From Chloranthus sessilifolius (lineage: Eukaryota > Streptophyta > Magnoliopsida > Chloranthales > Chloranthaceae): a stretch of DNA of 64,000 nucleotides. The stretch lies in contig CM037588.1 of NCBI GenBank assembly GCA_021018995.1, positions 146,959,725 through 147,023,724 of the forward strand, read 5' to 3'. Positions 1 through 64,000 of this stretch are shown in pieces. Position 1 is the first letter of the stretch. Every line of letters starts with the position of its first letter. The position numbers and the translations under genes are program-made. The notes below the pieces were generated by a model. That model had not been told where the DNA came from. It made no database searches and saw only the letters and a list, made by a program, of their open reading frames with translations.

Positions 1-1237
1 TTGCAATTTGATTTCTCTAAGGAGCATAAGCATTTTTCTTTTAGTTGTAACTGTGCGCAAGTTGTTCTATCTGAACTAGACATTAACTATATCTCCTAGC
101 ATGATTATTGTACTATGAGTTGGTTGGAAAGACCCAATCATCTTCAGGAAAAGTCGAAAATGCATATGAGGAGTTGTTCTTCTGATTTCTTAATCCATTC
201 GGAAATTGCATGATCTTATAAACCACATTTTGGATTTCAGAGTTTGAACCACATTAATGCGAACCTCGTTGAGTCATGGATCTGAATCAATTATCCATAA
301 TTTGAATGTTAGGTGGAATATTAGAGGTCATTTTTTGCTTTATAGTTCACAGGCATTTATACATTTGACTTTTTGTTGATCTAGATTCCGCCAACAAGAG
401 TCAAATCTCCGAAGCTAGGCTGCCATAAAAGCTTATCAGGGACAGACGCAGATTGGAATGGAAGCAGCAGGCGCATCTATCGAATGGCTCGGCTAAACCT
501 TGATGAAAGGGCCTCAGAAAACGGCCTTGTAAGAGTTCTTTTATCCGACATCTATGTACAAAATGTATGATTTTGGCTCATGGATCTGCACTTTTCATTA
601 AATTACAAGAGCCAATGGTTGGAATCTTAATGTTTAATGCCATTGTTTGAAATTGTGTTCATCCAATGGTTGAAATCTTCTAATCATCTTGAGTTTTGGA
701 ATATGTTCAGATAAATGATGGACGAGAAGCTGTGCATTACCAATAAACAATGTTAAGTTCTACTAGGTTTGTTACTTTTGTTGGCATATGGGTGTGTACA
801 TAGTTATATATTGGTGTGTCATAGAGTGGACATGCTGGTCTTTTGTCTTTCATATATTTGATATGAATATAAATACTCTCTCCCTCCCACCTCTTTAAAA
901 CTAGCATCTTCATCTACGTAATCTAACCCCTAAACCAAACTAGTGCTGATTATTTTTTGGTACCAGAACAAGGATACCTTGATCTATCGTGCAACACCAT
1001 TTGTTGACATCGGGTGATCAATTACTAGGATCAATTAGGTAAAAAAATTAACCTCAAATATCAAAATTTTAAAATGTTTTGATCAGATACTTATGTTGAT
1101 TAATTTTAATGACAAGACTTGAAGCTTTTGAGCAAGTTTTAATGTTGTTTTGAATCAATTTTTAAAATTTCTATGTTCACGTTTTTTCTAAGCATCAGAT
1201 TTGTGTGGAGCTACAAACCAGGGTGTAATTGAAAATT
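1..1237. other. Unassigned DNA left of the phosphatase fragment
   Basis: I recognise no gene here. An open stretch near 385-570 on the plus strand, with residues such as RRIYRMARLNLDERASENG, reads like protein but I could not place it in a family. The rest is AT-rich and looks intronic or intergenic. If the CACTA element ending at 4512 extends this far left, this is part of its captured cargo. Confidence 0.3.
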
Positions 1238-1511
1238 TTCTTTGTCGCTCTTGAAGATAATGCATTGAGTGGAAAAACAACATACGTTCATTGTAAAGCT
1301 GGACGAGGATGCAACACAACCATTTTCCTTTGTTACCTGGTCTGTGACACAAGAAACCTTTTATACAAGTAATGTTAAGAATCAATAAAATCATGCTTGT
1401 GATTAAGCTCTCTTGTTACAGGTGTGACATAAGGGGATGACTCCTAAAGAAGCATATGAGCACGTATGATTGAGCAGGCCTAGAGTGCTTTTAGCTGCTA
1501 CCCAGTGGCAG
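1238..1511 (+). pseudogene. PTPMT1-like dual-specificity phosphatase fragment
   Basis: Two exon-like pieces of a plant PTPMT1-type phosphatase (mitochondrial phosphatidylglycerophosphate phosphatase family). The first (1238-1348) reads GKTTYVHCKAGRGCNTT then FLCYLV, matching the P-loop HCxxGxxR region. The second (about 1430-1511) reads MTPKEAYEHV, a stop, then RPRVLLAATQWQ, the conserved block just downstream, and ends at a GT splice-donor position. An intron of about 80 bases separates the pieces, so this is a genomic and not a retroprocessed copy. The arginine that completes the CX5R catalytic loop is Cys here, and an in-frame TGA at 1467-1469 replaces an expected Arg. The upstream and downstream parts of the gene are missing. 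It is a dead fragment. Confidence 0.75.
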
Positions 1512-2082
1512 GTAGCTATGATTTTGCTTTTATTTTCAGTTGTGTTTATCTTTTACAAATGGTTAATGCTCTTTAAATTTTTTAGAAATTCTCCATAACC
1601 AAAACCTTGGTTCCATATTTCGCCATGCATAGTTATGCATATGGACGTATATGGGTGCGTGCCTGTCTACATCAGATGATTCATCTAATTAGACTTAATG
1701 AATCACACCCAGCTGATTCTTTTAACTTAGATACATCTTTCTATGGATCCATGTCAAATTAAACGTCATATGGGCTTTGAATTGGCAATTAATCTTTAAA
1801 TCATTTTCTTGTGTTAGATACTACCATTGACCCCATTGTTAGACACTACCAATTAATCTTAGACCATTTTCCTGGTGATTCGAAAATGTAGGCATTAGAA
1901 AGAAGGAAAAAAGTAGACTTGTTTGAGGAATTTAGTAATGCACAAACAGAGCATCTAGTTCAATGGGCGGCTTTGCTCAATCCTGATCTCTATAGCTAAT
2001 TCAGTTGGGATGGGAATTTTTCTTTTGTGTAGAAACAGGAACTTACAATGAAATGGAATAAAATAGAATAAAAGTATAAGCA
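1512..2082. other. AT-rich DNA without recognised features
   Basis: Nothing I can support as a gene, RNA or repeat. It separates the phosphatase fragment from the first RPS23 scrap. Confidence 0.3.
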
Positions 2083-2142
2083 GAAATTGCTGCATTTGTC
2101 CCCACCGATGGTTGCCTGAACTACATTGAGGAAAATGTCAAA
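2083..2142 (+). pseudogene. RPS23 (uS12) middle fragment
   Basis: About 20 codons reading IAAFVPTDGCLNYIEEN, the most conserved middle block of eukaryotic ribosomal protein S23/uS12 (cytosolic 40S decoding-centre protein; canonical block IAAFVPNDGCLNYIEEN). The match stops abruptly after the following Val-Lys. No other part of the gene is adjacent. The piece that belongs upstream, the N terminus, lies 1.5 kb downstream on the same strand, so the two scraps are in reversed order. Confidence 0.7.
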
Positions 2143-2221
2143 CTCAATGAAGCTTCTTCTTCCTACTTTTGTGAAATCTTCCCATAGATTTTGAATGCAT
2201 TTATATATGTTTCTTCTTATC

Positions 2222-2428
2222 CCATTCTTCATCAGCTCTAATGAGTACCCTATCCCCTTTATTGTGAGCTAAACTCACCCAATCCGTAGCCAAATCTCTG
2301 GCATGCTAGAGGATCATATGAATATGACTCCTAATCTACCTAAAAATATAGTCATTCCTCTCGAACCAGATAGCACAAACAACTGCATAAGCAACAACAT
2401 TTCCACAGGTTGCCTTCAACACTTCCAA
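2222..2428 (-). mobile_element. LINE (L1-type) 3' scrap
   Basis: The minus strand reads a block containing AVVCAIWFERNDYIFR followed after stops by ARDLATDW. This resembles the region after the reverse transcriptase in plant L1 LINEs, where a W(x)ERNxRIF motif is common. Only about 200 bases remain, with internal stops and no poly-A tail visible. The family call rests on this one motif. Confidence 0.45.
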
Positions 2429-3616
2429 ATGTGCATTTGTGCTAATTGTTTGATTTTGTAAATAAACTTTTACTCTGTTTTTTATCTTCCAAATGTGCAT
2501 GTGTGCTATTTTTCTACATATTTATTTTCCTATTAGTATCAAAGTTCAATACATAAGCTGAGGTGGGTGTAGCATTTTTTTCTTTCAACAAATGGTTTAA
2601 GAGCTGTTTTGGAAGATCTATTTAAATGAGTTTTTTATTATATGTGAAATTGAGGAGATGGTTGTTTATATACTGGTTTTGGTAGATTGAATGCTTATTA
2701 CAGCCAATATTTGAGCATCTAAAATATATTATGGGGAATATTTGGTCTAGTGAGTGATTTTACTGTGGCTGTGAGTTCAGGGATGAGGGAATCCTGTCTA
2801 AGTTTGTTTGTATTTAACTTAGCTTTGTATTAAGTAAAAAGATGGAGCACAACTCAGGAAAAACTATAAAGATGGAGCACAACTCGGGAAAAACTATCTT
2901 TGAAAATAGTGTTGTAGATTTATGTACTTCGGATTAATGGGTTGTCACTGTCATCATAAGATTGTCAAGCTTATGAAAGAGCATAACCCTGTTAAAAGCT
3001 GGCTTCTACAGACTTCAAGATCCCTAATAATCTGAAAAAATCAGCTGTTATTAGATTTCAATAGCCAAATGCTATTTATGGAGGATAAACTGATAGTAAG
3101 TATTTGCAAATAAGTTCTTTTCTTCTTCCTTCTTAATTTGTAATCCATTGTGCCTCTTGGAGTCTGGAAACTTATTAGGATGTTGAATGCATTTACGTTC
3201 AGTATTTTTGCACTTTTAACTTGATGTATTTGAAATGCATTCAGGTGAGGTGGTGTTACTTGCTTGTGTCATTTTGGTTGGCCTTTTCGCATTAAGATTT
3301 TGGCATACAGGTAGCTTTTACCATTCATCTAAAGACTCACCATTGGGTAATAGCTCGTTTTGCATGTATATTTGATTTTTATATTGGTGCTTTTTTTCTT
3401 TATAATATATGAAGATAATAAATCTCCTTGGTTTCATTTTTCATTGTGGATCATTTTTTATGTATTCCTTTTCCAATTTTAAATTTCTAATGTGATTATA
3501 TAAAAATTCTTATGCAAGTCGCTCTTATGCACACTTTTTTTTCTTGAACACATACAAATTTTGATTATCATTTTATTATGAAATTTATTGATGTGACTAA
3601 GTTTATTTTTATGACA
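2429..3616. other. AT-rich DNA with a small tandem duplication
   Basis: No gene recognised. A 30-base unit beginning AAAGATGGAGCACAACTC is repeated twice in tandem (2838-2867 and 2868-2897) with one base change. The stretch just before 3617 is T-rich and ends in ACAG, so it reads as the 3' end of an intron. Confidence 0.4.
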
Positions 3617-3745
3617 GGAAAACTCGTGGTATGAGAGTTGGGCGCAAGTTGAAAACACACAAGAAGTGGGTGGACAAATCATAAAAGAAAAGTCATTTCG
3701 ACAACGAGTTGAAAGGTGTTCAATTAAAGGTGTCAAGCAATGAGG
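3617..3745 (+). pseudogene. RPS23 (uS12) N-terminal fragment
   Basis: After a T-rich tract and an ACAG acceptor the sequence reads KTRGMRVGRKLKTHKKWVDKS, a stop, then KKSHFDNELKG. This matches the N terminus of RPS23 ([36 protein letters not shown]). A few codons are lost after KTH, and the Tyr codon after ADKS is TAA. The retained acceptor shows the copy came from genomic DNA and not from mRNA. With the fragment at 2083-2142 it makes two RPS23 scraps on one strand in the wrong order. Confidence 0.75.
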
Positions 3746-4033
3746 CATTAAAATTTCATGTCATTGGGTTTATTGGCAACCCGAGTCATGCTCGAATAGG
3801 GCGCTGTTGAATGTATTTATAGGATGTTATTGAATATATTAATATAATATCTTCGAATATTTTAATGAGATAGTGTTAAATGTATTAAAAAGATGTTGAT
3901 TTTATTTTTGGCTTATTATTTTTTCATTTAGTTGAATGGATTATAAATTTTTTCCCTTGTAGAGTGATATGTGGTTGATATAATATTTGTAACAGGTAAA
4001 ATGACTCTCATTAAAGAAAAAAAAAATGGAAGC

Positions 4034-4059
<26 letters not shown>
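3746..4059. other. AT-rich spacer ending in a poly-A tract
   Basis: No gene seen. A run of A (about 4047-4068) precedes the CACTA subterminal repeats. Confidence 0.35.
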
Positions 4060-4068
<9 letters not shown>

Positions 4069-4512
4069 CAACAGTCCATAACAGTTGTTTTCATATACCA
4101 CTGATTTAGGCCGTGGTTTCGGAATAAAAATAACAACCCTTTTCCCATTAGGAACAACGGCTCAATATTGTTGTTATTTTGCAACAGTCATAAACAACGG
4201 TCCATAACCGTTGTTTATTAGAGGAAATTAACAACGGTTCGTCACCGTTGTTTACATATACCACTGATTTAGACCATGGTTTTGGAAGAAAAATAACAAC
4301 TTTTTTTTTCCGTTAAAACAACGGCTTAAAAACGTTGTTATTTTGCAACGGCCTTGGACCGTTGTTTATCTGGTAAATAAACAACGGTTTTTGACCGTTG
4401 TTTATAAAAACCACTGCTCTATAAACAACGGCCCTTGCAACAGCTCAAAACCGTTGCTTATGACATTTACAACGGTTTTGGGCCGTTGTGTTTTGTCGAT
4501 TTTCACGTAGTG
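4060..4512. repeat. CACTA subterminal repeat block and terminus
   Basis: About a dozen short inverted and direct copies of the word AACAACGGT / ACCGTTGTT, spaced by 20-40 bases, run up to the terminal TTTTCACGTAGTG. Such blocks are the binding sites for the accessory transposase in the En/Spm family. Confidence 0.65.
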
Positions 4513-4782
4513 TTCTTTTATTAAAAAACATCTACGCCGACAGCTGTAATATCGGCCGTCGGCGTAGGTGAGGAAATAAATTTTAAAAAATAAAAATATC
4601 CTACGCCAACGGCTAGATCACGAAATAAATTTAAAAAATAAAAATATCCTACACCAACGGATATAGACGTCGGTGTAGCTCTTCACTGACGAGATTATCG
4701 CCGATGATACTCTTTGTCGACGGGTAGTGTACTTTACGCTGACGGCTGGCAGCCGTAGGCATAGCTACCTTTTTTTGTAGTG
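4513..4782. mobile_element. Older CACTA right end of a different family
   Basis: The DNA carries repeats of CCTACGCCGACGG / CCGTCGGCGTAGG and ends at 4782 in TTTTTTTGTAGTG, again a reversed CACTA terminus. The repeat word differs from the neighbouring element, so this is a separate family. The element that ends at 4512 appears to have inserted into it. The left part is not in the window. Confidence 0.5.
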
Positions 4783-4816
4783 AGAATTTAACCATCAAAT
4801 AATAAATACATACTAA

Positions 4817-5012
4817 CCTCAAGGGCTTTGGCGTGATGGTCAGGTACCCGCATAAGGGAGCAGGAGAGCTGGGTTTAAATCCCTGCCTTGAGGCCACCTT
4901 AGGGATTTTATCCTGTGCTGACCCGACACTTGCTAACTTGGGGTGCACACGTGCCCCTGGGATTAGTCGGGTGCTCTAAGAGCCCTGGACACCCAGGTTA
5001 TTAAAAAAAAAA
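4817..5012 (+). mobile_element. tRNA-derived SINE, Au-like
   Basis: The 5' part has Pol III box-like words (TGGCGTGATGGTCAGG as box A, GGGTTTAAATCCC as box B). The body contains GGGATTAGTCGGGTGC and CCTGGACACCCAGGTTAT, resembling the 3' body of plant Au SINEs, and it ends in a run of A. No clear target duplication was found, so the boundaries are approximate. Confidence 0.6.
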
Positions 5013-5074
5013 AATGAAATGCATGAAGTGCACATTTAAAGGATGATTTAGTCAAAATAAATATCACTTGGAGC

Positions 5075-5672
5075 TAGGGGTGGGAATGGGCCAGGCCAGG
5101 CTCAGGCTGGGCCTAAAACGACTCCATTTTTAATCAGGCCCAAAAGGTTGTCATAAATTTGACCCATTTCAAGCCAAAGCTTGGCCCTTTTGTAGCCTGG
5201 GCTGTAGAGCAGAGCATTTTATATGAATTCTGTTCGCCGTTACTACTTATTGATATATTTGCGTGGACTAACAAGATTTGGTCAGTGATTTGCAGTCGTC
5301 AACCTATTACCCGACCTGCCTGTCCCCATTTTTTAATCGGATCAGGCACATAAACTTAACCCATCAGGTAGGCTTGGGTCGAGTCGGGCTGACCTAATAT
5401 TTTATATATATAATATAAGGGGACTAGGGGAGGTTTAAGAGATTTTGAACACGGTCAGGTAGAATCGGGTTGGGTTGACCCAATATTTGATGTATAAAAT
5501 ATTAGGGGATTTTAAACAGGGTAAGGCTGGGCCCGTCAATTTTTCAGGTTAGTTATATAGCCTTGACCCATCAGATCAGGCCGTGGTGCACCTTCAGGTC
5601 GAGTCGGATATATACCCATGACTCCTTTGGGCAGCCAAAATTTTGGCCTGACCCGATCCATTGACAGCCCTA
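5075..5672. mobile_element. Non-autonomous hAT-like element (GGGCCGGG-type)
   Basis: It begins TAGGGGTGGGAATGGGCC and ends with the reverse complement of TAGGGCTGTCAATGG, an imperfect terminal inverted repeat of the kind found on plant hAT elements. The interior is rich in degenerate GGGTCGGGTTGGG / TGACCCAA words. I could not find a convincing 8-bp target duplication. No transposase is encoded. Confidence 0.45.
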
Positions 5673-5756
5673 AACAAGATATAACAGAATCAAGAATGTA
5701 TATAAGAGGATGTTTAGGGGTGGTCCCATTAAAAGAAAATAAAATCAAAGAATGTT

Positions 5757-5965
5757 GTTTGAGATGGTTTGAAAATGCCCATCAAAGATCTTAAATAGCC
5801 TCTTTACGAGTGATTGATACCAACAACGAGTTGGTCGTAGTGAGAGCATAAAGAATTGTGGAGTCACAACGGGTTTAGGCTTAAACAAGATCGAATGGAG
5901 AAATAGGACTCCCAAAGCTAACCCAAATAGATGGGATAAGGGATAGATGATGATGATAAAGTGGT
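5757..5965 (+). mobile_element. RTE-type LINE 3' end
   Basis: The last codons before the tail read WRNRTPKANPNRWDK, resembling the C terminus of plant RTE LINE reverse transcriptase, followed by GATGATGATGAT as the usual short-repeat tail (about 5946-5957). Upstream the frame holds stops. Only the last 200 bases of the element are here. Confidence 0.5.
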
Positions 5966-6190
5966 AATTTATGGCTGGTGTTACTATCACACCACTTTAT
6001 GTTACAACCACCTCACTTAAGCAAAGAAAAAATCGTTGACTGCTTAAAATCAGACGATTGAGATAGTTTTTTGTCCCAAACCTCCACACAATAGATCTTG
6101 AGATCACTCCTATTAGATGATCAGATGTTGATCCAACATGGCACACATCCCAAAAATGAGCGTGAACTGCGTACGTGAGTTGCATGACCC
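5966..6190. repeat. Degenerate copy of a dispersed foldback repeat
   Basis: Contains words such as GATCTTGAGATCA, ATCAGATG and CACACATCCCA that recur at 8440-9430 and 24890-25205. It is one of several diverged members of the same palindromic repeat family. Confidence 0.35.
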
Positions 6191-7020
6191 TTGAAAGCTC
6201 TTACATTTCTCTCTCCACACACCTCATGCAATGGCTTGCAGAGATAAGCTCCAAAGAAGACTTGTCAAAATGGAACATCACATAGAAATTACCCCAGGAA
6301 CAAGTATGGGACCAACAAATACCAAAGAGATCTAGAAAGCTAGACCAGTTCTAGTATGTCCTTGAAAATTTGTAACCGATAAGAATATGGTCCATCACCT
6401 CTAACCCTAAATAAAGGAACAACAATTAGGAATAGCCCTACCTAAGTTAAAGGTGAATTGTGGGAAGTTTTAGAACCTTATCAAAAGAATCTTAAAATTT
6501 TAAAATGCTAAACAGGGTCGTTAGTAGTTACTAACAAATCTAGCTATAGCTTCTCTTATTCTCCTATTAATCTCTTTTGCAATCTCTCGAGGCAATGGCA
6601 TATTTCTACAGACTTATTTCCTATATTGAGACTAAGTTTAATCTGCTTAGTAGGGAAGACAAAAATTCTGGATATATAATGCTTGATATTCCACTTCAAG
6701 ACCTCCATTCTGCATGTACACAACTCTGATTTCAAACATTTTGGCCTGCAACTTATGCAAATCAGCTGAAAATACACATAAACCAACCGGCTCCTAAAAA
6801 ACTCTTCACTTACAAACTTTGTTTTCTTAGTTATGTTTTCAAATCTGCCCCAGCAAATAGCACTTTATCCACTGTTAAAAAGTCTTTAGTTACAATTAAA
6901 AACAACTGAAACCCTACAAATCTAGAAAAGTAATACAAAATCAAACACTCTGAAAGGGAAAAGTTCCAAAACCAATTTTGAACTAGAAAAACTACAGGAA
7001 TACAATATAATATCAAGAAA
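6191..7020. other. No recognised feature
   Basis: AT-rich DNA, mostly broken frames. The part next to 7020 is probably intron belonging to the ecdysoneless-like fragment on the minus strand. Confidence 0.3.
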
Positions 7021-7076
7021 TTAATATTCTTCTTCAATTGATAATATAAATGATAATAGAATATGTAAACCAAACC

Positions 7077-7414
7077 TGTTATAAGGAACCTCAGCTCCTT
7101 CAAAACTAGAAACCTTATCGACAAATTCTTGCATAGATCTTGCTCTATCACCAAGATCGAAATCATCTAATTGCATGTTAGAAGCGTCATCGCTGCCCTG
7201 AGGTTCTTGAAACTTTAGGTTCTTCCAATGTTTTGATTCATAAATTTCCATCTCTTTCTGCCGCTCTAGAATGACTGAGTTTAACTCATCCTCTCCAGCA
7301 TAGAGCCAGGCATCATCATCTGAAGGAGGAAGGTCAAGATCACTGAAGTCATTGACTAAATGGGGCAAAGCAAGAATCTCATCAATGCGTCTCAGTGGAG
7401 CATTCATAATATCA
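7077..7414 (-). pseudogene. Ecdysoneless (ECD/SGT1) homologue, single exon fragment
   Basis: One exon, on the minus strand, with acceptor (TTGCAG before 7414) and donor (AG before GTTTGG near 7077) positions at its edges. Recognisable blocks are RIDEILALP, PPSDDDAWLYAGEDELN, ERQKEMEIYE, DDFDLGDRARSMQEFVDKVSSFEGAEVP. These match my recollection of the C-terminal acidic region of plant ecdysoneless homologues (cell-cycle and mRNA-splicing linked proteins). The Met near 7405 is internal to the exon and not the gene start. No other exon of the gene is near. The upstream 7418-7597 is C/T-rich like a 5'UTR exon, perhaps from another gene. The frame is open, so the piece may be young, but it is only a fragment. 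Confidence 0.6.
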
Positions 7415-7764
7415 CTGCAATATAGAATACACCTAGGGTTTTGATGAGGGAGATGGAGGCTAGGGTTTCGAAGAGGGAGATGGAGGAAAAGGGGAGATCT
7501 TGTATTTCAAGCAACTAGAAGAGAAATTTCGTAGCTCACCAGAGAAGAGGCTAGGGTTCGTAGAGAGAGAGAAAGAGGAGAGGGAGGCTAGGGTTCCCAC
7601 TACGTGAAAATGAGGAAAAAACTACATTAGTGGGGCGGGATAAACGACGGCCGTAATCAGTCGGTAAAATCTTGACGGTTTAGGTCTGTCGTTTAAATTA
7701 AAACAGCAGTGGTAAATAAATCAACTGCTTAAAGCAGTCGTTTATATACATATCTATGTAAAAG

Positions 7765-7767
<3 letters not shown>

Positions 7768-7812
<45 letters not shown>
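7768..7812. repeat. (TA)n microsatellite
   Basis: Uninterrupted alternating TA for about 45 bases near the left end of the CACTA element. Confidence 0.9.
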
Positions 7813-7816
<4 letters not shown>

Positions 7817-7851
7817 GACTATATTGAAGTTGTTTGTCAGCAACCCAACCC

Positions 7852-8233
7852 AAAAAAAAAAGTGATTTTGTAGGGAATAAATCGGGGTCATATACATGGT
7901 CGGGCTTAGATAGTGGAAGCTTGGTAAAAATTGGGCCAGGTTTGGGTATGGCCATGTGAGGCCAGCTTAATTAAGCCCGACCCTAGCTAGCCATATATAA
8001 TAGGTTTAATAAATACCATCGTACCTTATATATATAGCAAAAGTAAATTTATAAATAACTTTATTTTTAAAAATACGTATATACGTATAAAATAATTTTA
8101 AATGAGTAGAATATCCCACAACCTTGCCCAGCTCGGCCGGCCTTATGTCGGGCTTGGGTTGAGTTTACCTGCCCTATGGCTAGGATCAGGCTAACCTCTT
8201 GGTGGCTCGGGCCGGGCTAGGGTCGAGCCATAG
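7852..8233. repeat. GGGCCGGGC-type degenerate repeat, probable hAT relic
   Basis: Rich in GGTCGGGCTT, AAGCCCGACC, GGGCCGGGCTAGGG words like the element at 5075-5672, but no clear terminal repeat is left. Confidence 0.35.
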
Positions 8234-8377
8234 CCCGACCCATTAACAATCTTACTTTAAATTCATCCATGAAATTTGAGATACTTCACCCACTCTGAAA
8301 CCTGGCCCGACCCATTAACAACCTTACTTTAAATTCGCCCATGAAATTTGAGATACTTCACCCACTCTGAAACTCAT
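8234..8377. repeat. 72-bp tandem duplication
   Basis: A unit beginning CCCGACCCATTAACAA and ending near CACTCTGAAACCTGG occurs at 8234-8305 and again at 8306-8377 with only a few changes. Confidence 0.85.
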
Positions 8378-8439
8378 TAATTACATGCTTTGAATTTGAC
8401 AATCAAGATGATTTTTCGTCAAATTTTTTTTCACAATAA

Positions 8440-9430
8440 ATTTTTATATCATGAGCATACGATCTGACGGTTCGTTTTTTTTTATTTCACGTAGCACATA
8501 TCCTAAAAAATTGACCTTAAAATCAGGTTTGGGCGTAATGACTGTCAGTTCGTATTTTTTCACCCTTTCTGGGATATGTGCCTTGCGATCTCAAACACGG
8601 ACGGTTGGATGGCATGCTCATGATATCAAGATCCATCTTGAAAAAGATTGGGACGATAAATGATCTACATCATCTAATTAAATGCAGTCAATGCATTTCA
8701 GCGTGGGTGCTCACAAAGATTTGATGCATGGATTGTATTCATTAAAAAATGGGTACTTTTAATAGAACCCAACATCATTGATTGCTTTAAATAAGAGGAT
8801 GGAGATCCTGTTTCACTCCAACTTTGCACATAAGAAATCTTGATGCCATGAGCATACTGTCATACGTCAGTTTTCAATTCCACATGTCACATATCCCAAA
8901 AAGTGGCCCTAAAATCGCATGACACAAATCATGCACGAAAGTGACTTTAGGACCACGTTTTCAAGATCTGTGGCATTTGGAATAAAAAACAGACCGCCTG
9001 ATGGTATGTTCATTGATTGGAATCCCATGAGTGGAAGATTGGAGCGAAGACGATCTTCATCTTCTGATTTAAAGCAATCATTGATTATGGGTCTAGGTGC
9101 CCAACAAGAGTTGTAAGTGTCATTAAAAGTACCTAATTAAACTTAAGAGTACCTTTAAGTCCACCCATCAAATCATTGAGTTCACCCACATTTAAACACA
9201 TTGACTTGGTAGAATCAGATGATGGAGATCATTAATCCGTCCAATCTTTCACACGATGGATCTTGAGATCATGGGCCTACCATCAGACGGTTAGTATTTA
9301 ATTTCTCGCGGCACACATCTCAGAAAAATGACCTTAACATCATGTGCATGCTCAAAATTAATTTTAAAGTCAGTTTTTTGGGTGCGTACACATTAAATAA
9401 AAAACCAACTATCTGATGGTACGATCATGT
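8440..9430. repeat. Cluster of foldback (palindromic) repeats
   Basis: Three diverged copies. The clearest (about 8445-8640) begins ATATCATGAGCATACG and ends CATGCTCATGATATCAAG, so its arms are inverted copies. Words such as CACATATCCCA, GACGGTT and TGGAAGATTGG recur in the copies near 8840-9100 and 9180-9430. Structure and lack of coding suggest a MITE-like family, but I cannot assign a superfamily. Confidence 0.5.
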
Positions 9431-9672
9431 TCTCAAGAAATTTCGGCAAGAAATTTCAGTAATTTCGATAATTTTCGTTGAATTTCGGTAAATTTTTGGG
9501 TAAATTTCGGTAAATGCACCCCGAAGTCCACAATGTAATTTTAGAAGATACAACCCTAAAGAGTTTAATTGCAACCGCCTCCTAACTTGAGAGGTGTTTT
9601 TAAAAGGCTGAAACCCATCGACATTTCGACCGGACGAGAGGATTTCTTTGAGACTTACGAACTTAGAGATTT

Positions 9673-9924
9673 GAGAAACACCAAACCCTAAACCCATCGA
9701 GCCCCACTTCGCCGCCGTCGTCCCGTCCATTGATTCCAACAAACACACAAGTAGAAATAAAATCCCTAATCATCACCTTTATCTTTTTCTTCTTGACTGA
9801 GAAACCCAAACCCTAAACCCATCAGGCCCCACATTGATTCCGGCGACCCGTCCATTGATTCTAACGAACACACAAGTAGAATCCCTAATCATCACCTTTA
9901 TCTTTTTCTTATTGATCTTGTTGT
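9673..9924. repeat. 126-bp tandem duplication, UTR-like
   Basis: GAGAAAC(A/C)CCAAACCCTAAACCCATC begins two copies, at 9673 and 9799, each continuing through TCCATTGATTC and AATCCCTAATCATCACC. The content, with CCAAACCCTAAACCC, looks like a plant 5'UTR or first exon of a captured gene; no protein match is recognised. Confidence 0.7.
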
Positions 9925-10877
9925 TATTTTTCTTCTCATTTCTCAAGGATTTATTTTTAATTTTTTTAGGAATCCTCAACGAGGACGAAGCTGCGACGTC
10001 CGGCTGTCCGGCAAACATCCGAAGCTTCGAACCCACATAGCACAGGTGCCTTCATTTTATTTTTATATTTTTTTTACCTCTGTTTTTTTTTTTTCAGTTT
10101 TTCAATGGATGAATGGACTATGGAGCTAGTTTTTTTTTTAATCAAATAGGGCTTTATTTCCTACCAACAGGAACACCATTTTGGTGTTTAATTTAATTTG
10201 CTATGATCATCCACATTTCAAACACGATTTTGGTGTTTAAAATGTGGGTTTTTATGAAAATATCCTAACAGTCTATTTGGAGACGGATTCTCGAGTATAG
10301 AGTTCAACTCTACAACTCAAATGGAGGCTCCCGCTGCCCTATATATATATATATATATTATACACACACGTACCATGCTTTCCACATCAGAATTCCGCAG
10401 TATCCATGGGTTTTTAAATCCTCCTAGAAGGACCTGAGCATAGCCCTTAATAAATCAACTACAACTTTAAAAAAAAGCTGTTTTTTTCGGGGGTGAAGTG
10501 TAATAAAAAACTCACACAGGACTTGATCAAGGCTTGCTTAGTTAGCAGCAGTTGAATTAGTTATACTTCTAAATCACAATGGTAAACAAGTATGTGTGGA
10601 CTTGGAGTAGAAGGTTGAAGTTGAATTAGTTGTACTAATATAGCACAATGGTAAATAAGAATGCTTGGACTTGGAGTAGAAGGTTGAAGAAAGCGGCACT
10701 CAAGCTTACTAATTAAGAGACACAACATTGGATAGAAGATATGTTCCTTATAAGTACCCTATCATGTCCAGTTACTATGCAAGACAAATCTAGAAACAGA
10801 AAGTTGACATCAATTAGTAATCTATTTTCACCTTTTCTTATAATTTGATACATTCACCTATTTTGAAGGTATGTATA
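9925..10877. other. CACTA cargo without recognised genes; 69-bp tandem duplication
   Basis: T-rich DNA with a TA microsatellite near 10341. A 69-base unit starting TTGAATTAGTT and ending GTAGAAGGTTGAAG is present twice in tandem (10552-10620 and 10621-10689). Confidence 0.5.
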
Positions 10878-13336
10878 TGTGACAGCCCGGATTTCGGCAC
10901 CTCGAAACCCATGCCATCGGCACAGCCCTCGAGGTCGTGCCCCATAATGCACGTACGGAACACTTGGTACATCCCATTCACAATACGAAAGCACAAGAAA
11001 TTAATGCAAAATAAATCTCCATTTCTACTATACGCTAATCCAAAACATCAATCCCAAAAGATAGTTCTAATTTCATGACTTTGCATGAACAAAAGAACCA
11101 ACCCAAACTATCAGTGTCGTAGCTACGGTCACATTCAATGATTCGACAAAAGAATATTACAGATGTATTCGTTCTTACAAAACAAGGCTAGACATACCAA
11201 GCCATAATTCTCTCTTTCTCCTCACAAAACACTATCAAAGTAAGCAGCAAGTCTTCTAAAAGAATCTCTCCGGAGAAGGCTCAGACTCCTCCCTTGGAAA
11301 GTACTCTGAATCTCCGAGATTGCCCTCGCCGATAGCAACTCCTAAATTATCTTCAATTTCTAATTCGTCACTTGTGACATATAGTCAAAGGATGAGCTAC
11401 ATCCTAGCTCAATAGGGGCAATATCACAGCAAGTATATCCTTCTTACAAACATATATTTCATGACAGGAATAAAACATGAACTCATAGATATGCCATTGC
11501 TTGAAAAGTAAATTTAAGATGCGATAAAATAATTTGACTGCATTTATTACTCTACTCATGTATTTTACAATGACTACTAGTTCCCTTAGTTGCAACCAGG
11601 CCGAGACCATGACTTAAATCTTAACTTAAATAATCTCCGAGCAATATAGCATCGAGCTCCGATGGAATACCCTCCATCGTCATCTAATCAGACTATTTTT
11701 CATGGAATTGTCCTCGTCCCTGTCTCTTAGGCGACGGACATACTACTACTATACATCCCTGGGATGTCTGCTGGTGTACGGATTATCTGCCGTACCGGTC
11801 ACGGATATCCTGCGAGTCAGTCACGGTTATCCCGCAGCGTCGGTTGGGTATTCTCTGAACCTTAAATCAAATTATGCAATACATATAGTTATTCACCATG
11901 TGATTGTGCTAATACATAGTAACTCACAGCCCATGCAATTATGTTTACTGTTTACTTCTGGACGTGGATCTTTACATCCACCATACATCCCTGGGATGTC
12001 ACTTCATCTGTTGCATCTCTGCGATGCCGAATGTGTTCTTACATCCCTGGGATGATTTTATTCTTACTTAACAAGTTTTCTCATGAATATTGTGTAAACA
12101 TGCACACCATTGTTATTTCTCTACTCATTGCATTAATAATAATTGAAAACTATGTTTAAAGATCATGCAACAACATTCTATCACTACGTACATGCTCGTA
12201 ATAAAGAGTACTAGTTTAGATATTCCCCTACCTCACTTGCGTCTACTCACTCGGATTCTCTAATCCATGTTAGCACTCAACTAGACCTGACCAATCACAT
12301 GTCTTTCATCAATAACAGTGTAAGCACATTTGGGTTATAAGCTTAATATCAATACACAACTATTCGTATGCAAAAACTGAACAAAAGCTGCATTTTATCC
12401 AAATCAATCGAATGATTTGGAAATCGATTGAACGATTCTCAAAATCGTTCGAACGAAGTTTAAATCGAACGAATTCTATTTCGTTTGATCGATCTCACCT
12501 TTAGTCATTCTAACATGCCTTTGTCAATTAAAAAAAATCGACTGAACGATTTTAAATTCGTTCACACAGGTTCCAACCAATCGATCGATCGGTTTTTCTT
12601 TAGTGTTCGAATCGATCGAACAATTTCACAATTCGCTTGAACGATTCTCCTTAGAACCCCATTGCTTTCTTTCCTATCCTTTCTTTGTTCAAAATCGATT
12701 GAACGAAATGTAATATCGTTCAATCGGTTTCACCCAATTCTAGATCCAACACCCTTCTTCTCATCTCTTCATCATCTATCCTCATCATCTCTCTTATTAA
12801 TCGTACATTTAAATAACACACAACAAATTCTAATTCCTCTAGTTAATAGTTTAAATAAAACATGGATTTGCAATTCTTTACCCTAGTTGACCGGTTGGAT
12901 CTCCTTCACTAGGGTTTTCCCAAACCCTCCAACCTAAATCTCTCCTCGATCCCGAGCTCAATCCGTTAGACTTTGCGAGCCAAGATCAATGACTTGCATT
13001 AATTGCTTCACTCTTCATTTCACAACAACCACCCATGCATTTACTCTCCCTCTTTCTCTCTCTCTTAACTCCTCTCAACCACTCAACTAAAGAGAAATTA
13101 ACTTTTCTCCCCCCCCCTTTTTCTTTATAACATATGTTCTTACAATTTGGTGTAAAGCACATACAATTAACTAAGTGTATGTACTCACACATGCAATCAC
13201 CCTTGTTTCACTTAACTCCATTACCACCATACGTTCGACTAAGTCAATTGAGTCAATGTTGACCCAATCAAACATTTGACCAGTCGATTCGCATCCCGAG
13301 GTGCACTATTAAGTATAAAATTTTCAGGACGTTACA
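10878..13336 (-). mobile_element. Solo LTR, Tekay-type Ty3/gypsy (family D)
   Basis: Begins TGTGACAGCCCGG and ends GGACGTTACA in plus coordinates, flanked by GTATA on both sides (10873-10877 and 13337-13341). At 2459 bp with no internal region or second LTR it is a solo LTR, left when an element's two LTRs recombine. Orientation is minus by comparison with the complete elements. It has the LTR hairpin, the short acidic frame and a palindrome zone (about 12400-12730) whose words are built on ATCGAACGAT and TCGTTCGAACGA. Confidence 0.85.
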
Positions 13337-13456
13337 GTATAGTACATTTAGTATTGGTTCATATATTAAAAAAGAAGATTTTAATTCTATGTGCTAATTT
13401 GATGTACCTACAATAGCAGCTGTTTATAGAAGAGTAGAAAGTTGAAAAAGATTCTT

Positions 13457-15385
13457 ACTGTTCCTCTTCCTGATTTTGCTGTAAAAAAGGTGGCATCCTT
13501 CAACCGTGATAGGCCAAAGTCTCCAACCTGATGAAGAGGAAAACAAGTGAATAAATTTATCATGCAATACGTAACATTTTTGTCTGCCACAGTTCAAATT
13601 TATTCAATACGTAACATTTTTGTTTGCCACAGTTCATACTTGATAGGATAGAAACTCTTACCTTGGCAGTCCAGTTTTTGTCAACAAGTAGATTTGAAGA
13701 TTTGAGGTCTCTATCTACTATTGGTGGATTTCTATGATGCAAATAATTCATACCTCTGGTCTGCAAAGGGTCAAAATTTTCGCATTATGTAAGAAGAGCA
13801 AGTTCAACCAATATCTATACTTGTCTTCATTTCATGAGATTTAGTAGAGAAAAAAAGCTGAAGTATTGTTTTACTAGAACCCACAATATCTAGGGCCATC
13901 CTCAAACGGCATCTAAGGTCTAATGTTTGATTGTTTCTGTGCAATGTTCTAAAGAGACTTCCCCTGTTCAATGCACACAAAATAAATTGTAAGAAAAAAC
14001 TGACACTGTATGAAAAATCACGGAGCTCAGAGGTTTTTTTATGAACATATTGAAATAAATTGATGGATAAATAAATAGGAGGTCAAGGGATGTAGTGACA
14101 GACTGACAGCAGCGAAATATCTCCTTTCTAATGTTGGTCTAGGTCAACATATTAAGTATGGAAGGAGTTGTCAAATTCTCCCAGGAGGCCAAGGAAAATT
14201 AAAACTTGGGTACATAAAAAATTTTTGGCTTTCCATTTAAAAACAACATTTTTCACCCAAAAGCATTGATTAGATTTTGCTCTTGAAAATTGAGTTGGTG
14301 AAATTGTCATACTTTTTTTGTTGGATTTCTAGCTGGAATCTCTGTCGAACCAAGTTGAGCACATTTACACTCTTCTTGAGCACCATTGCCAGTTCCTCTG
14401 ATTTTCAACTTTGCTAAGACTTTAGCTGCCTGTGGCATTCTCAAAGAAGTTTGACAGGAATCAGTTATTAAGTAAAATTGTTTCTAAGTGCAAGCTACAG
14501 AAATTATAATATAGAAACGAACATAGAGCTACAAATTGTAGTGGATATAACATAGACCTCGGGTGAACTATTTATTAGAAACACCATATTACGATTTTAG
14601 TAGGTTGAGAAAATTCAGATACAGGTTGCTCTTTGTGACAGCTCTTCCCACTAGCGCAGCAAAACATTTCCCCATTATTCAATCTGAAGGTGGGCTTCGG
14701 TGCCTGGTAGGATTTAAGGGGGTTTTTCGGAGTCATGGTTATACCTGCCGATAAACAAAGTAAGTGTAACTTAATATTTCAATACTTACTGGTATTTCCA
14801 TGTTTTTTGATTGTGCATATTCTGTCTCTCGTGCCAGCTCTTTATTTTCTGTACCTCCATATGCACTGTTAGTATCTCTCTGTAGAGAGAGAACTTTTAA
14901 TGCCTATTTGGTTGCATGGAAAATCCCATAAACACAATGGAATGAAATAGTTAGAGCAACAACAAATATTTTCTTATGATGTAAGCACCAGATTGGCAAC
15001 TGATGATCCAATAAGTGGCTGAAAGTTCCACTGAATCTTTTTCATCTTTTGGCCCCATTCTTTAAGTTTGCTTTGGGCTTGCTCCTGATCGGTTCTTGGT
15101 TTTTTGGAGAGTAGGTTATTAAATAAAGCCGCATCACTGGAGACAGTAATAACTCCAATAAAAGTGCCATTCTCATATAGCGGACTTTCCGTCAGTATCG
15201 CCATAAACATCTCACCCGATTTATTTCTTAAAGGAAAGCGACCTGACCATGATTCACCACTATTCAACCTTTCCATTATCTTCTCGACGTAAGCAATATT
15301 TTCTTCATCAATAAGCAGACCAACAACTCTTTGGCCAAATACTTCATACTCCTTCCACCCATAGAGGTTTTCGGCCATACGATTC
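13457..15385 (-). pseudogene. Captured PAS / Raf-like MAPKKK kinase gene fragment
   Basis: Six exon-like pieces on the minus strand with introns between them, in normal gene order. (1) 15385 to about 14990: PAS domain (RMAENLYGW.., SGESWSGRFPLRNKSGE, GVITVSSDAALFN). (2) about 14880-14793: linker ending at a GTAAGT donor. (3) about 14438-14325: linker (KVLAKLKIRGTGNGAQEEC). (4) 13985-13886: GSLFRTLHRNN and RLRMALDI, start of the kinase C-lobe. (5) 13764-13660: [24 protein letters not shown]. (6) 13531-13457: GDFGLSRLKDATFFTAKSGRGT, with DFG and activation loop. This is the plant PAS-Raf (MAPKKK, CTR1/EDR1-like) architecture. Glycine-rich loop, ATP lysine and everything after the activation loop are absent, and the HRD motif reads DRD. 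Introns retained with proper splice sites show genomic capture. No kinase product is expected. Confidence 0.8.
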
Positions 15386-15953
15386 CTGTAACAGAGAAAA
15401 CATCTTCAATTGAACAAAACCAAAAGATTCATTCTACTACTAGCAAGAAATTAATAATTTAAAATGCTTCCTGTTCTGTTTAGAATTCTTTTTTAAGTAA
15501 TTAATTAAGATCTGCTAATGGAAAAGGCTAGTCATGTTATTCAAAGAAATCATTTTATTTTCTCTTTAGAATTTTTTTCCCAATAATCGAGTAATTATTT
15601 ATAATGAATTAAACTCATATGATATGCAGAGGTTTGTCATTCTGGCATCCCTAAGAAAAAGATAATGGATCAAAGGAACTACATGTTATATTAAAATTTC
15701 ACAGCAACTTCATTGATTTTTTTCTTGAGATGTTAATGAAAGAGCACTGCTATTTCATTAATTGAAGATAAAGATTAGTTTTATCCTTCTCTTCTTTTTA
15801 ATCTTCTTAGGCATCTTATTTTAATTCTTGTTGATTAATGTCGGAAAACAAGTTGTGGATTCCATCAGTATTTTAAGCATTTTCATGGAAATTTTGGGCT
15901 AGACTATTGAACATCTTTCTCTTGTTATTGCAGTAAAGATTTAATATTATAAG

Positions 15954-15958
<5 letters not shown>
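15386..15958. other. Intron-like DNA flanking the kinase fragment
   Basis: AT-rich, no coding match. Directly before 15385 the minus strand shows a pyrimidine tract and TTACAG acceptor, so the adjoining part is probably intron of the captured kinase gene. Confidence 0.4.
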
Positions 15959-15994
<36 letters not shown>

Positions 15995-16075
15995 ATTGGA
16001 AAGATGGGTTTTGAACCCATTGCCCAAGGAGTGGTTTCGACGCTAGATCGCGTTCCACGGGCACCATAATTTAAA
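15959..16075 (-). mobile_element. Possible tRNA-related SINE scrap with (TA)n tract
   Basis: On the minus strand GGGTTCAAAACCC resembles a Pol III box B, next to a (TA)n run at 15959-15990 that could be its tail. No clear box A or target duplication. It could be chance. Confidence 0.25.
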
Positions 16076-16130
16076 TAATTTTCGGTTATGACTAGTATTT
16101 ACAGGTTTATTGATTTTTAGCAAAGAATTG

Positions 16131-17622
16131 ATGCATAATTTAATTCTCATTCAAGTGGGTGTGGATCTCAAACAAGTGGGTCTGAATCTTTATCAAATGG
16201 GATTGGATCACGACCAAATGGGTTCGAGCAAATCAATACACAAGCGAATGGGTTTGAAGAAAGGGAAACTCAAAATATTGGTTAGTTTGCTTAATTATAT
16301 TTTTTTAAATCATGATTATTAATGGATTACTAACAAAATGTTATTCATTTAGGTGTCCCTAAAAAATCACTACGTTTCAATGAATATGGGCAACCTATTG
16401 GAGAAGGTTCATCAAAAAGCAAAGTCTTTTAGGAAAAAGATAAAAAATTCACACACCACTGGTAGGCTGGTAGGCGAGGAGCAGTTAATACGGCAGAGGA
16501 GTTGGTAACATTTAATTTTAATATTTAAATATTCATATAAAAATAGAAATATATAAATACAGGAGTTGATAACATCTAGCTAATATTTCTATTTCCATCT
16601 AATTAATTGAAATATTAATTTTTTATGTAATTTCTATTATACAGAAAAAGCAGAATCCTGATGGTTCAATTACTAGAACACAAATATATATAGCCTCCCA
16701 CACCAAGAAAGATGGGACTTGCCCTTTTCCCACTATGAGCAATCAACTAGTAAGATTATTAATTTTAGTAAATCTTAAATAAAAGTTTTAGTACTGAAAT
16801 ATTTAATTATTATTTATTCTTTGCTCGCAAGATGATATTAGGAGAATCATTTTGAACGATCCCCTTCTAGGGAAAAAGGATTTAGATAATAATCCTGTTG
16901 ATAAAGTAAATGATGCTCTCCTCTCCCCTTTTATTCATTTTTTTTTTCTTTTAGAAAAATTATAGTTCAAATATTTTTCGTCTCAGGTTTGTGGCCGTGA
17001 TGGAAGGGGTTCTGTTCGCGGCATGGGTAGGGGTGTATTTAAAACCACTATACAAGCATCTGCGCCTTCTAAAGAGAACAATCAACAGGAGAGGAGAGCA
17101 CGTGAAAGCATTGAATCGAAGTATGATATAATTATACAACAATAGGAATGTAAGGCACGCAAGATCCTTGAGGAAAAACAAGATGCATTATCTTTTCACA
17201 CGCTGCTTAATTTGGCTACCAATTTGAATTCTTCTCAGGGGACACATATTTCAGATTCAGGTTCTTCTCAAGTACCAATTTGAATTCTTTGTCTCATTTT
17301 TTTTTCAAAATCATAAATTCTCAAAATGAAGTAGTTACATTCTTTTCCTAATTTTTTATAGGCACAACGAAATTCATCTGTTCTTCCTGATTCACCGATA
17401 AACCAATCATCCACACGCTGCTTAATAAAGAACTTTAAGAACAAAATTGTTGCACTGGGACGTGTTAATAGAGAGACCACAATATCAACAGAATCATATA
17501 ACATCATTGTAGATGCCATTTATGATCTCGATGCAGAACTGTATGCAACTGAAGGGACATTAGCAGATATTATACTTGGCGATACAATCGCTTGGCCAAA
17601 GGGGCTTCTAATTTTTATATGA
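16131..17622 (+). pseudogene. CACTA accessory transposase gene, copy 1 (plant transposase, Ptta/En/Spm type)
   Basis: Exon-like pieces joined by AT-rich introns: an N-terminal piece (SGSESLSNGIGSRPNGF), then PKKSLRFNEYGQPIGEG (from 16353), KKQNPDGSITRTQIYIAS and HTKKDGTCPFPTMSNQL (16646-16750), RRIILNDPLLGKKDLD (from 16831), VCGRDGRGSVRGMGRG and a charged stretch (16987-17280), and a C-terminal piece with NFKNKIVALGRVNRE, DAIYDLDAELYATEGTLAD (17363-17622). The HTxKDGT region is the hallmark of the plant transposase (Ptta/En/Spm) family, thought to bind DNA and to assist the main transposase. Compared with copy 2 this copy lacks the RREKAKSYREKM region, and a TAG interrupts the charged stretch after IIIQQ, so it is probably dead. 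Confidence 0.65.
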
Positions 17623-17879
17623 TTAATTAGGTGCAATTTTTATTTAGATATATTTGGCTATGGTCATGTTGATAGATTTGGATGATTGATATTTTTTTTA
17701 AAATATATATAATGACTACATATGTCAACATTGAAAGTTGTAATTAAGGGTTATGAATGTAATGTTTCATCCAATTATTTAAATATATGAATTTTCTTAT
17801 GGTGAATTGGTAAATTTATGGATTTGAATGATTATCAATTTTATTTTTTTCAGATAAATACGTCTTTTCATAAAATTTA

Positions 17880-18161
17880 AATTTTTTTTTTTTTTAAATA
17901 CCAAAAAATGCGACTGCTCAAGACTGTCATTTTTTCTTTACACTCGAAAATAATGACAGCTATAATATGTCGATTATAATGAAAAGATGTTATTTTACTT
18001 TTGAAAAATGACACTTAAAACAATGGCCACAAACTGTCGTTTGTGATCGACAGCTAAAAGCCGTCTTTGTCAAACGAAATAAACGACAGCTACAATATGC
18101 CATTAACAAATACTACGACATTTTTTACAACAGCCCACTCGACGGTTAATAACTGTCGTTA
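17880..18161. repeat. CACTA subterminal repeats, right side
   Basis: Multiple direct and inverted ACGACAG / CTGTCGTT words. The block is split by the solo LTR and resumes at 20710-20766 up to the terminus. Confidence 0.6.
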
Positions 18162-18369
18162 TGTAATATCCAGAAAAATTAAGCATTGAACTTTGACATT
18201 GGGATCCGTGCCCGACTGGTCATGGGTTTGACCAAGTGATAGTCAAGCAGTGGACTCATGAAGTTATGTACTAAGATGAGATTAGTGTGGCCTAAGTGTA
18301 GAGTATTGTGTTAAGTTGCAGTCACATACACCTATCTCTAGTGTATGTGTTTAACACACAAGCGGGAGA

Positions 18370-18384
18370 GTAAATATAAGGGTT
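18370..18384 (+). promoter_or_regulatory. Likely LTR TATA box
   Basis: AAATATAAGGG about 210 bases into the LTR, conserved as GATATAAGGG at about 53710 (minus strand) in the right LTR of the large element. Position suits a U3 promoter. Confidence 0.45.
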
Positions 18385-20248
18385 TAATAACCCTATTTCT
18401 CCCTTTTTGTTTTGAGCTATTGAAGAGAGAGTTAAGAAGAGAGAGAGAAAAGTATGGAGGAGTTATGAGGGCTAGAGATTAATACAAATCAAGAAGAGGA
18501 TGGTGCATTGATTGAAGGATTCAACGCGTTAGGATCGTTGAAACGAAAAGCTGGAACCCTAGCCATTCCAACCTAGATCTTGATCAATTTGAGGATTGAT
18601 TGAAGGTGAGTTTTAAATTAATGTAATGCATAGAGTGTGAATGATTAAATGTAGTCAACTGTGCATAAATGGATAGATAAAAGGCTTAGAAAAGAAAGGG
18701 AAAATATTTGGAAGAACAGCCCAAAAGGGGGCTGAATCTGGCCAAATCAATTAATCTAAATTGGGATTCGATTACTCGATTTTGACCCAAAAGTTGAAAA
18801 GTCATGAAAGCCCGATTTCGATTAATCGAATTGTATTTCGATTAATTGATTTTGATTTCGATTAGTCGATTTGGAAATCGACTAATCGACTAGGTACCTC
18901 CAGTGGCTGGAGAAAAGAGACTTGGAGAAATCAACTAATCGAGTTTGGAAATCGATTAATCGATTTTGAATTTTGATTAATCAATTTAGGATCGACTAAT
19001 CGATTTCAAAATTTCAATCACTCGAATTGAGAATCGACCTTACTATATGAGAGACTTCGATTAATCGATTTGGGATCGATTAATCGAATTTGAATCTCGA
19101 TTAATCGATATTGAAAATCGATTAACCGATTTGGGTTTCGATTAATCAATTTTGGGAATCGATTAATCGACTTTAGCAGTTTTACTTAACTTTATAATTT
19201 TCCTTTGAAATTCATGGAGGGTCTAGGACCTCCTTCATTACATCTTTAGTGATGTATTGCATGTGTTATGATATACCATAGGTGGTACGCGTGAGAGCGA
19301 GCACAAGGAGCCGCGTGAGACCTTGATGCTTGGACCTTCAGAGAATTGAAGTAGGGAACACCTTGAACATGTACTTTAATTTCAAGAGCATGTATGTAGT
19401 GATATAATTATCAGATTTAAAGTTGTTTTAACTATGAAAAACTTTATGAAAATGGGTGCGTGCGTGACGCCAAGAATGTGATAAAGACATCTGTGTGATG
19501 CAAGTAATTAAGAACAAGTAATCTAATGAGATTGAGACATCCCCAGGGGATGAGAAAGTAATAAAGGCATCAGGTGTGATGTGGGTATGTATACTTCCCA
19601 GGGATATATATATATGATTAAATAATTACTGTTGAGGCCTAACTGATATAAGATAGCACACTTACACGGTGAACAACTATATGTAAAGCACATGTTATTT
19701 TTGTTATTTGAGGTTTGATAGGATACCCCACCGATGTGGCGGGATACCCATGACTGAAGCGGCAGGATATCCGTGACCGGTAAGGCGGTGAATCTGTACA
19801 CCAGTACGGAGGTTTATCCGTAACCATAAGCACATCCTAGGGATATTGAGTGATATTTAATCCCGCCGCCTAGTGAAAAGGGGCTTGGGTCGTATTCCCA
19901 GGGAATACTTTTATAACAACTATCTATTTAGACGACGATGAAGGGTATCTCATCGGGGCTCGATGCTATATTGCTCGGGGATTACTTAAGTTGAAGATTT
20001 ACGTTTTGCTTTAGGCCTGTTTAGTGTCATTCATGATTACATCAATAGTAAAGTAAGGCATGCAATGTACCAATAAAATTGAATGTAAATCATCTGCTTT
20101 TAAACGGTTTTTCTAGCAAATGCATAGACTCATCATGCTTTGAATATCATGGAATATATGTGAGTTTTGATTTATATGTTCATTGTGTTTGTTCCCTATT
20201 GAGTTAGGATGTAGCTCACCCTTTAGACTATGCGTCGCAGGTCCATTG

Positions 20249-20344
20249 ATGGCAGCTGTAGAGGCTTTGGGAGACGTAGATCCGGGTGATTCGGATTACG
20301 TACCTGGAGATGAGTTGGAGCCTCCACCCGAGGACTTCCTCTAG
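20249..20344 (+). other. Short acidic reading frame in the LTR (31 codons)
   Basis: An ATG-started frame, MAAVEALGDVDPG then DSDYVPGDELEPPPEDF and Leu-stop. It follows a CAG/GT that looks like a splice acceptor or exon junction. The same frame, with related residues, is visible in four other LTRs: 11256-11370 (GDSEYFPREESEPSPERFF, stop), 26120-26220 and 51735-51835 (DSDYVPGDELEPP, stop at the same place), and 27240-27345 (DPDYSPGEDLEEPHPEDCF). Only this copy starts with ATG. The others may be read from an upstream exon, or the frame may be a relic of a coding exon. Function unknown. Confidence 0.4.
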
Positions 20345-20766
20345 GAGACTCTGCTGTGTACTTTGACAGAGAGTAGTTTTTGAGAGCTAGTTGTACGGCT
20401 TGGTATGTCAAGCCTTCTTTTCGTTAAACATGTAATTAAATTAGATTATTCTTTTGGGGAACCATCTGGGGTGATCTGTTTATCACCGATGGTTCGGGTC
20501 GGTTCTATGTTCATGCAGTGGCATGAAAGTAGAATTGTCTTTTACATATGCCAGTTGGGCATATTAACTGTTTTCGCTTTATGAGATTATTTGGTTTATT
20601 TATTTAATTGTGCTTGATATACCAATGTTCCGTGCTAAGTTTTGGGGTACGATCTGGAGGATCGTACTGATGGCACGAGTTTCGAGGTATCGAAATCCGG
20701 GGGTTCACACGTTATTTTTAAAAACGACAGTCATCAGCTGTTTTTTTCCCACATTTTCACGTAGTG

Positions 20767-21224
20767 TCCGTTTAGCTCATCGTGCAAAATTTAGCATTCA
20801 CCGGCTCCTGATCTGTCTGAAATCCTCCAATCCATCTCGATCTACCATATAACAACTTTGAAATGGATTACACTGATGAGCTGAACGGAAAGGATGGATG
20901 ATTTTGAGAGAGACTCTTGCAAAATCTAGGGTTTGTAGAGAGAGGAAGAGGAAGAGGAGAGAGGTTGCTTCAAAGAGAAAGAAAAGAAGTTTAGGTAGAC
21001 GGCAGTTGTGATAGAAATATAAAGAGAGAAAAGTTGAAAGTAGGGTTCTCGATGGATTTGCACGTGACTTGAGGAACATAGTTGCACGTGATGATGATTA
21101 AGGATTTAAACCACCATCTTAATGTAATAAACCATTGGATTTTATAGTGGATTATATACTACTGTTTGGGCAGTGATTCTTTTTTATATTGTAAAAGTTG
21201 TTTTTTTGACTTTTTGACGTAGTG
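20767..21224. mobile_element. CACTA right end, third family
   Basis: The DNA ends at 21224 in GACTTTTTGACGTAGTG, a reversed CACTACGTCAAAAAG terminus. The next base begins an exon of transposase copy 2, so this element had inserted into that exon (GTC follows at 21225-21227). Its left end is not in the window. Since the 7598-20766 element lies inside it, this element probably spans the window's left edge to 21224. The contained 20800-21080 looks like UTR and first exon of an unknown captured gene on the minus strand. Confidence 0.5.
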
Positions 21225-22762
21225 GTCTGAATCTCCATCAAATGGGACTAGATCACGACCAAATGGGTTCGAACAAATCAATACGCAAGCGAATGGGTCT
21301 GAAGAAAGGGAAACTCAAAATATTGGTTAGTTTGCTTAATTATATTTTTAAAAATAATGATTATTAATGGATTACTAACAAAATGTTATTCATTTAGGTG
21401 TCCCTAAAAAATCACTACGTTAATCAATTAGAATTAATTTGGTTGTTCAAGTAATATTTTTGAATTAATATTTTTTTTTCCTTATCATAGGGGACATATG
21501 ATGTTTCAGTGATTCACAAAAGCATGGTCTTGTTAAAAGCTAATACCTCTTAGAAACAGTGAAAATATGACCTTCACAAGAACTTTGATGTGTTCAAGGC
21601 ACGTCGAGAAAAAGCAAAGTCTTATAGGGAAAAGATGAAAAATCTACACACTACTGATAAGCGAGGAGCAGCTAACATGGCAGAGGAGTTGGTAACATTT
21701 AATTCTAATATTTATATATTCATATAAAAATAGAAATATATAAATAGAGGAGTTGGTAACATCTAGCTAATATTTCTATTTCTATCTAATTAATTAAAAT
21801 ATTAATTTTTTTTATGTAATTTCTATTATACAGAAAAAATAAAATCCTTATGGTACAATTACCAGAACACAAATATATATAGCCTCCCACACCCCTTTTC
21901 CCACTATGAGCAATCAGCTAGTAAGACTATTAATTTTAGTTAATTTTAAATGAAAGTTTTAGTACTGAAATATTTAATTATTATTTATTCTTTACTCGCA
22001 GGATGATAGTAGGAGAATCATTTTGAACTATCTCCTTCTAGGGGAAAATGATTTAGATAATGATCTTGTTGCTAAAGTAAATGATGCTCTCCTCTCCCCT
22101 TTGTTCATTTTTTTTTTCTTTTAGAAAAATTATAGTTCAAAAAATTTTCGTCTCAGGTTTGTGGCCATGATGGGGTTGCGTTAGTGACATGGGTAAGGGT
22201 GTATCTAAAACCACTATACAAACATCTGCGCCTTCTAGAGAGAACGCTCAACGGAAGAAGAGAGCACGTGAAAAGCATTGAATTGAAGTATGATATAATT
22301 ATACAATAATTTGATGAGGAGCGTAAGGCACGCAAGATCCTTGAGGAAAAATAAGATGCATTATCAGGTCAACTTTTTTCTCAAGGGACACATTTCGGAT
22401 TCAGGTTCTTCTCAGGTACCAATTTGAATTCTTTGCCTCATTTTTTTTTCAAAATCATAAATTCTCAATATGAAGTAGTTACATTCTTTTCCTAATTTTT
22501 TGTAGGCACAACAAAATTTATCGGTTCTTTCTGATTCACTGATAAACCAATCATTCACGCACTGCTTAATAAAGAACTTCAAGAACAAAATTGTTACATT
22601 GGGACGTGTTAATAGGGAGACCACAATATCAACAGAATCATATAACATCATTGTAGATGTCATTTATGATCTCGATGCAGAGCTGTATGCAACTGAAGGA
22701 ACATTAGCAGATATTACACTTGGCGATATAATCTCCTGGCCAAAGGGGCTAATTTTTATATG
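21225..22762 (+). pseudogene. CACTA accessory transposase gene, copy 2
   Basis: Closely similar to copy 1 exon by exon. It begins mid-exon where the preceding element inserted. It keeps a block missing from copy 1 (HKNFDVFKARREKAK, SYREKMKNLHTTDKRGAANM, 21556-21690), then KKxNP..GTITRTQIYIAS-like, the charged region and the C-terminal piece with NFKNKIVTLGRVNRE and DVIYDLDAELYATEGTLAD (22506-22762). Several small differences break the frame relative to the intact family. Same role as copy 1: En/Spm-type DNA-binding partner of the transposase. Confidence 0.65.
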
Positions 22763-23029
22763 ATTAATTAGGTATAATTTTTATTTGGACATATTTAGCT
22801 ATGGTCATGTTGATAGATTTGGATGATTGGTATTTTTTTCTTTAAATTTAATGACTACATATGTCAACATTGAAAGTTGTAATTAAGGGTTATGAATATA
22901 ATGTTTCATCCAATCATTTAAAGATATAAATTTTCTTATAGTGAATTGATAAATTTGTGGATTGGAATGATTATCAATATTATTTTTTTCAGATAAAATT
23001 TGACAAAATGATGTTATATATACGTCTTT

Positions 23030-23374
23030 TCATAAAATTTAAATATTAAAAAAAAACAAACCCAAAAATGCAACAGCTCAAGACTGTCATTTTTTCTTTA
23101 CACTTGAAAACAGTGACAACTATAATATGCCAATTATAATGAAAAGATGTCATTTTACTTTTTAAAAATGACCCTTAAAACAACGATCACAAACTGTCGT
23201 TTGCGATTGATAGCTAAAAGTAGTCATTATCAAATGAAATAAACGACAATTATAATACGTCATTAATAAATACTATGACATTTTTTACGACAGCCCACTT
23301 GACGGTTAATAACTTTTGTTATTTTCAAAAATGACAGTCATCGGCTGTTATTTTTTTCACATTTTCACATAGTG
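23030..23374. mobile_element. Right end of the CACTA element carrying transposase copy 2
   Basis: Subterminal words (ACGACAG, CTGTCGTT) like those of the 7598-20766 element, ending at 23374 in ATTTTCACATAGTG. The element must start left of the window, making positions 1-23374 one CACTA element swollen by later insertions. That extent is inference. Confidence 0.55.
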
Positions 23375-23779
23375 TGGAAGGGGGCAATGGTCAATATCAA
23401 TCATAGAACCCTTGGATAGAAAGGAATTGAATTTCAAAAGTACTTCATATGAATTTATGAAAGTAGAAACCGTGACAGTCAAGATTCTTTTTTTTTCGAT
23501 AGAAAAACAAGGTTGGAGGGTCTTCTATCATTTCAATTCAAAAAAAGAAGATTAACAAATTGAGTGGTAGCTCAGTTGGTATTCTCCCTCCTTGTGGGGC
23601 ATGAAGTTGTGGGTTTTAAACTCCACGTTGGCTTCGTCAACAATCATAGAAATTGTTCGGTGAATAACATCTAAGGGGGCTCCAGGCACAGTGGAAACAT
23701 GACCTGCGCATACACTACGATTAACATCAGACAAATGTGGAACGGAAAAATAATATACCAAATCGTGTGAAGAAAGAAG
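23375..23779. other. Unassigned DNA with a tRNA-like stretch
   Basis: A segment at about 23565-23640 reads TAGCTCAGTTGG (box A-like) and, 40 bases on, GTGGGTTTTAAACTCCAC (box B-like with a paired T-arm stem). No proper acceptor stem forms, so it is more likely a tRNA-derived SINE head than a tRNA gene. The remainder is unrecognised. Confidence 0.35.
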
Positions 23780-24707
23780 ACTGAAAAAATTTTGTTGATA
23801 TGTGTTCGACGGAACAAGAGCAAGCGCATTGAGAACAAGGAAAGTCTTCTAGGGAAAAGATGAAAAACTCACACACCAAAAAGAAAAGTCTTTCAGGGAA
23901 AGATGAAAAACCCACACACCACTGGTAGACGAGGAGCAGCTACCATGGCCGAGGAATTGATAACATATATCCAATATTCTATTTGTATATAATTATTTGA
24001 AATATTAATGTTTGCATGAAATTTTTATTGTACAGAAAAAAAAGAGTTCTGATGGTAGAGTCACTAGGACACAAATATATATGGTCTCCCATACCAAGAA
24101 AGATGGGACTTGTCCTTTTCCCACTATGAGCAATCAACTAGTAAGACTATTATTATAGTTCATTTTACATCAAAATTTTAGTATTGAAATGTTTAATTAA
24201 TATTTATTCTTTGCAAGATAATATTAGAAGAATCATTATGAACGATCCTCTTCTAGGGGATAACGATTTAGATAATGACCCTATTGGTAAAGTAAATGAT
24301 GTTCACCTCCCCTTTTTGTTTCTTCTTTTCCTTGTAAGGAATTTATAGTTCTAAAATATTTTGTTGCTTAGGTTTGTGGCCATGATGGAAGAGTCAATCC
24401 ATTATCAAGTCAAGTTCTTTCTCAAGGAACACATATGCCAGATTCAGGTTCTTCTCAAGTACAAATTTCAATCTCATGAAGGCCTAATTTCTTTTTCAAA
24501 ATTATAATTTTTTTATATAAATTTTTTAATATTAATCAGTTATCATTATTTTCGTAGGCACAACGACATTCATCAGTTCTTCCTGATTCACCAGTGGATT
24601 AATCATCCACGCGCTGCTTATTAAAGAACTTCAGGAAAAAACTTGTTGTACTGAGACGTATTAATAGAGAAGAGACAACATCAACAGATTCATTTAGCAT
24701 CATAGTA
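23780..24707 (+). pseudogene. CACTA accessory transposase gene, copy 3 (partial)
   Basis: Third and most eroded copy. Visible parts are a duplicated stretch around GKDEKLTHH-like codons (23850-23940), KKSSDGRVTRTQIYMVS and HTKKDGTCPFPTMSNQL (24045-24140), RIIMNDPLLGDNDLD (24235-24290) and a C-terminal part beginning near 24558. It ends where the next CACTA element starts at 24708, inside an exon at codons matching SIIV of the other copies. Confidence 0.55.
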
Positions 24708-24889
24708 CACTGCGTGAAAACAAGGAAAAAACAACATTAATAGGCTTTAAAGAACCACGGCCAAAAACACTTGTAAATAAATCCACTATCTAAAACTGTT
24801 GTTTATTGTGTTGTAAATTTGCGGCTACACGCTCCATTACAAATAAAGGAAATGTTACTTTTATGTGCACTTATTAAACATTTGGGCAC

Positions 24890-25205
24890 CTAAGCCAAAA
24901 ACATATTGACTGTTTTGAATCAAATGATGGAGATCATGTTTTGCCCCAATCTTTCATAGAATTAATCTTGACATCATACACTTATCATCAGATGGTGCAT
25001 TTTAAATTTCATATGACATACGTTACATGAAAATCGCGTTTGAGACTGATATCATGCATGTGAGTATTTTTCAATTTTTTTGGATGCCTTCAAAATAGAA
25101 ATAAAAAATTTACCGTCAGATGGTATACTCATTATGTCAAGATCCAGTGAGTGGAAGATGGACCTAAAAAAGGATCTCTAACATTCGATTCAAACCAATC
25201 AATGT
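24890..25205. repeat. Foldback repeat copy
   Basis: Same family as 8440-9430: ATCTTGACATCATACACTTATCATCAGATGG on the left and CAGATGGTATACTCATTATGTCAAGATCC on the right as inverted arms. Confidence 0.45.
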
Positions 25206-25750
25206 GTTTGGGCGAAGCTGCCCTCAAAGACTGGTTGCAATGTTCTCAAAGATTGCGGCTGCAAATAAAAAAGTATCTAATTACTTAAACCTTCCTAACA
25301 AACTCTCTACGCATGCTCGACCTCTTCGACTCCCAACTTCTCCAATTCTCTTTCTTCCCCCTTCGAATCCCCAACTTCAACAACTCTCTTTCTTCCCCCT
25401 TCGAATCCCCAACTTCTCCAACTCTCTCCAAGCATTCCATCGGAAAGTCGATTATTTTCTCTCTCCATTTTCTCTAACAGGTATCCTTTCGGCCGAGCAT
25501 ACAGAGGTTAGAGGTTATTTTTTTTTAATTTCTTATGTCATCAAAAATTTCTAGGGTCTCTTTGTAATTGTTTGGGTTTTCTTTCTCTGGTTTCTTTATA
25601 TATTTTAGGGCGTTAATTATTTGTTTATTTATTTATTTTAGGGCTTTATTTATTTATTTATTTGTAACTCTCTTGCATAGTGGAACCTATTGATCATTTT
25701 TGTTGTCTTAGATTGATAACCTAAATGCAAAATAGTAGTGTAGGAAGTGT
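25204..25750 (+). other. 5'UTR-like fragment with 38-bp repeats
   Basis: C/T-rich DNA like a plant 5'UTR. A 38-base unit starting CCAACTTC and containing CTCTTTCTTCCCCCTTCG occurs at 25333 and 25371 with a partial third at 25409. An AACAG/GTATCC junction near 25480 and T-rich intron-like DNA follow. I recognise no protein. Probably a captured first exon and intron. Confidence 0.35.
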
Positions 25751-25755
25751 GATCT

Positions 25756-28700
25756 TGTCACAGCCCGGATTTCGGTACCCTGAAACCCATGCCATCAGCA
25801 CGATCCTTCAGACCGTGCCCTAAAACTGTGCACGGAACATTGGTATAATAAGCACAATTAAATAAATAAAGCAAATAATTTCATAAAGTGGAAACAATTA
25901 ATATGCCCAACTGGCATATGCAAAAGACAGTTCTACTTTCATGCCTCTGCATGAACAGAGAACCGACCCGAACCATCGGTGATAAACAGATCACCCTAGA
26001 TGGTTCGCCAAAAGAATAATCAAATTTAATTACATGTTTATCAAAATAAAGGCTTGACATTCCAAGCTGTACAAATATGCTCTCAAACTACTCTCTGTCA
26101 AAGTACACATCAGAGTCTCCTAGAAGAAGTCCTCGGTTGGAGGCTCCAACTCGTCTCCAGGTACGTAATCCGAATCACCCGGATCTACGTCTCCCGAAGC
26201 CTCTACGGCTGCTATCAATGGACCTGCGACGTATAGTCTAAAGGGTGAGCTACATCCTAGCTCAATAGGGAATAAACACAATAAACATATAAATTAAGAC
26301 TCACATATATTCCATGATATTCTAAGCATGATGTGTCTATGCATTTGCTAGATAACAGTTTAAAAGCTGATGAATTTCATTCAAGTTTACTGGTAATTAG
26401 TATGTCTTACTTTACTATTGATTTATCATAAATGACACTGAACAGGCCTAAAGCAAAACTTAAATCTTCAACTTAAGTACTCCCTGAGCAATATAGCATC
26501 GAGCCCCAATGAGATACCCTTCATCGTCGTCTAAATAAACAGTTGTTATAAAGTATTCCCTGGAAATACGACCTAAGCCCCTTTTCAGTAGGCGGCGGGT
26601 TAAAAACTCATCTCAACATCCCTGGGATGTGCTTACTGTTATGGATAAACCTCCGCACTGGTGTATGGATTAGCCACCGTACCGGTCACGGATATCCTGC
26701 CGCATCAATCGTGGGTATCCCGTCATGTCGGTGGGGTATCAGTCAAATCTCAAATAACAAAAATAACATGTTCTTTACATATAGTTGTTCAGCGTGTAAG
26801 TGTGCTATCTTATATCAGTTAGGCCTCAACAGTAATTATTCAATCATATATATATACTGTGACAGCCCAGATTTCGGCTCCCCGAAACCCGCACCGTCAG
26901 TGGGCTGGCGCTAAGGTTGAGCCCCGAACGGATTACATCGCGTCTCAAAATGCACAGCGGAATCTAAGCAGAACCATTGCGAACTCATAACATAACAAAA
27001 TAATGAAACACCATCATTCATCCCAGAAACCCAAAAGACGGTTCTAATTTCATAAGAAAGCTTATGGAAAAAGAACCGTTGAGAACCACCGGTAAGGGCC
27101 TTTCCTTACCGAACATGGTTCAACAAAATCAATCACTTATACCATTTAGAAGCCATCTCTCTCTCTCTCTCTATCCAAAACAAACCAAAATTTATTACAT
27201 GACTTAGGGCCGGACCTACCCAAGTCTAGCGCAAAGGAAACAATCCTCGGGATGGGGCTCCTCAAGGTCTTCGCCGGGGGAGTAGTCCGGATCTTCCTTC
27301 TCCGGAATCTCCGCCTCAACACCTTCACCTGAACCTGTGACATTTGTAAAGGAATGAGCTTCATCCAAGCTCAGTAGGGAAAAACTAATAACATGCTCAT
27401 TATGACATCAAACACATATCTTATGGCATAACGTACACAAAGTTGTTTTGAACACATGCTGGGTGGTGATTTCATAGCCTTAACATACATATGCAATGCT
27501 AATGGAATCATGAATATGCTTATATTTCTATTCCGACATAAGAAAGAAGAAAAACTTAAAAGTGTTTACTTAAAGTACTAGAATGAGGAACTATAGCCCC
27601 AAGCCCTCGATGGAATACCCATCATCGTCACTCACATGAGTCATTTAAACATAAATCCAAGGTCCCGTAGAGTTGGACAATTGGCCGAACATAATTACCG
27701 TTATACGGTAGGAATCACAAAGCACATATCACAAAAGGTGTACGGATTGGCCACCATACCGGTCACGGATATCCTGCCGCGTCAGTCACGGTTATACCAC
27801 CGCGTCGGTCAGGTATTCACATAACCTTAAAACCAAAAGTGCATACATATAGCTTATCGTCGTGTGAAGTGATAATTATAATTTACATCAGAAGTCGGAA
27901 CAAAGTATGAAAGTCTCTTATACACGTATCACATGAATCTCGAAGATTCCATAAGTCTCACATGTTTCCAAATCATACATAAACACATACCTCATTTCTT
28001 CAAAACCATAAACGGAAATCATAAAATCGGATCGAAGAACGTATCATAATATAACACACATGTTTATGAAATAATGCACATGATATCAAGTTTTCCCTAC
28101 CTCACAATCTCGACTCGAGCGCACTCAAGCCGCCGCAAAGGTCGGTTCTCCGTACTCACAAAGGTTCACCTAAACATGATCATTTTATCCATTAGAATGA
28201 TGCAAAACACATAGCTAGAGGTCCCCTTGAAATCTCAAAGTAAAAACTAACCAAACGCAAAAATCTGGGAAATTCGATCGATCGAATCCCTGTTTCGATA
28301 GATCGAAATCCATTTTCGATCGATCGAAATAAATTTCGATCGGTCGACCTCTCTCAAAAACTACAAAACATATTCTCATTCGATCGGACGAATTTTCAAA
28401 TCGATCGAAACAAAATTCGATCGATCGAATTCCACAGAAGGCATTTTACCTTAACACAGTTCGATCGGACGAATCCCAATTCGTTCGATCAAAATTACAT
28501 AATTCGATCGAATGAATTTAATTCGATCGGTCGAATTCTCACAACAGAATTCTATCATTCTGTTTCTATACAATTCGATCAATCGAACTTTAGGTGTCGA
28601 TCGATCGAAAAAATTTCGTTCGCTTTCGATCGAACGAATTTCTCAGGACTTCGTTTCTTCCCATTTTTAATGCCATTACGATCAATCAAACCATAATTCG

Positions 28701-30748
28701 ATCGATCAAAATGAGCAGATTTCGGTCATTTTTGGGTTTTTCACCCCCGATCTCTTCTCACTTTGAATCGATCTCACTTTCTTGAGATTCTCATATGAAC
28801 ACACACCAATTTAACTCTCCATAACACAAACTAAAACACACATTCATATTCCATACCTTGCTCCAACGAATCCTCTTTCGTGGTTCAAAATCGGAACTAA
28901 GGTTCCTCTAATGACAGCTGTTCATCCTCATTCCCATTAGATCAATCGCTTCTTTCTGCGCTATCAGCTCGTTCCCACGTTGCTCACAAGCATTCAATGC
29001 CCTAAAGTTTTCCTCTCTATCTCTCTTTACTCCCACTGATCAGTATTAACTAGGTTATTTAACGTCCTAGGTTTCTATTCATAGTCTAGCTCCTACGTTT
29101 GGGTGTAAAACAGCTACACTGAAGGGACGTGTGTGAGAGTTTCAAGCTCCCAGATCCAGTCTATATAAGATTGATCCGGTCCGTTGGATTTGATCTATAG
29201 ACATTACATCATTGTTAAAGGGGGTCCTCGGTGCATGATCCGTCGGCACGCGCACCGAGTCTCACGGATCATGGCCCAAAAGGTTGGGGCGTTACATATA
29301 CATCCCTAGGATGTATATATACTCGCATCCACTGATACCTTTATTACTTTCTCATCCCCTGGGGATGTCTCAATCTCATTAGATTACTTGTTCTTAATTA
29401 CTTGCATCACACAGATGTCTTTATCACATTCTTGGCGTCACGCACGCACCCATTTTCATAAAGTTTTTCATAGTTAAAACAACTTCAAATCTGATAATTA
29501 TATCACTACATACATGCTCTTGAAATTAAAGTACATGTTCAAGGTGTTCCCTACTTCAATTCTCTGAAGGTCCAAGCATCAAGGTCTCACGCGGCTCCTT
29601 GTGCTCGCTCTCACACGTACCACCTATGGTATATCATAACACATGCAATACATCACTAATGATGTAATGAAGGTCTTGGACCCTCCATGAATCTCAAAGA
29701 AAACTTAAAAAGTCAAGCCAAACTATCAAAGTCGATTAATCGATTCCTAAATCGATTAATCGAAATACGATTCGATTAATCGATTCCCAAAATAGATTAA
29801 TCAAAACCCAAATCGATTAATCGATTCCCAAAATTGATTAATCGAGATTCAAATTCGATTAATCGATTAATCGAAGTCTCTAACATAATGAAGTCGATTC
29901 TCAAATCGAGTGGTCGAAAGTCTGAAATCGATTAGCCGATCCCAAATCGATTAATCGAAATCCAAAATCAATTAATCGATTTCCCAACTCGATTAGTCGA
30001 TTTTCCCAGGTCTTGTTTTCCAGCCACTGGGGGTACTCAGTCGATTAGTCGATTTCCAAATCGACTAATCGAACATCCAAATCAATTAATCAAAATTCAA
30101 TTCGATTAATCGAATCGGGCACTCATGACTTTTCAACTTCTGGGCCAAAATCGATTAATCGAATGCCAATTTTGATTAATCGATTTGGCCAGATTCAGCC
30201 CCCTTTCGGGTTGTTCTTCCAAAACTCATTTCTTTTCTTTCTAAGCCTTTAATCTACTCTTTTTAACCCTACTTGACTGAATTAAATTTGTCTACAATAC
30301 ACGCATTCACTTTAATTAAAACTCACCTCAATCAATTCTCAAATTGATCAAGATCTAGGTTGAAATGGCTAGGGTTCCAGCTTTTGCTTCAACGGCTCCA
30401 AACGCGTTGAATCCGGCAATCAATGCTCCATCTTCCCTCAATCCAACCACAATAACTCCCTGACAATTAATCTCCTCTTTCTCTCTCTCTTCAACAACCA
30501 AAACAAAAGGATTCTAGGGTTATTAAACCCTTATATCCTCTCTTTTAGTTTCGGTGTTTAGCGCATACCCCAGAGATATGTGTATGTAGCTGAAAACCAA
30601 TACTATTCAACACTCCTAGTCACAATTGTAGCACATCAGTTCATCACTTCATGAACTCAATGTTTGACCATCACTTGGTCAAACCTATGATCAATCGGGC
30701 ACAGATCCCGAGGTCAAAGTCAAACGGTCAATTTTTCAGGATATTACA
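25756..30748 (-). repeat. 3' LTR of element A, split by a solo LTR
   Basis: Starts TGTCACAGCCCGG and ends GGATATTACA in plus coordinates. After removing the inserted solo LTR (26858-29296) and its duplicated TATAC, about 2549 bp remain, equal in length to the other family A LTRs. Contains the hairpin (26247-26263), the short acidic frame and the TCGATTAATCGA array (29735-30185). Confidence 0.9.
26858..29296 (-). mobile_element. Solo LTR, Tekay-type (family F), inside the LTR of element A
   Basis: Begins TGTGACAGCCCAG and ends GGGGCGTTACA, flanked by TATAC (26853-26857 and 29297-29301). 2439 bp. Shares conserved blocks with families A, D and B, but its palindrome array (28265-28710) uses TCGATCGATCGA. 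A probable TATA box (CTTATATAGAC on the minus strand) is at about 29160-29170. Confidence 0.9.
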
Positions 30749-30764
30749 TTCTCCCCACCTTAGA
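30749..30764 (-). other. Polypurine tract of element A
   Basis: On the minus strand AAGGTGGGGAGAA directly precedes the 3' LTR, the usual plus-strand primer position. Confidence 0.7.
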
Positions 30765-31041
30765 AATTTTCATCCTCGAAAATAACCCAAAGGTGCTCGC
30801 TTGGGTACCCCACGCACTGGGGTAGCACGTAACCACACACATAAAAGTTGACGAATACATTACACAGAGCGAGTAAACACAATTAATTCAAGCACATCCG
30901 CAAAATTTTTTCTGTATTTCATTAAATTTTTTCAAAATTTACAAGTCTCTTTCACTTTGCTCCATAATTACCCTGGGGAATTTAAATACAACTATACTAA
31001 AATATTCAAAAAGATGACAAAATGAAACCATCGTCAGATGC

Positions 31042-32571
31042 TCACGTCGTCCCCTCTCCTGGCTGATCTAATGCAGGGGTGGGCTCTAACTGGACTTGTG
31101 GCTCTGGCTGGACTGGCGGTGGGTGGGTCGTCTCCGTAGGCTGTAGTGGTACCGAGCCGGAGGCATCGGCAGTAGACGTACTCCCATGGAAAATAGCACC
31201 CGCATGGAAGGCAGTCCGACCTACTATCCACTCCACCTCCTGCGCGAGGCGCTGCTGGTAGTCCAACGGATAGATGTAGCACAGTGTATGGAATATCAAA
31301 AAGTCCATCTGTCGGTTCATCCTCTCATTGTTGGCCTCCATCCTGGCTAACACGTCCTCGATAGTGGGCGCCGGGCGAGCCGCTCGCCGGCGATAAGATG
31401 TAGGTGTCGTTGCCGCAGACCACGTTGGCAGCGTAGGTGAGGCAGTGGTATGGGAGGGTGTCCCCTCCACTGGTGGATCATCTGGGTGTGCCCCACCCAC
31501 AGGTGGGTCCTGATGTGGTGGTGGGGGTGGTGGAGGTGCTAGTGGTGGTGCTGCTGCTGCTGGTGCAGGACCCTGAGCCAGTAGGGTCCGCTTGAGTAAA
31601 TTGTAACTACGGCTCCATGAAGAGTTTGAAAACGTCTTCACTCGGTCCGTAGCCCTCTCCTCATGGGGCGATATAGCGTATTTTGGAGCGTTTGAGTAAC
31701 ACTCCAGCATGCTCGAGATGAGCCGAGCATAGGGCATATTTTCTTTAGGCCTCAAGTTGCCCTTCATCAACTTGCCCTTAATGCATCTCATCCCCTCGAG
31801 GATGACCATCGTGGCATCAAACCAACGGCCACAGAAGGCCGCGTAAAGTGCCTGCTGCACCATCTCCACCCGCTCGGTGTCGTGACTCAACGGGTAGAGG
31901 TTGCACTTGATTATAGAATCAAGCATCCACATATAATGGGGAAGGTCGACCCTCCTAATGGAGGATCTCGACCCTTTCTTCCCATTGGTCATCCGGGTCA
32001 TGATCTCCTCAAATCTCACCTCTTCCTCGAAGGGTGGGAAGAGGGTGGTCTCGGGTACAAAATTGAGGTGACATTCAAGCACCTCGTGGATGTGGCGATG
32101 AGTGAATGTGTAGTCACGACCCTCTATCTTGGTCGTGACGATGTCGTCGGTAGGGTCGTCCATCAGCCCTTGGTAGAATAGTCTAACCAACCTAGGGTAG
32201 TAGGACCCACGGATTGGTTTCTAGATGTTACCGAGACCGGCTTTTAGAAGGTAATTACGAGCCCATTGGGTCTCGCCCGGTACATGGGGGTTTGTAAATA
32301 GGGTTTGATCGATAATGTACTCGATCTTGAATATTTTAGCCGTCCACCACTCATTGGGTTGAAGTACATTGGTGGGTGGTGGTGGCATAGGCGTAGACTC
32401 GCGTGAAGACTCACGCGAAGACGCGCTCGTCGAACCAGAGGTGGTCTCCGATGCTGACGGTGATGGAGTCCTCACCGGTGATGGGGTAGGTGGTGGCGGT
32501 GCGGCATTCTTACGCCGGACCGGAAGTTTAGAGGTTGTCTTTTTGGAAGACAATCGAGTTTTAGGTGGCAT
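31042..32571 (-). pseudogene. Extra ORF of element A (between integrase and 3' LTR)
   Basis: A sense-orientation coding zone downstream of pol, not part of the standard gag-pol set. It has a basic N terminus (MPPKTRLSSKKTTSKLPVRRK region), a Ser/Thr/Pro-rich linker, a conserved core (NEWWTAKIF, WARNYLLKAGL, RLFYQGLMDD, VTTKIEGRDYTF), a proline-rich stretch and a helical C-terminal part (ANNERMNRQMDFLIFH). The core is homologous to the zone at 57768-59312 in element B (KEWWASKTF, WAKGYLQKLGL, RLFFQNLRWGD, VTTIDGFEYKI). It resembles the domain labelled putative plant transposon protein in plant retroelements. Role unknown. The zone is broken but mostly readable. Confidence 0.65.
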
Positions 32572-32781
32572 CTTGGTAAAAATCCAACAAAACTAGGGTT
32601 TCTATAGCTTGAAATGGAAAGAAAATGAAAACTAGGGTTTTACCTTAGGCGTTTGATTCGATTGCAAACGATTTCGATCCGAAATCGCAAAACCCTAGGT
32701 GCTTGGATGGTTGAAGGAAGAAGAAGAAGGCGCGGAAAAGAAAAAGCTCCAATGATTTCGAATGGGGAGAAATACCCCTCA

Positions 32782-32795
32782 ATTTATATATATAT
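32782..32795 (-). promoter_or_regulatory. Probable internal TATA box upstream of the extra ORF (element A)
   Basis: The minus strand reads ATATATATATAAAT, lying between the palindrome array (first word at 32803) and the start of the extra ORF (32571), 212 bases before its ATG. Element B shows the same arrangement at 59519-59526. Confidence 0.45.
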
Positions 32796-32801
32796 GCCCC
32801 G

Positions 32802-33430
32802 GCTCGATTAATCGATTTCCAAAGTCGATTAATCGAGTTTCAAAATTAGGTTAAGCCGCATAAAATCGATTAGTCGAAACTCAAAATCGATTAATCGAAA
32901 CCATTTCGATTAATCGAAACCATTTCGATTAATCGAAATCATATTCATTTAAATTTTTAAGTTTTGGAGCTCACTGGCGTGAGCCAGTCGATTAATCGAA
33001 ATTCACTTCGATTAATCGAAATCCCAAAATCGATTAAACGAGATTCACTTCGATTAATCAAAATCGTGCAGTCCTTCAAATTTTTTCTAAAATCCTTAAG
33101 TTACTCAATTAGTCGAACTTCCAGTCCGATTAATCAAAAATCTAAATTGATTAATTGAATTCTTCCTCGATTAATCGAAATCATATAAAAATCCTTCAAG
33201 TTCTTCTAAAATTCTCAAGTTACTCGATTAATCGAATGCCCAATTCGATTAATCAAAAACATAAATCGATTAATCGAAACCAAAATCGATTAATCGAAAT
33301 TTCACTTTGTCATTTTTCTGAATCTTGTTCCAATTTCCACTCACTGGTGCATGCCAGTTGACTAATCGATCAAAATCGATTAATCAAATTCCCAAATCGA
33401 TTAATTAATTTGAAAATCGATTAATCGGTT
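32802..33430. repeat. TCGATTAATCGA palindrome array, element A internal
   Basis: About eleven exact and roughly ten near copies of the 12-bp perfect palindrome TCGATTAATCGA, spaced irregularly by about 8-40 bases of low-complexity DNA. The same word forms the arrays in the family A LTRs. Confidence 0.9.
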
Positions 33431-33829
33431 TTGATCAGATTCTTCAGATTTAAAAATTTAAAAATTTTTCATGTCTCTTTGATTTCTCATGGTAAACTAT
33501 GACCAATTGGTCATTGGTTCTACAAAATACATCATTATGGCCATGTTGTGACCATGATGAATTCCAATTTCGCGTTCAACACAGTGTTTGAGACTCTATG
33601 TGGATAAAATTATTCTCTTAAGTAAATTGATCATAAGATCGACATTGAATTACAACACATAGTTTAAATCCACAAACATACTTGCGGTGATACAATTTCG
33701 ACTCTCAAGCTGTCGCAAATAAGCTTGGATACTGTTCTTTCACGTCGGCCTCTCGTTCCCATGTAGCTTCCTCGGCCGGATGATGCTTCCATCGGACAAG
33801 TACTAATGGAATCACTTTTGTTCGCAACA

Positions 33830-34440
33830 CTTATTCTTTTCGATCTAAAATCTCCACCGGCTCTTCGATCATAGTCATGTCCTCATGCATCTCAAATGAT
33901 TGATCGCTCAACACGTGATCAGGGTTATTAAGGTACTTCCTGAGCATAGACACGTGGAACACATTGTGTACCTGATCGAATAACGGTGGCAATCCAATGC
34001 GGTAAGCAACTTCCCCTACTCGACCCAAAACTTCAAACTATCCAAGATAGCGGGGACTGAGCTTCCCTCTCTTTCCAAACCTCATCACCCCCTTCATAGG
34101 TGACACTTTCACAAACACGTGTTCACCCACCTTGAAGTCTACACTCGTCAGCTTGATATCGGCGCAGCTTTTCTATCTGCTCTAAGCCGCTTTGAGTTTT
34201 GCCCTTATCATCCGAACATAGGTGGCATTATCTTCAAGCATTTCGGGTCCCAAAATGAATTTCTCACCTGTTTCTTTCCTATTGATGGGCGATCTACATC
34301 GCCGTCCATAAAGAGCTTCATATGGTGCCATCCCAATGCTCGTCTGAGAACTGTTGTTATATGCAAACTCGATCAAGAGTAGATGCTGATCCCACGATCT
34401 TTGCAATTCCAACATACATGCCCTAAGCATGTCCTCAATG
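33830..34440 (-). pseudogene. Integrase C-terminal zone of element A
   Basis: Contains the end of the catalytic domain (SSQTSIGMAPYEALYGRRC) and the C-terminal GEVAYRIGLPPLFDQVHNVF and FHVSMLRKYLNNPDHVL words, typical of chromovirus integrases, followed by an EEPVEILDRKE start of a chromodomain-like tail. Fossil and broken. Confidence 0.75.
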
Positions 34441-37086
34441 ATCTGATTGACCCTCTCAGTCTGTCCGTCAGTTTGCGGATGGAATGCCGTACTGAAATCT
34501 AGTCACGTTCCCATTCCTTCTTGAAACTTCTTCCAGAACTTTGATGTATACAATGGGTCACGATTGAAAATAATGCTACTCGAAATCCCATGCAAATGAA
34601 CAATCTCTTTCATATACAGCTCTGCCAGTCTTCCCGCCATGTACATCGTGTTGTAAGGCAAGAAATGCACTGACTTGGTCAATCGATCGACTACTACCCA
34701 GATGACATTGTACTTCTTTGCAGTACACGGTAGCCTAACGATGAAGTCCATAGAGATCGATTCCCACTTCCATTCCAGTATAGGTAGAGGCTGCAATAGA
34801 CCTGCGGGGTGTCTACGATCGATCTTCACTTGTTGGCACGTCAAACACCGTGACACGTACTCTGCCACATCTTGTTTTAAGCCTCTCCACCAGTAGTTCT
34901 TTTTTAAATCTTGATACATCTTTGTGCTTCTCGGGTGGATAGCATAGCTTGATTTGTGTGATTCATTCATAATTGTTTGCTGCAAATCGGCATTGTCCGG
35001 AATACAGAGGCGGCCCTTGAACAATAAGGAACCATCCTCCTTGATTGAAAACTCAGATGTAATGCCTTCAGTTACATCTTGACGAATCTTTGTTAGCGCC
35101 GGGTCTTTCATCTGTAGTTCATGGATATGCTCAAATATCATCGGTCTCACTGAGATATTAGCCAAGAAGGCTCCTGTAGCTTGTGACTCAATGTTTGCAT
35201 CATATAGTGTCAGATCTTCAAACAGTTTCTATCTGTGCATACCCAAAATTAAACTAGCCAATTGAACAGAACTCTTTCGACTCAAGGCGTCGGCTACTAC
35301 ATTAGCCTTGCCTAGATGGTACTGTATAGAACAGTCATAGTCTTTGAGAAACTCCATCCATCTGCGCTGCCTCATATTTAGTTCCTTCTGTGTAAACAGA
35401 TATCTGAGGCTCTTGTGGTCGGTGAAAATCTCAAACGTCTCACCTTACAAGTAATGTCTCCAAATTTTGAGCGCGAAAATGATCGCTGCTAATTCCAGGT
35501 CATGTGTCAGATAATTCTTCTCATGATCCTTCAACTGTCTAGATCCATACGCTATCACCTTTTTGTGTTGATTAAGCACACAGCACAACCCAGTATACAA
35601 AGCATCACTATACACTGCAAACCCTCCACTGCCTGAAGGAATCGCTAATACTGGAGCTGAAGTGAGTCTCTTCTTGAGTTCTTGAAAACTCTTCTCGCAT
35701 GCCTCACTCCATTCGAACCTTGCATCTTTTCGTGTAAGTCTCGTGAGTGGTCCTGATATCTTCGAAAAATCCTCAACGAAACGTCGATAGTAACCTGCTA
35801 ATCCAAGGAAACTACGGATGTCGGTCACGGTCTTTGGTTGCTCCCAATCCACTACTGCTTCGATCTTTGCTGGATCTACAGTGACACCAAGCTTTGAGAC
35901 GACATGCCCCAAAAAGCTAACTTCTTCTAACCAAAACTCACATTTGCTAAGCTTGGCATATAGTTGGTGTTCACGTAGAGTCTGTAGGGCTACTCTCAAG
36001 TGCTTTTCATGTTCTTCTTCTGATTTTGAATAGATCAGGATGTCGTCCACAAACACTACGACACAAGAGTCTAGGTGTGGTTTAAACACCCTATTCATCA
36101 AATCAATGAATGATGTCGTGGCATTTGTCAACCCAAACGGCATCACTAGGAACTCAGTGTCCGTATCAAGTCCTGAATGCAGTCTTCTGAATATCCTCTG
36201 CCTTGACTCTCAACTAATGGTATCCCGATCTCAGATCGATCTTAGAGAAATACTTCGCTCCTTGCAGTTGATCAAACAAGTCATCTATCCTAGGCAAAGG
36301 ATATCGGTTCTTGATGGTAAGTTTGTTCAATTGTCGATAATCAATGCACAGACGCATTGACCCATCTTTCTTCTTTACAAACAAGACCGGCGCTCCCCAT
36401 GGAGACACGCTCGGTCTAAAAAATCCCTTGTCCATTAGCTCTTGTAGCTGCTCTTTCAACTCCTTCAACTCAGCAGGAGCAATTCTGTATGGTGCTTTAG
36501 AAACAGGCTCCGTTCCTGGTGCTAAGTCGATGGCGAATTCTATCTCTCTCTCTGGAGGTAATCCGAGTAACTCCTCCGAAAATACATCGGCGAAGTCTCG
36601 CACAACTGCTATCTCAGATATAACATTCTTCTCCTCTTTATCTTCCTTCAAGAATGCCAAGTATCCACTACACCCTTTTCTGATCAATCGCTCGGCCCTG
36701 ACTGTTGAGATAAGTGGTAGGTGTGTCGACCTCTCTCCTTGAAATCTAAACGATCTCCTCGTGTTGGGTTTGAAGATGACGACCTTACTCTTGCAATCTA
36801 TCGTCGCACAGTGGGTCGATAACCAATCCATGCAAAGGATCACGTCGAATCCTTGCATGTCTAGCAGAATTAGGTTCGCCGGTAGCTCAAAGACATCTCC
36901 ATCCATGACCCTCACGATCACGGAGTTGCAACCCTTTTCAGTATCAACCGATTTCCCAGTAGGAACAGTCACGGTTAAAATGAAGTCTAACTCCTCTGGG
37001 TCGACTTTCATCCTCTTCGTGAAGCAAGGGATAACAAATGAGTGGATAGACCCCGAGTCTATCAACACTCGAGCTTCGTATGTCAC
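34440..37086 (-). pseudogene. Protease, RT, RNase H and integrase core zone of element A
   Basis: In the element's own order: aspartic protease ([14 protein letters not shown]), reverse transcriptase ([38 protein letters not shown]), RNase H ([30 protein letters not shown]) and integrase zinc-binding and catalytic start (CLTCQQVKIDRRHP, WESISMDFI). All words are standard Ty3/gypsy. Domain order RT before integrase fits the family. The zone carries several breaks and is treated as a fossil. Confidence 0.85.
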
Positions 37087-37329
37087 GTCGCTTCTCTTCT
37101 TATAAATTTGTAATGTACCTAATCATACATATACATATATATCGTATTTATCATCATACTAGAATTTATCACATGTAAGTTTTTCTTATATTTTCTATAT
37201 GGATGCACCTTCTCTATCTAAAAATTTTAAGAATTAAAATTCTTTATTGAAAAGGAAGCTCACCTTGAATGACATCGTTTGTATTCTGAGCCTCTTGAGC
37301 TGTGATTGCGTAGGCTCTCCCTTGGACGA

Positions 37330-38150
37330 TCGGCTTCCTTACTTGTATCAATCATAGAATAGGTACTGAAGCCGTCTTCCCTTTGTTCATCTCAGGGCAT
37401 TCTTTGATCAAGTGGCCCACCTTGCCACATTGAAAGCAACCCTGAGTGCCTATCCTACAATCCGCTGTCTTGTGAGGCTTGCCACACTTGGCACAAGTCT
37501 CACGAGCTGTGGAAGAAGCTGCTCGAGAAGCCCCCTGTGTGACTGTAGCACCGGTAGTGATAGCAGGGCTCTCGTAGCGTATTGGTCTCCCCGACGCGAG
37601 CAATGGAAATCTCTGCTGGTTTCTCTGCTGCGCCGGTCTCCCATAACCTCCTTGGAACGGTGGTTTCTGATTATTTGGTATGAATCTCGGCTTTTTGTTC
37701 ACCGATCCATAATTCTCCGTACTGCTCTAATCAGTGTTCCACCTTTCTTGTTGCTCCCTCTAGCGGTACTTGTTATTTTCTTCCTCTACCACCAAGGCTT
37801 TGCTCATGACCTCCCCATAGGTCCTCAGTTGGAATGGTGCTACTCCTCCCCTCACGTCCGGCTTCAAACCTTGCTGAAACCTCTTTGCTTTCATCATATC
37901 GGTGATGACGTAGTCGGGCGCAAAGCGAGCGAGTCGCATAAACTCGACTCCGTATTCTCTCACAGTCATCTTCCCTTGAACCAATTGAAAAAATTGAACC
38001 TCCATCCGGTTCCTCACCACTTCAGGGAAGTACTGTTTATTAAATTCCTCGACAAACTCATCCCATGTCCAGGGCATATCTGGAGTCTCCTGAGCCCTAG
38101 TTCGTGAAACGGACTTCCACCAAGGCCCAGCCTCTCCGTCTAGCATGTAG
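37330..38150 (-). pseudogene. gag zone of element A, downstream half
   Basis: Capsid-like retrotransposon gag words (GEAGPWWKSVSRTR, WDEFVEEFNKQYFPE, VREYGVEFMRLARFAPD) followed by a CX2CX4HX4C zinc knuckle (CFQCGKVGHLIKEC). The gag is split here by the Athila-type element; its first half is at 51001-51279. Confidence 0.85.
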
Positions 38151-38155
38151 GCTGC

Positions 38156-39811
38156 TGATCGATTTTAAATATAACCCTTGCAAGTGCACAAGATCTATTG
38201 CAGTATGGCAAGAACAAAGGTGTCGAACCCACAGGGAAATCTTGAATTTTAATTAATTCTTTCAGAGATTTAAAAACATCCCTAAGGAAGTACCAAAGGG
38301 CATATTCAATTTACTAAAAATTTATCACACTTTTTCTAAAAGCAAGAAAAAATAAATTAATCTAAACAACTAATTACTGATAAATCTAAGAACAATATTT
38401 AAATGAGATCAAGGAATATGCTACCCCAGATTTGTACCCCTTTTCTATCATTAAAACCCACAGTTTCATTAAAGCATCATTCACACCATCATTCATCTAT
38501 AAAAATGATTCGAAATAAAATATGATCATCAATCCGGCATACCCTATCTAAAAACAATGACTCAGCCTATCATCGCGGTATGAGTTATGTAAGAAGCATA
38601 GCGTATCTCATGATGTTTAGATCACAACAGTAAAAACATAATCGCTCCGCAGCCTAGATCAGTCTGCAGGTCCAGATCTAGCGATTATAGCCGTTGATAC
38701 GCGCAATCAACGATTATAAGAAGCATTCAATATATTTTTAATAGCACAAACTTTTAGCAAAACGATTCTATTATGACAATAAATCGACTATGGTATTAAT
38801 CATAAATAAGGGTACTTATCTGGGGATCGCATCTTCCCCGATCTACTGATTTAGTTGCTCATCTTTGGTGTATGATCTCCTTGTTCATTCAAAGTCATTC
38901 CTCTTTTTATTTCTTTCAAAGATCTTTATTTACAATGCCTTTTCCTAAATACAATCTATGCTTTCATGAATGTAAAGGAAAAATAATTCAAATCCTAGGT
39001 ACAATCTACCCAGATGGAACCCTAGAAGAAGGAGAAAGAATAACTCTTGAAAAGATGCCAAGAGGAGCCTAAAACCAAAAATAATAATAATGAATAATAA
39101 TCTTCTACAAAATTCTCTCCAAAAATTCTCAAAAAAGAAAAGCCAAAACTAACTCTCTAATTATCTACCTCTAACTCTTTTTTCTAATTCCTATCTCTAA
39201 TTCCTTTTTTCTAATTCCTATCTCTAATTCCTATCTCTAATTACTGTCTCTAATTCTTGTTTTTAATTCCTATCCCTAATTCCTCCCCCTTTTTCCTCTC
39301 TTTTTAATTCTTTTTTCGAAGGGTTTGATCCGCTTTAAATAGAGCCAAAGTTTTCCAGCCGCAGAGGTGTTCCAACTCGAAAATTTAGGGTCGATTAATT
39401 GACCCAATAGGGTCGATGCATCGACCTCCCAGATTTTCGTGAATTTCTGCCGAACTTTGCATCAGACACTGCTTCGGTATTTTAGCCATAACTTTCTGTC
39501 TCGAATTCGCATTGAGGCGATTCTTACGCCGTTGGAAAGCTGACAGAATGCTCTACAACTTTTGTGTTTTGACAATTTCATAATACAGCCGTCTTGAAGG
39601 TCCAAATTGATCTGCAAGTTGCACCAAGTTCTCGATGACCCAAAGTTACAATGTTTTGACATTATTTTCAAAATTCTTGGGCTGTTTTCTGCACTTGGCT
39701 TGTATTTACCTGAAACACTTCAAATCTAATAATTCTTATCAAATAACCTTCATCGGATAGCTAAATATAGGTATTTAGGGGTGAAATATCATCATATTTC
39801 ACTACTCATCA
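38156..39811 (-). repeat. 3' LTR of the Athila-type element
   Basis: 1656 bp, paired with 49123-50773. Contains the palindromic word TCGATGCATCGA near 39414 and a pyrimidine-rich tract of CTAATTCCTATCT repeats (about 39160-39310). Confidence 0.9.
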
Positions 39812-41886
39812 CACCCCCAAACCTACACTTTGCTAGTCCCCGAGCAAAGCAAACTAAAGAAAATAAATGCCACTTTCGTAGGGAGCACGATTGTACTTAG
39901 CGTGTGCAACAAGCCTTTAAAATCCTAGGTGATCCCTAGTGGAGGAGTTGTGTCTCCTGAGGGTTTACAGTGAAGTTACCCACAAACTTCAATAAATTCC
40001 AAACCATCGGCAAAATTGAGTTTTCAAAACATGATTTTTTATAACATATATATTATTCAAAAACAAAAACATTAATTGTTTCAATATGTGAATCATCAAT
40101 CTTAAATATTAAAGTCATGTCAATCATGCTAGTATCCATTCAAATTAATCTAATGCTCAAATCGTTAGATAACTCATCCATTCATGCTTACTCGTGAAGT
40201 GTGTGCATACCCAAACCAAAATTCATTCATCTCAGAACTAGTTCAAACGGGAAACCATCGGACCTGTTGTTTAGACTCAATCTTCACTTTAGGTATACTC
40301 TTGAAATAAAATCACTCCGATGATGGGTAAGTTTTCGCACACATGTGAGAGATCAATACAAAGCAAATAAAAAGGTCTCACATAATAAATGAAGCACGAT
40401 GCAATCAATGAACAAAAATAAATCTCATAAGAAGATGCTTGTATATCCTAAGCATGTCATATCAAGTATCATAAGTATCATATATTTACTCTCAACAAGG
40501 TAGTTACCAATGCAAAATCAGATCATGAAGGTCTTTTGTAGGGTTGTAATGGGGCTCAGGAAAGGGTAAGAAAGAAAGGGAATTGAGATTCAAAATTTCT
40601 GAGAAATCGGAAAAGAAACAAACTTCTGATTTTTCTATTTCTCTTCTTTTTCTTTTCTAATGTCTCACTATTTTTCTCAATATTTTTCTATTTTTCTCAA
40701 CTTTCTTTTTCTTTTGAAGCACCTCATATTTTTCATTATTTTTCACAATTTTTTTTTTTCTCCCCCCTTTTTCTTTTATATTTTTGCCATACACTCTCAG
40801 TAAACACCACAACTCAGTATCTCTCTACTTACTCTCTTTTCGTTCATTTTCATCTCTCGTTCCTAATTTCTCAGAAATAAGAAGGGTAAAGCTGAATTTT
40901 CAAAAATGGTGAAGGGTTAAAGGTTAACGTGGCTTATCAAAGAATGTATAAAGGTAAATTTTCCAATAGGCTCAAAGGGGTACTAGAATGATAAATTTAT
41001 ATGAGGTGGAGCATTTAAGCACAAACGAGCCAAAGATGACCTTCAATCATGTCCTTAAAAGATGGTAACCTTGCCTATTTGTCTTGAGTAGATATACAGT
41101 ACATTCTAACACAATAATATGAATTTAATTTCATAAAAAGTCACAAGCCAAAGTAAAGTGTATGAGATTATTCCAAATAATTCGTATTCAAAGAAAACTC
41201 CGAGTTTATGTATTCACTCATCAATGACGGGAAATTAGCTCTAAAACTTACCGGGTTTAGTCTCCACTAAGAACCTAAGATTCACCGTTCAAAACAGTTC
41301 ATCGATTTCTGAGTCTTAGCTTGGTATTAGTGTAAAAATTCTAAGCATGAATATCAAAATTACCCACAAAATATCACATTAAGCTTCATTATCCTAGATA
41401 CAAGCATTCAAAATCTGACATCGATATTCTCAAAATTAAATTCACATGCATCATCAACTAAAGTTTGAAAACTATCGAAAAATAATTCATATATGATGGT
41501 TCAAAAAAAATATTTATTATTTTTTTTTTTTTTATATGATGAAAAATAAGAAAGTGACGTAAGATAGAGAATCATGCCCCCAAATCTAAAAATGACAATG
41601 TCCTCATTGATTGAAATAGGTATTGCACCCCCAAACCTGTTGAAAAGTACCTCAACACAAAGATCAGGTGCAGAGAATATGTGCATAAAATTAGAACATG
41701 ACCAAAAATAGATTGAAGGTAATGTGGCTACACTAATTTGGAAATTAAAAACAACCTAAACTAAACTAAAAACTAATACTCTAGAACAACCAAAAACAAA
41801 AATGAAAACGAAAATAAATAAAATACACTGGGTTGCCTCCCAGGAAGCGTTGAGTTTAAGTGTCGACAGCTCGACCTCTTCATTGA
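39812..41886 (-). other. 3' region of the Athila-type element, no long frame
   Basis: Begins with the purine tract (minus strand GTTTGGGGGTG at 39812-39822). AT-rich, with no long reading frame and no recognisable envelope-like sequence. Holds T-rich low-complexity DNA around 40620-40790. Confidence 0.6.
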
Positions 41887-44800
41887 TCAAGAATCTGGGT
41901 CACTAAGGTGCATTACCTCAATTCTCATCTGGGTCATGGGCTCAAACACCGGTTTAAGACGTTGCCCATTCACTTTAAAAACTTGATTGTCCGTGAGACT
42001 GCGGATCTCAATCGCACCATGCACACTAATAGAAACAACCTGATACGGGCCTTCCCATCTAGATTTCAGTTTTCCCGGGTGAAACTTTAGTCTTGAATTA
42101 AATAGCCAAACCTTTTGCCCAATGTGAAACTCTTTCTGAGAAATTGACTCATCATGCAGCTTCTTATACCTTTCTTTGTACATCTTTGAGTTTTCATACG
42201 CATCATAGCGTAGCTCTTTCAATTCACTTAGCTGTAGCCTTCGATTTGATCCTGCTGCTTGCATATCAAAATTTAATCTTTTGATGGCCCAAAATGCTTT
42301 TTGCTCCAATTCAACAGGAAGATGGCATGCTTTCCCGTAGACAATTCTGAACAGAGACATTCCAATTGGTGTCCCGAAGGCGGTACGATAAGCCCACAGA
42401 GCATCAGAGAGCCGGTTTGACCAGTCTCTTCTATCCGATCGTACCGTCTTTTCTAAAATTCGTTTAATCTCTCGGTTCGACACTTCCACCTGACCACTAG
42501 TTTGCGGGTGATACAGCGTTGCAACCTTATGGGTGACGCCGTATTTCTTCATTAAAGTAGCAAAATGGCGGTTGTAGAAGTGCGAACCGCCATCACTAAT
42601 GATCGCACGTGGAAACCCGAATCTATTAAAGACATTTTCCTTCAGAAATTTGACCACCACTTTGTGGTCATTTGAACGGGTTGCCACAGCTTCAATTCAT
42701 TTGGAAACGTAGTCAACAGCTACGAGAATGTATGAATACCCAAAAGATGGGGGAAAAGGACCCATGAAGTCAATCCCCCAAACATCAAAAATTTCAACAA
42801 TCAAAATCGGGTTAAGGGGCATCATATTCCATTTGGAAATATTTCCAAGCTGCTGACATCTTTGGCATTCTTTGCAAAATTGGGCAGCGTCACGAAATAT
42901 GGAGGGCCAGTAGAATCCGCTTTGAAGAATTTTCTGTGCAGTCTTCTGTCCTCCAAAATGGCCTCCACAGGCTCCAGCATGGCAGAAATCGAGAACGCTT
43001 AGTTGCTCTTCTGCTGGTACACATCTCCTGATGATTTGATCTGAACAGATCTTGAACAAATGTGGTTCATCCCAAAAATAGTATTTGATCTGGGAGAAAA
43101 AGAGGTTCTTATCATTCTTTCCCCATTCAGTAGGGATTTTGCCCGTGACCAAATAATTCACGATATTGGCAAACCAAGGAACTTTCGTAGCGGTCGCGTC
43201 AATTGCCATTAATTTTTCATCCGGAAAAGTGCCCCGGATAGGTTCAGGTGTAACCAATTCTTCAAGCAAAATGCGAGAGAAGTGATCAGCCACAGCATTC
43301 TCGACTCCCTTTTTATCCTTGATTTCGAAATTAAACTCTTGAAGTAGTAGAATCCAGCGGATCAATCGTGGTTTGGCATCCTTCTTTTCCAACAAATATT
43401 TCAATGCAGAGTGGTCTGAAAATACCACTATTTTTTATCCAAGCAGATAAGAACGAAATTTATCCAGAGCATACACCACAGCTAATAGTTCTTTCTCAGT
43501 GGTGGTGTAGTTGACATCTTCGCATAATAAATTACATGAGGTAATTTGTTCACCCTTTGCCCTAAAACAGCTCTGATAGCGTAATCAGATGCATCACACA
43601 TGAGTTCGAATGGGAGAGAATAATCCGGTGGTTGGATTATTGGTGCAGTTGATAAGAGTTCATGCAGCTTCAGAAATGATTTCATGCAATGCTCATCAAA
43701 TTCAAAAGGGACATCTTTACCAAGCAAGGTACATAAAGGTTTAGCCACCTTGCTGAAATCCTTAATGAATCGCCTATAAAATCCAGCATGCCCCAAAAAT
43801 GATCGAATTTGGCGAACACTCTTTGGTGGGGGCAAATTGGCAATTAGGTCGACTTTGGCCTTATCCACTTCAATTCCTTTCTTGGAAACAATATGCCCCA
43901 GAACAATTCCTTGTTGAACCATGAAATGGCTCTTCTCCCAGCTAAGAACAAGTTTAGAATCCACACAACGTTGTAAAACTTGTGCGAGGTGATTCAAACA
44001 AGAACCAAATGTTTTCCCAAAAATCGAGAAGTCGTCCATGAACACCTTGATGAACTTGTCAATCATATCCAAAAATATGGCCAACATACATCGTTGAAAA
44101 GTAGCAAGTGCATTACATAAGCCGAACGGCATCCTTCGATATGCAAAAGTACCGTACGGGCATGTGAATGTCGTTTTCTCTTGATCAGGTGGAAAAACGG
44201 GCACTTGATTGTATCCCGAATAACCATCAAGAAAGCAATAAAACTCTTGCCCTGCTAACTTCTCGAGGATTTGATCAATGAACGGAAGGGGAAAATGATC
44301 CTTTTTGGTAGTTGTGTTTAATTTTCTATAATCAATGCAGACACGCCACCCAGTAGTTTCACGAGTAGGCAACAATTCTCCTTTCGCAGTTTCTTTCACA
44401 GTGATTCCAGACTTTTTTAGGATAATTTGGACTGGACTAACCCATTCACTATCAGAAATCGGATAGATGATTCCAGCATCGAGTAATTTAATGATTTCCT
44501 TTAAAATGATTTCTTGCATGTTCGGATTAAGTCGCCTCTGCGGTTCTCTCGATGGTTTACTCTCATCTTCCAGATGTATTTTGTGCATACATACTGATGG
44601 GTCAATCCCTTTTAAATCAGCTAGAGTCCATTCGATAGCCTGCTTGTGATCTAGAAGAACTTTCAACAGGTCATGCTCTTGTTCTTCAGACAACGTGGAT
44701 GAAATTATCACCGAAAAAGTTTCTCGTGGCCCCAGAAAAGCGTATTTGAGCGATTCAGGCAACTGTTTCAATTCCACAGTTGGTGGCTCCTCAATTGATG

Positions 44801-45760
44801 GAGTCGGTTCAGCTTTTACTTCAATGGGTAACGGTTCTATCTTAGTCACAACTTCACATAAGTTATCATATGGATATGATAAACTCAACCTCGTCTCTTC
44901 GGACTGCTTCCTTTCAGATCCTTTTTCTTCATAGATGGCCAACAAAGCGGTTTCAAATTCTTCTTTGGTAAGCATTGATGGTAATGCTTCATCCACCACT
45001 TCGTCCATCTGATCGATGTAAAAACATTCGACCTCATCCTCGTTAGGGAAATGGTTCATCGCATGAAATATGTTCAATCTGACCTTCATGTTCCCAAAAG
45101 AAACGTCCATGACTCCCGTTCGACAATTAATGCAAGCGTTTGCAGTGGCGAGAAACGGACGTCCAAGGATGATGGGAACTTGATTAATTGATTTAACAGG
45201 TGGTTCCATATCTAAAACAACAAAGTCCACTGGAAAGACAAACTTGTCTATTCCAACCAAAACATCCTCGATAATTCCCCTAGGTCTTCTTTCTGACCTA
45301 TCAGCCAGTTGGAGTGTGACCGTCGTGGGTTGCAATTCACCCAATCCGAGTTTCTCGTATATTGAGTATGGGATTAGATTCACACTTGCTCCCAAATCCA
45401 ATAACGCTTTTCTAATTGGTTGCCCACCAATGACACATGGAACAGTTGGGACTCCAGGGTCTTTCAGTTTCCGTGGGGTTTCCAATTGTAATATTGAACT
45501 GACTTTATTAGTCAGGAACACTTTCTTGGAAATATGAGTACGCGCCTTTCGCTTACGAGTGCATAAGAATCTTTGAAAAATTTTGCATACTCAGGCACTT
45601 GTTTGATTGTTTCAAGCAATGGAAGATTTATCTTTACTTGCTTGAATGTTTCAAAAATTTCTTCCATTTTTGCTGGTCCCTTTCCCATTCTAGATGGAGG
45701 AGTTAGGCATTGAGGGAATGGTGCCCTTGGGACATAAGGTGCAGGTTCCATTTTTGATTC
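41887..45760 (-). pseudogene. pol zone of the Athila-type element
   Basis: In element order: aspartic protease (KALLDLGASVNLIPYS), reverse transcriptase (WRVCIDYRKLN, RRMPFGLCNA, FMDDFSIFG), RNase H (FELMCDASDYAI and ADHFSRI), integrase with HHCC zinc-binding (HAGACGGHFGG, CKECQRCQQ), catalytic core ([31 protein letters not shown]) and C-terminal part ([10 protein letters not shown]). The protease carries DLG where DSG or DTG is usual. Fossil and broken. Confidence 0.85.
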
Positions 45761-45869
45761 TTGTTCATGTCCTAGTTGGACAGTTGAGGGAGACTCATCC
45801 TCGATTACTTTTTCTTTTCCCTTCTCTCTTCTTTGCTCTTTCTCTTTCTCTTTTCTTTTCTCTTTCTCT

Positions 45870-47540
45870 GTTCTTTTCTCTTATTTGTTTTCTTTCTCTT
45901 TTGCTGCTTCTCTTGCTTCCTCTTTTTCCTGATCAGATTCCACAGGCATTTCCACTTGATTATCAACTTCTCTTCCACTTCTCAGCACCGTAACAGCTTT
46001 CAATTGTTGACTATTCGATGGTCCTGCATCAGGTGGTGCTTGACCTCGAGGATTGTTGACGGGTTGGCTAGGGAGCCTACCTTCCTCTCGTTGACTCAGC
46101 TGATTTGTCAGTTGACTGAATTGATCTATCATCATCTGTTGGAAAGCATGCATGCTTCGCATCACCTTTTCCTCCAAATCAGAATCTCTAGAAACGGTAT
46201 CCTGAGGTTGATTAAAATTTTAATTTTTTCGGTAATCGAAATTCAGATGGTAATAAGGAGGGTTCTACTGGAAATTAGAATTCTGGCGGGTAGTGGGATT
46301 CTGTTGTGGGCGGAAATTTTGTTGTCCACCCATTGTGTTGGCTCTGTACTGCTTGTTTACCTGACCAGTTTGGTTCGAACCACCCCATCCTAAGTTGGGG
46401 TGATTTTTCCATTCCGGGTTATAGGTATTGGAGTATATGTTTCTACCCTGCCGTTGATAAGATTGAGTCAGATTCACCTCCTCTTGAGGAGTAGGTTCAT
46501 CAGGGAATAATGACAAGGTAGTGGGGCACTCATTAGCCATGTGACCTGGGTGGTCACAAATTGAACACACAGTGGGGGTGACAGGAGCTTTAGCTTGCTT
46601 GGTCGCAGCTAACAACATATTCATTTGCTTGGACAACATATCAACCTTTGTCGATAAATCAGAGGTATTATTTTTGACATTATACAATCCATCTCTTATC
46701 AACACATGAGATTTAGATGCCAAATCCAAGTTAGTTCGCCCCAGTGTTTCACTTTGTATCGAAGTTTGGTATAACTTCTCAAACAATGCCCACAATTCAT
46801 CAGCTTCTTTTGTGGCACATGATCCACCACACGATGCATCAACCATGCGTCTCTCTTCAGGAATCAGTCCATTATAAAAACTTTGGACCTGTTGCCACCT
46901 TGGAACCTGATGATTTGGACAACTCTTAATCAATTCCTTAAAACGTTCCCAACATTCATGGAATGTTTTGATGAGGTTGTTGGGAAAAGAATTGAATCTT
47001 CTGACGCAACTCAATGGCTTTGGTCATGGGAAAATATTTTTTAAGAAACTGACGGTGTAGCTCTGCCCAACTCTGAATAGATTGCGGTTCTAAGGAATAA
47101 AACCACGTTTTTACCTTGTCCCTTAAAGAGAAAGGAAAGAGTCGGAGTTTAGCTATCTCATCAGTGACATTGTGGACTCTGAACAATTTGCATACCCTAG
47201 TGAATTCATTTAGATGAACGTGTGGATTTTCATTTGCTAACCCATGGAAAATTGGTAGCATTTGGATCATCGCTGATTTGAATTCATAGTGGTTTCCTGG
47301 AATGGGATCATGCATTATACATTCCTGATCCTCGTAAAAATCAGGATCATTATAATATTCGAGTGTTCTAGGGCCCTCATTGTAATTGTTATTCCCATCA
47401 TTTCCATTATTTCCATCATTGCCATTATTGATATTCTGGTTGTTCCCATTCATTTCTTGCCTTTGATCAGCCATGGTATCGTGATGATGATCGATTCCTT
47501 TGAATTCTGCGATTCTCTCTACAAGATCGTTTGATCTCAA
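45870..47540 (-). pseudogene. gag zone of the Athila-type element
   Basis: Contains the Athila/Tat-style gag words ALE-YYNDPDFYEDQ, IPIFHGLANENPHVHLNEF-like (PIFHGLANENPHVHLNEF), FSLRDKVKTWFYSLEP and a zinc knuckle CSICDHPGHMANEC, then Asn/Gln-rich and charged stretches. An asparagine-rich run near the start (NNGNDGNNGNDGNN) is encoded by short AAT/GGT repeats. Broken. Confidence 0.8.
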
Positions 47541-49122
47541 GATTAAATGGTAGCAGATGTGGGTGATGAGAACGAGTAAAGCTCATACACCACGCTCACA
47601 AACAGGGATTGAAGAATCCAAAACAAATCCACAAAATAGGCTCAATCGATTGCAGCAAAGGTCTGAATCGATTGACAGAAGCTCACTTAAAATTTCACAG
47701 AAATGACTTTATCAGTCAATCTATTGAAGAACCGTTCTCAATCGATTGAGGTTCAAAGGTCAAAGCAAGTTAACACAAAAATTTCAGCCGAAATGGCAAA
47801 CACAGAATTTTTGTCAATCGATTGACAGAGGAATGTCAATCGATTGAAAGAAAAGCAAAGATCACAACAGAGAATATTTCAGTCTCAATCGATTGAACCT
47901 GAAGCTTCAATCGGTTGAGTTCTAATATGAACAGTGGCCAAAATAAAAAGAGAAGAAAAGCAAAACAAGATAAATTAATTTAAAATTTTTTTTTTTTTTT
48001 TTTTAAATTCGAATTTCAAAAATTAAAATTAAAATTAGAAATTAAAGTTTATAAATTTAGGATACCTTCCTTAGGAAATTTAGGAATCTTTTATTTTTTC
48101 CCTTATTTTAAGAGAGAAAAATAAGGGAAAAAAGATTTTGCAAATCAAAAATCTAAATATTAGTTTTTTTTTTTTTTAAATTAAATTTCAAATTTTTTTT
48201 TTAATTTTTTTTTTAAATTAAAATTGAAATTAAAATTTGAATTTAAAATAAAGAAATTTTTTTTTTTTTTTTTAATTCGAATTTCAAAAATAAAAATTAA
48301 ATTCGAAAATTAAAATATAAAATTTAAATTTCAAAACCTAAAGACAATCCTACAAAATCCTATAAAATCTTACCTAAAAGAGAAAAAGAAGGGAGAGACT
48401 AGAAAGATTCCTACAAAGCCTATTTCAAGAAGTCCCACAAAAATTAATAACTAGATTTTAGAAAATCCTACAAAATATCTAAAAGAGGAAAATAAGGAAA
48501 ATAAACTCCTAAAAAATTTAAAATAAGAAATCCTAAAAATCTAAACTTCCTAAAAGAACTCCATAAAACTTACCTAAGAGAGAAAAATAAGGGAAAAAAT
48601 TTCAATTTTTTTTTTTTAATAATTAAAATTAAAATTCGAATTTAAATTAAATTTAAATTTTTTTTTTTTTTTTTTTTTTTTAAATCCGAATTTCAAAAAT
48701 TAAAATTAAAAATTTAAATTTTAAACCTAATGGCAATCCTACAAAATCTTATCTAAAAGAGAAAAATAAGGGAAAGAATAAAAGATTCCTAAATTTTCTA
48801 AAGAAGGTATCCTAAAAATCAATACTTCCTAAAAAGACTCCTACAAAATCTAAAATAAAAAGTCTAAAAATCTCAATTCCTAAAAGACTCCTACAAAATC
48901 TAAAATAAAAAGCCTAAAAATCTCAACTTCCTAAAAGACTCCTAAAAAAAAAAAATACTTACCTAAGAGAGAAAAATAAGGGAAAGAAGATTTTGCAAAG
49001 CAAAAATCCAAAAATTGACTTTATTTTATTTTTTTTTAATTTTTTTTTAATTCAAAACACAAAAATCCCTAACCGAATTAATCAAAATTTCGCCGATTTC
49101 CCCGGCAGCGGCGCAAAAAACT
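47541..49122 (-). repeat. Leader of the Athila-type element: palindrome array and splice-like repeats
   Basis: Between 5' LTR and gag. 47640-47925 holds about eight copies, four exact, of the palindrome TCAATCGATTGA. 47960-49060 is AT-rich with at least six copies of a word that on the sense strand reads CTTATTTTTCTCTCTTAG; in about three copies it is followed directly by GTAAG(T/A). 49100-49114 is the primer site (sense GCGCCGCTGCCGGGG, resembling the tRNA-Asp complement used by Athila). Confidence 0.75.
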
Positions 49123-50773
49123 TGATCGATTTTAAATGTAACCCTTGCAAGTGCACAAGATCTATTGCAGTATGGCAAGAACAAAGGTATCGAACCCACA
49201 GGGAAATCTTAAATTTTAATTAATTCTTTCAGAGATTTAAAAGCATCCCTAAGTACCAAAGAGCAGATTCAATTTACTAAAAATTTATCACACTTTTTCT
49301 AAAAGCAAGAAAAAATAAATTAATCTAAACAACTAATTACTGATAAATCTAAGAACAATATTTAAATGAGATCAAGGAATATGCTACCCCAGATTTGTAC
49401 CCCTTTTCTATCATTAAAACCCACAGTTTCATTAAAGCATCATTCACACCATCATTCATCTATAAAAATGATTCAAAATAAAATATGATCATCAATCCGG
49501 CATACCCTATCTAAAAACAATGACTCAGCCTATCATCGCGGTATGAGTTATGTAAGAAGCATAGCGTATCTCATGATGTTTAGATCACAACAGTAAAAAC
49601 ATAATCGCTCCGTAGCCTAGATCAGTCTGCAAGTCCAGATCTAGCGATTATAGCCGTTGATACGCGCAATCAACGATCATAAGAAGCATTCAATATATTT
49701 TCAATAACACAAACTTTTAGCAAAACGATTCTATTATGACAATAAATCGACTATGGTATTAATCATAAATAAGGGTACTTATCTGGGGATCGCATCTTCC
49801 CCGATCTACTGATTTAGCTGCTCATCTTTGGTGTATGATCTCCTTGTTCATTCAAAGTCATTCCTCTTTTTATTTCTTTCAAAGATCTTTGTTTACAATG
49901 CCTTTTCCTAAATACAATCTATGCTTTCATGAACGTAAAGGAAAAACAATATAAATCCTAGGTACAATCTACCCAGATGGAACCCTAGAAGAAGGAGAAA
50001 GAAGAACTCTTGAAAAGATGCCAAGAGGAGCCTAAAACCAAAAATAATAATAATGAATAATAATCTTCTACAAAATTCTCTCCAAAAATTCTAAAAAAGA
50101 AAAGCCAAAACTAACTCTCTAATTATCTATCTCTAATTCTTTTTTTTAATTCCTATCTCTAATTCCTTTTTTCTAATTCCTATCTCTAATTCCTATCTCT
50201 AATTCCTGTCTCTAATTCTTATTTTTAATTCCTATCTCTAATTCCTCCCCCTTTTTCCTCTCTTTTTAATTCTTTTTTCGAAGGGTTTGATCCGCTTTAA
50301 ATAGAGCCGAAGTTTTCCAGCCGCAGAGGTGTTCCAACTCGAAAATTTAGGGTCGATTAATTGACCCAATAGGGTCGATGCATCGACCTCCCAGATTTTC
50401 GTGAATTCCCGCCGAACTTTATATCAGACACTGCTTCGGTATTTTAGTCATAACTTTCTATCCCAAATTTGGATTGAGGCGCTTTTTACGCTGTTAGAAA
50501 GCTGACAGAAAGCTCTACAACTTTTGTGTTTTGACAATTTCATAATACGGCCATCTTGAAGGTCCAAATTGATCTGCAAGTCGCACCAAGTTCTCGATGA
50601 CCCAAAGTTACAGTGTTTTGACATTATTTTCAGAATTCTTGGGCTGTTTTCTGCACTTGGCTTGTATTTACCTGAAACACTTCAAATCTAATAATTCTTA
50701 TCAAATAGCCTTCATCGGATAGCTAAATATAGGCATTTAGGGGTGAAATATCATCATATTTCACTACTCATCA
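49123..50773 (-). repeat. 5' LTR of the Athila-type element
   Basis: 1651 bp; starts TGATCGATTTTAAATG and ends ACTACTCATCA in plus coordinates. Near-identical to 38156-39811. Confidence 0.9.
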
Positions 50774-51000
50774 GCTGCCCAACGGACGCTCTCGTCCTCC
50801 GTGCACGTCAGTACACTGAATACCTTCTCCATCTCACTCAGCCAATGCTCTGCCACTATGGGCTCTGCCTGTCTAGAAAAGCTAGGAGGTCTCATCCTCC
50901 TAAACTCAGTAAAAGTAGAAGATGCTGGCGGTGTCGGAGCCACTGGAGGTGTCGGTGGCTGATGCTACTCGTGGGCAGTGTGAGCTGCCAAGGATGCTGC

Positions 51001-51279
51001 CTATTGAGCCATAGCAGCTGCCACGGTCTCTATGGTGTGCATCATCCTCTGACGCTCCTCCCTATCCTCATTTCTTTCTCTAACCCTCTCTTGTTCTCTT
51101 TGATCTTGATCACGGTTCTCTCCCTGATCTCGGCTCCCTTCGCCACCACTACCAGAAGCCCCTCCATCTCCTATGGGTACTCTATTGGTATCCGAGATAA
51201 AATCATCTCGACTACGCAAGCTTCTACTATGACCGCCCTTGGGTCGGCCCCTTCCTCTAGAAGACATAACGGTCTGCAC
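51001..51279 (-). pseudogene. gag zone of element A, N-terminal part
   Basis: Begins MQTVMSSRGRGRPKGGHSRS and continues through an Arg/Glu-rich stretch (QREQERVRERNEDREERQRM), the charged N terminus of a chromovirus gag. The remainder of gag lies on the far side of the Athila-type insertion. Confidence 0.7.
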
Positions 51280-51356
51280 GTGAAAATAAAGTTTTCATTA
51301 GCAGAAGTCCCTATGCTCTGACAAAAGAATGATTGTCAGAATTTTTAAAAGAAAAT

Positions 51357-51370
51357 GCTTTGATACCAAT
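51357..51370 (-). other. Primer binding site of element A
   Basis: The minus strand reads TTGGTATCAAAGCA next to the 5' LTR, close to TGGTATCAGAGC, the complement of initiator tRNA-Met used by many plant gypsy elements. Confidence 0.75.
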
Positions 51371-52458
51371 AGTGACAGCCCGAATTTTGGCACCCCGAAA
51401 CCCGTGCCATCAGCACGATCCTCCAGACTGTGCCCCAAAACTGTGTACGAAACATTGGTATAACAAGCACAATTAAATAAGTAAAGCAAATAATCTCATA
51501 AAGCGGAAACGGTTATTATGCCCAACTGGCATATGCAAAAGACAGTTCTACTTTCATGCCTCTGTATGAACAGAGAACCGACCTGAACCATCGGTGATAA
51601 ACAGATCACCCCAGATGGTTCGCCAAAAGAATAATCCAATTTAATTATATGTTTATCAAAATAAAGGCTTGACATACCAAGTCATACAAATCTGCTCTCA
51701 AACTACTATTTGTCAAAGTACACAGCAGAGTCTCCTAGAAGAAGTCCTCGGGTGGAGGCTCCAACTCGTCTCCAGGTACGTAATCCGAATCACCCGGATC
51801 CTTGTCTCCCATAGCCTCGATAACTGCTATCAATAGACCTGCGACGTATAGTCTAAAGGGTGAGCTACATCCTAGCTCAATAGGGAACAAATATAATGAA
51901 CATATAAATTAAGACTCACATATATTCCATGATATTCTAAGCATGATGTGTCTATGCATTTGCTAGAAAATATTTTAAAAGCTGATGAATTTCATTCAAG
52001 TTTACTGGTAATTAGTATGTCTTACTTTACTGTTGATTTATCATGAATGACACTGAACAGGCCTAAAGCAAAACTTAAATCTTCAACTTAAGTAATTCCC
52101 GAGCAATATAGCATCAAGCCCCGATGAGATACCCTTCATCATCGTCTAAATAAATAGTTGTTATAAAGTATTCCCTGGGAATACGATCCAAGCCCCTTTT
52201 TATTAGTCGGCGGGGTTAAAAACTCATCTCAACATCCCTGGGATGTGCTTACTGTTACGGATAAACCTCCGCATGGTATATGGATTGGCCGTCGTATCGG
52301 TCACGGATATCCTGTCACGTCAGTCATGGGTATCCCACCACGTCGGTGGGGTATCCTATCAAATCTCAAATAACAAAAATAATATATGCTTTACCTATAG
52401 TTGTTCACCGTGTAAGTGTGCTATCTTATATCAGTTAGGCCTCAACAGTAATTATTCA

Positions 52459-52508
<50 letters not shown>

Positions 52509-53926
52509 TCCCTGAGATATATACATACTCGCATCCACTGATGCCTTTATTACTTTCTTATCCCCTGGGGATGTCTCATTCTTATTAGATTGCTTGATCT
52601 TAATCACCGGCATCACACCGATGCCTTTTTCATATTCTTGGTGTTACACACATACCCATTTTCACAAAGCTTTTCGTAGTTAAAACAACTTCAAATATGA
52701 TATTTATATCACTATATACATGCTCTTGAAATTAAAGTACATGTTCAAGGTGTTCCCTACTTCAAGTTTCTGATGGTCCAAGCATCAAGGTCCCACGCGG
52801 CTCCTTGTGCTCGCTTTCATACGTACCACCTATGGTCCATCATAACACATGCAATACATCACTAATGATGTAATAAAGAAGGTCTTGGACCCTCCATAAA
52901 TCTCAAAGAAAACTTAGAAAGTCAAGCAAAATTGTCAAAGTCGATTAATCGATTCCCAAAATCGATTAATCGAAACCCAAATCGATTAATCGATTCTCAA
53001 AATTAATTAATCGAGATTCAAATTCGATTAATCGATCCCAAATCGATTAATCGAAATCTCTAACATAATGAAGTCGATTCTCAAATCGAGTGGTTGAAAG
53101 TCTCAAATTGATTAGTCGATCCCAAATTGATTAATCGAAATCCAAAATCAATTAATCGATTTCCCAACTCGATTAGTCGATTTTCCCAGGTTTTGTTTTC
53201 CAGCCACTGGAGGTACCCAGTCGATTAGTCGATTTTCAAATCGACTAATCGAACATCCAATTCGATTAATCGAAATCGGGCACTCATGACTTTTCAACTT
53301 CTTGGCCAAAATCGATTAATTGAATCCCAATTTCGATTAATCGATTTGGCCAGATTCAGCCCCCTTTCTGGCTGTTCTTCTAAAACTCATTTCTTTTCTT
53401 TCTAAGCCTTTAATCTACTCTTTTTAACCCTACTTGATTGAATTAAATTTGCCTACAATACATGCATTCACTTTAATTAAAACTCACCTCAATCAATTCT
53501 CAAATTGATCAAGATCTAGGTTGAAATGGCTAGGGTTCCAGTTTTTGCTTCAATGGCTCCAAACGCGTTGAATCCGGCAATCAATGCTCCATCCTCCCTC
53601 AATCCAACCACAATAACTCCCTGACAATTAATCTCCTCCTCTTTCTCTCTCTCTTCTTAACTCTCTCTTCAACAACCAAAACAAAAGGATTCTAGGGTTA
53701 TTAAACCCTTATATCCTCTCTTTTGGTTTCGGTGTTTAGCGCATACACCAGAGATAGGTGTATGTAGCTCAAAACCAATACTATTCAACACTCCTACTCA
53801 CAATTGCATCACATCAGTTCATCACTTCATGAACTCAATGTTTGACCATCACTTGGTCAAACCTACGATCAATCGGGCACAGATCTCGAGGTCAAAGTCA
53901 AATGGTCAATTTTTCGAGATATTACA
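51371..53926 (-). repeat. 5' LTR of element A
   Basis: 2556 bp. Contains a (TA)n run (52461-52504), the palindrome array (52935-53345), a probable TATA box (sense GATATAAGGG, about 53710), the hairpin (51862-51878) and the short acidic frame (51735-51835). Confidence 0.9.
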
Positions 53927-53931
53927 GATCT

Positions 53932-54195
53932 TGCTTGATAAAAAAATTCATGAGTTTTCATTTTTTCCTATTTGGATGAATCTGGCCATTCACATCATGT
54001 CTTCCTACTTATTTTCTGATTTATTCCCTTTTCTGTGTTGAAAGTAAAGTGCTTTAGGGGGTTTATGCAGAAAAATCTTATACTTTACTTATTTTCATTA
54101 TAAGCTGGCAGTTCTATGTGTTCATGCAAAACAAGGTATGATCCCCCTATCTGTTATATGTGAGTTTTCCATTTGACAATTGGTGCCCACTATAA
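53932..54195. other. Unassigned DNA between elements A and B
   Basis: Continuation of the target DNA of element A, rejoining 25755 across the insertion. T-rich and intron-like; no feature recognised. Confidence 0.4.
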
Positions 54196-55124
54196 AATTT
54201 AGGGTATCTCGGAGGTCGAGAGTGCGTAGGGTATCTCGGAGGTCTAGAAAATCTAGCCCTCTTGTTCTGCTCTGTATCCTGAGATTGCCCTTGGAATGGT
54301 CTCTCTCTCGCCTGCTTGTCCCTCCAAGAGAATTGCTTCTGGTTTTCTTCTTCAGCTATGAGTGCCTTGGCCATTACTCCTTCATATGTCTCCATTTCCC
54401 ACATGGCGACATCCTTTTGTAAATTTTGTCTCAGTCCCAGCTGAAACTTTCTCGCTCTCATCAGCTCTGTAGCTACGTGCTGAGGTGCAAATCGAGCTAA
54501 TCTATCGAACTCAGCTCCATAATCCCTGACTGTCATTGCACCTTGCTTCAGCTCTATAAATTTCACCTCCCACTGATGCCTCACAATTTTAGGAAAGTAT
54601 TTATTATAGAATACTTCCGTAAACTCCTCCCATGTCCAAGGGGTGTGAGGAAACTCTCTCTGTCTATTTTGTGACACCGACTTCCACCAAGGTCCGGCAT
54701 CACCATCCAGTTTAAAAGTGGCCCAACGCACTTTCTCTACGTCGCTGCACTGTAACACTTCAAAGAGTTTTTCCATCTCTTCTATCCATCCTTCTGCCTC
54801 AATGGGATCCGTTTGACCTGAGAAGTTAGGAGGTCTCATTCTCCTAAACTCCGCAAATCCACCAGGCTGATGGGGTGGTCTAGCTGCCTGTTGAGCTAAA
54901 GCAGCTGTCTGCTGAGCGACGTTGGTAGCTAATGCTTCCAACACCTGCTCCATCCTCTCTTCACTTCTCCTTCTACCTCCTCTGGGTCCCAATGGAACCG
55001 CATTTGCTTGTGAGAGGAACTCCAAGCCCCTCGACGAGCCAATAACCTCGGGCACATCCCCCAGAGGAATCTCTCGCTGACCTGTTCTACCTCTGCCGTG
55101 CCCTCCTCTGAACTTAGGGCCCAT
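54196..55124 (-). pseudogene. gag zone of element B, second copy
   Basis: Starts MGPKFRGGHGRGRTGQREIP and reads through GPWWKSVSQNRQREFPHTPW, VRDYGAEFDRLARFAPQHV to an Arg-rich region, then ends at unassigned DNA. Same gag as the one crossing the right window edge. Confidence 0.8.
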
Positions 55125-55215
55125 ACTGGTCTGTCATTGTGAAAACAACAACATTGATCAGTACATATAGATTGTAAAAACAATCCGTTATGAACCCATA
55201 GTTCAACCTAAAGCC

Positions 55216-55230
55216 TAGGCTCTGATACCA
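55216..55230 (-). other. Primer binding site next to LTR B
   Basis: The minus strand reads TGGTATCAGAGCCTA, complement of initiator tRNA-Met, four bases from the LTR. Confidence 0.85.
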
Positions 55231-55234
55231 AGCA

Positions 55235-57336
55235 TGGATAGAACTTACGTGCTCAATCCGTGCCATCGAGGATCATGCTCTGGATGATCCCGGGACAAAT
55301 CACACAATATCTGTATATAAGCGGAATTATCTGAGATACAATCCACACAGCAGTAGAGTCATCTAATGAATCAATCTAAAAGTAAAAACAATAGAGAAGC
55401 CTTCGTTTATAAATGTAGAAAGTATACATCCTCAAAAAGGAACCAAAAAGAACCATCGGTGACAGACATCCATCACCCAAACCATGGTTCCCAATGATGG
55501 TTCCGATAGAATGTATAATAACACTATAAAAGAAATAAAATATCTACAAAAATTAATACAAAAGTGGCCACCAGGCACACATAATCCAAAGTCTCCAAAC
55601 AAACATAAAACTCCAAAAATGTCTCCAAACTATACCCATCTATGGGTAAAAAGTAAATCCCATTGGGTAATAGGTGTCCAAATCGTCTCCTCGTCCTCAA
55701 CCTAGAAGCGGGATCAGCCGATAGTCCGGTCGCTCTCAGAACCGGGAGCTACCGCCTCAGAACCTAAATGTTTACAAAAACAGGGTGAGCTACATCCTAG
55801 CTCAATAGAAGAATTCCAAATAAAATTGCATTCTAATTTCATAACATGGTCATCAAAGAACAAAACTGGAATTATGCAACATATGTATAAATCATGAGAC
55901 ATTTATCCAAAACAGTACGAAATTGATGAATACAACATATAATGACTTAGTGTAGTATACTTAAGTAACTCCCGTGAGTATAGCACGTGGTAGCCAGATT
56001 TGGTCCGATGGATAAATCCCAACCATCGTCGTTCACATGAACAATTTTCGGAATTGCAACAATGCCCCACACCTGGAGTGCAATTGTGCCAAGGATTACA
56101 AAGCAAATGCACAAGTGTGCTGAACGGATATATACCAGGCGGTGGGATTTTTTTACTAATATTAAACCTCAAATCACATGCATACTTATCATACTTAACA
56201 GAATTCAGATTTCGGATGCGGATTTCAAATGTCGGATCAAGTACAGAATAGAATGCTCATACATATGCTAAACATGCTTTTAAAACAGAATTAAACTATG
56301 CTGAGATGTGTATGACAGATATAAACCATGAGATCAAAAATAAATACAATTTCGGTTGAATTCCCCTACCTCGGATCAAGCTCCTTCTAAGCAAATTCGA
56401 AGCTTTTTCAAGGCATCTTAGTCTGATCCTAGACCATAAACATGTTACTCTAGGTGTTAGAGTGACAGATTGTGAACTGGCACAATGTCCAGTGGTTCTT
56501 ACATATAATTTTTCTAACTGTCTGAAAACAGGGTTTATTGATCGATCAATACCTTGTTGATCGATCAATGAACTCTTCATTGATCGATCAACACCCTTGT
56601 GGATCGATCACCAAAGCACCCACACATGTATATATTGTACACCCTTGATCGATCACCATGTTGGTTGATCGATCAATGGGTTCTATATTGATCGATCACC
56701 ACCACTGTTGATCGATCAATACCTTGTTGATTGATCGATCAATACCTTGTTGATCGATCACCAATATTAACCCAAAACTCCCCAACTCTCTGCCATAATG
56801 TTCCCTTACTGTTTATATAAATTGATCGATCACCACCACTGTTGATCGATCAATTCCATACTTAGTGATCGATCAACACCCTTGGTGATCGATCACCAAT
56901 GTCGAATTTTCAGTCATTAATGGAGTTCACCAACCAAATTTTTCTAACTTATTTTTCTTCTAAAAATCCACTAAAATCTTAACTATTCATATAAAACCTA
57001 TATTTAGGGCATCCAACTGCCCATTTTTAAACAAGGGAGCTCACCTCTATGTGGGCCCTTTCGGGGTTTCGGCAAACACTCCGGATGAGGGTTTCGGATC
57101 AAGCTCTCGGAGTTTTATCACCGATCCGAGTTCGACGAGCAACCTTTTAGCTCTGGTTCAGTATGCATACACTTCACACACACACACAACCCATACCTAA
57201 GCTTAATCCATTGGTCTCTACATACCCTAGCTTAGGAAACTCACCTTTCAATCTTACTAACCCTGTTTCATACAAAAACCCTCTTGCAAACCTACCTAGC
57301 TCTGAGACTTTAGTCATAGAACACTAGGGCAAGGGG

Positions 57337-57367
<31 letters not shown>

Positions 57368-57659
57368 TCCTCTACCTCTCCCTTCCTTCTCTTATAAGCT
57401 AATAAACAGATATTTCTGTTTTCCCTTAGTTTATGTTCCGGTGTGGAGCACGAACACGGTCGCTACGACGCAACGTGCTACACTGACTCTTTACCCAACT
57501 CCGATTCAAATGAAATTACACAGGTGAACTCATCTAACCATGGTGTAACTTTATCTCAATTAATATAAATTCTAAATTTTTTTAATCGGTATCGATTTCC
57601 GTGCCAGGCACGTACATCGATGCGGTTAGTTTCTGGTTCAAATTTTCTGGGTCATTACA
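55235..57659 (-). repeat. LTR of element B
   Basis: 2425 bp, from TGGATAGAAC to GGGTCATTACA in plus coordinates. Contains the hairpin (55797-55813), an array of 13 exact TGATCGATCA palindromes (56539-56905), a TATATAAAC word inside that array (56812-56824, sense strand), and an (AAG)n run (57338-57366). Internal sequence of the element abuts both sides. Confidence 0.85.
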
Positions 57660-57676
57660 TTACCCCCCCTTAGGAA
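57660..57676 (-). other. Polypurine tract of element B
   Basis: The minus strand reads CCTAAGGGGGGGTAA just before the LTR. Confidence 0.7.
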
Positions 57677-57767
57677 TTTTCGTCCTCGAAAATTGACTAA
57701 GCAGTGGGGCCATATGAGATGGGGTTCCGAAAGAAAACCCACAGATGAACATACAGAGACAAAGATA

Positions 57768-59312
57768 TTAAAGATGCAGTACAAAAGAAAATATAGAAAA
57801 CTGAATAAGATAACAATAGTTCCAAAAAGAAATAATATCAGATAAATAGAATAACAGGTAAAGGAGTATGGAAATACCTGTGGGGACATCAGATGGTCCA
57901 CCCGCGCCAGATGGTCCAATCCCGGCGGAGACCGGCTTGGTGGGCGGAGCAGGAACAAGAGTGTAAGTGCGAGGATCGACAACGTGCTCACGGGCATGCG
58001 CAATCATCGGGGTCGAAGTCGTCATGTATGCCTGCTGCATCAAGAGCTCTAACATGCCCTCGGCGTAGTCGAGCCGCCGATGAACCTGACGCTGAAATAG
58101 CTCAATCCCATCCAAGCGCTCATGTATGTGGTTGTTACCCTCGAGGACCGCAGCAAGCACGGCGTCAAGAGTAACGGTGGATGGGGCAGGGGTAGGGATA
58201 GAGGCAGCAGGTGCATGTGTAGGGCGACGTGACGAAGAAGAACGCGGTGGTCGCCGTGAGGGGGTAGCAGCAGGTCGAGGTAGCACCTCAGCCGAGGTGG
58301 CGATCGATGGGGCCTCCCCACTAGGAGCTGGTACATCGTGCCCCACCCTCCGGAATAACGGGCTCAAGAAAGCCTCGCGTCACCCTCCTCCTCGGGCTCG
58401 TAGTCTTGACCAAAAGATTATAACTTTTGGTCCAGTCCTTTACTTAAAGACTTTGGTGTTGTTGGTTAAGCGTGGCTCATTTGGAGCCGTTATAGTGCTC
58501 AGAGAGCAACATATTGCTCCACAAGCTTAGTGATTAGGCGAGCATAGGGATTTGTTTTGTGGCTCCCGCCTTTCTCGGTCATAAGGTCGCGTGATGATGC
58601 CTCAATCACGACCTCGGCCATAGGATACCGATCCTCAAAGGCCGAAAAGAGGGCCATCTGGACCACACCAAATTGAGGACTTGTGCAAAATGGAACGAGT
58701 GCACACGTGAAATAAGTATCAAGCATCCACGCTTTGTCGGGTAGTTGGGCCCTAGAAATAGATTGGCCCTTCCCATGCTTGCCGTTGGTCATCTTGGTGA
58801 TGACATCGGCAAAGGAACCTCTTTTCTCATACGGTGGCGCCAAGCCACGCCAGATTAAGGTGAGTGGTTGCACACTCTAGGGCAAGCAACATGGAACCGT
58901 TAATTTTATACTCAAACCCGTCAATGGTAGTGACGAGTCGGTGTCGGGAATCCCCCCAACGAAGGTTTTGGAAAAAGAGCCGCACTATGCGAGGGCAATA
59001 GTGATCGTGAAACGGCTCAAGCAAGGGTTTTAACCCTAATTTTTGAAGGTAGCCCTTGGCCCACGCCATTTCAGGGCGATCATCATAGAGAGTAGGTATA
59101 AACCTATACTCGGGTAGAAAAGTTTTGGAAGCCCACCATTCTTTGGGGACTTCACGCTCAATGGGGGCCGGGATGGGTGGAACCACATCCGGAATCGGTG
59201 CCGTGGGTGGCACGATCGGTGGGGGAACGGGAATGGTGGGCGGCACCGAGGCACGCGCCCGAGATGTGGGTACCTTACGCGAAGGATTCTTCGTGCGAGG
59301 TCCCATGGTCAA
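57768..59312 (-). pseudogene. Extra ORF of element B (between integrase and LTR)
   Basis: Homologue of the zone at 31042-32571. Basic N terminus (MTMGPRTKNPSRKVPTSRAR), proline-rich linker, core with KEWWASKTFLPEYR, WAKGYLQKLGL, RIVRLFFQNLRWGD and VTTIDGFEYKI, then LPDKAWMLDTYF matching LPHYMWMLDSII in element A, a Ser/Arg/Pro region and a helical C-terminal part (NNHIHERLDGIELFQ). Same strand as pol. It is preceded by array, TATA box and about 207 bases of leader. Function unknown. Broken but largely readable. Confidence 0.65.
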
Positions 59313-59518
59313 TTTCTAAAAAAAAAAAATGAAATGAGGATCGAAAGGAAACGAACAAGGATTTTACCGGGTGAATGGAGCGATGTCCACGCGAATCAAG
59401 CCAAAGAAGGGATGGAAATGGCCGGAAGTGAGTCGGAAGGGAAGTTGAAAGGTCGGAGTGCAAAAGCCCCTTGCTCGTTCACGTGAATAGGATAGAGCAA
59501 ATGACCGTTCAAAACCCC

Positions 59519-59526
59519 TTTTTATA
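59519..59526 (-). promoter_or_regulatory. Probable internal TATA box upstream of the extra ORF (element B)
   Basis: The minus strand reads TATAAAAA (context GTTATAAAAAGGGG), 207 bases before the ATG of the extra ORF and just downstream, in sense direction, of the palindrome array. Confidence 0.5.
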
Positions 59527-59539
59527 ACACAAAAGTGTG

Positions 59540-59705
59540 TTGGTGATCGATCAATTCATTGGTGGTTGATCGATCACCACAAATTTTTTTTTTAAGTTCA
59601 AAACAACAGAACCCGACCTGTTGATCGATCACCACATTCAATGTTGATCGATCAACAGTCCACTTGTTGATCGATCACCAACCTCCCTGTTGATCGATCA
59701 ATGTA
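59540..59705. repeat. TGATCGATCA palindrome array, element B internal
   Basis: Six exact copies of TGATCGATCA in about 165 bases between integrase and the extra ORF. The word is the one in the LTR of the same element. Confidence 0.9.
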
Positions 59706-59901
59706 CCTGTTGTAAGAATTTCTTGTTAAAATGGGACCGTTAAAATGACTTAACCGTAATGGAAAGATACCAGTACATGTACATCACATACATGACCCAA
59801 AATATACGACAAATCGAGTTGATGAGATAAATCTAATCATCAAGTTATAATCACGATGATGAATTTAGAAACAAACTCAAAAAAGAAATTTACCTTGCGC
59901 A

Positions 59902-62900
59902 TTAAGTGAACAAGTGTGGATACTGTTCACGGATCTCGGCAGCACGTTCCCAAGTGGCTTCCGAAGCAGTATGATTCCGCCATTTGACAAGTACTAGCGG
60001 AATTAATTTGGTCCTCAAAACTTGATCCCGTTGATCCAAGATCTCTATCGGTTCTTCAACCATGGTTAGATCTTCTTGTAAATCAATCGGTTGAAAATCC
60101 AAGACATGTGTCGGATCATGCACGTAACGTCGCAGCATCGATACATGAAAAATGTTATGCATACTCGCCAACTGTGGTGGCAAAGCAATCCGATACGCAA
60201 CTTCGCCAACCCATCCGAGTACCTCAAAGGGGCCAATATACCGAGGACTCAACTTTCCTCGTTTTCCGAAGCGCATGACACCCTTTGTTGGCGATATTTT
60301 TACAAACACATTGTCTCCAACCTGAAAACAAGTGTTAATTACCTAACTAATTACTTAAACTAGAAAATCGTAACCTCGGGAATGCCTTAAAGGATACCTG
60401 AAACTCTACGTGTATCCGATGAAGATCGGCATAACTCTTTTGGCGACTTTGAGCAACCCTCAATCTTTCGCGGATCAACCGAACTGCCTCGGTTGTACTT
60501 TCCACGATATCAGGTCCCAAAATGAGTTTCTCACCGACTTCCTCCCAGTTCAATGGAGATCTACATCGACGTCCATACAAGGCTTCATAAGGCGCCATCC
60601 CGATACTCGACTGATAGCTGTTATTGTAAGCGAACTCGATCAAAGATAGATGTTCATCCCATGAACCTTGAAAGTCCAACATACAAGCTCGCAACATATT
60701 TTCGATGATCTGGTTCACTCTCTCAGTCTGCCCATCTGTCTGAGGATGAAATGCTGAGCTGAATTCCAATTTAGTACCCATGCCTTCCTGAAAACGCTGC
60801 CAAAACTGCGATGTATAGAGCGGATCTCTATCACATACTATACTGACTGGTATACCGTGTAACCGGACTATCTCCTTCATGTACAGCTCGGCTAGTTTAT
60901 TTGCTGTAAATGTAGTCCGATATGGTAGAAAATGTGCTGATTTCGTCAGTCTGTCTACAATAACCCAAATGGCATTATTCTTTCTCAATGTGCTCGGCAA
61001 TCCTAGTATAAAGTCCATAGAAATGGCCTCCCATTTCCACTCTGGCACTGGTAATGGTTGTAACAAACCCGCTGGATTCCGATGATCTACTTTCACCGCC
61101 GCGCATCAAACACCTAGAAACGAAATCTGCCACATCCTTCTTTAATCCTCTCCACCAAAAACTTCTCTTGAGATCTTGGTACATCTTGGTACTCCCAAGA
61201 TGTATAGCATATGTAGACTTATGCGCTTCCTCCAAAATTGTGTCTTTTAGGTCCTTTGTATCCGGTATGCATATCCGATCTCGAAATAGCAATGTGCCAT
61301 CATCCTTGATGGTAAAATCAGGTCTGATCTCGTTGATCACATCTCTTCTAATTGCCATAAGCTCATTGTCAATCATCTGGAGCTTACGTACATTGTCAAA
61401 CAATGTAGGGCGTATCACGATGGTAGCCATTAGTGTCCCTGAACCTCTAACATCAATCAGCGTATCACATAAGGCCAGGTCCTCAAGTAGGTGCCACCTT
61501 TGTATTCTGGTGATAAGATGTGCCAACTGGGCAGAAGACTTTCTGCTCAAAGAATCTGCCACAACATTGGCCTTCCCAGGGTGATACTGGATGGAACAAT
61601 CATAATCTTTCAAGAACTCCATCCATCTGTGCTGTCGCATATTTAAGTCCTTCTGGGTAAACAAATACTTAAGGCTTTTGTGGTCGGTGAAGATATCAAA
61701 CGTCTCACCGTACAAGTAGTGCCTCCAAATCTTCAAGGCAAAGATTACCGCAGCCAACTCTAAGTCATGAGTCGGATAATTCTTTTCATGCTCCTTCAGC
61801 TGTCTAGAGCCATAAGCGATAACCTTCTTGTGCTGGTTGAGGACACAACCCAAACCACCATATGATGCGTCACTGTAGATAGCAAAACCTCCTCTGCCAG
61901 AAGGTATTGCCAACACTGGTGCTGTAGTCAGACGCGTCTTCAATTCCTGGAAGCTCTTCTCACACTGATCAGTCCAATCAAATCTAGCATTCTTCTTAGT
62001 GAGCTGAGTGAGTGGACCTGATAGTTTAGAGAACCCCTCTAGCGTCTGTAGTATCCGCCAAACCAAGAAAACTACGGACCTTTATTCTTGTCCTCGGTTG
62101 TTCCCGATTCTAGCGGCTTCAATCTTAGCCGGATCCACTGTAATACCCTTTGCAGAAACGATATGACCCAAGAAACTAACTTGGTCAAGCCAAAACTCAC
62201 ACTTACTGAGCTTCGCATAAAGTTTGTGATCTCTGAGGGTCTGCAAAGTAACACGTAGATGCTCTTCATGTTCCTCCTTTGTCTTGGAATACACAAGGAT
62301 GTAATCTACAAATACCACTACTGATGTGTCCAAGTGTGGTTTAAACACTCGGTTCATCAAGTCCATGAAAGACGCAGGTGCGTTCGTCAATCCAAATGGC
62401 ATAACAAGGAATTCATAGTGCCCATATCTGGTTCTGAACGCCGTCTTCTCAATGTCTTCAGCTCTGACTCGTAGTTGATGATAACCCGACCGCAAGTCGA
62501 TCTTCGTAAAGAACCTCGCTCCTTGCAATTGATCAAACAGATCATCGATTCTAGGAAGCGGGTAACGATTCTTAATCGTCAACTTGTTTAACTGTCGATA
62601 GTCGATGCACAAGCGCATTGAACCATCCTTCTTCCTGACAAACAATACTGGTGCTCCCCAAGGAGACACACTAGGTCGCACAAAACCTTTGTCAAGTAGT
62701 TCTTGCAATTGCTCCTTTAGCTCTTGTAATTCTGCTGGAGCCATCCGATAGGGAGCCTTTGATACCGGTTCAGTGCCTGGGATTAGATTGATTACAAACT
62801 CCACCTCCCGATCTGGTGGTAGTCCCGGTAAATCCTCAGGAAACACATCAGCATACTCACATGCAATGGGAATATCGGATATCACATTTGTCTTCTCCCG

Positions 62901-63360
62901 TTGCTCTTGTAGGAAGGCTATATATCCACTGCATCCACTCTTCATCATCCTCTCCGCGAATAGCGGATATCAACGAGCTACCTTAGACTTCACTCAAGAA
63001 TCTAAAGGATCGCTCCTTTGGAGGGCGGAAAACTACCATCTTAGAAGACAATCCACACTTGCGTGGTAAGCGAGCAGTACCATTCCAAAATGATGTCAAA
63101 TCCTTTCATATCTAATGTAATCAAATCACTCTGTCTCATGATCATCTATCGCCACTACCATCGATTTACACGTGAGTGCATTCACCGTGACTACCCGTGG
63201 GGATTGACACCGAGATAAATTCTAGTTGTTCTGGAGTGGCACTCAATTCCTTTGTAAATTGAGGCCGTACGAAAGAATGTGTGGAGCCTGGGTCTATCAG
63301 GGCTCGTGCTCTATGGAAGCAAATATCGCAACTCCTATACAGTTTCAGTTCACCTACATA
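59902..63360 (-). pseudogene. pol zone of element B
   Basis: In element order: RT ([43 protein letters not shown]), RNase H ([36 protein letters not shown]), integrase ([59 protein letters not shown]) and a C-terminal part with GEVAYRIALPPQ, FHVSMLRRYVHDPTHVLDF and a chromodomain-like tail (LVKWRNHTASEATWE), the mark of chromoviruses. Broken. Confidence 0.85.
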
Positions 63361-63462
63361 CCAATATCAACATTACTGTAACGTTTTAGATGTGTAGGTT
63401 TATGTGTACTATTATAATCAAAATAAGTCAATTAATTTATATATTTCAAATTTTCCAGTTCA

Positions 63463-64000
63463 TTATATCAAACAACACCATATCTCTTGAATTCTAATCA
63501 TACCTTGAATGACGTCATTTGATGTCAGAGCATCGGTGGCGGTAACGGCATAAGCTCGGCCGTGAACCACTGGTCGAGCTGATCTTTGGGTAGATACCGA
63601 TCCTGACCGCTCCTTGCTGTCCCTTCCTTCCTCTGGGCAGTTCCTGATTAAATGGCCCAACTTGCCACACCTGAAGCATGCCCCTGTCTCTCTCCTGCAG
63701 TCCTCTGTCTTGTGTGGTTTCCCACACTTTGCACATATCGCGGCCGGAGTGAAGGACGAGACTCTTGAAGGTCCCTGAGTCACTGAAGCCCCGCTACCAG
63801 AGGATCCAGCTGGTCTAAATGGCCGTGAAGAAGTAGGTACAGCAGACCTCTGGTATGAACTAGGTCCAGAAGAAATCGCCGGTCGAGAGTGCGTAGGGTA
63901 TCTCGGAGGTCTGGAAAATCTAGCCCTCTTGTTCTGCTCTGTATCCTGAGATTGCCCTTGGAATGGTCTCTCTCTCGCCTGCTTGTCCCTCCAAGAGAAT
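63463..64000 (-). pseudogene. gag C-terminal zone of element B (continues past the edge)
   Basis: Two cysteine motifs, CAKCGKPHKTEDC and the knuckle CFRCGKLGHLIRNC, follow an Arg/Ser/Pro region. The gag continues beyond 64000 and duplicates the sequence of 54196 onward. Confidence 0.85.

Follow-up and report, generated by a model that had tools for sequence, protein, structure and literature searches.

Both halves of the arrangement described here have precedents: the two-site layout is already known from Sireviruses, and family-specific repeat recognition is already known from the VANC proteins of VANDAL transposons. A paper from 2016 reportedly describes palindromes in the long terminal repeats (LTRs) of maize Sireviruses. 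Element-specific palindromes that lie in the LTR and again upstream of an ENV-like gene were described by Bousios et al. 2010 (PMC2829016), who called them Sirevirus-specific. According to that article, they occupy the upper half of the LTR before the TATA box and recur before the extra gene, their consensus varies by element, and the linker copies are found only where the ENV-like gene is present. The locus analyzed here, a 64,000-base window of the Chloranthus sessilifolius genome, holds retrotransposon families (A, B and F) with palindromes in the same two places; however, Sireviruses are Ty1/copia elements, whereas A, B and F belong to the chromodomain-bearing Ty3/gypsy elements. The Sirevirus motifs mostly contain a CGG-CCG core, which is missing from the words of A, B and F as well as those of two further families in the window, C and D, and the A, B and F words are AT-rich, unlike the CGG-CCG motifs (PMC2829016). 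Beyond what that article describes for Sireviruses, the present elements show a link to the Pfam family PF20167, an internal TATA box after the array, helical spacing of the words, and conservation of the words against their spacers.

The second precedent is VANC, a transposon-encoded protein that has been proven to recognise family-specific arrays (Hosaka et al. 2017, PMC5735166); anti-silencing by VANC in VANDAL elements is also treated by Sasaki et al. 2023 (PMC10398659). As presented in the former article, the VANDAL system resembles ours in that short family-specific words are arrayed in noncoding regions and change between related families, and in that an extra gene of the transposon encodes the recognising protein, of which the accessory gene described below is the putative equivalent (PMC5735166). 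VANDALs are DNA transposons, however, whereas the elements here are LTR retrotransposons; VANC motifs are non-palindromic and share one orientation, whereas our words are palindromic; and VANC binding and demethylation are proven (PMC5735166), whereas DNA binding by the accessory proteins here is a prediction.

An extra gene beside gag-pol is a likeness that our elements share with the published plant Ty3/gypsy elements that carry additional ORFs. TRP28 is such an ORF in Retand (PMC11963269); in sunflower, the additional ORF of Athila matches PF20167 and has a predicted nuclear location, and the extra gene of Tekay has a 5′ position and matched no known domain (PMC11728184); and the extra gene of Grande has its own promoter (review, PMC7264820). 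The Grande and Retand genes, unlike those here, are antisense (PMC7264820, PMC11963269). One paper on extra genes of plant retrotransposons names VANC as a parallel. Palindromic operator arrays beside these genes are not reported in the accessible portions of the literature on additional ORFs of plant Ty3/gypsy elements, and among open-licence papers judged by title there is none on such arrays in chromodomain elements, which is weak evidence of absence. New here are the occurrence in chromodomain elements, the different words, the PF20167 link, and the anatomy of TATA box and phasing.

The anatomy of the window was determined by self-comparison, end sequences and Pfam scans (Table 1). The integrase of A, B and F ends in a chromodomain (PF00385; 2.3e-6 in F, with the values for A and B in Table 1). 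The Tekay label of these three families was given in the original prediction, and we take it to fit their chromodomain, primer-binding site (PBS) and long LTRs; we likewise assume that the PBS motif of A1 and B is of the iMet type. In the sense direction, A1 consists of the 5′ LTR with its array, the PBS, gag, pol with the chromodomain, the internal array, the accessory gene, and the 3′ LTR with its array. The F solo LTR splits the 3′ LTR of A1, and element C splits its gag region. Element B (55231-63796) follows the same order from pol to LTR. The LTR arrays of A1 and B both sit in the upstream half of LTRs of ~2.5 kb, and the distance from the last internal word to the ATG of the accessory gene is 233 bp in A1 and 238 bp in B.

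Table 1 Features of the retroelements and word arrays in the 64,000-base window.
Feature	Position	Strand	Details
D solo LTR	10878-13336	-	TSD GTATA
D array	about 12400-12700	-	imperfect TCGTTC/TCGATC words
Solo LTR A2	18162-20709		TSD CGTTA
A word array, solo LTR A2	18818-19170	+	6 exact copies, at 18818-19159
Element A1 (Tekay-type)	25756-53926	-	TSD GATCT; self-comparison and end sequences
F solo LTR, within A1 3′ LTR	26858-29296	-	TSD TATAC
F word array	28274-28608	-	4 exact TCGATCGATCGA, at 28274-28597; 10 with <=1 mismatch
A word array, A1 3′ LTR	29732-30162	-	9 exact copies, at 29732-30151
A1 accessory gene	31042-32571	-	ATG at 32571; interrupted by one in-frame stop; lies between pol and 3′ LTR
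A1 TATA-like box TATATATATAAA	32783-32794	-	9 bp past last internal word
A1 internal array	32804-33430	-	11 exact words in 32804-33297, at 32804-33286; weaker ones to ~33430
A1 pol	33708-37556	-	protease, RT, RNase H and integrase pieces; stop-broken
A1 chromodomain	33708-33830	-	PF00385, 2.4e-6
Nested element C	LTRs 38156-39846 and 49123-50805		LTRs 96% alike
C leader array	47642-47918	-	4 exact TCAATCGATTGA; LTR counterpart absent
A1 PBS	51357-51368		1 mismatch to iMet-type motif
A1 5′ LTR	51372-53926	-	self-comparison, ends
A word array, A1 5′ LTR	52941-53344	-	7 exact copies, at 52941-53333; 583-986 bp into LTR
B LTR	55231-57659	-	PBS 55219-55230, exact iMet-type motif
B word array in LTR	56539-56895	-	13 exact TGATCGATCA, at 56539-56886; 765-1121 bp into LTR (from 57659)
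B accessory gene region	57768-59306	-	ATG at 59306; split into frames here, open in other copies
B TATA box TATAAAAAG	59518-59526	-	17 bp past last internal word
B internal array	59544-59700	-	6 exact TGATCGATCA, at 59544-59691
B integrase end and chromodomain	59905-60342	-	PF00385, 1.2e-5

Several other features of the window were seen. The leaders of the accessory genes (A, 32571-32800; B, 59306-59540) contain GGTAAA...AG just 5′ of the ATG, which by eye is leader-intron-like. The B LTR region (54147-57659) has a PBS and a gag piece to its left and the accessory gene to its right, and it therefore resembles an LTR in the middle of a B tandem; the gag piece adjoins A1, and 54209-54333 is 97.6% like 63876-64000. 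Element C has its array in the leader, directly 5′ of gag, and LTRs without it, making it a one-array variant, and these LTRs carry a non-palindromic array of 13- and 26-bp TCTCTAATTCCTA units at 39154-39316 and 50116-50278. A piece of a host gene with a match to SGT1 (PF07093, 9.2e-21) lies at 7021-7506.

The original prediction held that each retroelement family has a perfectly self-complementary word of its own, arrayed both in the LTR and internally. For A and B, its description of a word common to both sites is borne out, as are the counts it gave for B: the A word, TCGATTAATCGA, has 33 exact copies in the window, confined to A arrays, with 22 in three LTRs and 11 in the internal array, and the B word, TGATCGATCA, has 19, confined to B, with 13 in the LTR and 6 internal. 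The palindrome array expected for F was also found, and within the window its four exact words are restricted to the F LTR. AT repeats aside, no palindromic 10- or 12-mers in the window are more frequent than the A, B and F words. The top C-bearing palindromic 12-mer and 10-mer reach 33 and 34 copies, respectively, compared to maxima of 2 and 4 in 100 dinucleotide shuffles of the window.

The words differ by family, as had been proposed. When words are scored against arrays with up to one mismatch, the resulting table is nearly diagonal, with own-array scores of 13, 15, 13 and 17 for the A word, 12 and 6 for the B word, 10 for the F word and 8 for the C word, and with off-diagonal scores of 0, or of 1 where F or D is involved. 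The half-sites are TCGATT in A, TCGATC in F, TCGTTC in D and TTGATC in B. Self-complementarity holds for the words of A, B and F and fails for D, where the proposed word, ATCGAACGAT, is not self-complementary and has no occurrence in the window. The D array contains a single perfect TCGTTCGAACGA; the remainder is made up of mixed, imperfect words with TCGTTC, TCGATC and TCGATT half-sites, and the D word scores only 1 in its own array (up to one mismatch). A fifth word, TCAATCGATTGA, was identified in the leader of nested element C (47642-47918), with 4 exact copies and 8 at up to one mismatch, and the LTRs of C have zero copies even when one mismatch is allowed.

The assembly to which the window belongs comprises 2.17 Gb, and in it the A word has 241,617 exact sites, compared to 55 for a reversed-order control; the B word, searched as TTGATCGATCAA, has 65,226 sites, compared to 317 for its control. 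The arrays are genuine, genome-wide and far above chance. The individual loci described below are best-scored or hand-chosen loci and not random samples. A genome search with the B gene gave 37,750 candidates in a loose first look, of which 150 were scored and the best 30 cut out, one being the window's own B copy (L045). All of these best 30 have a TGATCGATCA array 5′ of the accessory gene. The 28 loci that could be oriented contain 4-6 exact words each, and TATAAA lies 17 bp past the last word in 25 of them and 40 bp past it in one, and is absent from two. Four B relatives, chosen from the list for differing identity (71-90% in the gene; L078 is the same place as L068), were read across both arrays, and in all four the word is the same, with 6-12 copies upstream and 14-22 on the side of the LTR. 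Both sites likewise share their word in two of two A relatives, chosen from those without a stop among 105 A copies, with 11-13 and 7-10 exact words.

Family F provides an out-of-sample case, as the prediction was made from the window's solo LTR and the internal array was then found. A genome search with the F LTR gave 40 scored copies, several of them paired ~10 kb apart, and in the full element delimited by one such pair, the 1.5 kb at the predicted internal place contain 3 exact and 7 one-mismatch F words and no exact A or B word. The order in this element is chromodomain, array, TATATATAAA and gene start. For D, one element was read over 500 bp where the internal array was predicted, and imperfect D-type words occur there, as in the LTR, a result that is compatible with the two-site layout and not clean. 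The proposed match between LTR and internal words thus holds in the window's A and B, in six of six further elements and in F; it is qualified by D, where the words are imperfect at both sites, and by C, where the array is found in the leader only. Overall, the observation of two-site word arrays is partly confirmed, and the interpretation first placed on it, a factor shared by both arrays, is partly supported.

The gene downstream of the internal array tentatively links these families to PF20167 (Transposase_32; curated Pfam cut-off, 45 bits), with scores of 37.1 bits (3.9e-9) for A1 and 15.9 bits for B, both under the cut-off, and no match in a scan of one B-type gene (L075). Two other sets of loci, G and H (see below), score above the cut-off at 56-67 and 53-54 bits, respectively (two scanned in H). 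In profile comparisons, the A and B genes are 40% identical over 265 residues (E 4e-46), A and H are related at E 7e-19, and the similarity of A and G is weak by itself (probability 23%, E 9e-4). The N-termini of the accessory proteins are basic in A, B and F. Unlike the VANC system as published, the accessory genes lack DUF1985 and DUF287, neither of which appeared in Pfam scans of the A, B, G and H genes (E 0.001 / E 0.1). A comparison of the A gene with a protein database produced 6595 candidates, none at E <=0.001, and PDB sequence searches with the A and G gene profiles returned best E values of 0.18 and 0.52.

A genome search for PF20167 gave 150 scored loci, the best 30 of which were used without choosing. 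These loci carry a different palindrome, ACGGACGTCCGT, as an exact 12-mer present at least three times in 28 of the best-scored 30. With up to two mismatches allowed, 29 of 30 loci have three or more words upstream of the gene and 26 of 30 have two or more downstream, and the matched PF20167 domain contains none in any of the 30. The total is 330 words, compared to at most 12 for palindromes built from shuffled half-sites (same loci and mismatches). A strict TATA[AT]A follows the array in only 11 of 29 G loci. In the one G locus scanned for its element type (L042), the gene follows a Ty1/copia RVT_2 domain (1e-45) on the same strand; the G word has the CGG-CCG core, and G looks like the Sirevirus case. 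Arrays and accessory gene co-occur in both superfamilies. Six further loci were taken from the 150 for unusual profile coverage, of which three have the G word (one, L043, is rearranged) and three make up H (L039, L040 and L041), where PF20167 genes have weak GCCTCGCGAGGC-like words upstream. The integrase end of L041, which has no Pfam match, is presumably Athila-like, and H is possibly a third lineage with the same layout.

Within the arrays, the words are two to four times less variable than their own spacers. The words of 29 B copies have a mean column diversity of 0.019, compared to 0.083 for spacers and 0.057 for flanks (words vs. spacers, permutation P 0.0002, or 0.03 for transversions alone), and the corresponding values for 28 G copies are 0.160, 0.355 and 0.206 (P 0.0001, likewise for transversions), all P values for diversity and spacing being too small because the copies are related. 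A second reference for G gives 0.127, 0.344 and 0.194. In both tests the words were set on a reference that was then left out; L009, in which the upstream word is absent, was left out of the G alignment, and L052 and L061 were included in the B test although unoriented by the TATA motif. The three A LTRs give 0.066 for words and 0.110 for spacers, a comparison that is biased because the words were defined on the copies compared. The spacing of the words is also regular: 24 arrays provide 317 spacings, of which 74% measure 18-24 bp, and the 80 spacings of 27-109 bp gather around multiples of 10.5 bp (R 0.33, phase 0.12 bp, Rayleigh p 2e-4; ten periods were tried, with the best fit at 10.25 bp) and do not cluster at multiples of 20-21.5 bp. 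Furthermore, sites with two changes are still perfect dyads in 13 of 55 cases in G, 2 of 21 in A and 1 of 14 in B, compared to ~3% expected. Simple slippage, which the original prediction had set against itself, is insufficient alone because the words vary far less than the spacers and the spacings track helical turns; together with the identity of the words at both sites, this makes a binding factor common to the two arrays the preferred reading.

Taken together, dyad words, phasing, conservation and a downstream TATA box typify operator clusters on which a dimeric DNA-binding protein acts at two promoters, and we lean towards a model in which such clusters couple the promoter of the accessory gene to that of the LTR, with the accessory protein as the likely factor. 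Each array would group dyad operators of 12 bp, most of them separated by two helical turns, that serve a dimeric DNA-binding factor specific to one retroelement family. Of the two clusters, one occupies the upstream LTR half, and the second immediately precedes the accessory gene's TATA box. The factor, most likely the PF20167-like accessory protein with its basic N-terminus, would bind its own promoter as well as that of the LTR and thereby couple the two, raising transcription or lifting silencing of its own family only. We infer binding, the identity of the factor and the direction of the effect from the arrangement of sites and genes. This arrangement favors the model in that A, B and F each carry the same word at both sites, the G word flanks its gene on either side, a TATA box and gene start directly follow the internal array in A, B and F, and A, G and H match PF20167. 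The putative binder is probably the accessory protein by association, since a related gene stands behind such arrays in different element types, the two-turn geometry is steady while the word changes, the words are the same where B-type genes share at least 71% and different at the 40% that separates A from B, and the N-termini are basic. Weighing against the model are the sub-threshold scores of A and B, the A-G homology that is weak alone, the weak arrays of H, the imperfect words of D, the small share of G loci with a strict TATA box, and the C array, which has no matching LTR array and no recognised accessory gene.

The most serious rival, although we judge it less likely, is that each family recruited a host transcription factor to both promoters, with the accessory gene, which has an internal promoter, as a passenger. 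It has to be taken seriously since C has its array without a recognised gene and since four Sireviruses without the extra gene retain the LTR motifs and lack the internal ones, a point that also counts against the operator model; in addition, Sirevirus motifs matched stress-factor sites in PLACE, as far as the published account describes them (PMC2829016). On the other hand, the words change by family against a constant background of two-turn geometry, TATA position and neighboring gene family, so that several host factors would need to be recruited in the same layout, and the word is identical in the LTR and internal arrays of one element.

We consider it very improbable that the arrays are passive tandem repeats, multiplied by slippage or unequal exchange, with words alike by descent and functionless. 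Units do recur at ~20 and 41 bp, A LTR copies differ by whole units, and VANC target repeats are described as growing likewise (PMC5735166). However, words were kept while spacers changed in the B and G copies, helical phase is maintained over long gaps, and Ty1/copia elements show the same layout built on an unrelated word. Moreover, CpG is expected to decay faster if methylated, so words holding CpG should decay faster under passive repetition, yet they vary less. The least credible explanation is that the palindromes function at the RNA level, such as in pairing between genomic RNAs or as small-RNA hotspots: self-complementary words could pair between two RNA copies, and maize Sirevirus LTR palindromes are described as small-RNA mapping hotspots (PMC5311732), but pairing would tolerate C>T above G>A on the sense strand, whereas single changes show no consistent bias (15 v 13 in A, 8 v 3 in B, 12 v 17 in G), and helical phasing and a TATA box fit DNA better.

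Extending the operator model, we tentatively propose that a cassette of PF20167 gene and operator array may be common to Ty1/copia and chromodomain Ty3/gypsy elements, possibly including Athila-type ones, and that its protein could be a sequence-specific dimer that counters silencing or activates, with a half-site that shifts by 1-2 bases from one related family to the next, making it the equivalent of VANC among LTR retrotransposons. No function has been established for the extra genes of plant retrotransposons, and an array that repeats the LTR array before the gene's own TATA box reduces the matter to one question, namely whether the accessory protein binds the word of its own family. If the proposal is true, a single genome would hold hundreds of thousands of operators of such a cassette, and selfish but contained activation would have a second solution beside VANC. 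One putative binding site is present ~240,000 times in this genome and could affect regulation near genes, and the abundant elements of large plant genomes would, if this is true, encode transcription factors of their own, with codes that differ by family.
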